From Notolepis coatsorum (Eukaryota; Chordata; Actinopteri; Aulopiformes; Paralepididae), in the NCBI GenBank assembly GCA_963971535.1, contig CAXASK010002072.1:27501-91500 (forward strand): a DNA stretch of 64,000 nucleotides, read 5' to 3'. Below, in pieces: positions 1 to 64,000 of this stretch. A model generated the notes under the pieces. It did not search any database. It was not told where the DNA came from and worked only from the letters and a program-made list of their open reading frames with translations. The position numbers and the translations under genes are program-made. Numbering within the stretch: position 1 is the stretch's first letter; every line of letters starts with the position of its first letter.

Positions 1-151
1 TTAAAATCCAACGTATTTCCAGACACAACTTTTTCACACATTGTTGGTCTATCTAGGCAGAGCAGTGTCCACGTTAGCCTACTGCTAATCGGCTGCTGTC
101 GGCCATCTCCCCCTCGCGTCTGCTCAGCCTACATGTGTATTTGTTATTGTT

Positions 152-415
152 TTGCAGAGTATCGTGACAAGAAACCCACCCCAAAAAAACACAGAAACCC
201 CAAATGAAACCAAACAGAAAGTAAATGAGTATTATTCCAGGGATGACATTTCAAGACGGGCCCCAGGAATGAAGGATGCAGTGACCATAAGAGAAGGAGT
301 CAAGCAGAGGGTTCAGAAACGCCACATGTCCATGAAACGCCACATGTCCATGTCCCTTATGGAGGCTTACCGCTGCACGTCCAACCAAAGAGGACAAGTC
401 CTGGGTCAGTTTTGA
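152..415 (+). pseudogene. Partial exon of an unrecognised multicopy fish-type protein
   Basis: An AG acceptor preceded by a T-rich stretch (about 140-157) opens a reading frame of about 85 codons. Its central part, with motifs YYSRDDISRRAPGMKD, VTIRE and KRHMSM..LMEAY, resembles a conserved block I recall from uncharacterised multicopy fish proteins; I cannot name the family or assign a function. A 15-base tandem duplication (about 320-350) repeats KRHMS. The frame ends at 413-415, soon after LMEAY, where I would expect the block to continue, so this looks like a partial or decayed copy. No other exon of the gene was recognised in the window. Confidence 0.4.
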
Positions 416-540
416 TCAGATTCGTGAACACCTCAATCCTCACATGGCTAACAGAGGGAGATACCATTTCTCTGAACCAGTCCAGGCAGAGTGAATTGGA
501 CTTGATTTTTTATAACTTTCTTTTTCATGGTGAGGTTGAA

Positions 541-713
541 AACCCACCCATCAGTTTCCCACCCCCTAATACTGCCAATGTGTATTAGTGCGGACGACCA
601 GCTAAACTGAAAGCAATGTGGAGCGCTGGGCTCGAACAGGGAGGCGAACCTGTTCGAGCCCAGTCTCCAGTATTCGTGGTGAGCGCCTTGCCCACTGCAC
701 CACGTAGCCGCCC
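541..713 (-). mobile_element. tRNA-derived SINE, 5' part
   Basis: Read on the minus strand it begins GGCGGCTACGTGGTGCAGTG, a tRNA-like A-box region, and has a B-box-like GTTCGAGCCC. The same head occurs at 63,578 and, more diverged, at 53,880, so these are members of one family. The central part carries a short duplication around the B box. The body is truncated compared with the 452-bp copy at 53,880. Confidence 0.7.
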
Positions 714-850
714 TAGAAAACACTTTTTTATGTTAATCAAATAAAGAGCTATTTTCCAAAAACTTTCTGTAATTTATTTTCAGAAGTGACTGATATTTTG
801 AAACTATTTAAGACAAAAAAAAAGAAAAGATTTTAATTTTTTTTGTGATT

Positions 851-985
851 TTTGTGATGTCACAGTATGATGTCATAATATAACATTCTAGAACATTTGT
901 GATGTCACAGTATGATGTCATAATCAAACATTCTAGAACATTTGTGATGTCACAGTATGATGTCATAATCGAACATTCTAGAACA
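851..985. repeat. 45-bp tandem repeat, three copies
   Basis: Three units of exactly 45 bp start at 851, 896 and 941. They differ at only a few positions. Each carries TGATGTCA-type half palindromes (CRE-like) and the palindrome TTCTAGAA. The hAT at 984 inserted into the TTCTAGAA of the last unit; the repeat resumes briefly after 2143. Confidence 0.9.
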
Positions 986-2142
986 TAGGTGTCAAACTCA
1001 TGGCCCGCGGGCCAAATGTGGCCCGCCATGTCATTTGATGTGGCCCCCCAAGAGCTCTGGTTATAAAAAAAAAAAAAAAAAAATTAAAACATTAATCTTG
1101 GGTTAAAAAACAGCAGCGTTAAAATAATTGTGGGTTAATGCGTTAATAAAGCTTTAACTTTGACAGCCTTAGTTATTACACATACATGTATGTTGAACAT
1201 CTGAGGTATTGATGAAGTAACAAAGGAAAAAAGCCAAAAGTACTTACTCCTCAGACATTCTTTGACAATTTTATAGCCCAAAATACAAAAAAGTTCCAGG
1301 CGGAATAGGTAACAAAGGGTTGAAGAAATATTGTCTGAACGGTCAGATGCAAACTGGCTGTGTGACATAACCGAGCATCTCGCTCAATTGAATAAGAAGC
1401 TGTAGGGACGCAAACAAGTCCCACCCAAAACTTGACCAATATAGTTGTGAACTGAGACAACCCTTATTTTGTTATTTTTGAGTACAGTTACAGTTGTGTG
1501 TTCATGCAGACACATAATAGCAATTTCATTACGAATTGAAAATGGGGGACCCTGATGTAAACAAGTCGAAAGTCTTTCTCTGGTCTGCATCCCCTTAACA
1601 ATTGTGTGTATTGAGCTGTACTGTACCCATTCTGCAATCTGTTAATTAAAGTTAATTAAACTATCTTCCATTAGTTGGATGTATGGCCTCTGCAAGGTTG
1701 TGTCCAGCCATTTGTTTTTGTAACATCTGCTACATCTGTCCCACGCGTTCTTTGCAGCTCACAGGTGTTAGTTCTGCCCCTCTTGACTGTGACAAAAAGG
1801 TTTTGAACAAACTTAATGTCATAGCTTGTATTTGATGATCTTCTTCTTTGTTATTTACTTGAATGGTTTGATCATTGATTAATGGAGTAATATGGGGTTC
1901 TGATAAACTAAAATTATTTGTTACAATAACATAAGCTAACATATATTTTTACATCTATGCAAATGCATATGCAATATGTATAACTTGAATAAGTAATAAA
2001 TACAGAAACAACATGTTTAACAATATGTAAATGAGTAGCTACATTTATTTTACACTACATTAACATTTATACGGTCTTTGGCCCTTTGAGGGCAACCATA
2101 ATGCTGATGTGGCCCTCTGTGAAAATAAGTTTGACACCCCTG
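984..2142. mobile_element. Non-autonomous hAT transposon
   Basis: The left end CATAGGTGTCAAACT and the inverted right end CAGGGGTGTCAAACT match at 13 of 15 positions. The element is flanked by a perfect 8-bp target duplication, TTCTAGAA (976-983 and 2143-2150), which is the hAT signature. The ends carry the fish repeat with GGCCCGCGGGCC and GAGGGCAACCATAATGCTG. No transposase frame is present. A truncated LINE 3' tail (1533-1655) is nested inside. Confidence 0.88.
1533..1655 (+). mobile_element. CR1/L2-like LINE 3' tail nested in the hAT
   Basis: It matches the 3' end of the near-complete LINE at 40.4-44.5 kb: GAATTGAAAATGGGGGACCC, then TCTTTCTCTGGTCTGCATCC, then CCCATTCTGCAATCTGTTAA. It is 5'-truncated, as is usual for LINEs, and post-dates the hAT that it interrupts. 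Confidence 0.85.
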
Positions 2143-2150
2143 TTCTAGAA

Positions 2151-2700
2151 CATTTGTGTTCTATATATATGGTTTGACCCTCAAAATGGCCCACCGAAGT
2201 CAAACACATGTGGGTAAAGCCCTATTTTTGATAGTGTTTTTTGTCTATTTCAGACATGTAACATCCATAACGCAAAAATGTAACATCCATAACGGCACTT
2301 TTTTGTGATTCATTCCTTGAGAGGAAATGCCAGGTTTTCCTGAATGTGCTTTTTGGGTACCTCAAAGCCTTCCCTACAAAGTGATAGTAAACATGTTATT
2401 CTTTGAAAAAGATATTCACAGAGTTTTCATCATGTGTTCAGTGAGTCCAAAAAGCTTGTCAATTTCCGTAACATCCATAACGCTGTGTATTTTGTCACCT
2501 ATCTCAAAATCCAAAAGGTCAAAACATTTCTTACTGCAGGCTCATCTTTAACGACTGCTTAGCAACGGAGTCGTATAGTTATTAGCTCGGTTAGCTAACG
2601 TTAGCTGTGTCGACTAAATGACACCTTCAATGAAAACGTGGGACTGAAAAAAGCACACGAAGATACTATAGCTCATAACGTAATGTGAATAGTAATGTCA
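2151..2700. other. Repeat-like intergenic DNA with a thrice-used 15-mer
   Basis: There is no supportable gene. The 15-mer GTAACATCCATAACG occurs three times in the same orientation (2258-2272, 2280-2294, 2468-2482), which suggests a decayed repeat family. The short open frame at 2327-2551 has no recognisable motif and I do not call it. Confidence 0.4.
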
Positions 2701-2877
2701 ACTTCACACATTAGCTATGATGAGATGTGATGCTGCCCAGTGGTGCAGTCGTAATATGGGCCGAGGCCAAACGCCACGTGCACGCGCGGACCCGCATACA
2801 TGTCTCTCTCCTCTTTCATGAGTCGGAGCTGGGGACGAGACGGGCGGTCTTTTGTCACATAACACACGCCCAACACT

Positions 2878-2880
<3 letters not shown>

Positions 2881-2929
<49 letters not shown>
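2881..2929. repeat. (CA)n microsatellite
   Basis: About 24 uninterrupted CA dinucleotides. The open frames across it on both strands are low-complexity artefacts. Confidence 0.95.
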
Positions 2930-2931
<2 letters not shown>

Positions 2932-3121
2932 TAGGTGACGAAGCCCAAACGTCGTTTGACCGCGTATGCCCAGCACTGCACCCCTGATACTGCCTGGCGT
3001 TGAGAGACTACATGCCCTTGTGGGGCCTGCATACCCAGCATGCCTTACGGTAGGACAGGACAATACATCACGTGGCTTCGAGCATGTGCTTCTAGTGCTG
3101 GCCTGCTGATAATAATAACAT

Positions 3122-3525
<404 letters not shown>

Positions 3526-3623
3526 GTTATAACAGTTTGAGACCCACAAGAGACTACACATGATGACTACACACATTGGCCTTTTAATATGGATAACATT
3601 TAAAGACATGATTATTGTACGAT

Positions 3624-3768
3624 GAATTGAAAATGGAGGACCCTGATGTAAACAAGACGAAAGTCTTTCTCTGGTCTGCATCCCCTTAACAATTGTATGT
3701 ATTGAGCTGTACTGTACTGTACCCATTCTGCAATCTGTTAATAACATTTTCAATCAATCAATCAAATT
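3624..3768 (+). mobile_element. CR1/L2-like LINE 3' tail
   Basis: It has the same 3' UTR signature as the copy at 44.4-44.5 kb and ends in the (TCAA)n tail of this family (CAATCAATCAATCAA). No coding part is retained. Confidence 0.85.
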
Positions 3769-3990
3769 ATTGTACTGTAAATGAGAGCTATTTTACTGCA
3801 TTACTTTTATCCTGTCTATTGTATACTTATTTTATGCCTATTCTTATTTCTGTAGGATATCTGGTAAACAGTACTGTATATTTGTATATCTTGTATGTCA
3901 TAAATGTAACAGTACTGTATATCTGTATGTTGTAAATGTCATGATATATATCTGTATGTCTATGTTGTGTCATAATGTCATAAATGGCAC

Positions 3991-4133
3991 TATGAATTGA
4001 AAATGGAGGACCCTGATGTAAACAAGACGAAAGTCTTTCTCTGGTCTGCATTAACAATTGTATGTATTGAGCCGTACTGTATATTGTACCCATTCTGCAA
4101 TCTGTTAATAAAAATGTCAATCAATCAATCAAT
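3991..4133 (+). mobile_element. CR1/L2-like LINE 3' tail, second copy
   Basis: A second tail of the same family, about 370 bp downstream of the first. It has a small deletion after GGTCTGCAT, where CCCC is missing. It ends CAATCAATCAATCAAT. Confidence 0.85.
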
Positions 4134-4315
4134 GCACTTTATACACTGCACTACTTATATTGTCTATTGTATGCCTATTCTTATGTCCACTTTATCATTG
4201 CTTTTATTCTGTCAACTGTATGCTAATTGTATGCCTAGTAGTGTGAAGCACTTTGAGCTGAAAATCCTGTATGAAAGGTGCTATAAATTATAAATATAAA
4301 GTTATTATTATTTTT
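4134..4315 (+). mobile_element. L2-type LINE 3' end fragment
   Basis: It contains GTGAAGCACTTTGAGCTG, GAAAGGTGCTATAAA and a terminal TTATTATTA. The same end occurs at 45,820-45,895 and 47,100-47,460. It is a 5'-truncated LINE of a different family from the TCAA-tailed one. Confidence 0.65.
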
Positions 4316-4481
4316 ATGATGAGACAACTTTGTGTAATATAGCCTTTATTTTCAGATGGGTCATATTTTCAGGTTAGGTAGGTATGGCCGTAGTCAGTGA
4401 TGACAGGTGGGGAATGTCAAATTATCATCACAGGGTCTTACAATTATCGTTTGCAATATAACACATAGGTTTACAGAGCAA

Positions 4482-4664
4482 TAGCCTCCAGCTGCATCCC
4501 CGGAGATATCCGCTCACGGGCAACTTCCGCCACACGACACTTCTGCCGCTGACGGGACACGCGCGCTGATTGGTGGAAAGTACGGAAGTATCTCCAAGTA
4601 CGTCTGACGTAATTGAACGTCAAAAGCAGATGCAGTTAGTTGGCATGCAGGTTAATATTACAAG
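4482..4664 (+). promoter_or_regulatory. Promoter-like segment and possible 5' UTR exon of the zinc-finger gene
   Basis: A GC-rich segment with an inverted CCAAT box (GCTGATTGGTGG, about 4,565), several GGAAGT/ACTTCC ETS-like motifs and a CRE-like TGACGT. It ends with a consensus donor, ACAAG|GTAAGC at 4664/4665, and the first zinc-finger exon lies 0.7 kb downstream. A second copy of 4,482-4,610 lies in reverse orientation at 45,428-45,568. The promoter role is inferred from motifs and position only. Confidence 0.45.
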
Positions 4665-5394
4665 GTAAGCCTTATTATTACCTTGTATTCATAAAATAAG
4701 ATAAATTCAGCAGCATGGGGAGGGGGGAGGGGAGGTACAGGTAGTAGAAGACATATAGGTACAGGTCACATAATTATAGTACAGTGGAGAAGTAAAAATA
4801 GAATAAAAAGGCAGTGGAAACAATATACAATATTATTAACTCTGGACATATGAGCAACAAGGTGCGAGATGAGGGTATGTATATCAGTTATTTTGCCCTA
4901 CAATAAATATAGTTGGAATATATAATCTATAGTCTAAATCTAATCCTAAATTATCTAATTATCACGGTTGTGTTTGGATATAGAGAGATGGAGAGAGAGG
5001 GAGGAAGCGCTGCCTGGCAGGAACCATGACACTAATAATCTAAATGCTAAACGCATGAACTGGACACCCTGTGCAAAGTGACTGTTTATTTCTTTCTGTT
5101 AGATTTTCTATGTCAGTAATGCATATGTAGCATGGTTTTTGTGTCTGGGTGATTATCTGTTCTTGAGAAGTGTTTTTGCAACTTGTGAGATTACGTTTAG
5201 GTGTGGCAGAGCCTGTGTGGTTTCTAAAGGGATTATTGGTGATTACTACTGGTTGCTACATGGTTAGTTGGTGATTAATTATCACAATTCTTAATTAACC
5301 AAAATATCCCCTCCCCTCCCCTCCCGCACTGTACTGTAATGTACTCTAGTTAGGACAACACATTACAGTTCAGAGGAGGGGAATCATTCCTCAG
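4665..5394. other. Probable intron of the zinc-finger gene
   Basis: AT-rich, with no coding signal. It holds purine-rich stretches (4,718-4,735 and about 4,985-5,005) and a C-rich block near 5,310. It is bounded on the left by a GTAAGC donor and on the right by an ATTCCTCAG acceptor. Confidence 0.4.
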
Positions 5395-5527
5395 CTGGAA
5401 CCATGTGTCAACTGCTGCACAGCATACCATTGCCCGTTCTGCAAGCCTGGTGTGTTTAAGCCAACGTTTAGGAGCAAGGTCTTAACACATCTGGACGGAC
5501 ACAAAAGGAAAGCAGTGCAGCACAAAG
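5395..5527 (+). CDS. Exon with first C2H2-type zinc finger
   Basis: The exon reads from a CCTCAG acceptor to an AAAG|GT donor at 5527/5528. It encodes a finger with CPFC, then KPGVFKPTFRSK and HLDGH, that is C-x2-C followed by H-x3-H, and ends in phase 1. I recall a multicopy uncharacterised fish family with CPFC..VFKPT-type fingers; no gene symbol is warranted. An alternative acceptor (GCACAG at 5,417-5,422) would shorten the exon and keep the finger. The initiator codon is not identified: the ATG at 5403 is in another frame and terminates within the exon. The role (nucleic-acid or protein binding) is only what finger motifs suggest. Confidence 0.6.
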
Positions 5528-5626
5528 GTATTCCCTGTTGTATTCATTGCATGTTGTTTTCTTGCACTGGTAACTCCTGTAAATGATGGACCAACATGTG
5601 GAAACAAAAGCATTGCAGTTTGACAT

Positions 5627-5746
5627 GCACCATCAGCCATAACTTTAAAACCACCTGCTTAAACAATTTTTTTCATGATTAAAAATAAACACTCTATAAA
5701 CACTGGTTTAAGCAGGTGGTTTTAATGTTATGGCTGATCGGTGTAC
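5627..5746. mobile_element. Mariner-type MITE in the zinc-finger gene intron
   Basis: The inverted ends read ATCAGCCATAAC(T/A)TTAAAACC and continue as CACCTGCTTAAAC on both arms. They enclose an AT-rich core of about 45 bp. ATCAGCCATAACATTAAAAC is the known terminus of a widespread fish Tc1/mariner family. No transposase is present. Confidence 0.8.
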
Positions 5747-5759
5747 ATATCTTTTCCAG

Positions 5760-5920
5760 ATCACACCATCTTTAAGTGCAATTTGGAATGCAGGCGCAAT
5801 GGTCACTTCCACTGTCCCTCCTGCAAAACCACACTGTTTGAGAAGAAAAAACGGTTTATAGCGCATCTGGCTGCACTGTGCAGGAGCAGCTCCCACAGTA
5901 CAGACACACTGCATCACTGA
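5760..5920 (+). pseudogene. 5' part of exon with second zinc finger, running into the minisatellite
   Basis: After a TTTTCCAG acceptor the phase matches the previous exon (G|AT gives Asp). The frame encodes FHCPSC, KTTLFEKKKRF and IAHLAALC, a CPSC..H..C finger. It then enters the first minisatellite unit as CRSSSHSTDTLHH and stops at TGA 5918-5920. The downstream half of the exon resumes at 31,184 in the same frame relative to the unit. This is strong evidence that the array arose inside this exon and that the stop is a consequence. Whether any transcript crosses the array is unknown. Confidence 0.65.
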
Positions 5921-8900
5921 GCAGCTCCCACAGTACAGAAACACTGCATCACTGAGCAGCTCCCACAGTACAGAAACACTGCATCACTGAGCAGCTCCCA
6001 CAGTACAGAAACACTGCATCACTGAGCAGCTCCCACAGTACAGAAACACTGCATCACTGAGCAGCTCCCACAGTACAGAAACACTGCATCACTGAGCAGC
6101 TCCCACAGTACAGAAACACTGCATCACTGAGCAGCTCCCACAGTACAGAAACACTGCATCACTGAGCAGGATCAGCTCCCACAGTACAGAAACACTGCAT
6201 CACTGAGCAGCTCCCACAGTACAGAAACACTGCATCACTGAGCAGCTCCCACAGTACAGAAACACTGCATCACTGAGCAGCTCCCACAGTACAGAAACAC
6301 TGCATCACTGAGCAGCTCCCACAGTACAGAAACACTGCATCACTGTGCAGCTCCCACAGTACAGAAACACTGCATCACTGAGCAGCTCCCACAGTACAGA
6401 CACACTGCATCACTGAGCAGCTCCCACAGTACAGAAACACTGCATCACTGTGCAGGAGCAGCTCCCACAGTACAGAAACACTGCATCACTGAGCAGCTCC
6501 CACAGTACAGAAACACTGCATCACTGAGCAGCTCCCACAGTACAGAAACACTGCATCACTGAGCAGGAGCAGCTCCCACAGTACAGAAACACTGCATCAC
6601 TGAGCAGCTCCCACAGTACAGAAACACTGCATCACTGAGCAGCTCCCACAGTACAGAAACACTGCATCACTGAGCAGCTCCCACAGTACAGACACACTGC
6701 ATCACTGAGCAGCTCCCACAGTACAGAAACACTGCATCACTGAGCAGCTCCCACAGTACAGAAACACTGCATCACTGAGCAGCTCCCACAGTACAGAAAC
6801 ACTGCATCACTGAGCAGCTCCCACAGTACAGAAACACTGCATCACTGAGCAGCTCCCACAGTACAGAAACACTGCATCACTGTGCAGGAGCAGCTCCCAC
6901 AGTACAGACACACTGCATCACTGAGCAGCTCCCACAGTACAGAAACACTGCATCACTGAGCAGCTCCCACAGTACAGAAACACTGCATCACTGAGCAGCT
7001 CCCACAGTACAGAAACACTGCATCACTGAGCAGCTCCCACAGTACAGAAACACTGCATCACTGAGCAGCTCCCACAGTACAGAAACACTGCATCACTGAG
7101 CAGCTCCCACAGTACAGAAACACTGCATCACTGAGCAGGAGCAGCTCCCACAGTACAGAAACACTGCATCACTGAGCAGGAGCAGCTCCCACAGTACAGA
7201 AACACTGCATCACTGAGCAGCTCCCACAGTACAGAAACACTGCATCACTGAGCAGCTCCCACAGTACAGAAACACTGCATCACTGAGCAGCTCCCACAGT
7301 ACAGACACACTGCATCACTGTGCAGGAGCAGCTCCCACAGTACAGAAACACTGCATCACTGTGCGGGAGCAGCTCCCACAGTACAGAAACACTGCATCAC
7401 TGAGCAGGAGCAGCTCCCACAGTACAGAAACACTGCATCACTGAGCAGCTCCCACAGTACAGAAACACTGCATCACTGTGCAGGAGCAGCTCCCACAGTA
7501 CAGAAACACTGCATCACTGAGCAGCTCCCACAGTACAGAAACACTGCATCACTGAGCAGCTCCCACAGTACAGAAACACTGCATCACTGAGCAGCTCCCA
7601 CAGTACAGAAACACTGCATCACTGTGCAGGAGCAGCTCCCACAGTACAGACACACTGCATCACTGTGCAGGAGCAGCTCCCACAGTACAGAAACACTGCA
7701 TCACTGAGCAGCTCCCACAGTACAGAAACACTGCATCACTGAGCAGCTCCCACAGTACAGAAACACTGCATCACTGAGCAGCTCCCACAGTACAGAAACA
7801 CTGCATCACTGAGCAGCTCCCACAGTACAGAAACACTGCATCACTGAGCAGCTCCCACAGTACAGACACACTGCATCACTGAGCAGCTCCCACAGTACAG
7901 ACAAACTGCATCACTGAGCAGCTCCCACAGTACAGAAACACTGCATCACTGAGCAGCTCCCACAGTACAGAAACACTGCATCACTGTGCAGGAGCAGCTC
8001 CCACAGTACAGACACACTGCATCACTGTGCAGGAGCAGCTCCCACAGTACAGAAACACTGCATCACTGTGCAGGAGCAGCTCCCACAGTACAGAAACACT
8101 GCATCACTGAGCAGCTCCCACAGTACAGAAACACTGCATCACTGAGCAGCTCCCACAGTACAGAAACACTGCATCACTGAGCAGCTCCCACAGTACAGAA
8201 ACACTGCATCACTGAGCAGCTCCCACAGTACAGACACACTGCATCACTGAGCAGCTCCCACAGTACAGAAACACTGCATCACTGAGCAGCTCCCACAGTA
8301 CAGAAACACTGCATCACTGAGCAGCTCCCACAGTACAGAAACACTGCATCACTGAGCAGCTCCCACAGTACAGAAACACTGCATCACTGAGCAGCTCCCA
8401 CAGTACAGAAACACTGCATCACTGAGCAGCTCCCACAGTACAGAAACACTGCATCACTGAGCAGCTCCCACAGTACAGAAACACTGCATCACTGAGCAGC
8501 TCCCACAGTACAGAAACACTGCATCACTGAGCAGCTCCCACAGTACAGAAACACTGCATCACTGAGCAGCTCCCACAGTACAGACACACTGCATCACTGA
8601 GCAGCTCCCACAGTACAGAAACACTGCATCACTGAGCAGCTCCCACAGTACAGAAACACTGCATCACTGAGCAGCTCCCACAGTACAGAAACACTGCATC
8701 ACTGAGCAGGAGCAGCTCCCACAGTACAGAAACACTGCATCACTGAGCAGCTCCCACAGTACAGAAACACTGCATCACTGAGCAGGAGCAGCTCCCACAG
8801 TACAGAAACACTGCATCACTGAGCAGCTCCCACAGTACAGAAACACTGCATCACTGTGCAGGAGCAGCTCCCACAGTACAGAAACACTGCATCACTGTGC

Positions 8901-11900
8901 AGCTCCCACAGTACAGACACACTGCATCACTGAGCAGCTCCCACAGTACAGAAACACTGCATCACTGAGCAGCTCCCACAGTACAGAAACACTGCATCAC
9001 TGAGCAGCTCCCACAGTACAGAAACACTGCATCACTGAGCAGCTCCCACAGTACAGAAACACTGCATCACTGAGCAGCTCCCACAGTACAGAAACACTGC
9101 ATCACTGAGCAGCTCCCACAGTACAGACACACTGCATCACTGTGCAGGAGCAGCTCCCACAGTACAGAAACACTGCATCACTGTGCAGGAGCAGCTCCCA
9201 CAGTACAGAAACACTGCATCACTGAGCAGCTCCCACAGTACAGAAACACTGCATCACTGAGCAGCTCCCACAGTACAGAAACACTGCATCACTGAGCAGC
9301 TCCCACAGTACAGACACACTGCATCACTGAGCAGCTCCCACAGTACAGAAACACTGCATCACTGTGCAGGAGCAGCTCCCACAGTACAGAAACACTGCAT
9401 CACTGAGCAGCTCCCACAGTACAGAAACACTGCATCACTGAGCAGCTCCCACAGTACAGAAACACTGCATCACTGAGCAGCTCCCACAGTACAGACACAC
9501 TGCATCACTGAGCAGCTCCCACAGTACAGAAACACTGCATCACTGTGCAGGAGCAGCTCCCACAGTACAGAAACACTGCATCACTGAGCAGCTCCCACAG
9601 TACAGAAACACTGCATCACTGAGCAGCTCCCACAGTACAGAAACACTGCATCACTGAGCAGCTCCCACAGTACAGAAACAATGCATCACTGAGCAGCTCC
9701 CACAGTACAGAAACACTGCATCACTGTGCAGCTCCCACAGTACAGAAACACTGCATCACTGAGCAGCTCCCACAGTACAGAAACACTGCATCACTGAGCA
9801 GCTCCCACAGTACAGAAACACTGCATCACTGAGCAGCTCCCACAGTACAGACACACTGCATCACTGAGCAGCTCCCACAGTACAGACACACTGCATCACT
9901 GAGCAGCTCCCACAGTACAGAAACACTGCATCACTGAGCAGCTCCCACAGTACAGAAACACTGCATCACTGTGCAGGAGCAGCTCCCACAGTACAGACAC
10001 ACTGCATCACTGTGCAGGAGCAGCTCCCACAGTACAGAAACACTGCATCACTGTGCAGGAGCAGCTCCCACAGTACAGAAACACTGCATCACTGAGCAGC
10101 TCCCACAGTACAGAAACACTGCATCACTGAGCAGCTCCCACAGTACAGAAACACTGCATCACTGAGCAGCTCCCACAGTACAGAAACACTGCATCACTGA
10201 GCAGCTCCCACAGTACAGAAACACTGCATCACTGTGCAGCTCCCACAGTACAGAAACACTGCATCACTGAGCAGCTCCCACAGTACAGAAACACTGCATC
10301 ACTGAGCAGCTCCCACAGTACAGAAACACTGCATCACTGAGCAGCTCCCACAGTACAGACACACTGCATCACTGAGCAGCTCCCACAGTACAGACACACT
10401 GCATCACTGAGCAGCTCCCACAGTACAGAAACACTGCATCACTGAGCAGCTCCCACAGTACAGAAACACTGCATCACTGTGCAGGAGCAGCTCCCACAGT
10501 ACAGACACACTGCATCACTGTGCAGGAGCAGCTCCCACAGTACAGAAACACTGCATCACTGTGCAGGAGCAGCTCCCACAGTACAGAAACACTGCATCAC
10601 TGAGCAGCTCCCACAGTACAGAAACACTGCATCACTGAGCAGCTCCCACAGTACAGAAACACTGCATCACTGAGCAGCTCCCACAGTACAGAAACACTGC
10701 ATCACTGAGCAGCTCCCACAGTACAGACACACTGCATCACTGAGCAGCTCCCACAGTACAGAAACACTGCATCACTGAGCAGCTCCCACAGTACAGAAAC
10801 ACTGCATCACTGAGCAGCTCCCACAGTACAGAAACACTGCATCACTGAGCAGCTCCCACAGTACAGAAACACTGCATCACTGAGCAGCTCCCACAGTACA
10901 GAAACACTGCATCACTGAGCAGCTCCCACAGTACAGAAACACTGCATCACTGAGCAGCTCCCACAGTACAGAAACACTGCATCACTGAGCAGCTCCCACA
11001 GTACAGAAACACTGCATCACTGAGCAGCTCCCACAGTACAGAAACACTGCATCACTGAGCAGCTCCCACAGTACAGACACACTGCATCACTGAGCAGCTC
11101 CCACAGTACAGAAACACTGCATCACTGAGCAGCTCCCACAGTACAGAAACACTGCATCACTGAGCAGCTCCCACAGTACAGAAACATTGCATCACTGAGC
11201 AGGAGCAGCTCCCACAGTACAGAAACACTGCATCACTGAGCAGCTCCCACAGTACAGAAACACTGCATCACTGAGCAGGAGCAGCTCCCACAGTACAGAA
11301 ACACTGCATCACTGAGCAGCTCCCACAGTACAGAAACACTGCATCACTGTGCAGGAGCAGCTCCCACAGTACAGAAACACTGCATCACTGTGCAGGAGCA
11401 GCTCCCACAGTACAGAAACACTGCATCACTGTGCAGCTCCCACAGTACAGACACACTGCATCACTGAGCAGCTCCCACAGTACAGAAACACTGCATCACT
11501 GAGCAGCTCCCACAGTACAGAAACACTGCATCACTGAGCAGCTCCCACAGTACAGAAACACTGCATCACTGAGCAGCTCCCACAGTACAGACACACTGCA
11601 TCACTGAGCAGCTCCCACAGTACAGAAACACTGCATCACTGTGCAGGAGCAGCTCCCACAGTACAGAAACACTGCATCACTGAGCAGCTCCCACAGTACA
11701 GAAACACTGCATCACTGAGCAGCTCCCACAGTACAGAAACACTGCATCACTGAGCAGCTCCCACAGTACAGACACACTGCATCACTGTGCAGCTCCCACA
11801 GTACAGAAACACTGCATCACTGAGCAGGAGCAGCTCCCACAGTACAGAAACACTGCATCACTGAGCAGCTCCCACAGTACAGAAACACTGCATCACTGAG

Positions 11901-14900
11901 CAGGACAGCTCCCACAGTACAGAAACACTGCATCACTGAGCAGCTCCCACAGTACAGACACACTGCATCACTGAGCAGCTCCCACAGTACAGACACACTG
12001 CATCACTGAGCAGCTCCCACAGTACAGAAACACTGCATCACTGAGCAGCTCCCACAGTACAGAAACACTGCATCACTGTGCAGGAGCAGCTCCCACAGTA
12101 CAGAAACACTGCATCACTGTGCAGGAGCAGCTCCCACAGTACAGAAACACTGCATCACTGAGCAGGAGCAGCTGCCACAGTACAGAAACACTGCATCACT
12201 GTGCAGGAGCAGCTCCCACAGTACAGAAACACTGCATCACTGAGCAGCTCCCACAGTACAGAAACACTGCATCACTGAGCAGGAGCAGCTCCCACAGTAC
12301 AGAAACACTGCATCACTGAGCAGCTCCCACAGTACAGAAACACTGCATCACTGAGCAGCTCCCACAGTACAGAAACACTGCATCACTGAGCAGCTCCCAC
12401 AGTACAGAAACACTGCATCACTGAGCAGCTCCCACAGTACAGAAACACTGCATCACTGAGCAGCTCCCACAGTACAGAAACACTGCATCACTGAGCAGCT
12501 CCCACAGTACAGAAACACTGCATCACTGAGCAGCTCCCACAGTACAGAAACACTGCATCACTGAGCAGCTCCCACAGTACAGAAACACTGCATCACTGAG
12601 CAGCTCCCACAGTACAGACACACTGCATCACTGAGCAGCTCCCACAGTACAGACACACTGCATCACTGAGCAGCTCCCACAGTACAGAAACACTGCATCA
12701 CTGAGCAGGAGCAGCTCCCACAGTACAGAAACACTGCATCACTGAGCAGCTCCCACAGTACAGAAACACTGCATCACTGAGCAGCTCCCACTGTACAGAA
12801 ACACTGCATCACTGAGCAGGAGCAGCTCCCACAGTACAGAAACACTGCATCACTGAGCAGGAGCAGCTCCCACAGTACAGAAACACTGCATCACTGAGCA
12901 GCTTCCACAGTACAGAAACACTGCATCACTGAGCAGCTCCCACAGTACAGAAACACTGCATCACTGTGCAGGAGCAGCTCCCACAGTACAGAAACACTGC
13001 ATCACTGAGCAGCTCCCACAGTACAGAAACACTGCATCACTGAGCAGCTCCCACAGTACAGAAACACTGCATCACTGAGCAGCTCCCACAGTACAGAAAC
13101 ACTGCATCACTGAGCAGGAGCAGCTCCCACAGTACAGAAACACTGCATCACTGAGCAGCTCCCACAGTACAGACACACTGCATCACTGAGCAGGAGCAGC
13201 TCCCACAGTACAGAAACACTGCATCACTGAGCAGCTCCCACAGTACAGAAACACTGCATCACTGAGCAGCTCCCACAGTACAGAAACACTGCATCACTGA
13301 GCAGCTCCCACAGTACAGAAACACTGCATCACTGAGCAGCTCCCACAGTACAGAAACACTGCATCACTGAGCAGCTCCCACAGTACAGAAACACTGCATC
13401 ACTGAGCAGCTCCCACAGTACAGAAACACTGCATCACTGAGCAGCTCCCACAGTACAGACACACTGCATCACTGAGCAGCTCCCACAGTACAGAAACACT
13501 GCATCACTGTGCAGGAGCAGCTCCCACAGTACAGAAACACTGCATCACTGAGCAGCTTCCACAGTACAGAAACACTGCATCACTGAGCTGCTCCCACAGT
13601 ACAGAAACACTGCATCACTGTGCAGGAGCAGCTCCCACTGTACAGAAACACTGCATCACTGAGCAGCTCCCACAGTACAGAAACACTGCATCACTGAGCA
13701 GCTCCCACAGTACAGAAACACTGCATCACTGAGCAGCTCCCACAGTACAGAAACACTGCATCACTGAGCAGCTCCCACAGTACAGAAACACTGCATCACT
13801 GAGCAGCTCCCACAGTACAGAAACACTGCATCACTGAGCAGCTCCCACAGTACAGAAACACTGCATCACTGAGCAGCTCCCACAGTACAGAAACACTGCA
13901 TCACTGAGCAGCTCCCACAGTACAGACACACTGCATCACTGAGCAGCTCCCACAGTACAGAAACACTGCATCACTGAGCAGCTCCCACAGTACAGAAACA
14001 CTGCATCACTGAGCAGCTCCCACAGTACAGAAACACTGCATCACTGAGCAGGAGCAGCTCCCACAGTACAGAAACACTGCATCACTGAGCAGCTCCCACA
14101 GTACAGAAACACTGCATCACTGAGCAGGAGCAGCTCCCACAGTACAGAAACACTGCATCACTGAGCAGCTCCCACAGTACAGAAACACTGCATCACTGTG
14201 CAGGAGCAGCTCCCACAGTACAGAAACACTGCATCACTGAGCAGCTCCCACAGTACAGACACACTGCATCACTGAGCAGCTCCCACAGTACAGAAACACT
14301 GCATCACTGAGCAGCTCCCACAGTACAGAAACACTGCATCACTGAGCAGCTCCCACAGTACAGAAACACTGCATCACTGAGCAGCTCCCACAGTACAGAA
14401 ACACTGCATCACTGAGCAGCTCCCACAGTACAGAAACACTGCATCACTGAGCAGCTCCCACAGTACAGACACACTGCATCACTGAGCAGCTCCCACAGTA
14501 CAGAAACACTGCATCACTGTGCAGGCAGCTCCCACAGTACAGAAACACTGCATCACTGAGCAGCTCCCACAGTACAGAAACACTGCATCACTGAGCAGCT
14601 CCCACAGTACAGAAACACTGCATCACTGAGCAGCTCCCACAGTACAGACACACTGCATCACTGAGCAGCTCCCACAGTACAGAAACACTGCATCACTGTG
14701 CAGAGCAGCTCCCACAGTACAGAAACACTGCATCACTGAGCAGCTCCCACAGTACAGAAACACTGCATCACTGAGCAGCTCCCACAGTACAGAAACACTG
14801 CATCACTGAGCAGCTCCCACAGTACAGACACACTGCATCACTGAGCAGCTCCCACAGTACAGAAACACTGCATCACTGAGCAGCTCCCACAGTACAGAAA

Positions 14901-17900
14901 CACTGCATCACTGAGCAGCTCCCACAGTACAGAAACACTGCATCACTGAGCAGCTCCCACAGTACAGAAACACTGCATCACTGAGCAGCTCCACAGTACA
15001 GAAACACTGCATCACTGAGCAGCTCCCACAGTACAGAAACACTGCATCACTGAGCAGCTCCCACAGTACAGAAACACTGCATCACTGAGCAGCTCCCACA
15101 GTACAGAAACACTGCATCACTGAGCAGCTCCCACAGTACAGAAACACTGCATCACTGAGCAGCTCCCACAGTACAGAAACACTGCATCACTGAGCAGCTC
15201 CCACAGTACAGAAACACTGCATCACTGAGCAGCTCCCACAGTACAGAAACACTGCATCACTGAGCAGCTCCCACAGTACAGAAACACTGCATCACTGAGC
15301 AGCTCCCACAGTACAGAAACACTGCATCACTGAGCAGCTCCCACAGTACAGAAACACTGCATCACTGAGCAGCTCCCACAGTACAGAAACACTGCATCAC
15401 TGAGCAGCTCCCACAGTACAGAAACACTGCATCACTGAGCAGCTCCCACAGTACAGAAACACTGCATCACTGAGCAGCTCCCACAGTACAGAAACACTGC
15501 ATCACTGAGCAGCTCCCACAGTACAGAAACACTGCATCACTGAGCAGCTCCCACAGTACAGAAACACTGCATCACTGAGCAGGAGCAGCTCCCACAGTAC
15601 AGAAACACTGCATCACTGAGCAGCTCCCACAGTACAGAAACACTGCATCACTGGCAGGAGCAGCTCCCACAGTACAGAAACACTGCATCACTGTGCAGCT
15701 CCCACAGTACAGACACACTGCATCACTGAGCAGCTCCCACAGTACAGAAACACTGCATCACTGAGCAGCTCCCACAGTACAGAAACACTGCATCACTGAG
15801 CAGCTCCCACAGTACAGAAACACTGCATCACTGAGCAGCTCCCACAGTACAGAAACACTGCATCACTGAGCAGCTCCCACAGTACAGAAACACTGCATCA
15901 CTGAGCAGCTCCCACAGTACAGACACACTGCATCACTGTTCGAGCAGCTCCCACAGTACAGAAACACTGCATCACTGGCAGAGCAGCTCCCACAGTACAG
16001 AAACACTGCATCACTGAGCAGCTCCCACAGTACAGAAACACTGCATCACTGAGCAGCTCCCACAGTACAGAAACACTGCATCACTGAGCAGCTCCCACAG
16101 TACAGAAACACTGCATCACTGAGCAGCTCCCACAGTACAGAAACACTGCATCACTGTGCAGGAGCAGCTCCCACAGTACAGAAACACTGCATCACTGAGC
16201 AGCTCCCACAGTACAGAAACACTGCATCACTGAGCAGCTCCCACAGTACAGAAACACTGCATCACTGAGCAGCTCCCACAGTACAGACACACTGCATCAC
16301 TGAGCAGCTCCCACAGTACAGAAACACTGCATCACTGTGCAGGAGCAGCTCCCACAGTACAGAAACACTGCATCACTGAGCAGCTCCCACAGTACAGAAA
16401 CACTGCATCACTGAGCAGCTCCCACAGTACAGAAACACTGCATCACTGAGCAGCTCCCACAGTACAGAAACACTGCATCACTGAGCAGCTCCCACAGTAC
16501 AGAAACACTGCATCACTGTGCAGCTCCCACAGTACAGAAACACTGCATCACTGAGCAGCTCCCACAGTACAGAAACACTGCATCACTGAGCAGCTCCCAC
16601 AGTACAGAAACACTGCATCACTGTGACAGGCCTCCCACAGTACAGACACACTGCATCACTGAGCAGCTCCCACAGTACAGAAACACTGCATCACTGAGCA
16701 GCTCCCACAGTACAGAAACACTGCATCACTGAGCAGCTCCCACAGTACAGAAACACTGCATCACTGTGCAGAGCAGCTCCCACAGTACAGAAACACTGCA
16801 TCACTGTGCAGGAGCAGCTCCCACAGTACAGAAACACTGCATCACTGAGCAGCTCCCACAGTACAGAAACACTGCATCACTGAGCAGCTCCCACAGTACA
16901 GAAACACTGCATCACTGAGCAGCTCCCACAGTACAGAAACACTGCATCACTGAGCAGCTCCCACAGTACAGAAACACTGCATCACTGAGCAGCTCCCACA
17001 GTACAGAAACACTGCATCACTGAGCAGCTCCCACAGTACAGAAACACTGCTCTGAGCACTGAGCACTCCCACAGTACAGAAACACTGCATCACTGAGCAG
17101 CTCCCACAGTACAGACACACTGCATCACTGAGCAGCTCCCACAGTACAGACACACTGCATCACTGAGCAGCTCCCACAGTACAGAAACACTGCATCACTG
17201 CCGGAGCAGCTCCCACAGTACAGAAACACTGCATCACTGAGCAGCTCCCACAGTACAGAAACACTGCATCACTGTCAGAGCAGCTCCCACATGCATCACT
17301 GTGCAGGAGCCTCCCACAGTACAGAAACACTGCATCACTGTGAGCAGCTCCCACAGTACAGAACACTGCATCACTGAGCAGCTCCACAGTACAGAAACAC
17401 TGNNNNNNNNNNNNNNNNNNNNNNNNNNNNNNNNNNNNNNNNNNNNNNNNNNNNNNNNNNNNNNNNNNNNNNNNNNNNNNNNNNNNNNNNNNNNNNNNNN
17501 NNNNNNNNNNNNNNNNNNNNNNNNNNNNNNNNNNNNNNNNNNNNNNNNNNNNNNNNNNNNNNNNNNNNNNNNNNNNNNNNNNNNNNNNNNNNNNNNNNNN
17601 NNAGAAACACTGCATCACTGAGCAGCTCCCACAGTACAGAAACACTGCATCACTGAGCAGCTCCCACAGTACAGAAACACTGCATCACTGAGCAGCTCCC
17701 ACAGTACAGAAACACTGCATCACTGAGCAGCTCCCACAGTACAGAAACACTGCATCACTGAGCAGCTCCCACAGTACAGAAACACTGCATCACTGAGCAG
17801 CTCCCACAGTACAGACACACTGCATCACTGAGCAGCTCCCACAGTACAGACACACTGCATCACTGAGCAGCTCCCACAGTACAGAAACACTGCATCACTG

Positions 17901-20900
17901 AGCAGCTCCCACAGTACAGAAACACTGCATCACTGAGCAGCTCCCACAGTACAGAAACACTGCATCACTGAGCAGCTCCCACAGTACAGAAACACTGCAT
18001 CACTGAGCAGCTCCCACAGTACAGAAACACTGCATCACTGAGCAGCTCCCACAGTACAGAAACACTGCATCACTGAGCAGCTCCCACAGTACAGACACAC
18101 TGCATCACTGTGCAGGAGCAGCTCCCACAGTACAGAAACACTGCATCACTGAGCAGGAGCAGCTCCCACAGTACAGAAACACTGCATCACTGAGCAGCTC
18201 CCAAAGTACTGACACACTGCATCACTGTGCAGGAGCAGCTCCCACAGTACAGAAACACTGCATCACTGTGCAGGAGCAGCTCCCACAGTACAGAAACACT
18301 GCATCACTGAGCAGGCAGCACCCACAGTACAGAAACACTGCATCACTGAGCAGCTCCCACAGTACAGAAACACTGCATCACTGAGCAGCTCCCACAGTAC
18401 AGAAACACTGCATCACTGAGCAGCTCCCACAGTACAGAAACACTGCATCACTGAGCAGCTCCCACAGTACAGAAACACTGCATCACTGAGCAGCGTCCCA
18501 CAGTACAGAAACACTGCATCACTGAGCAGCTCCCACAGTACAGAAACACTGCATCACTGAGCAGCTCCCACAGTACAGAAACACTGCATCACTGAGCAGC
18601 TCCCACAGTACAGAAACACTGCATCACTGAGCAGCTCCCACAGTACAGAAACACTGCATCACTGAGCAGCTCCCACAGTACAGAAACACTGCATCACTGA
18701 GCAGCTCCCACAGTACAGAAACACTGCATCACTGAGCAGCTCCCACAGTACAGAAACACTGCATCACTGAGCAGCTCCCACAGTACAGAAACACTGCATC
18801 ACTGAGCAGCTCCCACAGTACAGAAACACTGCATCACTGAGCAGCTCCCACAGTACAGACACACTGCATCACTGAGCAGCTCCCACAGTACAGACACACT
18901 GCATCACTGAGCAGCTCCCACAGTACAGAAACACTGCATCACTGTGCAGCTCCCACAGTACAGAAACACTGCATCACTGAGCAGCTCCCACAGTACAGAA
19001 ACACTGCATCACTGAGCAGCTCCCACAGTACAGAAACACTGCATCACTGAGCAGCTCCCACAGTACAGAAACACTGCATCACTGAGCAGCTCCCACAGTA
19101 CAGAAACACTGCATCACTGTGCAGCTCCCACAGTACAGACACACTGCATCACTGTGCAGGAGCAGCTCCCACAGTACAGAAACACTGCATCACTGAGCAG
19201 GAGCAGCTCCCACAGTACAGAAACACTGCATCACTGAGCAGCTCCCAAAGTACTGACACACTGCATCACTGTGCAGGAGCAGCTCCCACAGTACAGAAAC
19301 ACTGCATCACTGTGCAGGAGCAGCTCCCACAGTACAGAAACACTGCATCACTGAGCAGGAGCAGCACCCACAGTACAGAAACACTGCATCACTGAGCAGC
19401 TCCCACAGTACAGAAACACTGCATCACTGAGCAGCTCCCACAGTACAGAAACACTGCATCACTGAGCAGCTCCCACAGTACAGAAACACTGCATCACTGA
19501 GCAGCTCCCACAGTACAGAAACACTGCATCACTGAGCAGCTCCCACAGTACAGAAACACTGCATCACTGAGCAGGAGCAGCTCCCACAGTACAGAAACAC
19601 TGCATCACTGAGCAGCTCCCACAGTACAGAAACACTGCATCACTGAGCAGGAGCAGCTCCCACAGTACAGACACACTGCATCACTGAGCAGCTCCCACAG
19701 TACAGACACACTGCATCACTGAGCAGCTCCCACAGTACAGACACACTGCATCACTGAGCAGCTCCCACAGTACAGAAACACTGCATCACTGAGCAGGAGC
19801 AGCTCCCACAGTACAGAAACACTGCATCACTGAGCAGCTCCCACAGTACAGACACACTGCATCACTGAGCAGCTCCCACAGTACAGAAACACTGCATCAC
19901 TGAGCAGCTCCCACAGTACAGACACACTGCATCACTGAGCAGGAGCAGCTCCACAGTACAGAAACACTGCATCACTGAGCAGCTCCCACAGTACAGAAAC
20001 ACTGCATCACTGAGCAGCTCCCACAGTACAGAAACGCTGCATCACTGAGCAGCTCCACAGTACAGAAACACTGCATCACTGAGCAGCTCCCACAGTACAG
20101 AAACACTGCATCACTGAGCAGGCAGCTCCCACAGTACAGAAACACTGCATCACTGAGCAGCTCCCACAGTACAGAAACACTGCATCACTGAGCAGCTCCC
20201 ACAGTACAGAAACACTGCATCACTGTGCAGGAGCAGCTCCCACAGTACAGAAACACTGCATCACTGAGCAGCTCCCACAGTACAGAAACACTGCATCACT
20301 GAGCAGGAGCAGCTCCCACAGTACAGACACACTGCATCACTGAGCAGCTCCCACAGTACAGAAACACTGCATCACTGAGCAGCTCCCACAGTACAGAAAC
20401 ACTGCATCACTGAGCAGGAAGCTCCCACAGTACAGAAACACTGCATCACTGAGCAGCTCCACAGTACAGAAACACTGCATCACTGAGCAGCTCCCACAGT
20501 ACAGAAACACTGCATCACTGAGCAGCTCCCACAGTACAGAAACACTGCATCACTGAGCAGCTCCCACAGTACAGAAACACTGCATCACTGAGCAGCTCCC
20601 ACAGTACAGAAACACTGCATCACTGAGCAGCTCCCACAGTACAGACACACTGCATCACTGAGCAGCTCCCACAGTACAGAAACACTGCATCACTGAGCAG
20701 GAGCAGCTCCCACAGTACAGACACACTGCATCACTGAGCAGCTCCCACAGTACAGACACACTGCATCACTGAGCAGCTCCCACAGTACAGACACACTGCA
20801 TCACTGAGCAGCTCCCACAGTACAGACACACTGCATCACTGTGCAGGAGCAGCTCCCACAGTACAGAAACACTGCATCACTGAGCAGCTCCCACAGTACA

Positions 20901-23900
20901 GACACACTGCATCACTGAGCAGCTCCCACAGTACAGAAACACTGCATCACTGTGCAGGAGCAGCTCCCACAGTACAGAAACACTGCATCACTGAGCAGCT
21001 CCCACAGTACAGAAACACTGCATCACTGAGCAGCTCCCACAGTACAGAAACACTGCATCACTGAGCAGCTCCCACAGTACAGAAACACTGCATCACTGAG
21101 CAGCTCCCACAGTACAGAAACACTGCATCACTGAGCAGCTCCCACAGTACAGACACACTGCATCACTGAGCAGCTCCCACAGTACAGACACACTGCATCA
21201 CTGAGCAGCTCCCACAGTACAGAAACACTGCATCACTGAGCAGGAGCAGCTCCCACAGTACAGAAACACTGCATCACTGAGCAGGAGCAGCTCCCACAGT
21301 ACAGAAACACTGCATCACTGAGCAGGAGCAGCTCCCACAGTACAGAAACACTGCATCACTGAGCAGCTTCCACAGTACAGAAACACTGCATCACTGAGCA
21401 GCTCCCACAGTACAGAAACACTGCATCACTGAGCAGGAGCAGCTCCCACAGTACAGAAACACTGCATCACTGAGCAGCTCCCACAGTACAGAAACACTGC
21501 ATCACTGAGCAGCTCCCACAGTACAGAAACACTGCATCACTGAGCAGCTCCCACAGTACAGAAACACTGCATCACTGAGCAGGAGCAGCTCCCACAGTAC
21601 AGAAACACTGACACTGCATCACTGAGCAGCTCCCACAGTACAGACACACTGCATCACTGAGCAGGAGCAGCTCCCACAGTACAGAAACACTGCATCACTG
21701 AGCAGCTCCCACAGTACAGAAACACTGCATCACTGAGCAGCTCCCACAGTACAGAAACACTGCATCACTGAGCAGCTCCCACAGTACAGAAACACTGCAT
21801 CACTGAGCAGCTCCCACAGTACAGAAACACTGCATCACTGAGCAGCTCCCACAGTACAGAAACACTGCATCACTGAGCAGCTCCCACAGTACAGAAACAC
21901 TGCATCACTGAGCAGCTCCCACAGTACAGAAACACTGCATCACTGAGCAGCTCCCACAGTACAGAAACACTGCATCACTGAGCAGCTCCCACAGTACAGA
22001 AACACTGCATCACTGAGCAGCTCCCACAGTACAGAAACACTGCATCACTGAGCAGCTCCCACAGTACAGAAACACTGCATCACTGAGCAGCTCCCACAGT
22101 ACAGAAACACTGCATCACTGAGCAGCTCCCACAGTACAGAAACACTGCATCACTGAGCAGCTCCCACAGTACAGAAACACTGCATCACTGAGCAGGAGCA
22201 GCTCCCACAGTACAGAAACACTGCATCACTGAGCAGCTCCCACAGTACAGAAACACTGCATCACTGAGCAGGAGCAGCTCCCACAGTACAGAAACACTGC
22301 ATCACTGAGCAGGAGCAGCTCCCACAGTACAGAAACACTGCATCACTGAGCAGCTCCCACAGTACAGAAACACTGCATCACTGAGCAGCTCCCACAGTAC
22401 AGAAACACTGCATCACTGAGCAGCTCCCACAGTACAGACACACTGCATCACTGTGCAGGAGCAGCTCCCACAGTACAGAAACACTGCATCACTGTGCAGG
22501 AGCAGCTCCCACAGTACAGAAACACTGCATCACTGAGCAGCTCCCACAGTACAGAAACACTGCATCACTGAGCAGCTCCCACAGTACAGAAACACTGCAT
22601 CACTGAGCAGCTCCCACAGTACAGAAACACTGCATCACTGAGCAGCTCCCACAGTACAGACACACTGCATCACTGAGCAGCTCCCACAGTACAGAAACAC
22701 TGCATCACTGAGCAGCTCCCACAGTACAGAAACACTGCATCACTGAGCAGCTCCCACAGTACAGAAACACTGCATCACTGAGCAGCTCCCACAGTACAGA
22801 AACACTGCATCACTGAGCAGCTCCCACAGTACAGAAACACTGCATCACTGAGCAGCTCCCACAGTACAGAAACACTGCATCACTGAGCAGCTCCCACAGT
22901 ACAGAAACACTGCATCACTGAGCAGCTCCCACAGTACAGAAACACTGCATCACTGAGCAGCTCCCACAGTACAGAAACACTGCATCACTGAGCAGCTCCC
23001 ACAGTACAGACACACTGCATCACTGAGCAGCTCCCACAGTACAGAAACACTGCATCACTGAGCAGCTCCCACAGTACAGAAACACTGCATCACTGAGCAG
23101 CTCCCACAGTACAGAAACACTGCATCACTGAGCAGGAGCAGCTCCCACAGTACAGAAACACTGCATCACTGAGCAGCTCCCACAGTACAGAAACACTGCA
23201 TCACTGAGCAGGAGCAGCTCCCACAGTACAGAAACACTGCATCACTGAGCAGCTCCCACAGTACAGAAACACTGCATCACTGTGCAGGAGCAGCTCCCAC
23301 AGTACAGAAACACTGCATCACTGTGCAGCTCCCACAGTACAGACACACTGCATCACTGAGCAGCTCCCACAGTACAGAAACACTGCATCACTGAGCAGCT
23401 CCCACAGTACAGAAACACTGCATCACTGAGCAGCTAGCTCCCACAGTACAGAAACACTGCATCACTGAGCAGCTCCCACAGTACAGACACACTGCATCAC
23501 TGAGCAGCTCCCACAGTACAGAAACACTGCATCACTGTGCAGGAGCAGCTCCCACAGTACAGAAACACTGCATCACTGAGCAGCTCCCACAGTACAGAAA
23601 CACTGCATCACTGAGCAGCTCCCACAGTACAGAAACACTGCATCACTGAGCAGCTCCCACAGTACAGACACACTGCATCACTGTGCAGCTCCCACAGTAC
23701 AGAAACACTGCATCACTGAGCAGCTCCCACAGTACAGAAACACTGCATCACTGAGCAGCTCCCACAGTACAGAAACACTGCATCACTGAGCAGGAGCAGC
23801 TCCCACAGTACAGAAACACTGCATCACTGAGCAGCTCCCACAGTACAGACACACTGCATCACTGAGCAGCTCCCACAGTACAGACACACTGCATCACTGA

Positions 23901-26900
23901 GCAGCTCCCACAGTACAGAAACACTGCATCACTGAGCAGGAGCAGCTCCCACAGTACAGAAACACTGCATCACTGAGCAGGAGCAGCTCCCACAGTACAG
24001 AAGCACTGCATCACTGAGCAGGAGCAGCTCCCACAGTACAGAAACACTGCATCACTGAGCAGGAGCAGCTCCCACAGTACAGAAACACTGCATCACTGAG
24101 CAGGAGCAGCTCCCACAGTACAGAAACACTGCATCACTGAGCAGCTCCCACAGTACAGACACACTGCATCACTGAGCAGCTCCCACAGTACAGAAACACT
24201 GCATCACTGAGCAGCTCCCACAGTACAGACACACTGCATCACTGAGCAGCTCCCACAGTACAGAAACACTGCATCACTGTGCAGGAGCAGCTCCCACAGT
24301 ACAGAAACACTGCATCACTGTGCAGGAGCAGCTCCCACAGTACAGAAACACTGCATCACTGAGCAGGAGCAGCTCCCACAGTACAGAAACACTGCATCAC
24401 TGTGCAGGAGCAGCTCCCACAGTACAGAAACACTGCATCACTGAGCAGCTCCCACAGTACAGAAACACTGCATCACTGAGCAGGAGCAGCTCCCACAGTA
24501 CAGAAACACTGCATCACTGAGCAGCTCCCACAGTACAGAAACACTGCATCACTGAGCAGCTCCCACAGTACAGAAACACTGCATCACTGAGCAGCTCCCA
24601 CAGTACAGAAACACTGCATCACTGAGCAGCTCCCACAGTACAGAAACACTGCATCACTGAGCAGCTCCCACAGTACAGAAACACTGCATCACTGAGCAGC
24701 TCCCACAGTACAGAAACACTGCATCACTGAGCAGCTCCCACAGTACAGAAACACTGCATCACTGAGCAGCTCCCACAGTACAGAAACACTGCATCACTGA
24801 GCAGCTCCCACAGTACAGACACACTGCATCACTGAGCAGCTCCCACAGTACAGACACACTGCATCACTGAGCAGCTCCCACAGTACAGAAACACTGCATC
24901 ACTGAGCAGGAGCAGCTCCCACAGTACAGAAACACTGCATCACTGAGCAGGAGCAGCTCCCACAGTACAGAAACACTGCATCACTGAGCAGGAGCAGCTC
25001 CCACAGTACAGAAACACTGCATCACTGAGCAGCTTCCACAGTACAGAAACACTGCATCACTGAGCAGCTCCCACAGTACAGAAACACTGCATCACTGTGC
25101 AGGAGCAGCTCCCACAGTACAGAAACACTGCATCACTGAGCAGCTCCCACAGTACAGAAACACTGCATCACTGAGCAGCTCCCACAGTACAGAAACACTG
25201 CATCACTGAGCAGCTCCCACAGTACAGAAACACTGCATCACTGAGCAGGAGCAGCTCCCACAGTACAGAAACACTGCATCACTGAGCAGCTCCCACAGTA
25301 CAGACACACTGCATCACTGAGCAGGAGCAGCTCCCACAGTACAGAAACACTGCATCACTGAGCAGCTCCCACAGTACAGAAACACTGCATCACTGAGCAG
25401 CTCCCACAGTACAGAAACACTGCATCACTGAGCAGCTCCCACAGTACAGAAACACTGCATCACTGAGCAGCTCCCACAGTACAGAAACACTGCATCACTG
25501 AGCAGCTCCCACAGTACAGAAACACTGCATCACTGAGCAGCTCCCACAGTACAGAAACACTGCATCACTGAGCAGCTCCCACAGTACAGAAACACTGCAT
25601 CACTGTGCAGGAGCAGCTCCCACAGTACAGAAACACTGCATCACTGAGCAGCTTCCACAGTACAGAAACACTGCATCACTGAGCAGCTCCCACAGTACAG
25701 AAACACTGCATCACTGAGCAGCTCCCACAGTACAGAAACACTGCATCACTGAGCAGCTCCCACAGTACAGAAACACTGCATCACTGAGCAGCTCCCACAG
25801 TACAGAAACACTGCATCACTGAGCAGGAGCAGCTCCCACAGTACAGACACACTGCATCACTGAGCAGCTCCCACAGTACAGAAACACTGCATCACTGAGC
25901 AGGAGCAGCTCCCACAGTACAGAAACACTGCATCACTGAGCAGGAGCAGCTCCCACAGTACAGAAACACTGCATCACTGAGCAGCTCCCACAGTACAGAA
26001 ACACTGCATCACTGAGCAGCTCCCACAGTACAGAAACACTGCATCACTGAGCAGCTCCCACAGTACAGACACACTGCATCACTGTGCAGGAGCAGCTCCC
26101 ACAGTACAGAAACACTGCATCACTGTGCAGGAGCAGCTCCCACAGTACAGAAACACTGCATCACTGAGCAGGAGCAGCTCCCACAGTACAGAAACACTGC
26201 ATCACTGAGCAGCTCCCACAGTACAGACACACTGCATCACTGTGCAGGAGCAGCTCCCACAGTACAGAAACACTGCATCACTGAGCAGCTCCCACAGTAC
26301 AGAAACACTGCATCACTGAGCAGCTCCCACAGTACAGAAACACTGCATCACTGAGCAGCTCCCACAGTACAGAAACACTGCATCACTGTGCAGGACCAGC
26401 TCCCACAGTACAGAAACACTGCATCACTGTGCAGGAGCAGCTCCCACAGTACAGAAACACTGCATCACTGAGCAGCTCCCACAGTACAGACACACTGCAT
26501 CACTGAGCAGCTCCCACAGTACAGAAACACTGCATCACTGTGCAGGAGCAGCTCCCACAGTACAGAAACACTGCATCACTGAGCAGCTCCCACAGTACAG
26601 AAACACTGCATCACTGAGCAGCTCCCACAGTACAGAAACACTGCATCACTGTGCAGCTCCCACAGTACAGAAACACTGCATCACTGAGCAGCTCCCACAG
26701 TACAGAAACACTGCATCACTGAGCAGCTCCCACAGTACAGAAACACTGCATCACTGAGCAGCTCCCACAGTACAGACACACTGCATCACTGAGCAGCTCC
26801 CACAGTACAGACACACTGCATCACTGAGCAGCTCCCACAGTACAGAAACACTGCATCACTGAGCAGCTCCCACAGTACAGAAACACTGCATCACTGTGCA

Positions 26901-29900
26901 GGAGCAGCTCCCACAGTACAGACACACTGCATCACTGTGCAGGAGCAGCTCCCACAGTACAGAAACACTGCATCACTGAACAGGAGCAGCTCCCACAGTA
27001 CAGAAACACTGCATCACTGAGCAGCTCCCACAGTACAGAAACACTGCATCATTGAGCAGCTCCCACAGTACAGAAACACTGCATCACTGAGCAGCTCCCA
27101 CAGTACAGAAACACTGCATCACTGAGCAGCTCCCACAGTACAGACACACTGCATCACTGAGCAGCTCCCACAGTACAGAAACACTGCATCACTGAGCAGC
27201 TCCCACAGTACAGAAACACTGCATCACTGAGCAGCTCCCACAGTACAGAAACACTGCATCACTGAGCAGCTCCCACAGTACAGAAACACTGCATCACTGA
27301 GCAGCTCCCACAGTACAGAAACACTGCATCACTGAGCAGCTCCCACAGTACAGAAACACTGCATCACTGAGCAGGAGCAGCTCCCACAGTACAGACACAC
27401 TGCATCACTGAGCAGCTCCCACAGTACAGAAACACTGCATCACTGAGCAGCTCCCACAGTACAGAAACACTGCATCACTGAGCAGCTCCCACAGTACAGA
27501 AACACTGCATCACTGAGCAGCTCCCACAGTACAGAAACACTGCATCACTGAGCAGCTCCCACAGTACAGAAACACTGCATCACTGAGCAGCTCCCACAGT
27601 ACAGAAACACTGCATCACTGAGCAGCTCCCACAGTACAGAAACACTGCATCACTGAGCAGCTCCCACAGTACAGAAACACTGCATCACTGAGCAGCTCCC
27701 ACAGTACAGAAACACTGCATCACTGTGCAGGAGCAGCTCCCACAGTACAGAAACACTGCATCACTGAGCAGCTTCCACAGTACAGAAACACTGCATCACT
27801 GAGCAGCTCCCACAGTACAGAAACACTGCATCACTGTGCAGGAGCAGCTCCCACAGTACAGAAACACTGCATCACTGAGCAGCTCCCACAGTACAGAAAC
27901 ACTGCATCACTGAGCAGCTCCCACAGTACAGAAACACTGCATCACTGAGCAGCTCCCACAGTACAGAAACACTGCATCACTGAGCAGCTCCCACAGTACA
28001 GAAACACTGCATCACTGAGCAGCTCCCACAGTACAGAAACACTGCATCACTGAGCAGCTCCCACAGTACAGAAACACTGCATCACTGAGCAGCTCCCACA
28101 GTACAGAAACACTGCATCACTGAGCAGCTCCCACAGTACAGACACACTGCATCACTGAGCAGCTCCCACAGTACAGACACACTGCATCACTGAGCAGCTC
28201 CCACAGTACAGAAACACTGCATCACTGTGCAGCTCCCACAGTACAGAAACACTGCATCACTGAGCAGCTCCCACAGTACAGAAACACTGCATCACTGAGC
28301 AGCTCCCACAGTACAGAAACACTGCATCACTGAGCAGCTCCCACAGTACAGAAACACTGCATCACTGAGCAGCTCCCACAGTACAGAAACACTGCATCAC
28401 TGTGCAGCTCCCACAGTACAGACACACTGCATCACTGTGCAGGAGCAGCTCCCACAGTACAGAAACACTGCATCACTGAGCAGGAGCAGCTCCCACAGTA
28501 CAGAAACACTGCATCACTGAGCAGCTCCCAAAGTACTGACACACTGCATCACTGTGCAGGAGCAGCTCCCACAGTACAGAAACACTGCATCACTGTGCAG
28601 GAGCAGCTCCCACAGTACAGAAACACTGCATCACTGAGCAGGAGCAGCACCCACAGTACAGAAACACTGCATCACTGAGCAGCTCCCACAGTACAGAAAC
28701 ACTGCATCACTGAGCAGCTCCCACAGTACAGAAACACTGCATCACTGAGCAGCTCCCACAGTACAGAAACACTGCATCACTGAGCAGCTCCCACAGTACA
28801 GAAACACTGCATCACTGAGCAGCTCCCACAGTACAGAAACACTGCATCACTGAGCAGGAGCAGCTCCCACAGTACAGAAACACTGCATCACTGAGCAGCT
28901 CCCACAGTACAGAAACACTGCATCACTGAGCAGGAGCAGCTCCCACAGTACAGACACACTGCATCACTGAGCAGCTCCCACAGTACAGACACACTGCATC
29001 ACTGAGCAGCTCCCACAGTACAGACACACTGCATCACTGAGCAGCTCCCACAGTACAGAAACACTGCATCACTGAGCAGGAGCAGCTCCCACAGTACAGA
29101 AACACTGCATCACTGAGCAGCTCCCACAGTACAGACACACTGCATCACTGAGCAGCTCCCACAGTACAGAAACACTGCATCACTGAGCAGCTCCCACAGT
29201 ACAGACACACTGCATCACTGAGCAGCTCCCACAGTACAGAAACACTGCATCACTGAGCAGCTCCCACAGTACAGAAACACTGCATCACTGAGCAGCTCCC
29301 ACAGTACAGAAACGCTGCATCACTGAGCAGCTCCCACAGTACAGAAACACTGCATCACTGAGCAGCTCCCACAGTACAGAAACACTGCATCACTGAGCAG
29401 GAGCAGCTCCCACAGTACAGAAACACTGCATCACTGAGCAGCTCCCACAGTACAGAAACACTGCATCACTGAGCAGCTCCCACAGTACAGAAACACTGCA
29501 TCACTGTGCAGGAGCAGCTCCCACAGTACAGAAACACTGCATCACTGAGCAGCTCCCACAGTACAGAAACACTGCATCACTGAGCAGGAGCAGCTCCCAC
29601 AGTACAGACACACTGCATCACTGAGCAGCTCCCACAGTACAGAAACACTGCATCACTGAGCAGCTCCCACAGTACAGAAACACTGCATCACTGAGCAGGA
29701 GCAGCTCCCACAGTACAGAAACACTGCATCACTGAGCAGCTCCCACAGTACAGAAACACTGCATCACTGAGCAGCTCCCACAGTACAGAAACACTGCATC
29801 ACTGAGCAGCTCCCACAGTACAGAAACACTGCATCACTGAGCAGCTCCCACAGTACAGAAACACTGCATCACTGAGCAGCTCCCACAGTACAGAAACACT

Positions 29901-31183
29901 GCATCACTGAGCAGCTCCCACAGTACAGACACACTGCATCACTGAGCAGCTCCCACAGTACAGAAACACTGCATCACTGAGCAGGAGCAGCTCCCACAGT
30001 ACAGACACACTGCATCACTGAGCAGCTCCCACAGTACAGACACACTGCATCACTGAGCAGCTCCCACAGTACAGACACACTGCATCACTGAGCAGCTCCC
30101 ACAGTACAGACACACTGCATCACTGTGCAGGAGCAGCTCCCACAGTACAGAAACACTGCATCACTGAGCAGCTCCCACAGTACAGACACACTGCATCACT
30201 GAGCAGCTCCCACAGTACAGAAACACTGCATCACTGTGCAGGAGCAGCTCCCACAGTACAGAAACACTGCATCACTGAGCAGCTCCCACAGTACAGAAAC
30301 ACTGCATCACTGAGCAGCTTCCACAGTACAGACACACTGCATCACTGTGCAGGAGCAGCTCCCACAGTACAGACACACTGCATCACTGAGCAGCTCCCAC
30401 AGTACAGACACACTGCATCACTGTGCAGGAGCAGCTCCCACAGTACAGAAACACTGCATCACTGAGCAGCTCCCACAGTACAGACACACTGCATCACTGT
30501 GCAGGAGCAGCTCCCACAGTACAGACACACTGCATCACTGAGCAGCTCCCACAGTACAGAAACACTGCATCACTGAGCAGCTCCCACAGTACAGAAACAC
30601 TGCATCACTGAGCAGCTCCCACAGTACAGACACACTGCATCACTGAGCAGGAGCAGCTCCCACAGTACAGACACACTGCATCACTGAGCAGCTCCCACAG
30701 TACAGAAACACTGCATCACTGAGCAGCTCCCACAGTACAGAAACACTGCATCACTGAGCAGCTCCCACAGTACAGAAACACTGCATCACTGAGCAGCTCC
30801 CACAGTACAGAAACACTGCATCACTGAGCAGCTCCCACAGTACAGACACACTGCATCACTGAGCAGCTCCCACAGTACAGAAACACTGCATCACTGAGCA
30901 GCTCCCACAGTACAGAAACACTGCATCACTGTGCAGGAGCAGCTCCCACAGTACAGAAACACTGCATCACTGAGCAGCTCCCACAGTACAGACACACTGC
31001 ATCACTGAGCAGGAGCAGCTCCCACAGTACAGAAACACTGCATCACTGAGCAGCTCCCACAGTACAGACACACTGCATCACTGAGCAGCTCCCACAGTAC
31101 AGACACACTGCATCACTGAGCAGCTCCCACAGTACAGAAACACTGCATCACTGAGCAGCTCCCACAGTACAGAAACACTGCAT
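5874..31183 (+). repeat. 25.3-kb minisatellite of 35-bp and 41-bp units in a zinc-finger exon
   Basis: Head-to-tail units of 35 bp (GAGCAGCTCCCACAGTACAG followed by A/CAACACTGCATCACT) are mixed with 41-bp units carrying an extra GAGCAG-type hexamer. About 700 units are present. Common variants are GACACACTG versus GAAACACTG and ACTGTGC versus ACTGAGC. Rare variants (GCTTCCACAG, CCAAAGTACTGAC, AAACGCTGC) recur in blocks and mark internal segmental duplications. Both unit lengths are 2 mod 3, so the frame shifts at each unit, and the TGA in ACTGAGC closes every frame within a few units. The 62-66-codon frames inside it are not genes. The array is interrupted by an assembly gap. Confidence 0.98.
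17403..17602. other. Assembly gap, 200 N
   Basis: Exactly 200 N inside the minisatellite, probably a fixed-size placeholder. The 800 bp to its left contain many malformed units, for example near 16,621, 17,050 and 17,275-17,345. The true array length is therefore unknown. Confidence 0.98.
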
Positions 31184-31264
31184 GTGGATGGAGGTGTCGG
31201 AGAGAGTAAGGTCAAAGAACTGGTTGTCCGTGCAGCCAGTGAGAACGCCATCAGCACTGCCACT

Positions 31265-31606
31265 GACGAGCCTGCCACCAAGGTTGTCATTGTGGAGGCT
31301 ACCAGTGAGAACCAGCTCACTAATAAGCACGATGCTACAGTAGCCACTGTACAAGTGAGGAGGAGCAGCACTGACACTGACGAGCCTGCCACCAAGGTTG
31401 TCATTGTGGAGGCTACCAGTGAGAACCAGCTCACTAATAAGCACGATGCTACAGTAGCCACTGTACAAGTGAGGAGGAGCAGCACTGACACTGACGAGCC
31501 TGCCACCAAGGTTGTCATTGTGGAGGCTACCAGTGAGAACCAGCTCACTAATAAGCACGATGCTACAGTAGCCACTGTACAAGTGAGGAGGAGCAAGATT
31601 ATATCG
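31265..31606 (+). repeat. 114-bp in-frame tandem triplication
   Basis: Units start at 31,265, 31,379 and 31,493 (period 114 = 38 codons). Apart from the junction bases the copies are identical by eye, so the expansion is recent. The third copy runs out in GAGGAGGAGCAAG, where the finger-coding sequence starts. Confidence 0.95.
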
Positions 31607-31860
31607 GTGGCCTGTCCCCAGTGTGCAGTAGTCATCAACAAGAAGAATCTGAAACGTCACATGGAAAGAAAACACTCTGAACCAGGTTCCATGGAAGTTA
31701 CTTCAAAATCACATCTGCGAAGTGAATGTTTGGATTCTGACAACAGTGTCTATGCTGTTAAAAGAAAAATAAAATATTACTTGTCCTATTATTGTCCATT
31801 ATTACATGGCGTTTTCACATTCGCCGAAATGCTTGCTTGTGATTGGTCAATAGCCCCCCG

Positions 31861-31914
31861 ACAGCGGTCATTATTAGACAATAATGACCGCTGTGGGACA
31901 ATAATGACCGCTGT
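31861..31914. repeat. Perfect palindrome plus third arm copy
   Basis: ACAGCGGTCATTATT (31,861-31,875) and its exact inverse (31,880-31,894) are separated by 4 bases. The right arm is repeated at 31,900-31,914. This lies in the sequence that appears to replace the C-terminus of the zinc-finger gene. Confidence 0.9.
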
Positions 31915-32103
31915 GCGCAGCTGTTCGCAATCAAGCCCACTGACACACACTGTTTCAGTGCAATTAGACACTGCCGGTGTTCTGCTGCCGGCGATGACAG
32001 GGGGCGGAGCGACGAGCGGAGCCAGAACGCAGCCAGAACCAGTGTTGCGAGTCGATGTAAAATGAATTAGGTATATTGTTAGTAAGTTAGCCATGTAATA
32101 AGC

Positions 32104-32251
32104 GGGATAATGTATAGCTATACTCGATCATTGTCGCAAAATAATTGACCTTCACTGACGTTTAAAACACCGCGCCGAGGCGGCTAGGTATTTTAAACTC
32201 TGTGTCGGTCAATTATTTTGCGACAATGACCTCGTAGCTATACATTATCCC
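32104..32251. mobile_element. Palindromic MITE-like element
   Basis: Left arm GGGATAATGTATAGCTA, then TCATTGTCGCAAAATAATTG. The right arm is the inverse, with a few mismatches, around a core of about 50 bp. No convincing target duplication is visible, so the superfamily is unassigned. Confidence 0.65.
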
Positions 32252-32550
32252 TTACTTATTTGAAGAGATTAATGCACAAGAGCTGTACTGGCCTAACAGA
32301 AATTATGTTTGTGGTTTCTTCTAGATAACGCCTTCAACCATCATTTGGCCATGGGACTGGTTCTCGGCAATGGAAATAAAAAATGTTTTACAAATTGCTA
32401 AAAACACTGTCGATTGATTTCTTCTGCAGTTTATTATTGCATTTACATGTTGAAATAACCATCGCTTAGATCAATAACACTTGTTACCTAAAAGCTGTAA
32501 ATAGTTATGTAATGCCATTAGATTTGAAACGCATTTTAGCATTACAACCC
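32252..32550. other. Unassigned DNA, possible terminal exon
   Basis: There is no certain gene. A TTTCTTCTAG acceptor near 32,324 is followed by about 40 bp and an AATAAAAAATG polyadenylation-like motif. This could be a last non-coding exon of the zinc-finger gene, but the evidence is weak. Confidence 0.2.
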
Positions 32551-33802
32551 AATAACGTTAGGTTATGACTATAACCAAGTTCTGTTAGTATAGCGAAGCT
32601 CGGCATCGCTCTCTGCACTATCTTGCATATGTGCACGCGCACTGAATAAAGACCACAATGTACCTTTAATCTAGAGCTGCCGCGATTACCGCATTACCGC
32701 GGTATCGCTGTTACATCACGGCCACCGCAGAGTAGGCTGAATACCGCGTCACCGCTGTTTTTTATAATAATAAATTACCCTCCTCTCGTTGGGCTTGCGG
32801 CTCTGCAGATATACCCTACTCCTCTATCGAGATTCCAAGCGACCCTATTGGGTACCAGAAAAGTCACGTGAAACATTGCAGACCACTGATTGGTCAGAAG
32901 AGAGACGCGTCACACGTTGTAGCGTCATGCAGTGTGTTACCACCAATCGGCAAGCGCGTTAGCTTTAACTCTCCGCCGGAGTGGACTATCATCGCTCCTC
33001 AGGAGTACTAAACGAGACATAATGATTTTACTGTCTGCAACGAATGTTATAATAAAAGCCCTTCGTTCTATACACTTGTCTGATTGAAAACTTTATTAAC
33101 AGACCGCAGAATGGGACAACTCAGCACGCTCTGAGCAAAGAAATGAACTGAGATATGAATAGAGTATTGCTTGCCTTGGTCCGGTAAATACGCTGATGTT
33201 ATTGAACGTATAACTATATAATGTTAATGCCACAAAACGAATGCCTTTATTATAAAGTAGTAACTTTATAGTAATAATAATAAGAAAGGGTTGGGGGGGT
33301 TAGGGGTAACCACCCCTGCCCGCGACACCGAGTGAACTGCGCACGACCAGAGGGGAAACTTCGAATCCGTGTTTCACTTTCAATAACTAATGCGTGCTTG
33401 CCGAATCCCAAACAATATTCATGCTGCAAAGTAATCCTCTAAAGATAGACATTTAGACTAGAGGCAGGCTATATGCTATAAAGAGTAGACTACTACTTAA
33501 AAAAAAAATGCATTCAAACTTTTTTTTTTTTTTTTTTGTGCGTGCGGTAATACCGCGGCGGTAGGAAATATTTTGCAAATGTGTGCGGTAAGGAAAAAAT
33601 CAATACCGCGGCAGCTCTACTTTAATCCCAATATTCGTCTGACCACACCCCTATCAGCTTACCCATATAAGCAGGGGTGGGGCCACCCACTCGCCTCCTT
33701 CCCAAGCTTTCGCCACAAGGCGAGGTCAAAGGCTGCAGCGGCGTCGGATGCCGAGCTTCGCTATACTAACAGAACTTGGTTATAGTCATAACCTAACGTT
33801 CT
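32551..33802. mobile_element. MITE-like element with ~50-bp inverted ends, split by a hAT
   Basis: The left end, starting AACGTTAGGTTATGACTATA, reappears inverted at 33,745-33,802. With the nested hAT (32,672-33,619) excluded, the element is about 300 bp. Its core (CACTGAATAAAGACCACAAT, then CAGGGGTGGGGCCACCCACT) is shared in reverse orientation with 40,150-40,323. Superfamily unknown. Confidence 0.65.
32672..33619. mobile_element. Non-autonomous hAT transposon nested in the MITE
   Basis: It has perfect 13-bp inverted ends TAGAGCTGCCGCG and a perfect 8-bp target duplication CTTTAATC (32,664-32,671 and 33,620-33,627). The ends extend into alternating CCGCGGTA-type sequence. There is no transposase. 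It carries a short antisense TCAA-tailed LINE fragment (about 33,077-33,117). Confidence 0.9.
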
Positions 33803-34326
33803 GTATCGTATCGCTCTCGCTCGGCATCGCTCTCTGCACAAGGGAGGCCGAGCGAGAGCCAACGGCCGACAAATACACCCCGCTGACAGCCCCCCACAAA
33901 CCATCAGAACAGGGAGGGCCGAGCCCCCCCGACCCACCCTAATGGCGGGCACCCCCCCTATTAGGGGCTTCACGGGAGGGCGACGGACCTGACCGTGCGA
34001 AGAGGCACTCAAGCAACTCAACGCACAGGGTGAGCAGACCGTGGCTTGACCCCACGACTACACACACGCACAACCCGCATGCCACCCGGGAACGCACGGA
34101 GGAACAACCTCGTTACTGCCCCCAGAATCACGGGGTCAAGGGCAAACCCAACCCCGTGGCAAGGCCGTAGCAGCGGAGTGCGAAGGAAGACCCAGACCCA
34201 CCAAAAGGACTGGACTCCCTAGAATGGGGGCCCGGAGAAGTCCATGATGCCAGCATCAAGACCCCACCAGGTGGGCACGTAGTGCCCCGCCCCCCACATC
34301 GCCAGCGTATTCGGACAAAGGCCCCT
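33803..34326. other. GC-rich non-coding stretch
   Basis: It begins with CTGTATCGTATCGCTCTCGC, which recurs inverted at 40,304-40,323. The rest is C-rich, with no frame I can support and no recognised repeat. Confidence 0.4.
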
Positions 34327-34445
34327 CAGTTACTGCACCTGGTATTCCCAGGCGGAATCCCATCCAAGTACTAACCAGGCCAGAACCTGCTTAGCTTCCG
34401 AGATCGGACGAGATCGGGCGTGTTCAGGTTGGTATGGCCGTAAGC
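34327..34445 (-). rRNA. 5S rRNA-like sequence (probable pseudogene)
   Basis: The minus strand reads GCTTACGGCCATACCAACCT, then GATCTCGTCCGATCTCGGAA, GTTAGTACTTGGATGGGA and CGCCTGGGAATACCAGGTG. It covers the full ~119-nt 5S rRNA, including the internal A-box and C-box promoter regions, with only a handful of differences from vertebrate 5S. No T-run terminator follows directly. A further small 5S-start fragment lies near 34,512-34,526. Given the differences and the setting, a pseudogene or 5S-derived repeat is more likely than an active gene. Confidence 0.75.
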
Positions 34446-35109
34446 CGAGCGGGCCCTGTCCCCCCAATAGTACACCGCCTGGCACACTGACCCTGCAGAA
34501 CAGGCAGTCAGCATGGCCGTAAGCACACAAAAAAAGGTTAACCAACGGAAGCAGGCAGCGCACCGGGGAAAAACCAGGCAACAGGCTGTTAACCCGAGCC
34601 TGGAGACTGCGGACGAGACAGGCGCCAGAGGGGACAGCTGAACACAGCCGCCCCGGCGGAAGGAGCGTAAGCTGGCGGTGTTGCATGACCAAGCCTCCAT
34701 TTAAAAAAAACCCACCCAGAGGGGTCGAGGCAGAGAAAGCTGACACGATTGGCAGACGTCATGAACGTGCAGGGGCACCCTCAACCGGTGAACCCGGGAG
34801 TTGACACCGCTCCAACACACCAGGGAATCAACCACCTCGGTGTTACCCAATGCGGTGGTTGTTCCTATAACCCCTCAAGAAAAAACTCCAAAACACACCT
34901 GCGGGTATACACCGGCTATACCGCAGTACAAGTGTTTCAGTTTTCAAAAAAGGTTAACCCAGGCCTACGGGTCGACGAAACATTACTTCGGACCGGGCCT
35001 GGCGGTACGGGAAGCACAGGGTCACCAGAGGAGGTCAAAAAACCACCCCCACAGGCCCCTCATCGCCATGCGTGAGAGAGGAGCGAAAAAGAATAGAGAA
35101 CCAGCCCCT

Positions 35110-35228
35110 AAGCACACCGTACTTGGTATTCCCAGGCGGTCTCCCAACCAAGTACTAACCAGGACCAACCTGTGTAGCGGCCGAGATCCGACGAGATCGA
35201 GCGTGTACAGAATGGCATGGCTGTAAGC
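35110..35228 (-). rRNA. Second, more diverged 5S rRNA-like copy
   Basis: It has the same orientation as the first copy, about 780 bp away. GTTAGTACTTGGTTGGGAGA and CCGCCTGGGAATACC are intact. The 5' third (GCTTACAGCCATGCCATTCT) and the last 15 bases are diverged. No T-run terminator is seen. The sequence between the two copies does not look like a repeated 5S spacer. Confidence 0.65.
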
Positions 35229-38200
35229 CATTACGACAGTGCTGAGTAAAAACGTACCCAACCAGGGTCTCCATAGCGCTTAACCCTGTGACACCCAGAC
35301 CGACCTGGCATTTTCCCCCCTGAAAAAAGCCCAAGTCCCTCAGGGTACCAGAACAGCAGATCTGCATCCCCGGCGGACAACGGGTTCAACTGATCTGGAC
35401 CAGCGTGACCAGAACCAGTCCCGTGCCCTAACCACGCCGACATGCCTACTCCAGGAGAAGGGCAGATATGCGTGTTGATCTTAACATGAAAAGAAGGCGC
35501 CACCCAGACGTTCGGGCGAACCGCGCCTGGTGGCCCACCCCAAGGGCGTGAGACCCCTCTACATATGTTCAGATCCATTCCGTCATCATCCCCCAGACAT
35601 GAACGAGAATCCGTCGAAAAACCAACCCAGGTCATGGGATTTGGTCGTCGGAAGAGGAAAAACCCCCATCTCAGTTGCTTTATAAAAACGCTGTTTCAAC
35701 CACAAGCAACCAAGGCGTGCCAGTCAATCGCCTGTTTACAGCGAGCTAGCACTATACGTGCGTCGGGACACACCCCCATCAATGAACAGGCTATTTAGAC
35801 CCGTCATTGAATCCCCAAGGCGCCCAGGGGAACGACAAGAGGGGTGTGACACTCCCTAACTCCAACACTTCTGGAATAGAAAAGAAGGAAGCATCAACAG
35901 TATGTATCCCAGTCTACACAGCCGGGGTAAAAAAATTTCACATTTTTACATCCCACCACCCTCCCATAGGAAGGAGACAGGGATCCCCAGAGAGACTTCC
36001 CACGCGAGCTGTACAGATTGAAAAGAATATATTGCACCTTGAGCCATGTAAAAAATTGGTTTTAGGGCTCTCCGGGGAAGAGGCACTGAACCCATACACA
36101 CTCAATAATCGAATTGAATCGAATACATATACAATAGAATAGGACCCTTCTAGAGGGTCCACTCACTTTGACAATCTGAGGAGGAAGGCTCTGTACTCCG
36201 ATGGAGGCTCCCTCACATGGAAGAAGGAGTCCGAACTCACAGAAGGCCCGAATAGGCGCTAGGTGAGGAGGAGCCCTGACCACCCCCCCGAAACAGATCC
36301 ATCACATGGACCTGAACAGCACACGGAAGTCCTACCAACAGAGACGCGCACGGTGACGTACTCTATGGCGGGGGAATTCCTGCGGTGCACACGCCCAATA
36401 TACCAGGCCGTGGGACCAGGAAACTCCCTCCCCCCCCCCCCCCGTAACGTGCCGAACCGCCACGTGACGGGAACCTTGAAGGACAGGGGGTGTACCCCTG
36501 ACCGACAGAAACAAGGGGGAGAGGAAAGGTTACCAGTTCACCCCTTTACGACCCCACACCCATGATACGATGTAATGACAAAAAGAGAATATGACAGTCA
36601 TAGTCAGCTCTATGAAGCGTTTGACAGCTCCACACAGCGCATGAGCTAACCTGCTATCTGATTTTTAATAAGGAAAAACACAGAATAGAGAGGGCTCTAA
36701 GAGCCCCGGTCCAACATACACATGTGCTTCTGTGGCCAGTCCAACCCAGTTGTAGGTCACATGACACACACAACCCATCATCACCTACAAAAAATGGCAA
36801 AAAACACTCAACAGAGGAACGCCGTTTTTCACAATGAGAGAATACATCATTCTCGATTAGTATCGGCCACAGGCCTTGCTAAGCACACATGACAGCGACC
36901 AAACCATTTTTTCTTTTAGGAAAATAAAGTTTCTCCAGCAGATTTAGCACAACCTCAGCAATCAAGCTAAGAGTTACATCGCATCCCTACCACACAAAAG
37001 ACACAATTAGTGCACAAACATGTCTGATAGGAGGATGAAAAAGTCCCCAGGGAACCGGGGGGAAACACAATCCTCTTATTTTACCCTCAATACGGCCAGT
37101 TAAAACAGGAAAACCTGTTAATATGTGAACACACTGTTCATTGTCATCACAGGCTGAGAAAAGAACATTCTTTTACTCACTTGTCACCAAGCATAGCTTC
37201 ATAGGTTAGTTACCTTAGTTGTGAGTACACGGTACATATAAACACCATGATGTTTCTCACACAACAACCAGATCATTACATCCCGATTTGCACGGAGAAG
37301 CTAACTGCCAGTGACAAAAACAGCTCACACATAACCCGCACCGTATCCCAAATGCATTGCAGCAACACACGTTTTGGGAAAAACATCGTTATTCACAATA
37401 CATTTAGAAAAGTAAAACCAGAAAACGTGTTATAAGGTCTGGTCAAACCTGTTCCTACCCGGAACGTAGATCAGCGAAGTGCAGTCACAGACACCGTAGG
37501 AACACAGCCGCTCCTGTGTTGTTCGAACTGGGCAGCGTCGCCGCTCCAACCCGCACTACAGTCCTTTGTTGATGCAACCTTGCCGTCCTGGCTCAGGGCA
37601 GGGTCGACGAAACATCCCCTGTCAAGGATGACGTCGTAGTCAAGAGTGTAAAACATGTTAAAATCAAAGCACGTTCAACAGAATAGCATCAAGCTAACGG
37701 CCGCTCCAACCGTTCGGGTGCTACTGCTTCTGCTCGCGAGACGCGAGCTAACGACGCACGCGATCAGAAGCGAGCCCACGGCGGCGCGCGAGAAGCTAAG
37801 CTACCCCGCGCCAGGCCATGGCCTATAGCAGCAAGCTAACGTTACCTAGCGATCACGACATGCTAGCACCGCAGCTAACAGCTGACTGGCTAACAGTAGG
37901 CCCAACCTGAGCAGGCCATGCAGCGATCCCAGCAGGCTAACGCAGCAGTTAACAGCTGACTGGCTAACCGTAAGCTAAGCAGCTATCAATTGAACCTGTA
38001 AACAATGACATAACACTCACCCAGACAGGCCGCCGTTCTGAACCTCTCCTCACTTTTTAAGAGAAAAGAGAAAACAAGATGTCAACACCGCTTCACAACG
38101 GTGATTTTACCAACACCCGACGGAATCAGCACAATACCAACTGGCCTGTAGCTGACTTTGAACATGGATCTGCCGCTATCGCACATCCTATGCACATATC

Positions 38201-38765
38201 CCCTCGTGAAGGAATACTCTCATTTGGATATGAAAGATGGGGCCTTAACACGGTGACAGAGAGAATCCACTCGTCCAAAACACACAGGGATCACCAGTGT
38301 TAATGGTCGCGGCCCACTAGTTAAAACTATAATGGTCTTCAGACCAAGGCCTTCTGTCGCCTAGGTGGCTGAACAAAGGACCCTAGCCTGGGGCCGGTTT
38401 CCATAAACATTGTCAAGTAGCCCCCATAGCACTAACAGACAAGTGGAGCCTGCCAGCAAAACACTACTCACCCAACCTGGAACGCACCGCTTCTCACAAC
38501 AGCGGCATGTCCGACAGTTCAGCTGTGGCCTGACAGGTTTCACCCCAACAAACACAGCAAGGGACTGCAGTTGAGAAGCATGCAGCGGCGTGCTCCCAAT
38601 ACGAAAACCGGTGGAGGATTTTTAGAATGATCAACATCTTCCAGACACTCCAGTACGAAGACAATATCGCCGTATTTTCTCGAAAATAGTGAGAGAGAAA
38701 ATAAAGATATGATGTCAACGTATCCTTGTTTCCCAAAGCTGTTCCTAATCCAATTTCTTCCATCA
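35229..38765. other. 3.5 kb with no supportable gene
   Basis: It contains a poly-C run (36,429-36,443), an AT-rich middle, a CpG-rich block (about 37,690-37,830) and short repeats of CAGCTGACTGGCTAAC (about 37,875 and 37,955). Two small frames are noted but not claimed as genes: minus 37,471-37,656 (starting MFYTLDYDVILDRGCF) beside the CpG-rich block, and plus 38,079-38,303 (starting MSTPLHNGDFTNTRRN). I recognise neither. Confidence 0.3.
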
Positions 38766-40115
38766 TGGTGTCATTTACATTTACATTTACATTTAGTCAT
38801 TTAGCTGACGCTTTTATCCAAAGCGACTTACAAGTTCTGTGCGACAAGACAGCAAGAAGGGTATAACTCTATCAGCTGAGTAACAATGTTCATCAAAGTG
38901 TTGCGTGTTACAGTGTAGGTTAGTTTATTAGGACAAGTGCATGACATTAAGGTTAGTCGGGGTTAGATTTTTATTTTTATTTTTTTTATCATTTCAGATA
39001 ATGGTTGAAGAAGTGAGTCTTTAGTCGACGGCGAAAGATTGGACGGGATTCGGCTGTCCTAACTGGGATGGGTAGTTCATTCCACCATTGTGGGGCAAGG
39101 ACTGAGAATAGGCGGCTTCTCTTTGATGACCCTCCGGGAGCTTGGATAGGAGTAGATCTGAGGCGGCCAGAAGACGCAGAGCGTAGGGGTCTTGAGGGTG
39201 TGTAGTTAGAGACCATTGACCGGAGGTAGGCGGGAGCGGTTCCCTTTGCCGCACGGTATGCTAGGTCGAGGGCCTTGAAGCGGATACGTGCAGCAATGGG
39301 GAGCCAGTGCAGGTCCCTAAGAAGTGGGGTGACATGGGCTGACTTCGGTAGGTTTGAGATCAGGCGGGCCGCTGCATTTTGAATGAGTTGAAGAGGCTTG
39401 GTGGCAGTGGCCGGGAGGCCAGCTAGCAGTGCGTTGCAGTAGTCGAGGCGGGAGATGACTGTTGATTGGACGAGGAGTTGGGTGGCTTCTTTTGTCAGGA
39501 AGGGGCGTATCCTTCTGACGTTGCTCAGGAGGAATCTGCAGGTTCTGGTTGTCGCTGCGATGTGAGCAGAGAAGTTCAACTGGTCGTCGAGGACAACACC
39601 AAGGTTCTTGGCGGTCGGCGACGCGGTCACAGCTGCATTCTCGACTGTGATGGAGAGGTCGGTAAGGGGGGAGGATTTGGCCGGCAGGTGGAGCAATTCT
39701 GTTTTGCTTAGGTTCAGTTTGAGGTGGTTGGTCGTCATCCAGGCGGAGATGTCGGACAGACAGGCCGAGATCCGCTCAGAGACGTGGATATCTGAGGGAG
39801 GGAAGGAGAGGAAGAGTTGAGTATCATCGGCATAACAATGATATGAGAAGCCATGAGATGTGATAATGTTACCCAGTGATTTAGTGTAGAGGGAGAAGAG
39901 AAGGGGTCCTAGGACCAAGCCCTGGGGGACACCCGTCCGGAGGGGGCGGGTGGCCGACAGAGTCCCTCTCCATGACACTTGGTAGGAGCGGTCATTGAGG
40001 TATGATGTCAGCCATGTCAGCGCAGATCCAGCCACTCCCATTCCTGCGAGGGCCGCGAGGAGGATCTGATGGTTGACTGTGTCGAAGGCTGCAGATAGAT
40101 CTAGGAGTGTCAAGT
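38766..40115 (-). mobile_element. 5'-truncated L2-clade LINE
   Basis: The 3' end is the well-known fish L2 terminus: AAGTCGCTTTGGATAAAAGC, GTCAGCTAAATGACTAAATG and a (TAAATG)n tail (38,766-38,835). The coding part enters at reverse-transcriptase motif LLDLSAAFDTVNH near 40,105. Sequence upstream of this belongs to the neighbouring MITE-like segment. Confidence 0.9.
38989..40115 (-). pseudogene. L2 LINE reverse transcriptase, C-terminal part
   Basis: The open frame encodes LTLLDLSAAFDTVNHQILL, TGVPQGLVLGPLLFSLY, the catalytic YADDTQLFLSF, LNLSKTELLHLP, SRLDYCNALLAGLP and LQLIQNAAARLI, which is the classic L2/Maui order. The endonuclease and the N-terminal half of the reverse transcriptase are missing because of 5' truncation. 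The remaining frame has no stop for about 375 codons, so the insertion is fairly young. The frame runs on to 40,182 only through unrelated DNA. Confidence 0.9.
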
Positions 40116-40129
40116 GTGGGGATCTACCG

Positions 40130-40323
40130 AGGCACTTCTTCCTTGTGGTGAAAGCGAGAAGGAGGCGAGTGGGTGGCCCCACCCCTGCTTATATGGGTAA
40201 GCTGATAGGGGTGTGGTCAGACGAATATTGGGATTAAAGGTACATTGTGGTCTTTATTCAGTGCGCGTGCACATATGCGAGATAGTGCAGAGAGCGATGC
40301 CGAGCGAGAGCGATACGATACAG
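40130..40323. mobile_element. MITE-like segment, inverted relative to 32.6-33.8 kb
   Basis: The reverse complement matches the core of the 32,551-33,802 element (CAGGGGTGGGGCCACCCACT, then CACTGAATAAAGACCACAAT). It ends with CTGTATCGTATCGCTCTCGC, as does the sequence at 33,802. It abuts the truncated L2 on one side and the LINE 5' region on the other. Confidence 0.6.
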
Positions 40324-40393
40324 AACTGAACTATGTATTTGTTACACCTTATCCTCAGTATTTTGAGACACTGGGTAACATAAGCACCTGGCC

Positions 40394-40948
40394 GTGGGGA
40401 CAGCGACCGTTCACGCAACATTAACGGCCAATCCTGAAAGAAAGAACAGACCCCCGAATGGCAGAATGGACCGAAAGACCTTTTTGTCCCTTATCCTGCT
40501 ACTATCGGGAGACATTCATCTAAACCCAGGCCCGGTCTTGACCAGAACTCAGGCGAGAAGACTTGGTCTGGCAGCGCAAGAAGCGAGGGAGGTTACCATC
40601 GCGACCAATATCAACAACTCAACCTGTGGCTACATCCACTGCACGGACGGCAACTCTTCCCAAATGACGCCGCAGCAGACGAGCACACGTGAGGCAGAGA
40701 CGAGAGGAGGTGAACCGAGGGTCGAAACCATGACGACCATCCCGACGCGGGATTTAAACATCTCGACGCCCGATAGCCGGCTAGCCAGCGGAGCTAACGG
40801 CGAAAACATCCAGGAACAAAGGACTCTGGACCGAGTCCTTTGTTGTACCAGCACGGCGCGGGTCCCGACCCCCCCTCCCCCCTTCCCACCCACGTCAACA
40901 AAGCCCCCCCAACCGGCAACCCCACGGACAAATCGCCTGATAAACTAG
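40394..40948 (+). pseudogene. CR1/L2-like LINE N-terminal region with 2A-like peptide
   Basis: From ATG 40,466 the product begins MDRKTFLSLILLLSGDIHLN, so NPGP ends at 40,534. This matches the 2A-like translational-skipping signature (D-x-E-x-NPGP) known at the N-terminus of several APE-type non-LTR retrotransposons, except that His replaces the usual Glu. A Thr/Pro-rich linker follows. The frame overlaps the main ORF by about 109 bp but is shifted by one base. The C-rich runs in the overlap (about 40,869-40,915) make a length change there the likely cause of the split. The upstream ATG at 40,394 is in the same frame. Confidence 0.7.
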
Positions 40949-43900
40949 CCAACCTGGCCAGGCTGGCTATGTTTACCAGCCCAGGAGAACAAAAGGTTGC
41001 CGCCAGAAAATACAGGACAAAGGACTCCCCCTCCCCACACACCAACACATCACGGAGACAACAACAAAGCCCCCCCCCTCCCTCCCCCACAGCAGCACCA
41101 GAAGACCATTACCTGGAACTCGAAGACATCAATAACACAGCTAATAAAAACGGACTACACATCTTTCACCTTAATGTAAACAGCATTAAGCATAAGCTGG
41201 ACGAATTAAGAAACCTGTTTATGAGCGGTAAGGTAGACATAATATGCTTTACTGAAACTAAACTTGATCCATCTGTAACAGACCCTGAAATAGAAATAGA
41301 GAACTATACTATAGTCCGTAATGACAGAAACCAGTATGGAGGTGGTGTTTGTATGTACATACATAAGGACACCAAATTCATTACCCGTACTGACCTTCAT
41401 CATGAGACAATTGAAACCGTATGGGTGGAAATTTTATTTGAAAGGGCAAAATCTGTTCTAGTCGGCACAATATACAGACCGCCAGATCAAACTGGATTTT
41501 ATGATACTTTGGATGTGTGCTTAGCTGGAGCTGAGGATGCGGAAAAAATTCTTATTGGGGATTGGAACACGGATATGCAACAAAAAAATGCACCCGTCTT
41601 CAAATCCTTCAATAGGTTTTGTGATCTGCACGGCCTCAGCCAACTAATCACCCAACCCACAAGGATATGTGAATCAACTCAGACTACCATTGACCTCATA
41701 CTGACCTCTGACAAGTCCAAGATCTCCAGTAAAGGGGTTATAGCATGCGGGTTAAGTGATCATTACATGATATTCTGTACCCGCAAAAAGCTAAAACTAA
41801 AGGCTGGCTGTCACAAAACAGTCACATCTAGAGACCTCAAAACCTACTCTAGCGAGGCCTTTAACCTTGAACTGGAGAGTCTGGACTGGTCAGATGAACT
41901 CAATGGTACACTGGTTGAAGAAACTTGGCTTGGCTTCAAAACCAAATTTTCATCAATACTAAACAAAATGGCCCCCCTAAGAACCACCAGGGTAAAAAAT
42001 CGCGCTGAGCCATGGATGCACACTGAAATACTGACCGCTATGAAAGCCAGAGACAAAAAATGCTCTGAGTTTCGTAAAAGTCAGTCAAAGCTTACCAAAA
42101 GCACGAGCAGTGAACTCCAAGACCACGTGACTGAACTCAAACTAGAAAGAAACAGACTAAGAAATGACGTAAACTCCATGATCAAAACTGCAAAAAAAAA
42201 TTTCATCAATGACAAAACCGAGGAAAACAAAAATAAACCACGTGAACTTTGGAAATTACTCAACAATCAACTAGGCTGCAGTAAAAAACTCAAAACCAGG
42301 TTCTCAAACATAAACATAAAGACGGACAACACGCTCATCACAGACAAGCTGGATGTAGCCAATTACTTAAACACTTTCTTCACAAACATAGCCACAACAC
42401 TGGTAAACAAACTACCCTCCCACTCAGGGCAGTATGGGGTAGAACACATAGTAGCATACTACATGAACCTAGGCGTCCACAAAGACGACTTCAAACTGGA
42501 AATAGTAACTACAGATGAGGTACTCAAAAAACTGAGCGCCCTCCAACCAAACAAGGCCACTGGCCATGACAACATCCCCTCCAAATTCCTCAGAGACTCA
42601 GCAGCAGCCATCACCCCAGTCATCACACACATAATAAACCTCTCCATAAAACAGGGACACGTCCCCAAGGACTTCAAAATTGCGAGAGTAACACCCCTGC
42701 ACAAAAAGGGCAGCAAATTAGACCCGGGTAACTACCGCCCTGTTTCTATCCTTACATCCATCTCGAAAGTCATGGAAAAAATAGTATACGAACAGATCGA
42801 AAAGTACCTCGCGGAAAAAAATCTAATCTATGAATTCCAATCTGGCTTCAGAACATCCCACTCCACTGACACATGCCTTCTCTACTTGAACGACCACATC
42901 AAACAAGAGGTGGACGCGGGCAAATACTGCGGCATGGTCATGCTGGACCTACAAAAGGCCTTCGACACTGTCAATCACACCATTCTGATTGACAAGCTAA
43001 AAGCAATTGGTTTTGATAGTTTATCAGTGAGCTGGATACAATCCTACCTGGAGGGGAGGGAACAGATGGTGGAAGTAAACGGTACCCTATCCCCCCCCCT
43101 CACAGTGAGCTGTGGTGTTCCACAAGGAAGCATACTAGGACCGCTACTATTCCTAATTTATGCAAATGACATGTCGTCAGCTTGTGACTGCAACTTGTTC
43201 CTGTTTGCGGACGACTCAGCCCTGCTGGTCTCTGACAAGAACAAGTTACAGGTTGAAAAAGCCCTCAGCTCGGAACTAGGCAAAATCTGCATATGGCTCG
43301 CCGACAACAAACTATCATTACACATGGGCAAAACAGAGTCCATTCTCTTCGGTTCAAATAACAAACTCAGCAAGACCGACGGCTTCTCGGTTACAGTGGG
43401 TGACAATATTATCACAAGGAAAGATGAAATTACCTACCTGGGTTCCATCCTAGAGGCTAATCTTTCCTGTGACAAAATGGCATCCAATGTAATAAAAAAA
43501 GTCAACCAACGAACGCGATTCTTGTACCGGATCTCCTCTCTGGTAAACAAGAATACCCTGAAGACTCTAGCAGGAGCACTCATTCAAGGGTACTACGACT
43601 ATGCTTGCACCTCATGGTACCAAAGCACCTCAAAGGCACTAAAAAACAAATTACAAACATCTCAAAACAAGCTAGTCAGACTACTACTTGACCTGACTCC
43701 TAGAACCCACCTCACCCCTGCCCACTTTGACAACCTAGGATGGCTTAGAGTAGACGACAGAGTACAGCAACTTGCAATGGGCCTGGTCTACAAGATACAC
43801 TACGCGACCAAGGTACCCATGTACATGTCAAAATACTTCCCAAAGGTCAGTGAATACCACGATCACAACACCAGAGGGAGCTCCACAAATCATGTAAAAC

Positions 43901-44073
43901 CCAGATTCGGCTCAAACAAGGGACTAAACACGTTTCGCAATTATGCCACATCAATGTGGAACGCCCTGCCTAAAGCTGTAAAGGAATGTGAATCACTACC
44001 CACCTTCAAAAACACTCTCAAAAAACACCTACGTGAGACTGCAATTCGAAACTGGCCCCTACAAATGTCCTAA
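40840..44073 (+). CDS. CR1/L2-like LINE endonuclease and reverse transcriptase
   Basis: An APE-type endonuclease comes first: FHLNVNSIKHKLDELR, FTETKLDPSV, ILIGDWNTDM and GLSDHYMIF. The reverse transcriptase follows: NKATGHDNIPSKFL, GNYRPVSILTSISKVMEK, GFRTSHSTDTCLLYL, MLDLQKAFDTVNH, CGVPQGSILGPLLFLIY and the catalytic FADDSALLV, then LSLHMGKTESILFGS. It encodes 1,077 residues without a stop from a start lying in the linker; the true N-terminus is in the shifted frame at 40,466. The enzyme copies its own RNA at nicked chromosomal DNA. Domain order and motifs fit the jockey superfamily (CR1/L2/Rex1-like); the exact family is not assigned. Many 3' tails of the family are scattered through the window, and a second copy lies at 60.8-63.6 kb. 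Confidence 0.9.
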   Translation: MLYQHGAGPDPPSPLPTHVNKAPPTGNPTDKSPDKLANLARLAMFTSPGEQKVAARKYRTKDSPSPHTNTSRRQQQSPPPPSPTAAPEDHYLELEDINNTANKNGLHIFHLNVNSIKHKLDELRNLFMSGKVDIICFTETKLDPSVTDPEIEIENYTIVRNDRNQYGGGVCMYIHKDTKFITRTDLHHETIETVWVEILFERAKSVLVGTIYRPPDQTGFYDTLDVCLAGAEDAEKILIGDWNTDMQQKNAPVFKSFNRFCDLHGLSQLITQPTRICESTQTTIDLILTSDKSKISSKGVIACGLSDHYMIFCTRKKLKLKAGCHKTVTSRDLKTYSSEAFNLELESLDWSDELNGTLVEETWLGFKTKFSSILNKMAPLRTTRVKNRAEPWMHTEILTAMKARDKKCSEFRKSQSKLTKSTSSELQDHVTELKLERNRLRNDVNSMIKTAKKNFINDKTEENKNKPRELWKLLNNQLGCSKKLKTRFSNINIKTDNTLITDKLDVANYLNTFFTNIATTLVNKLPSHSGQYGVEHIVAYYMNLGVHKDDFKLEIVTTDEVLKKLSALQPNKATGHDNIPSKFLRDSAAAITPVITHIINLSIKQGHVPKDFKIARVTPLHKKGSKLDPGNYRPVSILTSISKVMEKIVYEQIEKYLAEKNLIYEFQSGFRTSHSTDTCLLYLNDHIKQEVDAGKYCGMVMLDLQKAFDTVNHTILIDKLKAIGFDSLSVSWIQSYLEGREQMVEVNGTLSPPLTVSCGVPQGSILGPLLFLIYANDMSSACDCNLFLFADDSALLVSDKNKLQVEKALSSELGKICIWLADNKLSLHMGKTESILFGSNNKLSKTDGFSVTVGDNIITRKDEITYLGSILEANLSCDKMASNVIKKVNQRTRFLYRISSLVNKNTLKTLAGALIQGYYDYACTSWYQSTSKALKNKLQTSQNKLVRLLLDLTPRTHLTPAHFDNLGWLRVDDRVQQLAMGLVYKIHYATKVPMYMSKYFPKVSEYHDHNTRGSSTNHVKPRFGSNKGLNTFRNYATSMWNALPKAVKECESLPTFKNTLKKHLRETAIRNWPLQMS

Positions 44074-44700
44074 CCTAGTTGTACAGTAAATGACCAAGTA
44101 AGGCTTTGTCAACATTCCAATGTACAGTGTAAAATGTGTGTGTGTCCCCTACCCAACCCCCCCCCCCCCCCCCCCCCCCACCTACAATGTACAGCCCTCA
44201 CCCAACCCACCCAACCCCACCCCACCAACCTCCTCCAATGTACAGTTTCTACGCCAAATGTATATACACTCCTTTTCTGGACACTTTTGTATCACAAACA
44301 GTACTGTATTTGCAAATCTGATATGTCATAAATGTATAGATGTAGCAGTACTGTCTATCTGTATGTCATGTATGTCATATATGTTATGATGAATTGAAAA
44401 TGGGGGACCCTGGTGGAAACAAGACGAAAGTCTTTCTCTGGTCTGCATCCCCTTAACAATTGTATGTATTGAGATGTACTGTACTGTACCCATTCTGCAA
44501 TCTGTTAATAAACTTTTCAATCAATCAATCAATCACCATTAACCTCTTATCTAGGGACATCTATGGATCTCAGGTATGGACAAATTCATTATTGGAATAC
44601 CGGTAGGTACAGAGCAAACGCTGTCTGATTGACAGGACTCCCTGGAAGAAGAGATCTTGTATCTCAATGGGACATTCCTGGATAAATAAAGGATAAATAA

Positions 44701-45140
44701 ATTGATTGATTGATTGAAAACTTTATTAACAGATTGCAGAATGGGTACAGTACAGTACAGCTCAATACATACAATTGTTAAGGGGATGCAGACCAGAGAA
44801 ATACTTTTGTCTTGTTTACATCAGGGTCCCCCATTTTCAATTCATCATAACATATATGACATACAGATAGACAGTACTGCTACATCTATACATTTATGAC
44901 ATATCAGATTTGCAAATACAGTACTGTTTGTGATACAAAAAGAGTCCAGAAAAGAGAGTATATACATTTGACGTAGAAACTGTACATTGGAGGAGGTTGG
45001 GGGGGGGGGGGGGACTGTACATTGGAGGTGGTTGGAAAGGGGGGGGGGGGGGGGGTCGGGGACACTGTACAACTCTACAAGCAAAACTGTACATTGGAAT
45101 ATTGACAAAACCATACTTGGTCATTTACTGTACATTGGAG
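44701..45140 (-). mobile_element. Inverted copy of the same LINE 3' UTR
   Basis: The reverse complement of 44,090-44,534 with few differences. It starts with (TTGA)n and includes two poly-G runs (44,999-45,013 and about 45,038-45,056). With the preceding LINE it forms an inverted repeat of about 440 bp per arm around a 165-bp spacer. Confidence 0.9.
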
Positions 45141-45366
45141 GGGGTTGGGTTACAACACAGGATCAGAGTATAAACAGTACAGGAATGAGAAACAGTCTAA
45201 ATGGGTTTTAACATTTTAGTTTATTTCATGCGGATATGATCTGTAATACCTGATCGGTACAATATCTACTAACCTGATCAATACAAGATATTCCTACCTG
45301 ATCGATATACGTTCGGTAACTTCGCCCCCCCCTCATGTTGATAACGGAACAAGGAACTCTCCAACT

Positions 45367-45416
45367 GTATTGTACCCATTCTGCAATCTGTTAATAAAGT
45401 TTTCAATCAATCATCT
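45367..45416 (+). mobile_element. CR1/L2-like LINE tail, short
   Basis: CCCATTCTGCAATCTGTTAA followed by TAAAGTTTTCAATCAATCA. It directly abuts the promoter-like segment at 45,428 and truncates it. Confidence 0.8.
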
Positions 45417-45427
45417 CAACAACCGCA

Positions 45428-45568
45428 CGTCAGCGCAGACGTACTTGACTTCGAGATACTTCCGTACTTTCCACCAATCAGCGCGCGTGTCCCGTCAGCG
45501 GCAGAAGTGTCGTGTGGCGGAAGTTGCCCGTGAGCGGATAATCTCCGGGGATGCAGCTGGAGGCTACT
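45428..45568 (-). promoter_or_regulatory. Second copy of the zinc-finger-gene promoter-like segment
   Basis: The reverse complement of 4,482-4,610 with few changes: CCACCAATCAGCGCGCGTGT, AGCGGCAGAAGTGTCGTGTG and GCGGAAGTTGCCCGTGAGCG. It has a CCAAT box and ETS-like sites. Downstream of it (toward lower coordinates) a LINE tail replaces whatever exon followed, so no zinc-finger exons accompany this copy. Confidence 0.5.
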
Positions 45569-45819
45569 CACGATTTGAGCTAATGTCATCTGCCAAATGT
45601 TGCATTGTGGGATACATGGACAACTTTTAATGACTTCAAAACATGGGTGGGCGGCCATACTTATATAGTCTTATATGCTGCTATATTTTTTATGCTCGTT
45701 TTATGTCATTTTATGCCATAGAATCAAACCATAAACAAAGTGGCCATATTGGGATGCTATATCCTAATGAGAAAAACTGTGATTTTATATGTCCGCACTC
45801 TATGTGCTCATTTTGCCTT

Positions 45820-45896
45820 TTTTCTGCTGTAAAGCACTACTTTGAGCTGCAATTGTTGGATGAAAGGTGCTATACAAATAAAGTTATTATTAAGTC
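45820..45896 (+). mobile_element. L2-type LINE 3' end
   Basis: CTGTAAAGCACTACTTTGAG, GAAAGGTGCTATACAAATAA and AGTTATTATTA, the same end as at 4,134-4,315 and 47,100-47,460. Confidence 0.7.
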
Positions 45897-45942
45897 TATG
45901 GCTGCGGCACAGTGCGGCAGTGTCTGGTATAGGCGCCGTTAC

Positions 45943-46001
45943 CTGCAGGCTCTCCTGGAAGCTGGAGGCCTGGTACTGGGCGTACTTGGCGATGGTGGTG
46001 T
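45943..46001 (-). pseudogene. kdm6b: kdm6b exon fragment (TTIAKYAQYQASSFQESLQ)
   Basis: The minus strand encodes TTIAKYAQYQASSFQESLQ, matching KDM6B/UTX sequence just N-terminal to the JmjC domain. It is followed by a donor, CAG|GTAACG at 45,943/45,942. Upstream of the first Thr the frame loses similarity and meets a stop. A hAT-like element begins 24 bp further on. The fragment lies downstream of the JmjC exons, although it should precede them. Confidence 0.85.
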
Positions 46002-46284
46002 AACAATGTCACAATGGCTACAGGCAGGGGCGGGGCTAGGGGGTGGCTACTTGGGCTCAAGCCCAGAATGTTTTCTGAAAAGCCCAGAATCTATTTTCAA
46101 AAAAAAATTTTTTTTTTGACAATTAATCATTGTTACATGAAAATATGTTTGCACCAGATTTAGCAGAAGCTAATTTCCATATGTAGTCTATCCAGCTGCT
46201 AACAGTATTTGAGTGAGTTAAGTCTTGGTGTTATGATAGACTCAGACCTAAGCTTTAAATCACAATCAACAAGTTGACAAAAAC

Positions 46285-46430
46285 ATAATTCTTCCACCTT
46301 AGAAACATAGCTAAAGTACGGCCATTTATAAATCAAAAGGACGCTGAAAACCAGATCCATGCCTTTATCTCAAGCCGACTCGACTACTGTAATGCACTCC
46401 TTACCGGCCTCCCGAAAAAATACGATGATA
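46285..46430 (+). pseudogene. L2-type LINE reverse transcriptase remnant
   Basis: One frame reads FFHLRNIAKVRPFINQKDAE, then AFISSRLDYCNALLTGLPKK, the C-terminal thumb region of L2-type reverse transcriptases. It then breaks off into AT-rich 3' sequence, indicating an internal deletion. Confidence 0.8.
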
Positions 46431-47099
46431 ACTATTTTATTGCAATGCACTATTGCATTATTTTATTCTATTTTACTAACTATTTTATTGCACTGCACTA
46501 TTTTACTTTGTATCAGTGATAATCAAACCGTAAACAAAGACGCCTATTAACACTTTCAGCGCCAGATGGCGCTGTTTACTGTTACTGGTGAAAGGCCAGC
46601 ACCTTTTAACATGGGGATACGTGGCTGTGTTTGCAGGCCTAAAGCTATATTATATATTATAGCTATGGATCTAATAATATAGTCGATTGTCATTGAGTTT
46701 CTTCCGGTCAAGATGCAAAAAACAGATCATTAATTTCCATCCGTTTTATACCGTCGTGAATATGAGTGTAGTTTCAGGGTGGTCTGGTGTCATTTCCAAA
46801 ATGACAGACACCAAGCCACATCGTTTCAAATGGAGTGCAATAGCGGCCGCAAGGTGTTAGGCGGCGGTATTGGACTTTTGAGATCTCAGACCCATCCCCA
46901 GTGATAACACAGGCTGCCGGCATGTCTTTATGAATGGAAATATCGAATAAAAGAAGCAACGATGAAAACCCGACTATACTCTGGTTTTCGGGGTCCTGGC
47001 ACTCAACGTTCGGCGAGCTAACCCTAGATCTTAGATCCTAATATGAAAAACAATGTGATTTAATGTTCTATGTCTTACCTTGACTTTGTCTATTTTACT

Positions 47100-47464
<365 letters not shown>

Positions 47465-47779
47465 GCTTCATTAATTAAAGGGTGTACATTTAAGTGTTCT
47501 ATAGTGCCTTTTTTTGTCCGCTTTAAGGTGGTGGTATAAGTTAAAGGTTGTGGTGTCGAAGTAAAAAAATCTGTGCCCGCTGACGCGGGCACCTATCGGG
47601 GTTAAGCCCCGGATCTCCTACAATCCTAAATCCGCCCCTGGGCTGTACAACTGTTATATAATCCTAAAATGGGATTCTGAAAACACAACCCTAAGACCGG
47701 ATACGGTTAAAAGAAAGAATAATAATAATGAAAGCTGCATGAATGACATGTGCAGGGAGAGCGATGGTGGATGTCTTAC

Positions 47780-47906
47780 GTAAATGCTGGGTGTCGGAGG
47801 GTTGAGTTTCTCCCGGGATATCGGCTCCTCTGGGTTCACGATGGGCTTGACGGAGAAGGCCGGGAGCAGGAAGGACTCTTTGAACTTCCCTTTGACCCTC
47901 GCACCC
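47780..47906 (-). pseudogene. kdm6b: kdm6b exon N-terminal to JmjC ([18 protein letters not shown])
   Basis: A 127-bp exon with a TTTGTTGCAG acceptor and a TAC|GTAAGA donor. It encodes [20 protein letters not shown] followed by [20 protein letters not shown] and IY, closely matching vertebrate KDM6B upstream of JmjC. Frame and both splice sites are intact. The next KDM6B exon (ESKRDAF..) was not found. Its position, 4.4 kb downstream of the last JmjC exon on the same strand, is out of order for one gene copy. Confidence 0.9.
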
Positions 47907-48460
47907 CTGCAACAAACCAACCAACCGGCACATCAAAAACACCAAATCATCAGCGATCCCTCTCAAAGGGTTTACTACAGGGTTCCCACAGCAAAATTGT
48001 ATTCAAGGACTTTTTACTATTTTTCTAAGTACTATTTTTCATTTTCAAGGATGCCACTCGAAGGATACAATTCACTTGGAGCGCGAGAGACAGCGACTCG
48101 TCAGATAAAAAAAATAACAATTCTTGATTCAGAACAATTTGATCATGGATGAACAAAACATTCAATGCGAATGGTTGATTTGAATTTCAATGACTTTTTA
48201 AGCAACTTGTTAAAAAAAAATTTGTTTTCAAGGAATTCCAGGCCTTGACTTTTTTTGGTAAAACAAAATCAAGCACTTTAAGAACTGCAAGGACCTTGTG
48301 CGAACTCGGTTACTATCTTACTGTTAATACTCATTACTTCCTTATATATTTCAGAGTTTCCTGTCCTCTGCGATTAAAGCACATCTCTTTGATGGAGAAA
48401 AATGTATCGTCTCGATCCATATCTCAATTATTACCTCAATAACCTTTGTCCAGCGACCAA

Positions 48461-48674
48461 ACCTAATGGTCTGTTCCCTAACACAACCTAATGGTCTGTT
48501 CCCTAACACAACCTAATGGTCTGTTCCCTAACACAACCTAATGGTCTGTTCCCTAACACAACCTAATGGTCTGTTCCCTAACACAACCTAATGGTCTGTT
48601 CCCTAACACAACCTAATGGTCTGTTCCCTAACACAACCTAATGGTCTGTTCCCTAACACAACCTAATGGTCTGT
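48461..48674. repeat. 25-bp minisatellite, 8.6 copies
   Basis: The unit ACCTAATGGTCTGTTCCCTA plus ACACA is repeated from 48,461 with no visible differences between copies, indicating recent expansion. Confidence 0.95.
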
Positions 48675-48783
48675 AAATCCACCCAAGTAGTGACTTGCCC
48701 ACCACCCCACCGGTGTACGCTTTTGCCTTTTTTTTTTATAGAAATAAAACCCATTTAGTTCATTTTCACATATCAGTGCCTGC

Positions 48784-49149
48784 TAGGGCTGAAACTAATG
48801 ACTATCTTGGTAGTCGACTAATCTGTCGATTAGTCGACTAATCGAAAAACAATTATATAATATTTTTTTTTTGCACTACCTATCTTTGTGAAATTGGCTT
48901 CTCAGCTCTGGTCCAGCTGAAGACAGAGCAGAGGAACAGATTGGACATTGAGCACGACCTCAGAGTTGCTTTGAGACTCTTGTCAGGACCAAACAACATC
49001 CCCAGTTATCCCATTAGTTCCCCCAAACTTACTGTCGGTCTGTTATGTTAAGCTAAGAAGTCTTCAGCTGGCTGGACCAGAGCTGAGAAGCCACTTTCAC
49101 AAAGATAGGTAGTGCAAAAAAAAATCGACGACTAATCGTTGCAGCCCTA
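48784..49149. mobile_element. Fold-back hAT with transposase remnant
   Basis: A perfect 8-bp target duplication GTGCCTGC (48,776-48,783 and 49,150-49,157) flanks ends TAGGGCTGAAAC and (inverted) TAGGGCTGCAAC. Inside is SALVQLKTEQRNRLDIEHDL, the C-terminal dimerisation region of hAT transposases. The segment around GGCTTCTCAGCTCTGGTCCA recurs inverted near 49,060-49,090, giving a fold-back structure. Confidence 0.88.
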
Positions 49150-49252
49150 GTGCCTGCATTCAATTAAAAACCGCTAATTTGTCAAATATTAAACGTGTTA
49201 TCAAGCGTGTCAGTCAGATTATTATAAAACATTAGAAACTGAACGTGTATCG

Positions 49253-50275
49253 AATCCAGCTCACAGCTCCGGGGTTGTCACCAGCTTGGCTGGCCGTCTG
49301 CACTAATACAATTGGCTGTATCAGAGGGTGGGAGAAGCTGGCGGGGTGGGTCCGGGTCGTTGTAAACAGCGACTCCTACAGTTCGGTCGGGGCGCCTGCT
49401 AAGCGCGGATTGGACGTGAGGGGGATAGTGTGGTCCTCCCACACGCTACGCCCTCTCAATGAGAATCCGCGCTGCCAGGTGAAAAGAAGCGGTGATTGGC
49501 TGGACGTGTGTCGGAGAAAGCACGTGGTAGCCTCCACTCTCCCAGATGATCTATAATAATATATTTCACTTCAAAAGGTTGTGCAAGGAAAAGATACATA
49601 GACAGTATAGCACAGTTTAGTATAATATTGCAGTTTAGCGTGTCAGGACGTAGCATAGAGTTGTAGTGTAGGCCAGTATGAGTATAGTAATATAGTATAT
49701 AGCAGCGTAACATAGAATAATAATATATTAAAATATTGTATAATACTGTACCAATATGGTGTAGAATAAATAGTATGATTTAGTTATATTATAATAAAAT
49801 AGAAATTAGATAGTATATAGAAGTATAATACATTATATAAGTGTGTGTGTGTGGGGGTGTGTGTGTGTAAATGAATTAACCTAAATATGTAGTTTGACTG
49901 ATAGATAGACAAAATGGGTTTATTTATGTTGATTTAATTTGGTTGTGTTGATGTTAAATTTTTATTTATTTTTTGCAAAATGGGTATATTCTGTTTGGTT
50001 TTACACAATATGTCTATCGGTGTGTTGTACGTGTGTAGGGGCAGGTATATATAAGATTTTTTCTTCTTCCTGTTCCTTTCGGCCATGGTATTTTTTGTGA
50101 ATTATGTACGGATAAATAAAATGATGATGATGATGATGATGATGATCTGACTGTGGGGGGTAAGTGCGCAGCGACCAGGAAGGGACTGGGAATTGGCATA
50201 CGACTAACATTGGGATGGGAGAAAATCGGCGGAAAATGGAGGGGGAAAAAGACCAAAAAAAAAAAAAAAAAAAAC
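49253..50275 (+). mobile_element. tRNA-derived SINE body split by a LINE insertion
   Basis: Sections 49,253-49,552 and 50,149-50,275 align with consecutive parts of the complete SINE at 53,880-54,331 (AACAGCGACTCCTACAG; GGGATGGGAGAAAA). The intervening 49,553-50,140 is AT-rich and ends GGATAAATAAA(ATG)n. It is bordered by GATGATCT on both sides, consistent with a truncated LINE with its own target duplication. Confidence 0.65.
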
Positions 50276-51870
50276 TGAACGTGTGAGCGCTGACGGCCGC
50301 TATTTTCACTTACAGGAGTGGTTTTAATTTCACGTGAAGGAGAGAAGGAAGACTCTAGAGCAGCTGTTCTCAAACTACGGGTCGCGATACACTCCGCTAG
50401 ACCTCTTTCTTATATCCGCGGCGCTACAATTGAAGATTTTTCACTCCATAGATTAATCTATTTTAATTCTTTAAATCAAATCAAATTTATTTGTAAGGCC
50501 CGACAACACACGGTAATGTCCCCATGGGCCGGACACGTCTTCTTTAAACAAGTCAAGAAGAAACATCACAATAAGTCAAGAACAAAACAAGAACACCAAC
50601 AAATTAAAAATAAATGCAAAATAAATCAATGAATGCAATAAATAATTTGTATTAATCTCCAAAGTTAAAGCATTAACTCTGACAGCCCTAGAAGAAACCC
50701 ATGACCATAAGCCTTGCTGTCTTTCCTGTGAAGGGTGTTGTTTCTTCTTCAGAGACCGAAAGAGCCCTGTGACGACAACAACAACAACATGACACAAGAG
50801 ATGCTGCGTCATCGCAGTTACAAGACATAATTATAGGCAATAAAGAATTTGAATCTGAATATATATACTATGAGTAAACAGTATACACAAGGTGCAGTAT
50901 ACACAAGATATGTGCTGTTAACACAATCGCGGCCACTGGGATGAGTCTAATTCATCTCAAGAGGACCGGGAAATGTAAACAGACGTGGGGCTGTTTGTAG
51001 AGCTAAATCTATACTTTATAGTATTGCTATCTGTCCATTCTCATTGTCAATTGAGTCCATAAACCGTCCCTTCAAAATGGCTTAAAGAAAAAATTCATCA
51101 ATAGGTTCTTATTTTATAGCGCCGTGAATATATGCGTTATACAGGATTTGGTCTAGTATATTTTCTGGAAGGCTAGATATAGGGCTAATAGCTGCTAACG
51201 TTATATCCAATGGCATTTCTGTTTTACAGATGCTACAGAAATAACTCAAACTGCATATGATCGGCACGATCCCAAAGCATGTATGCATGAAAGGGGGGGG
51301 GGGGGCGGGGGACGTCGTTTCTGATTGATTACCAATAACCGCGTTAGCCTCATTAGCCTCATAGGCTGAACGCCTGGTTGAGTATCATAATAATGCCCGA
51401 TTGGGCTGTACTTTACGTGAAAAAGATCTTACCGTGGTCCGGGCTGATCCCCCCCGAGCATTTCCCCGTTATCGATCGCCATCTGATAGATCGATATGTC
51501 CATTGGCTGATGATAAATCCCCTTATTGCATGGTGAAATCTGCGATGCAAAACGTAATCCAAGGTATAGGCTGCAGATCCAGAATCCAGCTACTGGAAAC
51601 AAAAAATTAAAGGTAAAAAAAAAGATTGCTCCCTTCAGCCACAGTGCACACTGCATTATTGCGATAGCGCCCCTAAGAGGATCTGGCCGGTATTGCACCT
51701 TCTCGAATTCAAAGAATAGGGTAAATCTGCACTGCCGCTCGGCGACCTTGAATAGGTTATTAAAATGGAATAAAAGCAATAACAACTTCCCACGGATATA
51801 TGGAAAGGACAGTAGCGTGCCATGGATTTCACCCGGAGCCTGGTTTCTACACGTGTTCACTGGCTTCATC
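50276..51870. other. Repeat-derived DNA, no gene
   Basis: It contains TCAAATCAAATTTATTTGTA (about 50,475), a LINE-type end CAATAAAGAATTTGAATCTG (about 50,838), a poly-G run (51,293-51,304) and segments loosely similar to 46,560-46,780. I found no exon. Confidence 0.4.
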
Positions 51871-51871
51871 C

Positions 51872-51897
51872 TAGGGTTAGGGTTAGGGTTAGGGTTA
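51872..51897 (+). repeat. Interstitial telomeric repeat
   Basis: About four head-to-tail TTAGGG units (CTAGGGTTAGGGTTAGGGTT, AGGGTTAG). Too short to be a telomere. Confidence 0.9.
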
Positions 51898-52023
51898 GAG
51901 AGCACCAGGTGACATCGATATCAACACCGGTCACAGGTGTGTGTGTGATGTAGGATCTGGTGGCCAGCCCAGCGTTTGTACAGAAGGAGGGCCTTCTTGT
52001 AACTCCTGACCTCTGACCTTCTA

Positions 52024-52341
52024 GAATAGAATCAGAATCAGAAAGGTCTTTATTTGCCAAGTAGTTTTCACAGACAAGGAATTTGCTTTGGTCGTTTTCG
52101 GTGCGTCATTACGGACGGACATTAACAGACAGATAATACTAATAAAGAGGTGGAGTGAAATAAGATGAAATATGAACTAAGTTGAGCACAATATAATATA
52201 ATTATGAAATAAAATATAGGCCAGCAGGACAACTGTAAATAAAGAGGTTGAATAATATTAAATGGGATATAATTAAATATAGAACAATAGAATATAGTAC
52301 AATAAAAGATAAAATAGGAATAGGCCAGTAAGTAAGTCATA
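52024..52341 (-). mobile_element. 5'-truncated LINE 3' fragment next to kdm6b exon
   Basis: The minus strand ends TTGCCAAATAAAGACCTTTC and TGATTCTGATTCT, a common fish LINE terminus. The same 3' end occurs on the plus strand at 53,560-53,815. Its upstream edge meets the kdm6b exon exactly where a splice donor should be. Confidence 0.7.
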
Positions 52342-52513
52342 GTTCCAGGCGATGTTGTTGTACCAGCCCACAGCCTGGACCCAGTGGACGGTCCCGGCGT
52401 TGATCCACACCAGGTCCCCGGGCCTCTGGATGAAGCGGTACACAGGGATGTTGGCCCGGTACAGGTCCTCCAGCACCGGCCACCAGGAGCCGGTCAGGTA
52501 GTCCACTCCGTGT
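52342..52513 (-). pseudogene. kdm6b: kdm6b JmjC exon ([18 protein letters not shown])
   Basis: A CTCCTCAG acceptor at 52,514 joins in phase with the previous exon. It encodes [40 protein letters not shown] and [17 protein letters not shown], including the C-terminal iron-binding His (GTVHW). HGVDYLTG distinguishes KDM6B from UTX. GWYNN replaces the usual GWCNN. After AAC the sequence is TATGAC, not GT, so the donor is missing and LINE sequence follows. Confidence 0.92.
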
Positions 52514-53243
52514 CTGAGGAGGAGGGAGAGTGGGGTTAGTGGTCTGTGTGTGAAGAAGATAATCATGGAGACAAAATGGGGAATGGTTTTTGTTCATAAT
52601 AATAATAATAAAAATTCATTTTGATTTAAAGAGAGGAGCGCCTTTCTCAGACTCAAGGAGACGTTACATAAAACGAGAGAAACTAAATAAAATATAAGAT
52701 AAAAATATGAATATGTATAGTAACAACAAGAAAATAGAAAGAAAGAAAAATGAGAAGGAAGCAAGGTGCCGTCCATTTGCAAGAAACAGAAGAAAAAAAT
52801 TGCAGTTGCAAAAAATTATAATAATAAAATAGGTATAAGCTGGAAACCACTGCGGATCCATAGCCTGAAGTCTTTAGTAGTTCAGAAATGAGTCTTTGGG
52901 AGAGATTCGGGTAAACCATGTGCCAAAAAGAAAAGCTCTTCCAAATTAATTTGACATACCGCCACGTAACTCGAGAACCGAATCACGGATTTGGTCGAGT
53001 GAGGTGGCGTTCAAACGGCAACAAATATATCTTTAATTCAGTAATTTATATGTCCCGTGAAAAATGCAGCTTTTTCTTTGTGCAAACCCTGCCTTGAGTA
53101 AGGTGCTCAATCCATCTTCTCGTCTCTCTCTGGAGAAAACAGTAAACTAATTTCCCAAAAATGTTGGTGTGTTCCTTTAAACTATGGAGTCAGGACCGTA
53201 CATCTGTCACAACATTATGTTCTCAGGGCCCCCGGACACTCAC

Positions 53244-53356
53244 TTCAGACAGAAGGCGCTGATGGCGGGCCAGTAGTTCTCGTGGACGGAGAACCACTCA
53301 GTCCCCCGGGCCGATGTTGATGTTCACAGAGCAGAAGTTGTTGTTCGCCTGGTGAC
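53244..53356 (-). pseudogene. kdm6b: kdm6b JmjC exon ([19 protein letters not shown]..)
   Basis: It encodes [19 protein letters not shown], then after a frame change EWFSVHENYWPAISAFCLK. The HxE iron motif (HQE in KDM6B/UTX) reads HQA because the codon is GCG. Two bases are missing at GACTGAG, where the Asp-Cys-Glu codons are expected. Flanking exon phases require 115 bp but 113 are present. The bases before GTCACC are CG, not AG. The donor GAA|GTGAGT is intact. Confidence 0.92.
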
Positions 53357-53403
53357 CGGTTGGAGTGGGAAGAACATTGGCTTTAGTCCAAAGCATTATA
53401 CAC

Positions 53404-53404
<1 letters not shown>

Positions 53405-53472
<68 letters not shown>
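53405..53472. repeat. (CA)n microsatellite
   Basis: About 34 uninterrupted CA units in the intron between kdm6b exons. Confidence 0.95.
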
Positions 53473-53474
<2 letters not shown>

Positions 53475-53559
53475 ACTTAGGACAATTTGGGAGGGAAGGG
53501 GGGGGGGCATTGCATTGATTGCCCCCCAATCAATTGTATTGTTATTTCATTCGAATTAG

Positions 53560-53815
53560 TGTATGATATACTTGACCACATCTTGCCCAGTTGTACAGCC
53601 CTGGTCTATTATCTTATTACATGTTTTACTTATAATTGTACTATTTTCTATTGTGCTATATTTAATTTAGTTTATATCCCATTTTATTTTATTCTACCTC
53701 TTTATTTTATTATCCGTCTGTTAATGTCTGTCCGTTAACGTCGCACCGAAAACGTCCAAAGCTAATTCCTTGTCTGTGAAAACGACTTGTCAATAAAGAC
53801 CTTTCTGATTCTGAT
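53560..53815 (+). mobile_element. LINE 3' fragment, plus strand
   Basis: It ends GAAAACGACTTGTCAATAAA and GACCTTTCTGATTCTGAT. It is the inverse of the fragment at 52,024-52,341 and lies in a kdm6b intron. Confidence 0.7.
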
Positions 53816-53879
53816 CAACTGGTCTTTAGTCCGACATGCGTCCCTGATCTGAGGCTCAGTCAGAAGAGCACAGTGGCGG

Positions 53880-54331
53880 GCGGCTGGGTGGCGTAGCGGT
53901 GATTGCGCTCGTCACCAATGCAAGAGACTCCGGTCTCGACTCCCCGAGTCTGCGTTGCCTGCGGCTTGGGCCAGTCGTCATACTATCTCAATTGGCAGAG
54001 GTAGCGGGTGGAAAGTCGATGGGTGGGGATCGGACGTTGTGGACAGCGACTCCTACAGGTCGGTTGGGTGACGCCTGTACAGCAGAGACAGGAAGTATCG
54101 GGGGCAGCGTGAGCCTCCAACACGTTACTCCTCGCCACAGAGTCCACGCTGTCTTGTGAAAAGATGCGACAGGCTGCCTCCTCGTGTATCGGAGGGGACA
54201 CATGATGCAAGGCTTCTATCCTCCCTACAACCGACCAGTGGGGGGCATAGTCGAGCAACGTTCAAGACAGGGGAGGGGAGAATTGGCGATACGAAATTGG
54301 GATGGGAGAAAAAAGCTTAAAAAAATAAGAG
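53880..54331 (+). mobile_element. Complete tRNA-derived SINE with target duplication
   Basis: The tRNA-like head (GCGGCTGGGTGGCGTAGCGG) is followed by a long unique body and an A-rich end. A perfect 14-bp target duplication, GAGCACAGTGGCGG, flanks it (53,866-53,879 and 54,332-54,345). This copy defines the full length (452 bp) of the family also seen at 541, 49,253 and 63,578. Confidence 0.88.
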
Positions 54332-54503
54332 GAGCACAGTGGCGGCCACTATCAATCTAGCAGCGGAGCGGGGTCGGGTGTTGGTCCTGGGGGGTCCGGG
54401 GGTGGGGGGAAATGTCTAATGTCTTTTGTGGCGTTTGTGATCATATAATTTGTTTTCATTTTTAGGTTCTGTATTTATTATTTTTGTTATTCTATTGTCA
54501 TTA

Positions 54504-54507
<4 letters not shown>

Positions 54508-54559
<52 letters not shown>

Positions 54560-54560
54560 G
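54508..54560. repeat. (ATT)n microsatellite
   Basis: About 17 ATT units. A related interrupted AAT tract lies at 54,660-54,692. Confidence 0.9.
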
Positions 54561-54599
54561 TCTGGTGTTGTTCTGTTCATTATTATTATTCCTATATTA

Positions 54600-54923
<324 letters not shown>

Positions 54924-55025
54924 CTAGGGGTCAGTAAACCAAAGAGGAAAGTTGAATGACATGGCCGACATGGAGAGCAGTGTTTCCTAAAGAGAACATA
55001 ACATTATATGTTACAGGTTACTTAC

Positions 55026-55077
55026 CTCTTGGAATCCGACAGGTCAATGTTGGTGCTGAATTTAATAATCTTCCCCA
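55026..55077 (-). pseudogene. kdm6b: kdm6b exon, 3' half beyond the L1
   Basis: It encodes IIKFSTNIDLSDSKR with donor AGAG|GTAAGT at 55,026/55,025. Its upstream 14 bases (55,064-55,077) are one copy of the L1 target duplication. Joined by position to 60,724-60,751, the original exon would be 66 bp. Confidence 0.92.
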
Positions 55078-55273
55078 ATAATCTTCTCGTTGGGGCTGAT
55101 CTTTTTGTCAGTCTCACGTGTACATCGCTGTTAATCCAAGTCACGTGACTACGGCGGTATGGCACGGTAGTTCGCTCTCGTAAGTGACAGACCAATTAAG
55201 TTATTATTTCACCTCTAAAGAAAGAAAAATCCGCGCAACTTCACGAAAAGGTTTCAATACACTAGATGTGTGA
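55078..55273 (+). promoter_or_regulatory. L1 5' UTR, putative internal promoter
   Basis: A 196-bp leader with two E-boxes: TCACGTGT (about 55,116) and the palindrome AGTCACGTGACT (about 55,138). L1 elements use an internal 5' UTR promoter; the specific role of these sites is inferred. Confidence 0.5.
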
Positions 55274-56113
55274 ATGACACGTCCTGGCAACCGTGCAGAG
55301 ACAAGACTGTTGTCTAAGAAACGTGAAATCGACTGGCGTTCTGCCAAACAAATTATGTCAGACAAAGACACCCCTGCTTGGGCGTCGCACCTAATTGCGG
55401 AGGTATCTATCATCAAAGATTCATTCCAGCTAAGGTTTGATGAGCTCAGTGAATCGATCAACGGAGTAAAGAAGGACACACGGGCTATTCTGCAAAGAAT
55501 ATCCAACGCGGAGAACCGTATCGGAGCGGTAGAAGACCAGATGGCCGTAGACGGCAAAACTTTGAAAGACCTGACGGGAGACGTGGACTACTTGAAAACC
55601 AAATTAACCTACATGGAAGCGCAGAGCAAGAGAAATAACATCGTATTGGTCGGCCTGAAAGAGGGAGAGGAAGCCGGTGACCCGAACAATATGATTAATG
55701 GCATTCTGAGATACATCCTGGATTTAAAGGACACTGACCAGGTACCAGAGGTAGAAAGGCACCATCGGACTCTCCGACCCAGACCAGACCCATCGGCACC
55801 TCCTCGCCCGTACATTATACGGCTGCTGAGATGGAACGACAGGCAGGACATCTTGAGAGCCGCGGGGAAGAAAAAGAAGCTGACATGGGGAGGAAGGCCG
55901 CTTCACGCATTCCAGAATCTACCCGTGGAAATTAAAAAGCAGCGCGCCGGTTATACCGACATCAAGAAGAAATTGTGGGACGCGGATGTCCGTAATGGTA
56001 TACTGTACCCTGCGAGGCTGATAGTCACCATCGACGGCGAAACATCCATCTATAATAACCCCACGGATGCAGCGAAAGGATTGAAGATCAAGCTTCCTAA
56101 TATTTTTGGTTAA
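55274..56113 (+). CDS. L1 ORF1p, RNA-binding protein
   Basis: A 279-residue protein. Residues ~45-115 form heptad-rich coiled coil (ELSESINGVKKDTRAILQRI, then NAENRIGAVEDQ), which in L1 ORF1p drives trimerisation. Residues ~118-215 resemble the RRM domain (RNNIVLVGLKEGEEAG; PRPYIIRLLRWNDRQDIL). The C-terminal domain includes LTWGGRPLHAFQNLPVEIKK and YPARLIVTIDGE. The protein coats L1 RNA as a chaperone in the ribonucleoprotein particle. Frame open throughout. ORF2 begins about 600 bp downstream, so it may be translated by reinitiation or another unconventional route. Confidence 0.9.
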   Translation: MTRPGNRAETRLLSKKREIDWRSAKQIMSDKDTPAWASHLIAEVSIIKDSFQLRFDELSESINGVKKDTRAILQRISNAENRIGAVEDQMAVDGKTLKDLTGDVDYLKTKLTYMEAQSKRNNIVLVGLKEGEEAGDPNNMINGILRYILDLKDTDQVPEVERHHRTLRPRPDPSAPPRPYIIRLLRWNDRQDILRAAGKKKKLTWGGRPLHAFQNLPVEIKKQRAGYTDIKKKLWDADVRNGILYPARLIVTIDGETSIYNNPTDAAKGLKIKLPNIFG

Positions 56114-56310
56114 TGGACAGAGCATAGAGGTATGACACGCCCACCACTCACTGACAGTTGACAGTTGACAGTAGACATGACAACTGAGTTATTTAGTGTG
56201 GGTGATGACTTGAGCAAGATCCCGTGCAAGGTATGCAATGAACATTAAGGGCAGCCTCTTTCATTATACTGTTTATTATTATAATACATTTTTTTTGGTT
56301 TGTGTGTATG

Positions 56311-56367
<57 letters not shown>

Positions 56368-56714
56368 GTGTATATGTAGGTATATATATATTATTTTGTT
56401 TTCTGAGGTTATGTATTGCACTGCCCCTATAGTAATAATTTTGGATGCACGGATCATGCATTTAATTAAGGACATGGTCTGATCACTGCGTGCGGATAAC
56501 TGTGTTTATCAGTTTGTTCACGGACAGGGGATGGACACAGGTTCTATCTCCCTTATATTATGTGTGTGCCCTTTTATTGGCACTTCTTGTATGGTTTGTT
56601 ATGTGTTTTGTGTGTATTTCCCCTTGTTGGTGCAGACCATTGATAACTTCAACATATATTCAGTATTTTCCTTTTTATCCAACCTTTTCAACAAGCTAAA
56701 GCGCAATATAATTT
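56114..56714 (+). other. L1 inter-ORF region with (TA)n
   Basis: An AT-rich spacer between ORF1 and ORF2 containing about 24 TA units (56,315-56,361). Short frames across the TA tract are artefacts. It is long for an L1 inter-ORF spacer. Confidence 0.8.
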
Positions 56715-59700
56715 TTGATGGCCACAATTAACATGATTAGTTGGAATGTAAACAGGGTTTCAAATAAAACAAAGAGATATAAAGTCATTAGTCATTTGAA
56801 ATCCCTGGACTGTGATGTTGCGATGTTGCAGGAGACACATTTGAAGGATGAGGACTCTATTAAGTTGAGACAGAGATGGGTAGGCCAGGCCTACTCAGCA
56901 CCAGGTACCGGGGCATCTAGGGGCGTCAGTATTTTAATAGCAAAACGACTGACGTTTAGACTATCTCAAAAAATTATTGACAAGGATGGCAGGTTTATCA
57001 TTCTATCAGGTTTTTTACAAAATACTAAATGCACGTTAGTAAATGTCTATGCACCCAATATTGGTCAGGCCGAATTTCTATCCAAATTGAGTGTGGCATT
57101 ATCTCATTTTGCGGCAGACCATATTTATTTAGGAGGTGATCTCAACCTAGTTAGTGACCCCGCAGTGGATAGATCGGGCCACCCACTCATATCAGATGGT
57201 GCATTGTCAGCAGCGCTTAATGAGTTGCAGGTATCTCTGGCTTTGACAGACATATGGCGGGTAGTAAACTCTCTTGCCCGAGAATATACTTTCTATTCAC
57301 ACGCTCATAATTCGTACTCAAGGATTGATTACTTTCTTTTTTCACAATGTACAGTTGAGAATGTGATGGAGTGCAACATCCATAATATTATAATCTCAGA
57401 TCATGCCCCCATGTCAGTGCGCTTAGCTCTCTCTGTAAACAATCACAAAAGTAAACAATGGAGATTTAACAACTCTTTGCTAAAAGATCAAGAGTTTGTA
57501 TCTTTGATAAATGAGAGAATAACTGAATTTATAAATATTAATCTAAAATCTGTCCCTTCAATACAAATGGTGTGGGAAGCATTCAAAGCAACTTGCAGAG
57601 GGTGGATTATTAGCTATTCTACAGCCAGAAAGAAGAAAATGATAATGAAGAAAAACAACTTAATATTAGAACTTAAGGCTGTAGAAACACAACACATGCT
57701 TAACCCTGGAAATATACAACTGAAAAATACTATGTTGATTCTTAAGACAGAGTTGCAATCAATTATACATGAGGAGACAGCGTTTGCTCTTTTCAGACTC
57801 AGTAGGAAATATTTTGAATCAGGAGATAAAGCCGGTAAGATGCTACCACTAAGATTAAAACAATTAGAAAATCGCCAATCAATACCATTTATATGTGATA
57901 GTACAGGTGCAGTTATTTATGAACAAACAGAAATTAATAAAGCTTTCAGTGATTTTTATAGTAAACTCTATCAGTCAGAAGGATCTAAAAAACAGGAAGA
58001 CATGGATATATTTTTTAAGGACATATCCTTACCCACATTACAAGAGGTAGAAAGGGAGCATTTAGAGGGTCCTATCAGAGAATCAGAAATCATATCTGCC
58101 ATGAACCTCCTTTCAACAGGGAAAGCACCAGGGAATGATGGATACACCTTAGAGTTTTACAAACAGTTTCAACACAGGCTAACCCCACTGCTTACACTAG
58201 TATTCAATGACATAATAGTTCATCAATCCATGCCTCAGAGTATGTGCCAGGCTACTATCTCTTTGTTACCTAAACCTGATAAAGATCACTCACAAATGGG
58301 TAATTATCGTCCCTTAAGTTTATTGAACAGCGATTATAAGCTATTTGCTAAGATCCTGGCCATGCGCATAGAGACAGTCATGCCTTCACTGATCCACCTT
58401 GATCAAGTAGGGTTTATTAAAGGCCGCCACGTTTCTAATAATATGAGGAGACTATTTCATGTCATGTCAAAAGCGGGCAACCTACAACAACCAGCGGTAG
58501 CTTTATCCTTGGATGCTGAGAAAGCTTTCGACAGAATAGAATGGCACTATCTGTTTTATGTTCTTACCAGATTCGGTTTTGGACCCACGGTCATACATTG
58601 GGTGATGGCGCTCTACAACAAACCACTAGCTTCAATTAAAACAAATGGCATTATATCTCAACCGTTTCAGCTATTCAGGTCCACCCGACAGGGTTGTCCG
58701 GTTTCTCCATCACTCTTCATCCTCGCCCTCGAACCGCTGGCATGTGCCATACGAGCAGAGGAGAAAATCACGGGCATCAATATTGGGGGGCATGACTTTA
58801 AAGCTAATCTGTATGCAGATGATGTACTATTAACACTAACACAACCCTGTCAATCAATCCCACAGGTGATGAAGCTGATTAAAGCATTTGGGGAGTTTTC
58901 AGGATATAAGGTGAACTTTAATAAGAGTGAAGCTATTCCTCTGAATAACCTGACCCATCCTTCACATATTGGTTCTGCCCCCTTACAGTGGAGATCACAA
59001 GGTATGAGATACCTCGGAATAAACATCCGGACACCTATAGACACGATTTTTGATTCTAATGGTCCACACCTCTTGAAGACAATTAGGGAGGATATTAAGA
59101 GATGGACAGTGTTACCCATTTCATTATGGGGTAGAGCAGAGATAATAAAAATGAATATTTTACCTAGAATATCATTTCTAATATCAGCTGTTCCACTCAA
59201 ATTCCCCTCGTATTGGTTTAAAGAGATAAATAAGCTATTTACAGGTTTCTTATGGAGGGAGAAGACACCTAGAATCAGCTACAAGAAATTGATGAGACCA
59301 AGAAATAGCAGTGGACTTAGTATTCCGGATGTTTACTCATACTATCTCTCTTATAATGCCAGATTCCCCTTGTCATGGGGTTACATATGCAAGACCGAAA
59401 TAGGCAGTTGGAAATGGATTGAGGAGAATATTTTATCAGAACTTAGTAAGACGGTATCCTTGGTATCATTATGGTTTCACCCCAAACCTAACTTTAAAAT
59501 GGATAACCCGATAATAAGATTTTCATGTGAGATAATCAAAACCCTACAGAAACGGCTAGCCTTCAAAGGGATCTCTTTACCTTCATGCCCCATATGGTCT
59601 AACCCCCTGTTAATGGCTGGGGGCAGCACACTAGTAAATACTTCATGGCAGGGTAAAGGAATACATCAACTAGGACAGATTGTGAAGGATGGAGAGACGA

Positions 59701-60443
59701 TACCTTTTAATGAATTGAAAGATCTGTATAATTTAAGAGATAGTGAATTCATGTTGTACTTTCAGTTGAGATCTGTAGTAAGATCAGTATCCATGAAAAA
59801 TAGAGATATGGGGATACATAAGGATTTGGATGACAGACTAAGAAGGATCGCTTCAGAAAGGAGGTCAGTATCTAAGATCTATAGGTTACTGTCACTTAGC
59901 TCATCAGATGGCCTGGCCTCCATTAAACAGCAGTGGGAGAGGGATTTGAAGGTCTCCTTGACTGCTCCACAATGGGAGACGGTTTTAAAAAATACAACAA
60001 CATCATCAAAATGTGTAAGATATAAAATGATACAATTAAAGGTAGTTCATCGAGCTTATATTACACCATGTAAAATTAAAAAAATGGATCAAGCCATCTC
60101 AGATTTGTGCTGGCATGGATGTGGGGAGGTAGGAACACTCATCCACATGTTGTGGCATTGCCCCACAGTGAAGAGTTTTTGGCACAAGGTCATTTTAAGA
60201 CTATCCTCTATTCTCAGTGTTAAGATACCCTTATGTCCAAAAGTCTGCCTCTTGGGCATAGGGGTAGTTGGTATACAATCAGCACTTACGCAACGCATCA
60301 TTACACTAGCACATATGTCAGTTAAGCGTACTATCATGATGAACTGGAAGATCCAAAAGCCAAATTGTTTCTGCATGGACACCTGGATGAGGGATTTCAT
60401 GGACCTATTGACAAATGGAACGAGCAGCCTCAACGCTCGCTGA
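56715..60443 (+). CDS. L1 ORF2p, endonuclease and reverse transcriptase
   Basis: A 1,242-residue protein. Its N-terminal APE endonuclease has ISWNVNRVSNKTKR, MLQETHLKDED, YLGGDLNLVSD, SRIDYFLF and the catalytic ISDHAPMSV. The reverse transcriptase has GKAPGNDGYTLEFYKQF, NYRPLSLLNSDYKLFAKILA, DQVGFIKGRHVSNNMRRL, ALSLDAEKAFDRIEW, RQGCPVSPSLFILALEPLA and the catalytic ANLYADDVLLTL. Near the C-terminus, CWHGCGEVGTLIHMLWHC is the L1 C-x3-C-x7-H-x4-C knuckle. The protein nicks DNA and primes reverse transcription at the target. All key motifs are present without a stop. The ORF has an ATG at 56,715 and a second at 56,718, where the conserved region starts (MATINMISW). Confidence 0.95.
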   Translation: MMATINMISWNVNRVSNKTKRYKVISHLKSLDCDVAMLQETHLKDEDSIKLRQRWVGQAYSAPGTGASRGVSILIAKRLTFRLSQKIIDKDGRFIILSGFLQNTKCTLVNVYAPNIGQAEFLSKLSVALSHFAADHIYLGGDLNLVSDPAVDRSGHPLISDGALSAALNELQVSLALTDIWRVVNSLAREYTFYSHAHNSYSRIDYFLFSQCTVENVMECNIHNIIISDHAPMSVRLALSVNNHKSKQWRFNNSLLKDQEFVSLINERITEFININLKSVPSIQMVWEAFKATCRGWIISYSTARKKKMIMKKNNLILELKAVETQHMLNPGNIQLKNTMLILKTELQSIIHEETAFALFRLSRKYFESGDKAGKMLPLRLKQLENRQSIPFICDSTGAVIYEQTEINKAFSDFYSKLYQSEGSKKQEDMDIFFKDISLPTLQEVEREHLEGPIRESEIISAMNLLSTGKAPGNDGYTLEFYKQFQHRLTPLLTLVFNDIIVHQSMPQSMCQATISLLPKPDKDHSQMGNYRPLSLLNSDYKLFAKILAMRIETVMPSLIHLDQVGFIKGRHVSNNMRRLFHVMSKAGNLQQPAVALSLDAEKAFDRIEWHYLFYVLTRFGFGPTVIHWVMALYNKPLASIKTNGIISQPFQLFRSTRQGCPVSPSLFILALEPLACAIRAEEKITGINIGGHDFKANLYADDVLLTLTQPCQSIPQVMKLIKAFGEFSGYKVNFNKSEAIPLNNLTHPSHIGSAPLQWRSQGMRYLGINIRTPIDTIFDSNGPHLLKTIREDIKRWTVLPISLWGRAEIIKMNILPRISFLISAVPLKFPSYWFKEINKLFTGFLWREKTPRISYKKLMRPRNSSGLSIPDVYSYYLSYNARFPLSWGYICKTEIGSWKWIEENILSELSKTVSLVSLWFHPKPNFKMDNPIIRFSCEIIKTLQKRLAFKGISLPSCPIWSNPLLMAGGSTLVNTSWQGKGIHQLGQIVKDGETIPFNELKDLYNLRDSEFMLYFQLRSVVRSVSMKNRDMGIHKDLDDRLRRIASERRSVSKIYRLLSLSSSDGLASIKQQWERDLKVSLTAPQWETVLKNTTTSSKCVRYKMIQLKVVHRAYITPCKIKKMDQAISDLCWHGCGEVGTLIHMLWHCPTVKSFWHKVILRLSSILSVKIPLCPKVCLLGIGVVGIQSALTQRIITLAHMSVKRTIMMNWKIQKPNCFCMDTWMRDFMDLLTNGTSSLNAR

Positions 60444-60723
60444 ACATGACCATGGAGAGGACGGTCCCTGGATCTATATAAGGACATATTTGGAGAATAC
60501 TTATGACTGAAAGCAGGAGTGTTTGATCTGCACCCCCCCCACCCCCCCCCATTTTGTTAGTATGTTTTGTCTGTATTGTACCGTTTGTGAGTTTTGTTTT
60601 GTCTGTATTGTACTGTATTGTATTGTTTATTGTTTGTGAGTTTAGTTTTGTCTGTATGGTACTGTATTTATGTTGAGCTGTTTTGTGTTTCAAACTATTA
60701 ATAAAAAAATAAATAAAAATAAA
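60444..60723 (+). other. L1 3' UTR
   Basis: It contains two C runs (60,532-60,550), repeated TTTTGTCTGTATTGTACTGT motifs and an A-rich terminus used for target-primed reverse transcription. Confidence 0.85.
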
Positions 60724-60751
60724 AATAATCTTCCCCACTGGTTTCTGCTCG
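60724..60751 (-). pseudogene. kdm6b: kdm6b exon, 5' half before the L1
   Basis: It starts at a TTTTCCTCAG acceptor (60,752-60,753) and encodes EQKPVGKI, continuing at 55,077 as IKFSTNIDL. The last 14 bases, 60,724-60,737, are the second copy of the L1 target duplication. Confidence 0.9.
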
Positions 60752-60778
60752 CTGAGGAAAAGAAAGACATAAACACGT

Positions 60779-61216
60779 TGGCCGCTATGAAAACCAGAGA
60801 CAAAAAATGCTCTGAACTTCATAAAAGTCAGACAAAGCTTTCCAAAAGCTCAAACAGTGAACTCCAAGCCCACGTGGTTGAACAAAAAATTCAAAGAAAC
60901 AGACTAAGAAATGACGTAAACACCATGATCAGAACCGCAAAAAGAAATTTCATCAACGACAAAACTGAGGAAAACAAAAACAAACCCTGCGAACTTTGGA
61001 AATTACTCAATAATCAACTAGGCTGCAGTAAAAAACTTAAAACCAGATTCTCAAACATAAACATAAAGACGGACAACACGCTCATCACAGACAAGCTCGA
61101 TGTAGCCAATTACTTAAACATCTTCTTCACAAACATAGCCACAACACTGGTAAACAAACTACCCTCCCACTCAGGGCATTATGGGGTAGAACACATAGTA
61201 GCATACTACAAAAACC
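60779..61216 (+). pseudogene. LINE copy 2, linker and start of reverse transcriptase
   Basis: The frame MKTRDKKCSELHKSQTKLSK through KPCELWKLLNNQLGCSKKLK to HIVAYYKNL is open and about 90 percent identical by eye to the first copy. It is cut by inserted DNA at about 61,217. Confidence 0.85.
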
Positions 61217-61217
61217 T

Positions 61218-61717
61218 AATAATAATGCAGGACCTGTTCAGAGGTCTTTAATTGGCATGCAACTATCCTCAATGTTTAGCGGTTAGCACACACGGTTACA
61301 CACACACACACCGGAACACACACGCATGCATTGTTCTTTGTAGGATCGCAGATGCGATTCATCTCTGCGATTAACCCATCCCGTCGTCCTTCCCCCCAAG
61401 GGCAGCTGGGAGCAGACAGGCGTCGGCGAGGGCCGCGCCAGGGGACCAATCCAAGTGCTCCTGCCCGTCTTCGTCAAGGACGCCACAGCGTTAGCGATCT
61501 GTTGTTGTGCATGTTTTTCCATTGGGTTTATCTTATCGGGGGGGAAACCCTTGTGAGCACGGGGAGAACATGCAAACTCCACACAGAAAGGCCTGGGAGA
61601 TACCCCACCTGGGTACCTGGGATCATGGAAACCTGGTCCCCAAGCGGGAATCAAACCCTGGACCTTCTTGCTGTGAGGCGACAGTGTTAACCACTATACC
61701 ACCGTGCCGCCACGGTG
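61218..61717 (-). mobile_element. tRNA-derived SINE (second family) inserted in LINE copy 2
   Basis: The minus strand begins GGCGGCACGGTGGTATAGTG, then GTTAACACTGTCGCCTCACA and GGGTTTGATTCCCG, giving tRNA-like A and B boxes. The body contains the widespread fish sequence CTTTCTGTGTGGAGTTTGCA and TGTTCTCCCCGTG. The outer ~45 bp (61,218-61,262) and a CA-rich part near 61,285-61,325 are not clearly SINE. The LINE resumes at GTCCACAAAGACGAC (61,718). Confidence 0.75.
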
Positions 61718-63308
61718 GTCCACAAAGACGACTTCAAACTTGAAATGGTAACAACCGATGAGGTACTCAAAAAATTTAGCGCCCTCCAACCTAACAAGGC
61801 CACTGGCCATGACAACATTCCCTCCAAATTCCTCAGAGACTCAGCAGCCGCCATCACCCCAGTCATCACACACATAATAAACCTCTCTATAAAACAGGGA
61901 CACGTCCCCAAGGACTTCAAAATTGCGAGAGTGACCCGTCTGCACAAAAAGGGCAGCAAATTAGACCCAGGCAACTACCACCCTGTTTCTAATCTTACCT
62001 CCATCTCGAAAGTCATGGAAAAAATAGTCTACGAACAGGTCGAAAAGTACCTGGCGGAAAAAAATCTAATCTACGAATTCCAATCTGGCTTCAGAACGTC
62101 CCACTCCACTGACACATGCCTCCTCTATTTGAACGACCACATCAAACAAGAGGTGGACGCAAGCAAATACTGCGGCATGGTCATGCTGGACCTACAAAAG
62201 GCCTTCGACACTGTCAATCACTCCATTCTGATTGACAAGCTAAAAGCAATTGGTTTTGATAGTTTAACAGTGAGCTGGATGCAATCCTAGCTGGAGGGGA
62301 GAGAACAGATGGTAGAGGTAAACGGTACCCTATCCCCCCCCCTCACAGTGAGCTGTGGTGTTCCACAAGGAAGCATACTAGGACCGCTACTCTTCCTAAT
62401 TTATGCAAATGACATGTCGTCAGCCTGTGACTGCAACTTGTTCCTGTTTGCGGATGACTCAGCCCTGCTGGTCTCTGACAAGAACAAGTTGCAGGTTGAA
62501 AAAACCCTCAGCTCGGAACTAGGCAAAATCTGCATATGGCTCGCTGATAACAAACTATCATTACACATGGGCAAAACAGAGTCCATTCTCTTCGGTTCAA
62601 ATAACAAACTCAGCAAGACCGACGGCTTCTCAGTTACAGTGGGTGACAATATTGTCACAAGGAAAGACGAAATTACCTACCTGGGTTCCATCCTAGAGGC
62701 AAATCTTTCCTGTGACAAAATGGCATCCAATGTAATAAAAAAAAGTCAACCAACAAACTAGATTCTTGTACCGGATCTCCTCTCTGGTAAACAAGAATAC
62801 CCTGAAGACTCTGGCAGGAGCACTCATTCAAGGGTACTACGACTATGCGTGCACCTCATGGTACCAAAGCACCTCAAAGGCGCTTAAAACAAGATTACAA
62901 ACATCACAAAACAAACTGGTCAGACTACTACTTGACCTTACCCCCAGAACCCACCTCACCCCTGCCCACTTTGACAACCTAGGATGGCTTAGAGTAGACG
63001 ACAGAGTACAGCAACTTGCAATGGGCCTGGTCTACAAGATACACTATACGACCGGGATGCCCATGTACATGTCAAAATACTTCCCAAAGGTCAGTGAATA
63101 CCACAACCACTACACCAGAGGAAGCTCAACAAATCATGTTAAACCCAGATTCGGATCAAACAAGGGATTAAACACGTTTCGCAATTATGCCACAACAATG
63201 TGGAACGCCCTACCCACAGCTGTAAAGGAATGTGAATCCCTGCCCACATTCAAAACCGCTCTTAAAGAGCACCTACGGGAGGCTGCAATTCGAAACTGGC
63301 CACCGTAA
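61718..63308 (+). pseudogene. LINE copy 2, reverse transcriptase body
   Basis: It retains GHDNIPSKFLRDSAAAITPV, MLDLQKAFDTVNHSIL, CGVPQGSILGPLLFLIY and FADDSALLV. Relative to copy 1 there is a TAC-to-TAG stop at 62,288-62,290, an extra A in the A-run near 62,747 that shifts the frame, and a TAG at 62,759-62,761. The C-terminal 180 codons are open again (62,766-63,308). It is therefore dead for protein production. Confidence 0.9.
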
Positions 63309-63577
63309 ATGCCCAAAACCCCCACCACCTCCTAATAGACAGTCTCCTCCCCACCGCATGTATATATTCCCTCCCCGCCGTATGTATATTTCTCTCCCAC
63401 CCACCCACCCCCTCCTAATGTACAGTCCCCTCCCCATCATATGTATATACTCTGTCAGGATCTAGGGGTAACAGTACTGTATATTTGAATACCGTTTATG
63501 TCACAAATGTATCAGTACTAAATACCTATATGTCATGTATGTTGTGTATGTCATAAATGTCTATATGAATTGAAAAT

Positions 63578-63703
63578 GAGGAGGGGCGGCTACGTGGCAT
63601 AGTGGGCAATGCGCTCGCCACAAAATCTGGAGACGCTGGGCTTGCCTGTTCGAGCCCAGCACTCCACATTTGCTTTCAGTTTAGTTGGTCGTACGTACTA
63701 ATT
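63578..63703 (+). mobile_element. tRNA-derived SINE, 5' part
   Basis: GGCGGCTACGTGGCATAGTG (A-box region) and GTTCGAGCCCAGCACTCCAC (B box), the same family as 541-713. It interrupts the 3' UTR of LINE copy 2 and is itself cut short by the next repeat near 63,703. Confidence 0.75.
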
Positions 63704-64000
63704 AGAGCTGGGCCGTTAACGGCGTTAACGTGCTGCGTTATCGCGAGACTAGTATCGCGCGATAATATAATTGACGCCGTTAATCTTTTTCACAACGTTG
63801 GGTCTGTATTGTCCTTAAATACTTGCCGTAGTTCCCAGCTGTGGTACCAGGAAGTGATTGCACTTCCGGAGCTGTAGTCAGAATAATGTGTTAAACTAAA
63901 GTAGTGGTCCGGTAATCATTGTTATACAGGTGAGGTTAAGAAGTCCTCAGGATATAACACAATTCGGCGATGAGGACGTCTGAATCTGCACAATGCAAGA
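63704..64000. mobile_element. Start of a hAT-like repeat, runs off the window
   Basis: AGAGCTGGGCCGTTAACGGC, then GTTAACGTGCTGCGTTATCG and CGCGATAAT resemble termini of a common fish hAT-like repeat. No far end is seen, so the assignment is tentative. Confidence 0.35.

Follow-up and report, generated by a model that had tools for sequence, protein, structure and literature searches.

A coding-exon segment of a TIR transposon as the probable origin of a 35/41-bp minisatellite in Notolepis coatsorum

A 41-bp coding segment within one copy of a terminal-inverted-repeat (TIR) transposon very probably gave rise, by tandem duplication inside an exon, to a minisatellite that has since grown to hundreds of units. 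The array lies in a stretch of 64,000 nucleotides from Notolepis coatsorum (the window). Seen directly were the single-unit sister copies, the array edges with their common codon phase, a stop inside the array, both ends of the transposon and a series of arrays of different sizes. In the mechanism we propose, the segment would first have been duplicated in tandem within exon B of a transposon copy, and later growth to hundreds of units would have come from renewed duplication of individual units as well as blocks, presumably through slippage and unequal exchange. The transposon copy in the window would have been expendable, and the array may also have been copied from one element to another.

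The array and its reading frame

As assembled, the array measures 25,310 bp and contains about 690 units with an internal assembly gap included (Table 1). TRF returned a period of 35 and 697 copies at 5884-31183, unit splitting gave 687 pieces (522 of 35 bp, 141 of 41 bp and 24 of other lengths), and an alternative splitting rule gave 686 units. The gap of 200 N (17403-17602) falls inside the array, and these are therefore assembled figures for an array whose real length is uncertain. The "about 700 copies" put forward in an earlier sequence-only reading of this DNA is close to what the assembly shows, but the count spans the gap and a sister contig covers 33.9 kb between array edges. Most of the off-length pieces (20/24) lie around the gap, at 14.5-20.5 kb, and rare unit types make up 24/165 units in that region versus 26/522 in the rest of the array; the units of the gap region look like poor sequence at contig ends. 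Outside this region the array is highly uniform, and the only common variants are a T/A site, an A/C site and the 6-bp step. The founder 41-bp unit (T form, matching the left array edge) is CACTGTGCAGGAGCAGCTCCCACAGTACAGAMACACTGCAT, and the 35-bp unit is the same unit minus one hexamer. Both lengths are 2 mod 3, in agreement with the earlier statement that the period is not divisible by three, and the two periods are separated by a single 6-bp step. We use minisatellite for head-to-tail units of 10-100 bp that are nearly identical and variable in number; the near-identical 35/41-bp units run head to tail and differ in number between copies, as in a minisatellite or young satellite.

The order of units is not random. 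The top repeated block comprises 67 units, found at 18590-21023 and again at 27873-30307, and scores 119 versus a maximum of 20 among 20 shuffles, so that the array is built of repeated blocks, with the caveat that one partner of this block lies near the gap and may reflect an assembly effect. That the array size or its inner blocks are mostly an assembly artefact would be in keeping with the 200-N gap, the indel-rich units around it and the recurrence of the 67-unit block 9.28 kb away with one partner near the gap, but we consider this improbable: each of four other fetched stretches (L009-L012) contains at least 5.8 kb of clean array, the edges on contig C3899 are 33.9 kb apart (an edge-to-edge distance), and a 26-base unit junction has 2406 exact copies genome-wide versus 0 in a reversed control.

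Table 1. Features of the transposon copy and array in the window.
Feature	Position	Strand	Basis or remark
Left terminal inverted repeat	4482..4606	+	95.4% over 131 bp to reverse complement of 45436-45566
Exon A, C2H2-type finger YHCPFCKPGVFKPTFRSKVLTHLDGHKRKAV	5395..5527 (putative 5' limit)	+	Open frame
Putative GT-AG intron	5528..5759	+	Sequence
Exon B 5' of array, C2HC-type finger	5760..5873	+	Last Cys codon falls in unit 1
35/41-bp unit array	5874..31183	+	Tandem-repeat search and unit splitting; 200-N gap inside
Exon B 3' of array, linker and third finger CPQCAVVINKKNLKRHMERKH	31184..31766	+	Frame read
In-frame coding repeat, 3 x 114 bp (38 aa)	31252..31595	+	Tandem-repeat search
Other sequence, unshared with coding copies compared	31767..44699	.	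Two LINE reverse transcriptases and two 5S-like stretches
3' non-coding transposon part	44700..45287	+	88-92% to 3' parts of L017, L018, L021, L022, L028
Right terminal inverted repeat	45436..45566	+	Pairs with left repeat; similar ends in other copies

Both flanks of the array can be read as protein. The exon A frame recurs in the fetched copies L015, L017, L021 and L024, and the predicted intron after it contains a 33-bp inverted-repeat element (5632-5664 and 5706-5738). Translated, exon B to the left of the array gives DHTIFKCNLECRRNGHFHCPSCKTTLFEKKKRFIAHLAALC and continues into unit 1 as RSSSHSTDTLHH, with a TGA in unit 2; the translation of the left flank thus runs into the array as ...FIAHLAALCRSSSHSTDTLHH*, and that of the right flank is SSHSTETLHVDGGVGESK... 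The last unit exits as SSHSTETLH into VDGGVGESK, followed by the third finger. The in-frame reading of both flanks and the shared codon phase of the first and last units, on which the sequence-only reading had built its case, are borne out by these translations. The amplified 41-bp segment codes for the last zinc-ligand Cys and a Ser/Thr-rich linker. Pfam and PDB searches with the zinc fingers of the window returned weak matches only, and relatives of the two flank peptides and of the unit were sought among viral contigs without a match. A ZIP transporter match (29.7 bits, cut-off 35.1) from a Pfam search of six frame-stretches around the array flanks was discarded since it covers an (ATA)n tract.

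An array of T-form 41-bp founder units is stop-free in all three frames, and the A form introduces the TGA. The stop consequently arose by a one-base change and not by the first duplication. As about 19% of 20,000 shuffles of the 41-mer are likewise open in three frames, this openness is no signal of selection. With each third added 41-bp unit the downstream frame would be kept.

Single-unit copies and the transposon that carries them

In a search of 3.42 Gb of genome, exon B was found in at least 40 dispersed copies at 94-100% identity (40 scored of 220 candidates), most of which match only up to the end of unit 1. Exon B is therefore not part of a single gene, and the ordinary host zinc-finger gene assumed previously gives way to the 5' exons of a multicopy TIR transposon. 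Array states were assigned by pairing left-edge and right-edge matches at 40 left-edge places. A single unit is present at 28/40 places, 27 by edge spacing and one (L026) by sequence; 24 of the 27 fall into two length classes separated by one codon just upstream of the unit, and the other 3 lie within a few bases. Of the remaining places, one has two units (C871), one has 48 units (C2779), both array ends are spanned in 2/40 (C1689, the array in the window, 25.3 kb; C3899, 33.9 kb), an array appears with no right edge found in 3/40 (C4244, C1157, C843), and 5/40 are without class.

The frame is open through the unit in 14/15 fetched single-unit copies, with no call for the 15th (L027), and reads AHLA(A)LCRSS(S/F)HSTETLHVDGGVGESK. 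The single-unit ancestor predicted from the window is thereby represented in the same genome, and its sister copies, together with the stop in the array, support the proposal that a coding segment was amplified inside an exon and broke its frame. Both flanks adjoin in these copies and hence derive from one gene, contrary to the possibility that they came from unrelated genes. One single-unit copy, L041 (C22:672501-676500), already carries the T-to-A change, which in its frame turns the last zinc-ligand Cys into Ser with no stop.

Alternatively, the array could be an intron or be removed by splicing so that protein is still made. The array does contain 787 GT and 2960 AG sites, and cryptic splicing of coding tandem repeats has a precedent in human duplicated genes (PMC2812944). 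Scored with human site frequencies, however, the array donors have a median of -1.4 and a best value of 5.3 versus 4.1 for the exon A donor, the acceptors a median of -3.5 and a best value of 2.1 versus 0.5 for the exon B acceptor, and the two top array sites sit in poor sequence near the gap. The single-unit copies moreover require no intron at the site: they run straight through it, with nothing at the array-edge positions in those fetched. Splicing is thus very unlikely, and the scores lend no support to the earlier suggestion that the array is spliced out.

The copies share a sharp left end, and several also a right end, in the form of long inverted repeats CAATAGGGTCCAGCTGC...GCTGCAGCTGGACCCTATTG; in L017 these measure 140 bp at 85.7%. 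L028 is bordered by an exact 8-bp target duplication, ACTTTCGT (8/8), and L021 by a 7/8 duplication in a low-complexity flank; none was seen in L017, L018 and L020, which have shared flanks, or in the window copy. In fuller copies the third finger is followed by a long multi-exon protein, which may resemble fish HMGXB3-like proteins. A by-eye join of three exons, taken from copies L015 and L016, matched CxC4 (PF18717), a KDZ-associated cysteine cluster, at E 3.9e-7 (30.4 bits versus a cut-off of 26.9). The best single CxC4 exon (L024) alone stayed below the cut-off at E 0.022, and the open frames expected to hold the KDZ catalytic core had no Pfam match. Zisupton produces 8-bp target duplications, according to PMC12730594. 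The inverted repeats, the 8-bp duplication in one copy and the CxC4 match are likenesses to Zisupton/KDZ transposons, and on these features the element is probably a TIR DNA transposon that is KDZ/Zisupton-like. No internal coding minisatellite is reported for such transposons in the open-access literature searched.

The window copy extends over ~4482-45566, about 41 kb with nested insertions. Its coding homology to other copies ends at 31766 or 31733, CxC4 is absent from the three forward frames of 31700-34401, and homology resumes only in the 3' non-coding part after intervening other sequence. The window copy is accordingly without the transposase part.

Arrays of different sizes at one site

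Copies of the transposon differ widely in what they carry at this spot. L015 has two 48-bp units, in frame. In L037 (chromosome-size contig C9) there are 22 units of 45/48 bp, mostly 45, which are in frame throughout, with a stop just upstream of them. The exact 48-bp junction has a single genome match, on C871, and the L037 junction differs from it by one base. Arrays of 41/35-bp units are out of frame both in L043 (chromosome-size contig C29), where ~15 units are accompanied by a ~1-kb insertion near the first unit, and in L013 (C2779), with 48 units. The 41-bp form accounts for 12/14 spacings or units in L043, 26/47 in L013 and 141/663 in the window. The 35-bp form thus appears commoner in longer arrays, a comparison of three arrays that may share ancestry. 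The in-frame arrays of 48 bp and 45/48 bp, like the openness of the founder in three frames, make the earlier claim that growth is selectable only after loss of function, or if the array is spliced out, too strict.

The 114-bp in-frame coding repeat downstream also varies, with 1 to 9 anchor matches per fetched locus covering it (9 in L018, 8 in L019, 6 in L041 and 1 to 4 in the other 13 of L013-L028). Another fetched stretch, L042 (C36:1487501-1493500), contains ~50 units of the 35/41 array at 2100-4103, bordered on one side by another repeat and on the other by a gap of 200 N; it is probably an assembly chimera rather than an array that has moved out of its element.

The upstream flank of the window is common to five left-edge contigs (C4244, C3899, C1689, C1157, C843), and its downstream flank recurs in three more fetched right-edge stretches, with 99.3-99.7% identity across the longest pieces. 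These contigs and stretches are alleles or recent duplicates. Their unit strings are alike at the start and the end and different inside, a likeness of this window clade to hypervariable minisatellites.

The array in L013 has a different relationship. The copies closest to L013, at 0.7-0.9%, carry one or two units, and L013 does not appear among the nine copies nearest to the window (the ninth at 1.95%). It carries the state of the other group at 48/48 group-separating columns, many of which lie in shared gaps and so represent fewer events, and the last of these columns is only 23 bp before the array. Nevertheless, the junction, each of the four unit heads and the A/C variant (A19C) are common to L013 and the window. 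A window-like array on the other branch fits best with copying of array sequence between elements; comparison of the copies suggests such copying as the best explanation for L013, with an independent origin at a prone site as its main rival. Under that rival, the 41/35-bp arrays would have arisen separately in each element from a segment prone to this duplication, and no exchange would be needed. In its favour, duplications at this spot also occur with junctions of 48 and 45 bp, a hairpin can be drawn for the segment, 11-bp direct repeats that match imperfectly border it at a spacing of 48 bp, and the T-to-A change occurs in the single-unit copy L041. The junction, four unit heads and A19C common to L013 and the window clade argue against separate origins, which we regard as rather unlikely. 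An old array ancestral to the family, with the single-unit copies as collapsed arrays, could also explain why identical unit types recur in three or more elements whose flanks differ (L013, L043 and the window clade). It would need collapse to exactly one intact in-frame unit in 28/40 places, including the nearest relatives of L013, and we hold it to be highly improbable.

The founder segment lies between GCATCTGGCTG and GCATGTGGATG, which are alike at 9/11 positions and exactly 48 bp apart. Short direct repeats are proposed as minisatellite starters in a model outlined in PMC6947457, and slippage between repeats at this spacing would yield a 48-bp duplication; the 41-bp junction would correspond to the register of the 48-bp junction minus 7 bp. 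Similar pairs of short direct repeats occur, with no array, at four or more further places in the 5' part of L017, so a flanking repeat is no sufficient cause. The hairpin of the unit ranks 18th among 1576 windows in L017 and 26th among 2468 in L016, with the inverted-repeat ends ranking higher. In folding, dimers of the 41-bp founder outdo 200/200 shuffles, but the 35-bp form on the same strand is unremarkable, with 54/200 shuffles as good.

Taken further, the segment might be a recurrent birthplace of minisatellites, with at least two founding junctions, one of 48 bp (shortened to 45) and one of 41 bp (shortened to 35). Arrays with units divisible by three would have stayed short and readable, those at 2 mod 3 would have run away, and copying between elements would have contributed to a range from 1 to ~900 units. 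We put this fuller reading forward tentatively, at somewhat below an even chance.

Relation to known systems and other features of the window

It is established that transposons seed satellites, reading frames included (PMC4079207 and PMC9659126). The Tetris foldback transposon of Drosophila virilis, with its TIR-220 satellite, is similar to the present case in that, according to PMC4079207, repeats in a DNA transposon vary between copies and seed longer arrays, with target duplications of ~8 bp. The same paper places the Tetris repeats, of ~220 bp, in non-coding inverted repeats and describes copies without reading frames, whereas in the present element the seed lies within a coding exon and the single-unit coding state is kept in many copies. 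Satellites resembling the reading frames of CR1, LINE-1 ORF2 and LTR gag (PMC9659126) likewise draw tandem repeats from the coding part of mobile elements; as presented there, the connection is similarity-based, and here intermediates and the empty site occur in one genome. Exonic VNTRs share the position of a tandem repeat within a coding exon; according to PMC12776774, units whose length is no multiple of three usually disrupt the coding sequence and are eliminated by selection. The present repeat differs from that account in being 2 mod 3 at hundreds of units and in a mobile element. An exonic VNTR of a host gene is excluded by the at least 40 dispersed copies, the 2 mod 3 period and the TGA.

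Within the open-access literature searched, what is new is a coding segment not divisible by three that can be traced from one unit to hundreds within one genome. The birth of a satellite is usually inferred with the intermediates already lost. With an unexpanded site in many copies and arrays of 2, ~15, 22, 48 and several hundred units at one base, some in frame and some not, it becomes possible to test what seeds a minisatellite, whether growth is limited by the reading frame, and whether conversion spreads arrays among dispersed transposon copies.

The window contains several other features. Two 5S-rRNA-like stretches on the minus strand (34327-34445 and 35111-35228; 94.8 and 63 bits) lie between the transposon halves and may, as a guess, represent a 5S-derived element. 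On the minus strand at ~52324-52497 is a KDM6B-like histone demethylase exon (JmjC), with a PDB E of 2.8e-30 to human KDM6B and a Pfam JmjC E of 5.4e-13. A 1243-aa open frame on the plus strand (56712-60443) has endonuclease and reverse transcriptase domains, which mark it as a LINE with a long intact frame, and a 279-aa frame lies upstream of it at 55274-56113. Further very pure tandem repeats are ATA x 139 at 3109-3525, TAT x 72 at 47244-47459 and a 25-bp unit x 8.6 at 48460-48674, the last at 100% identity.
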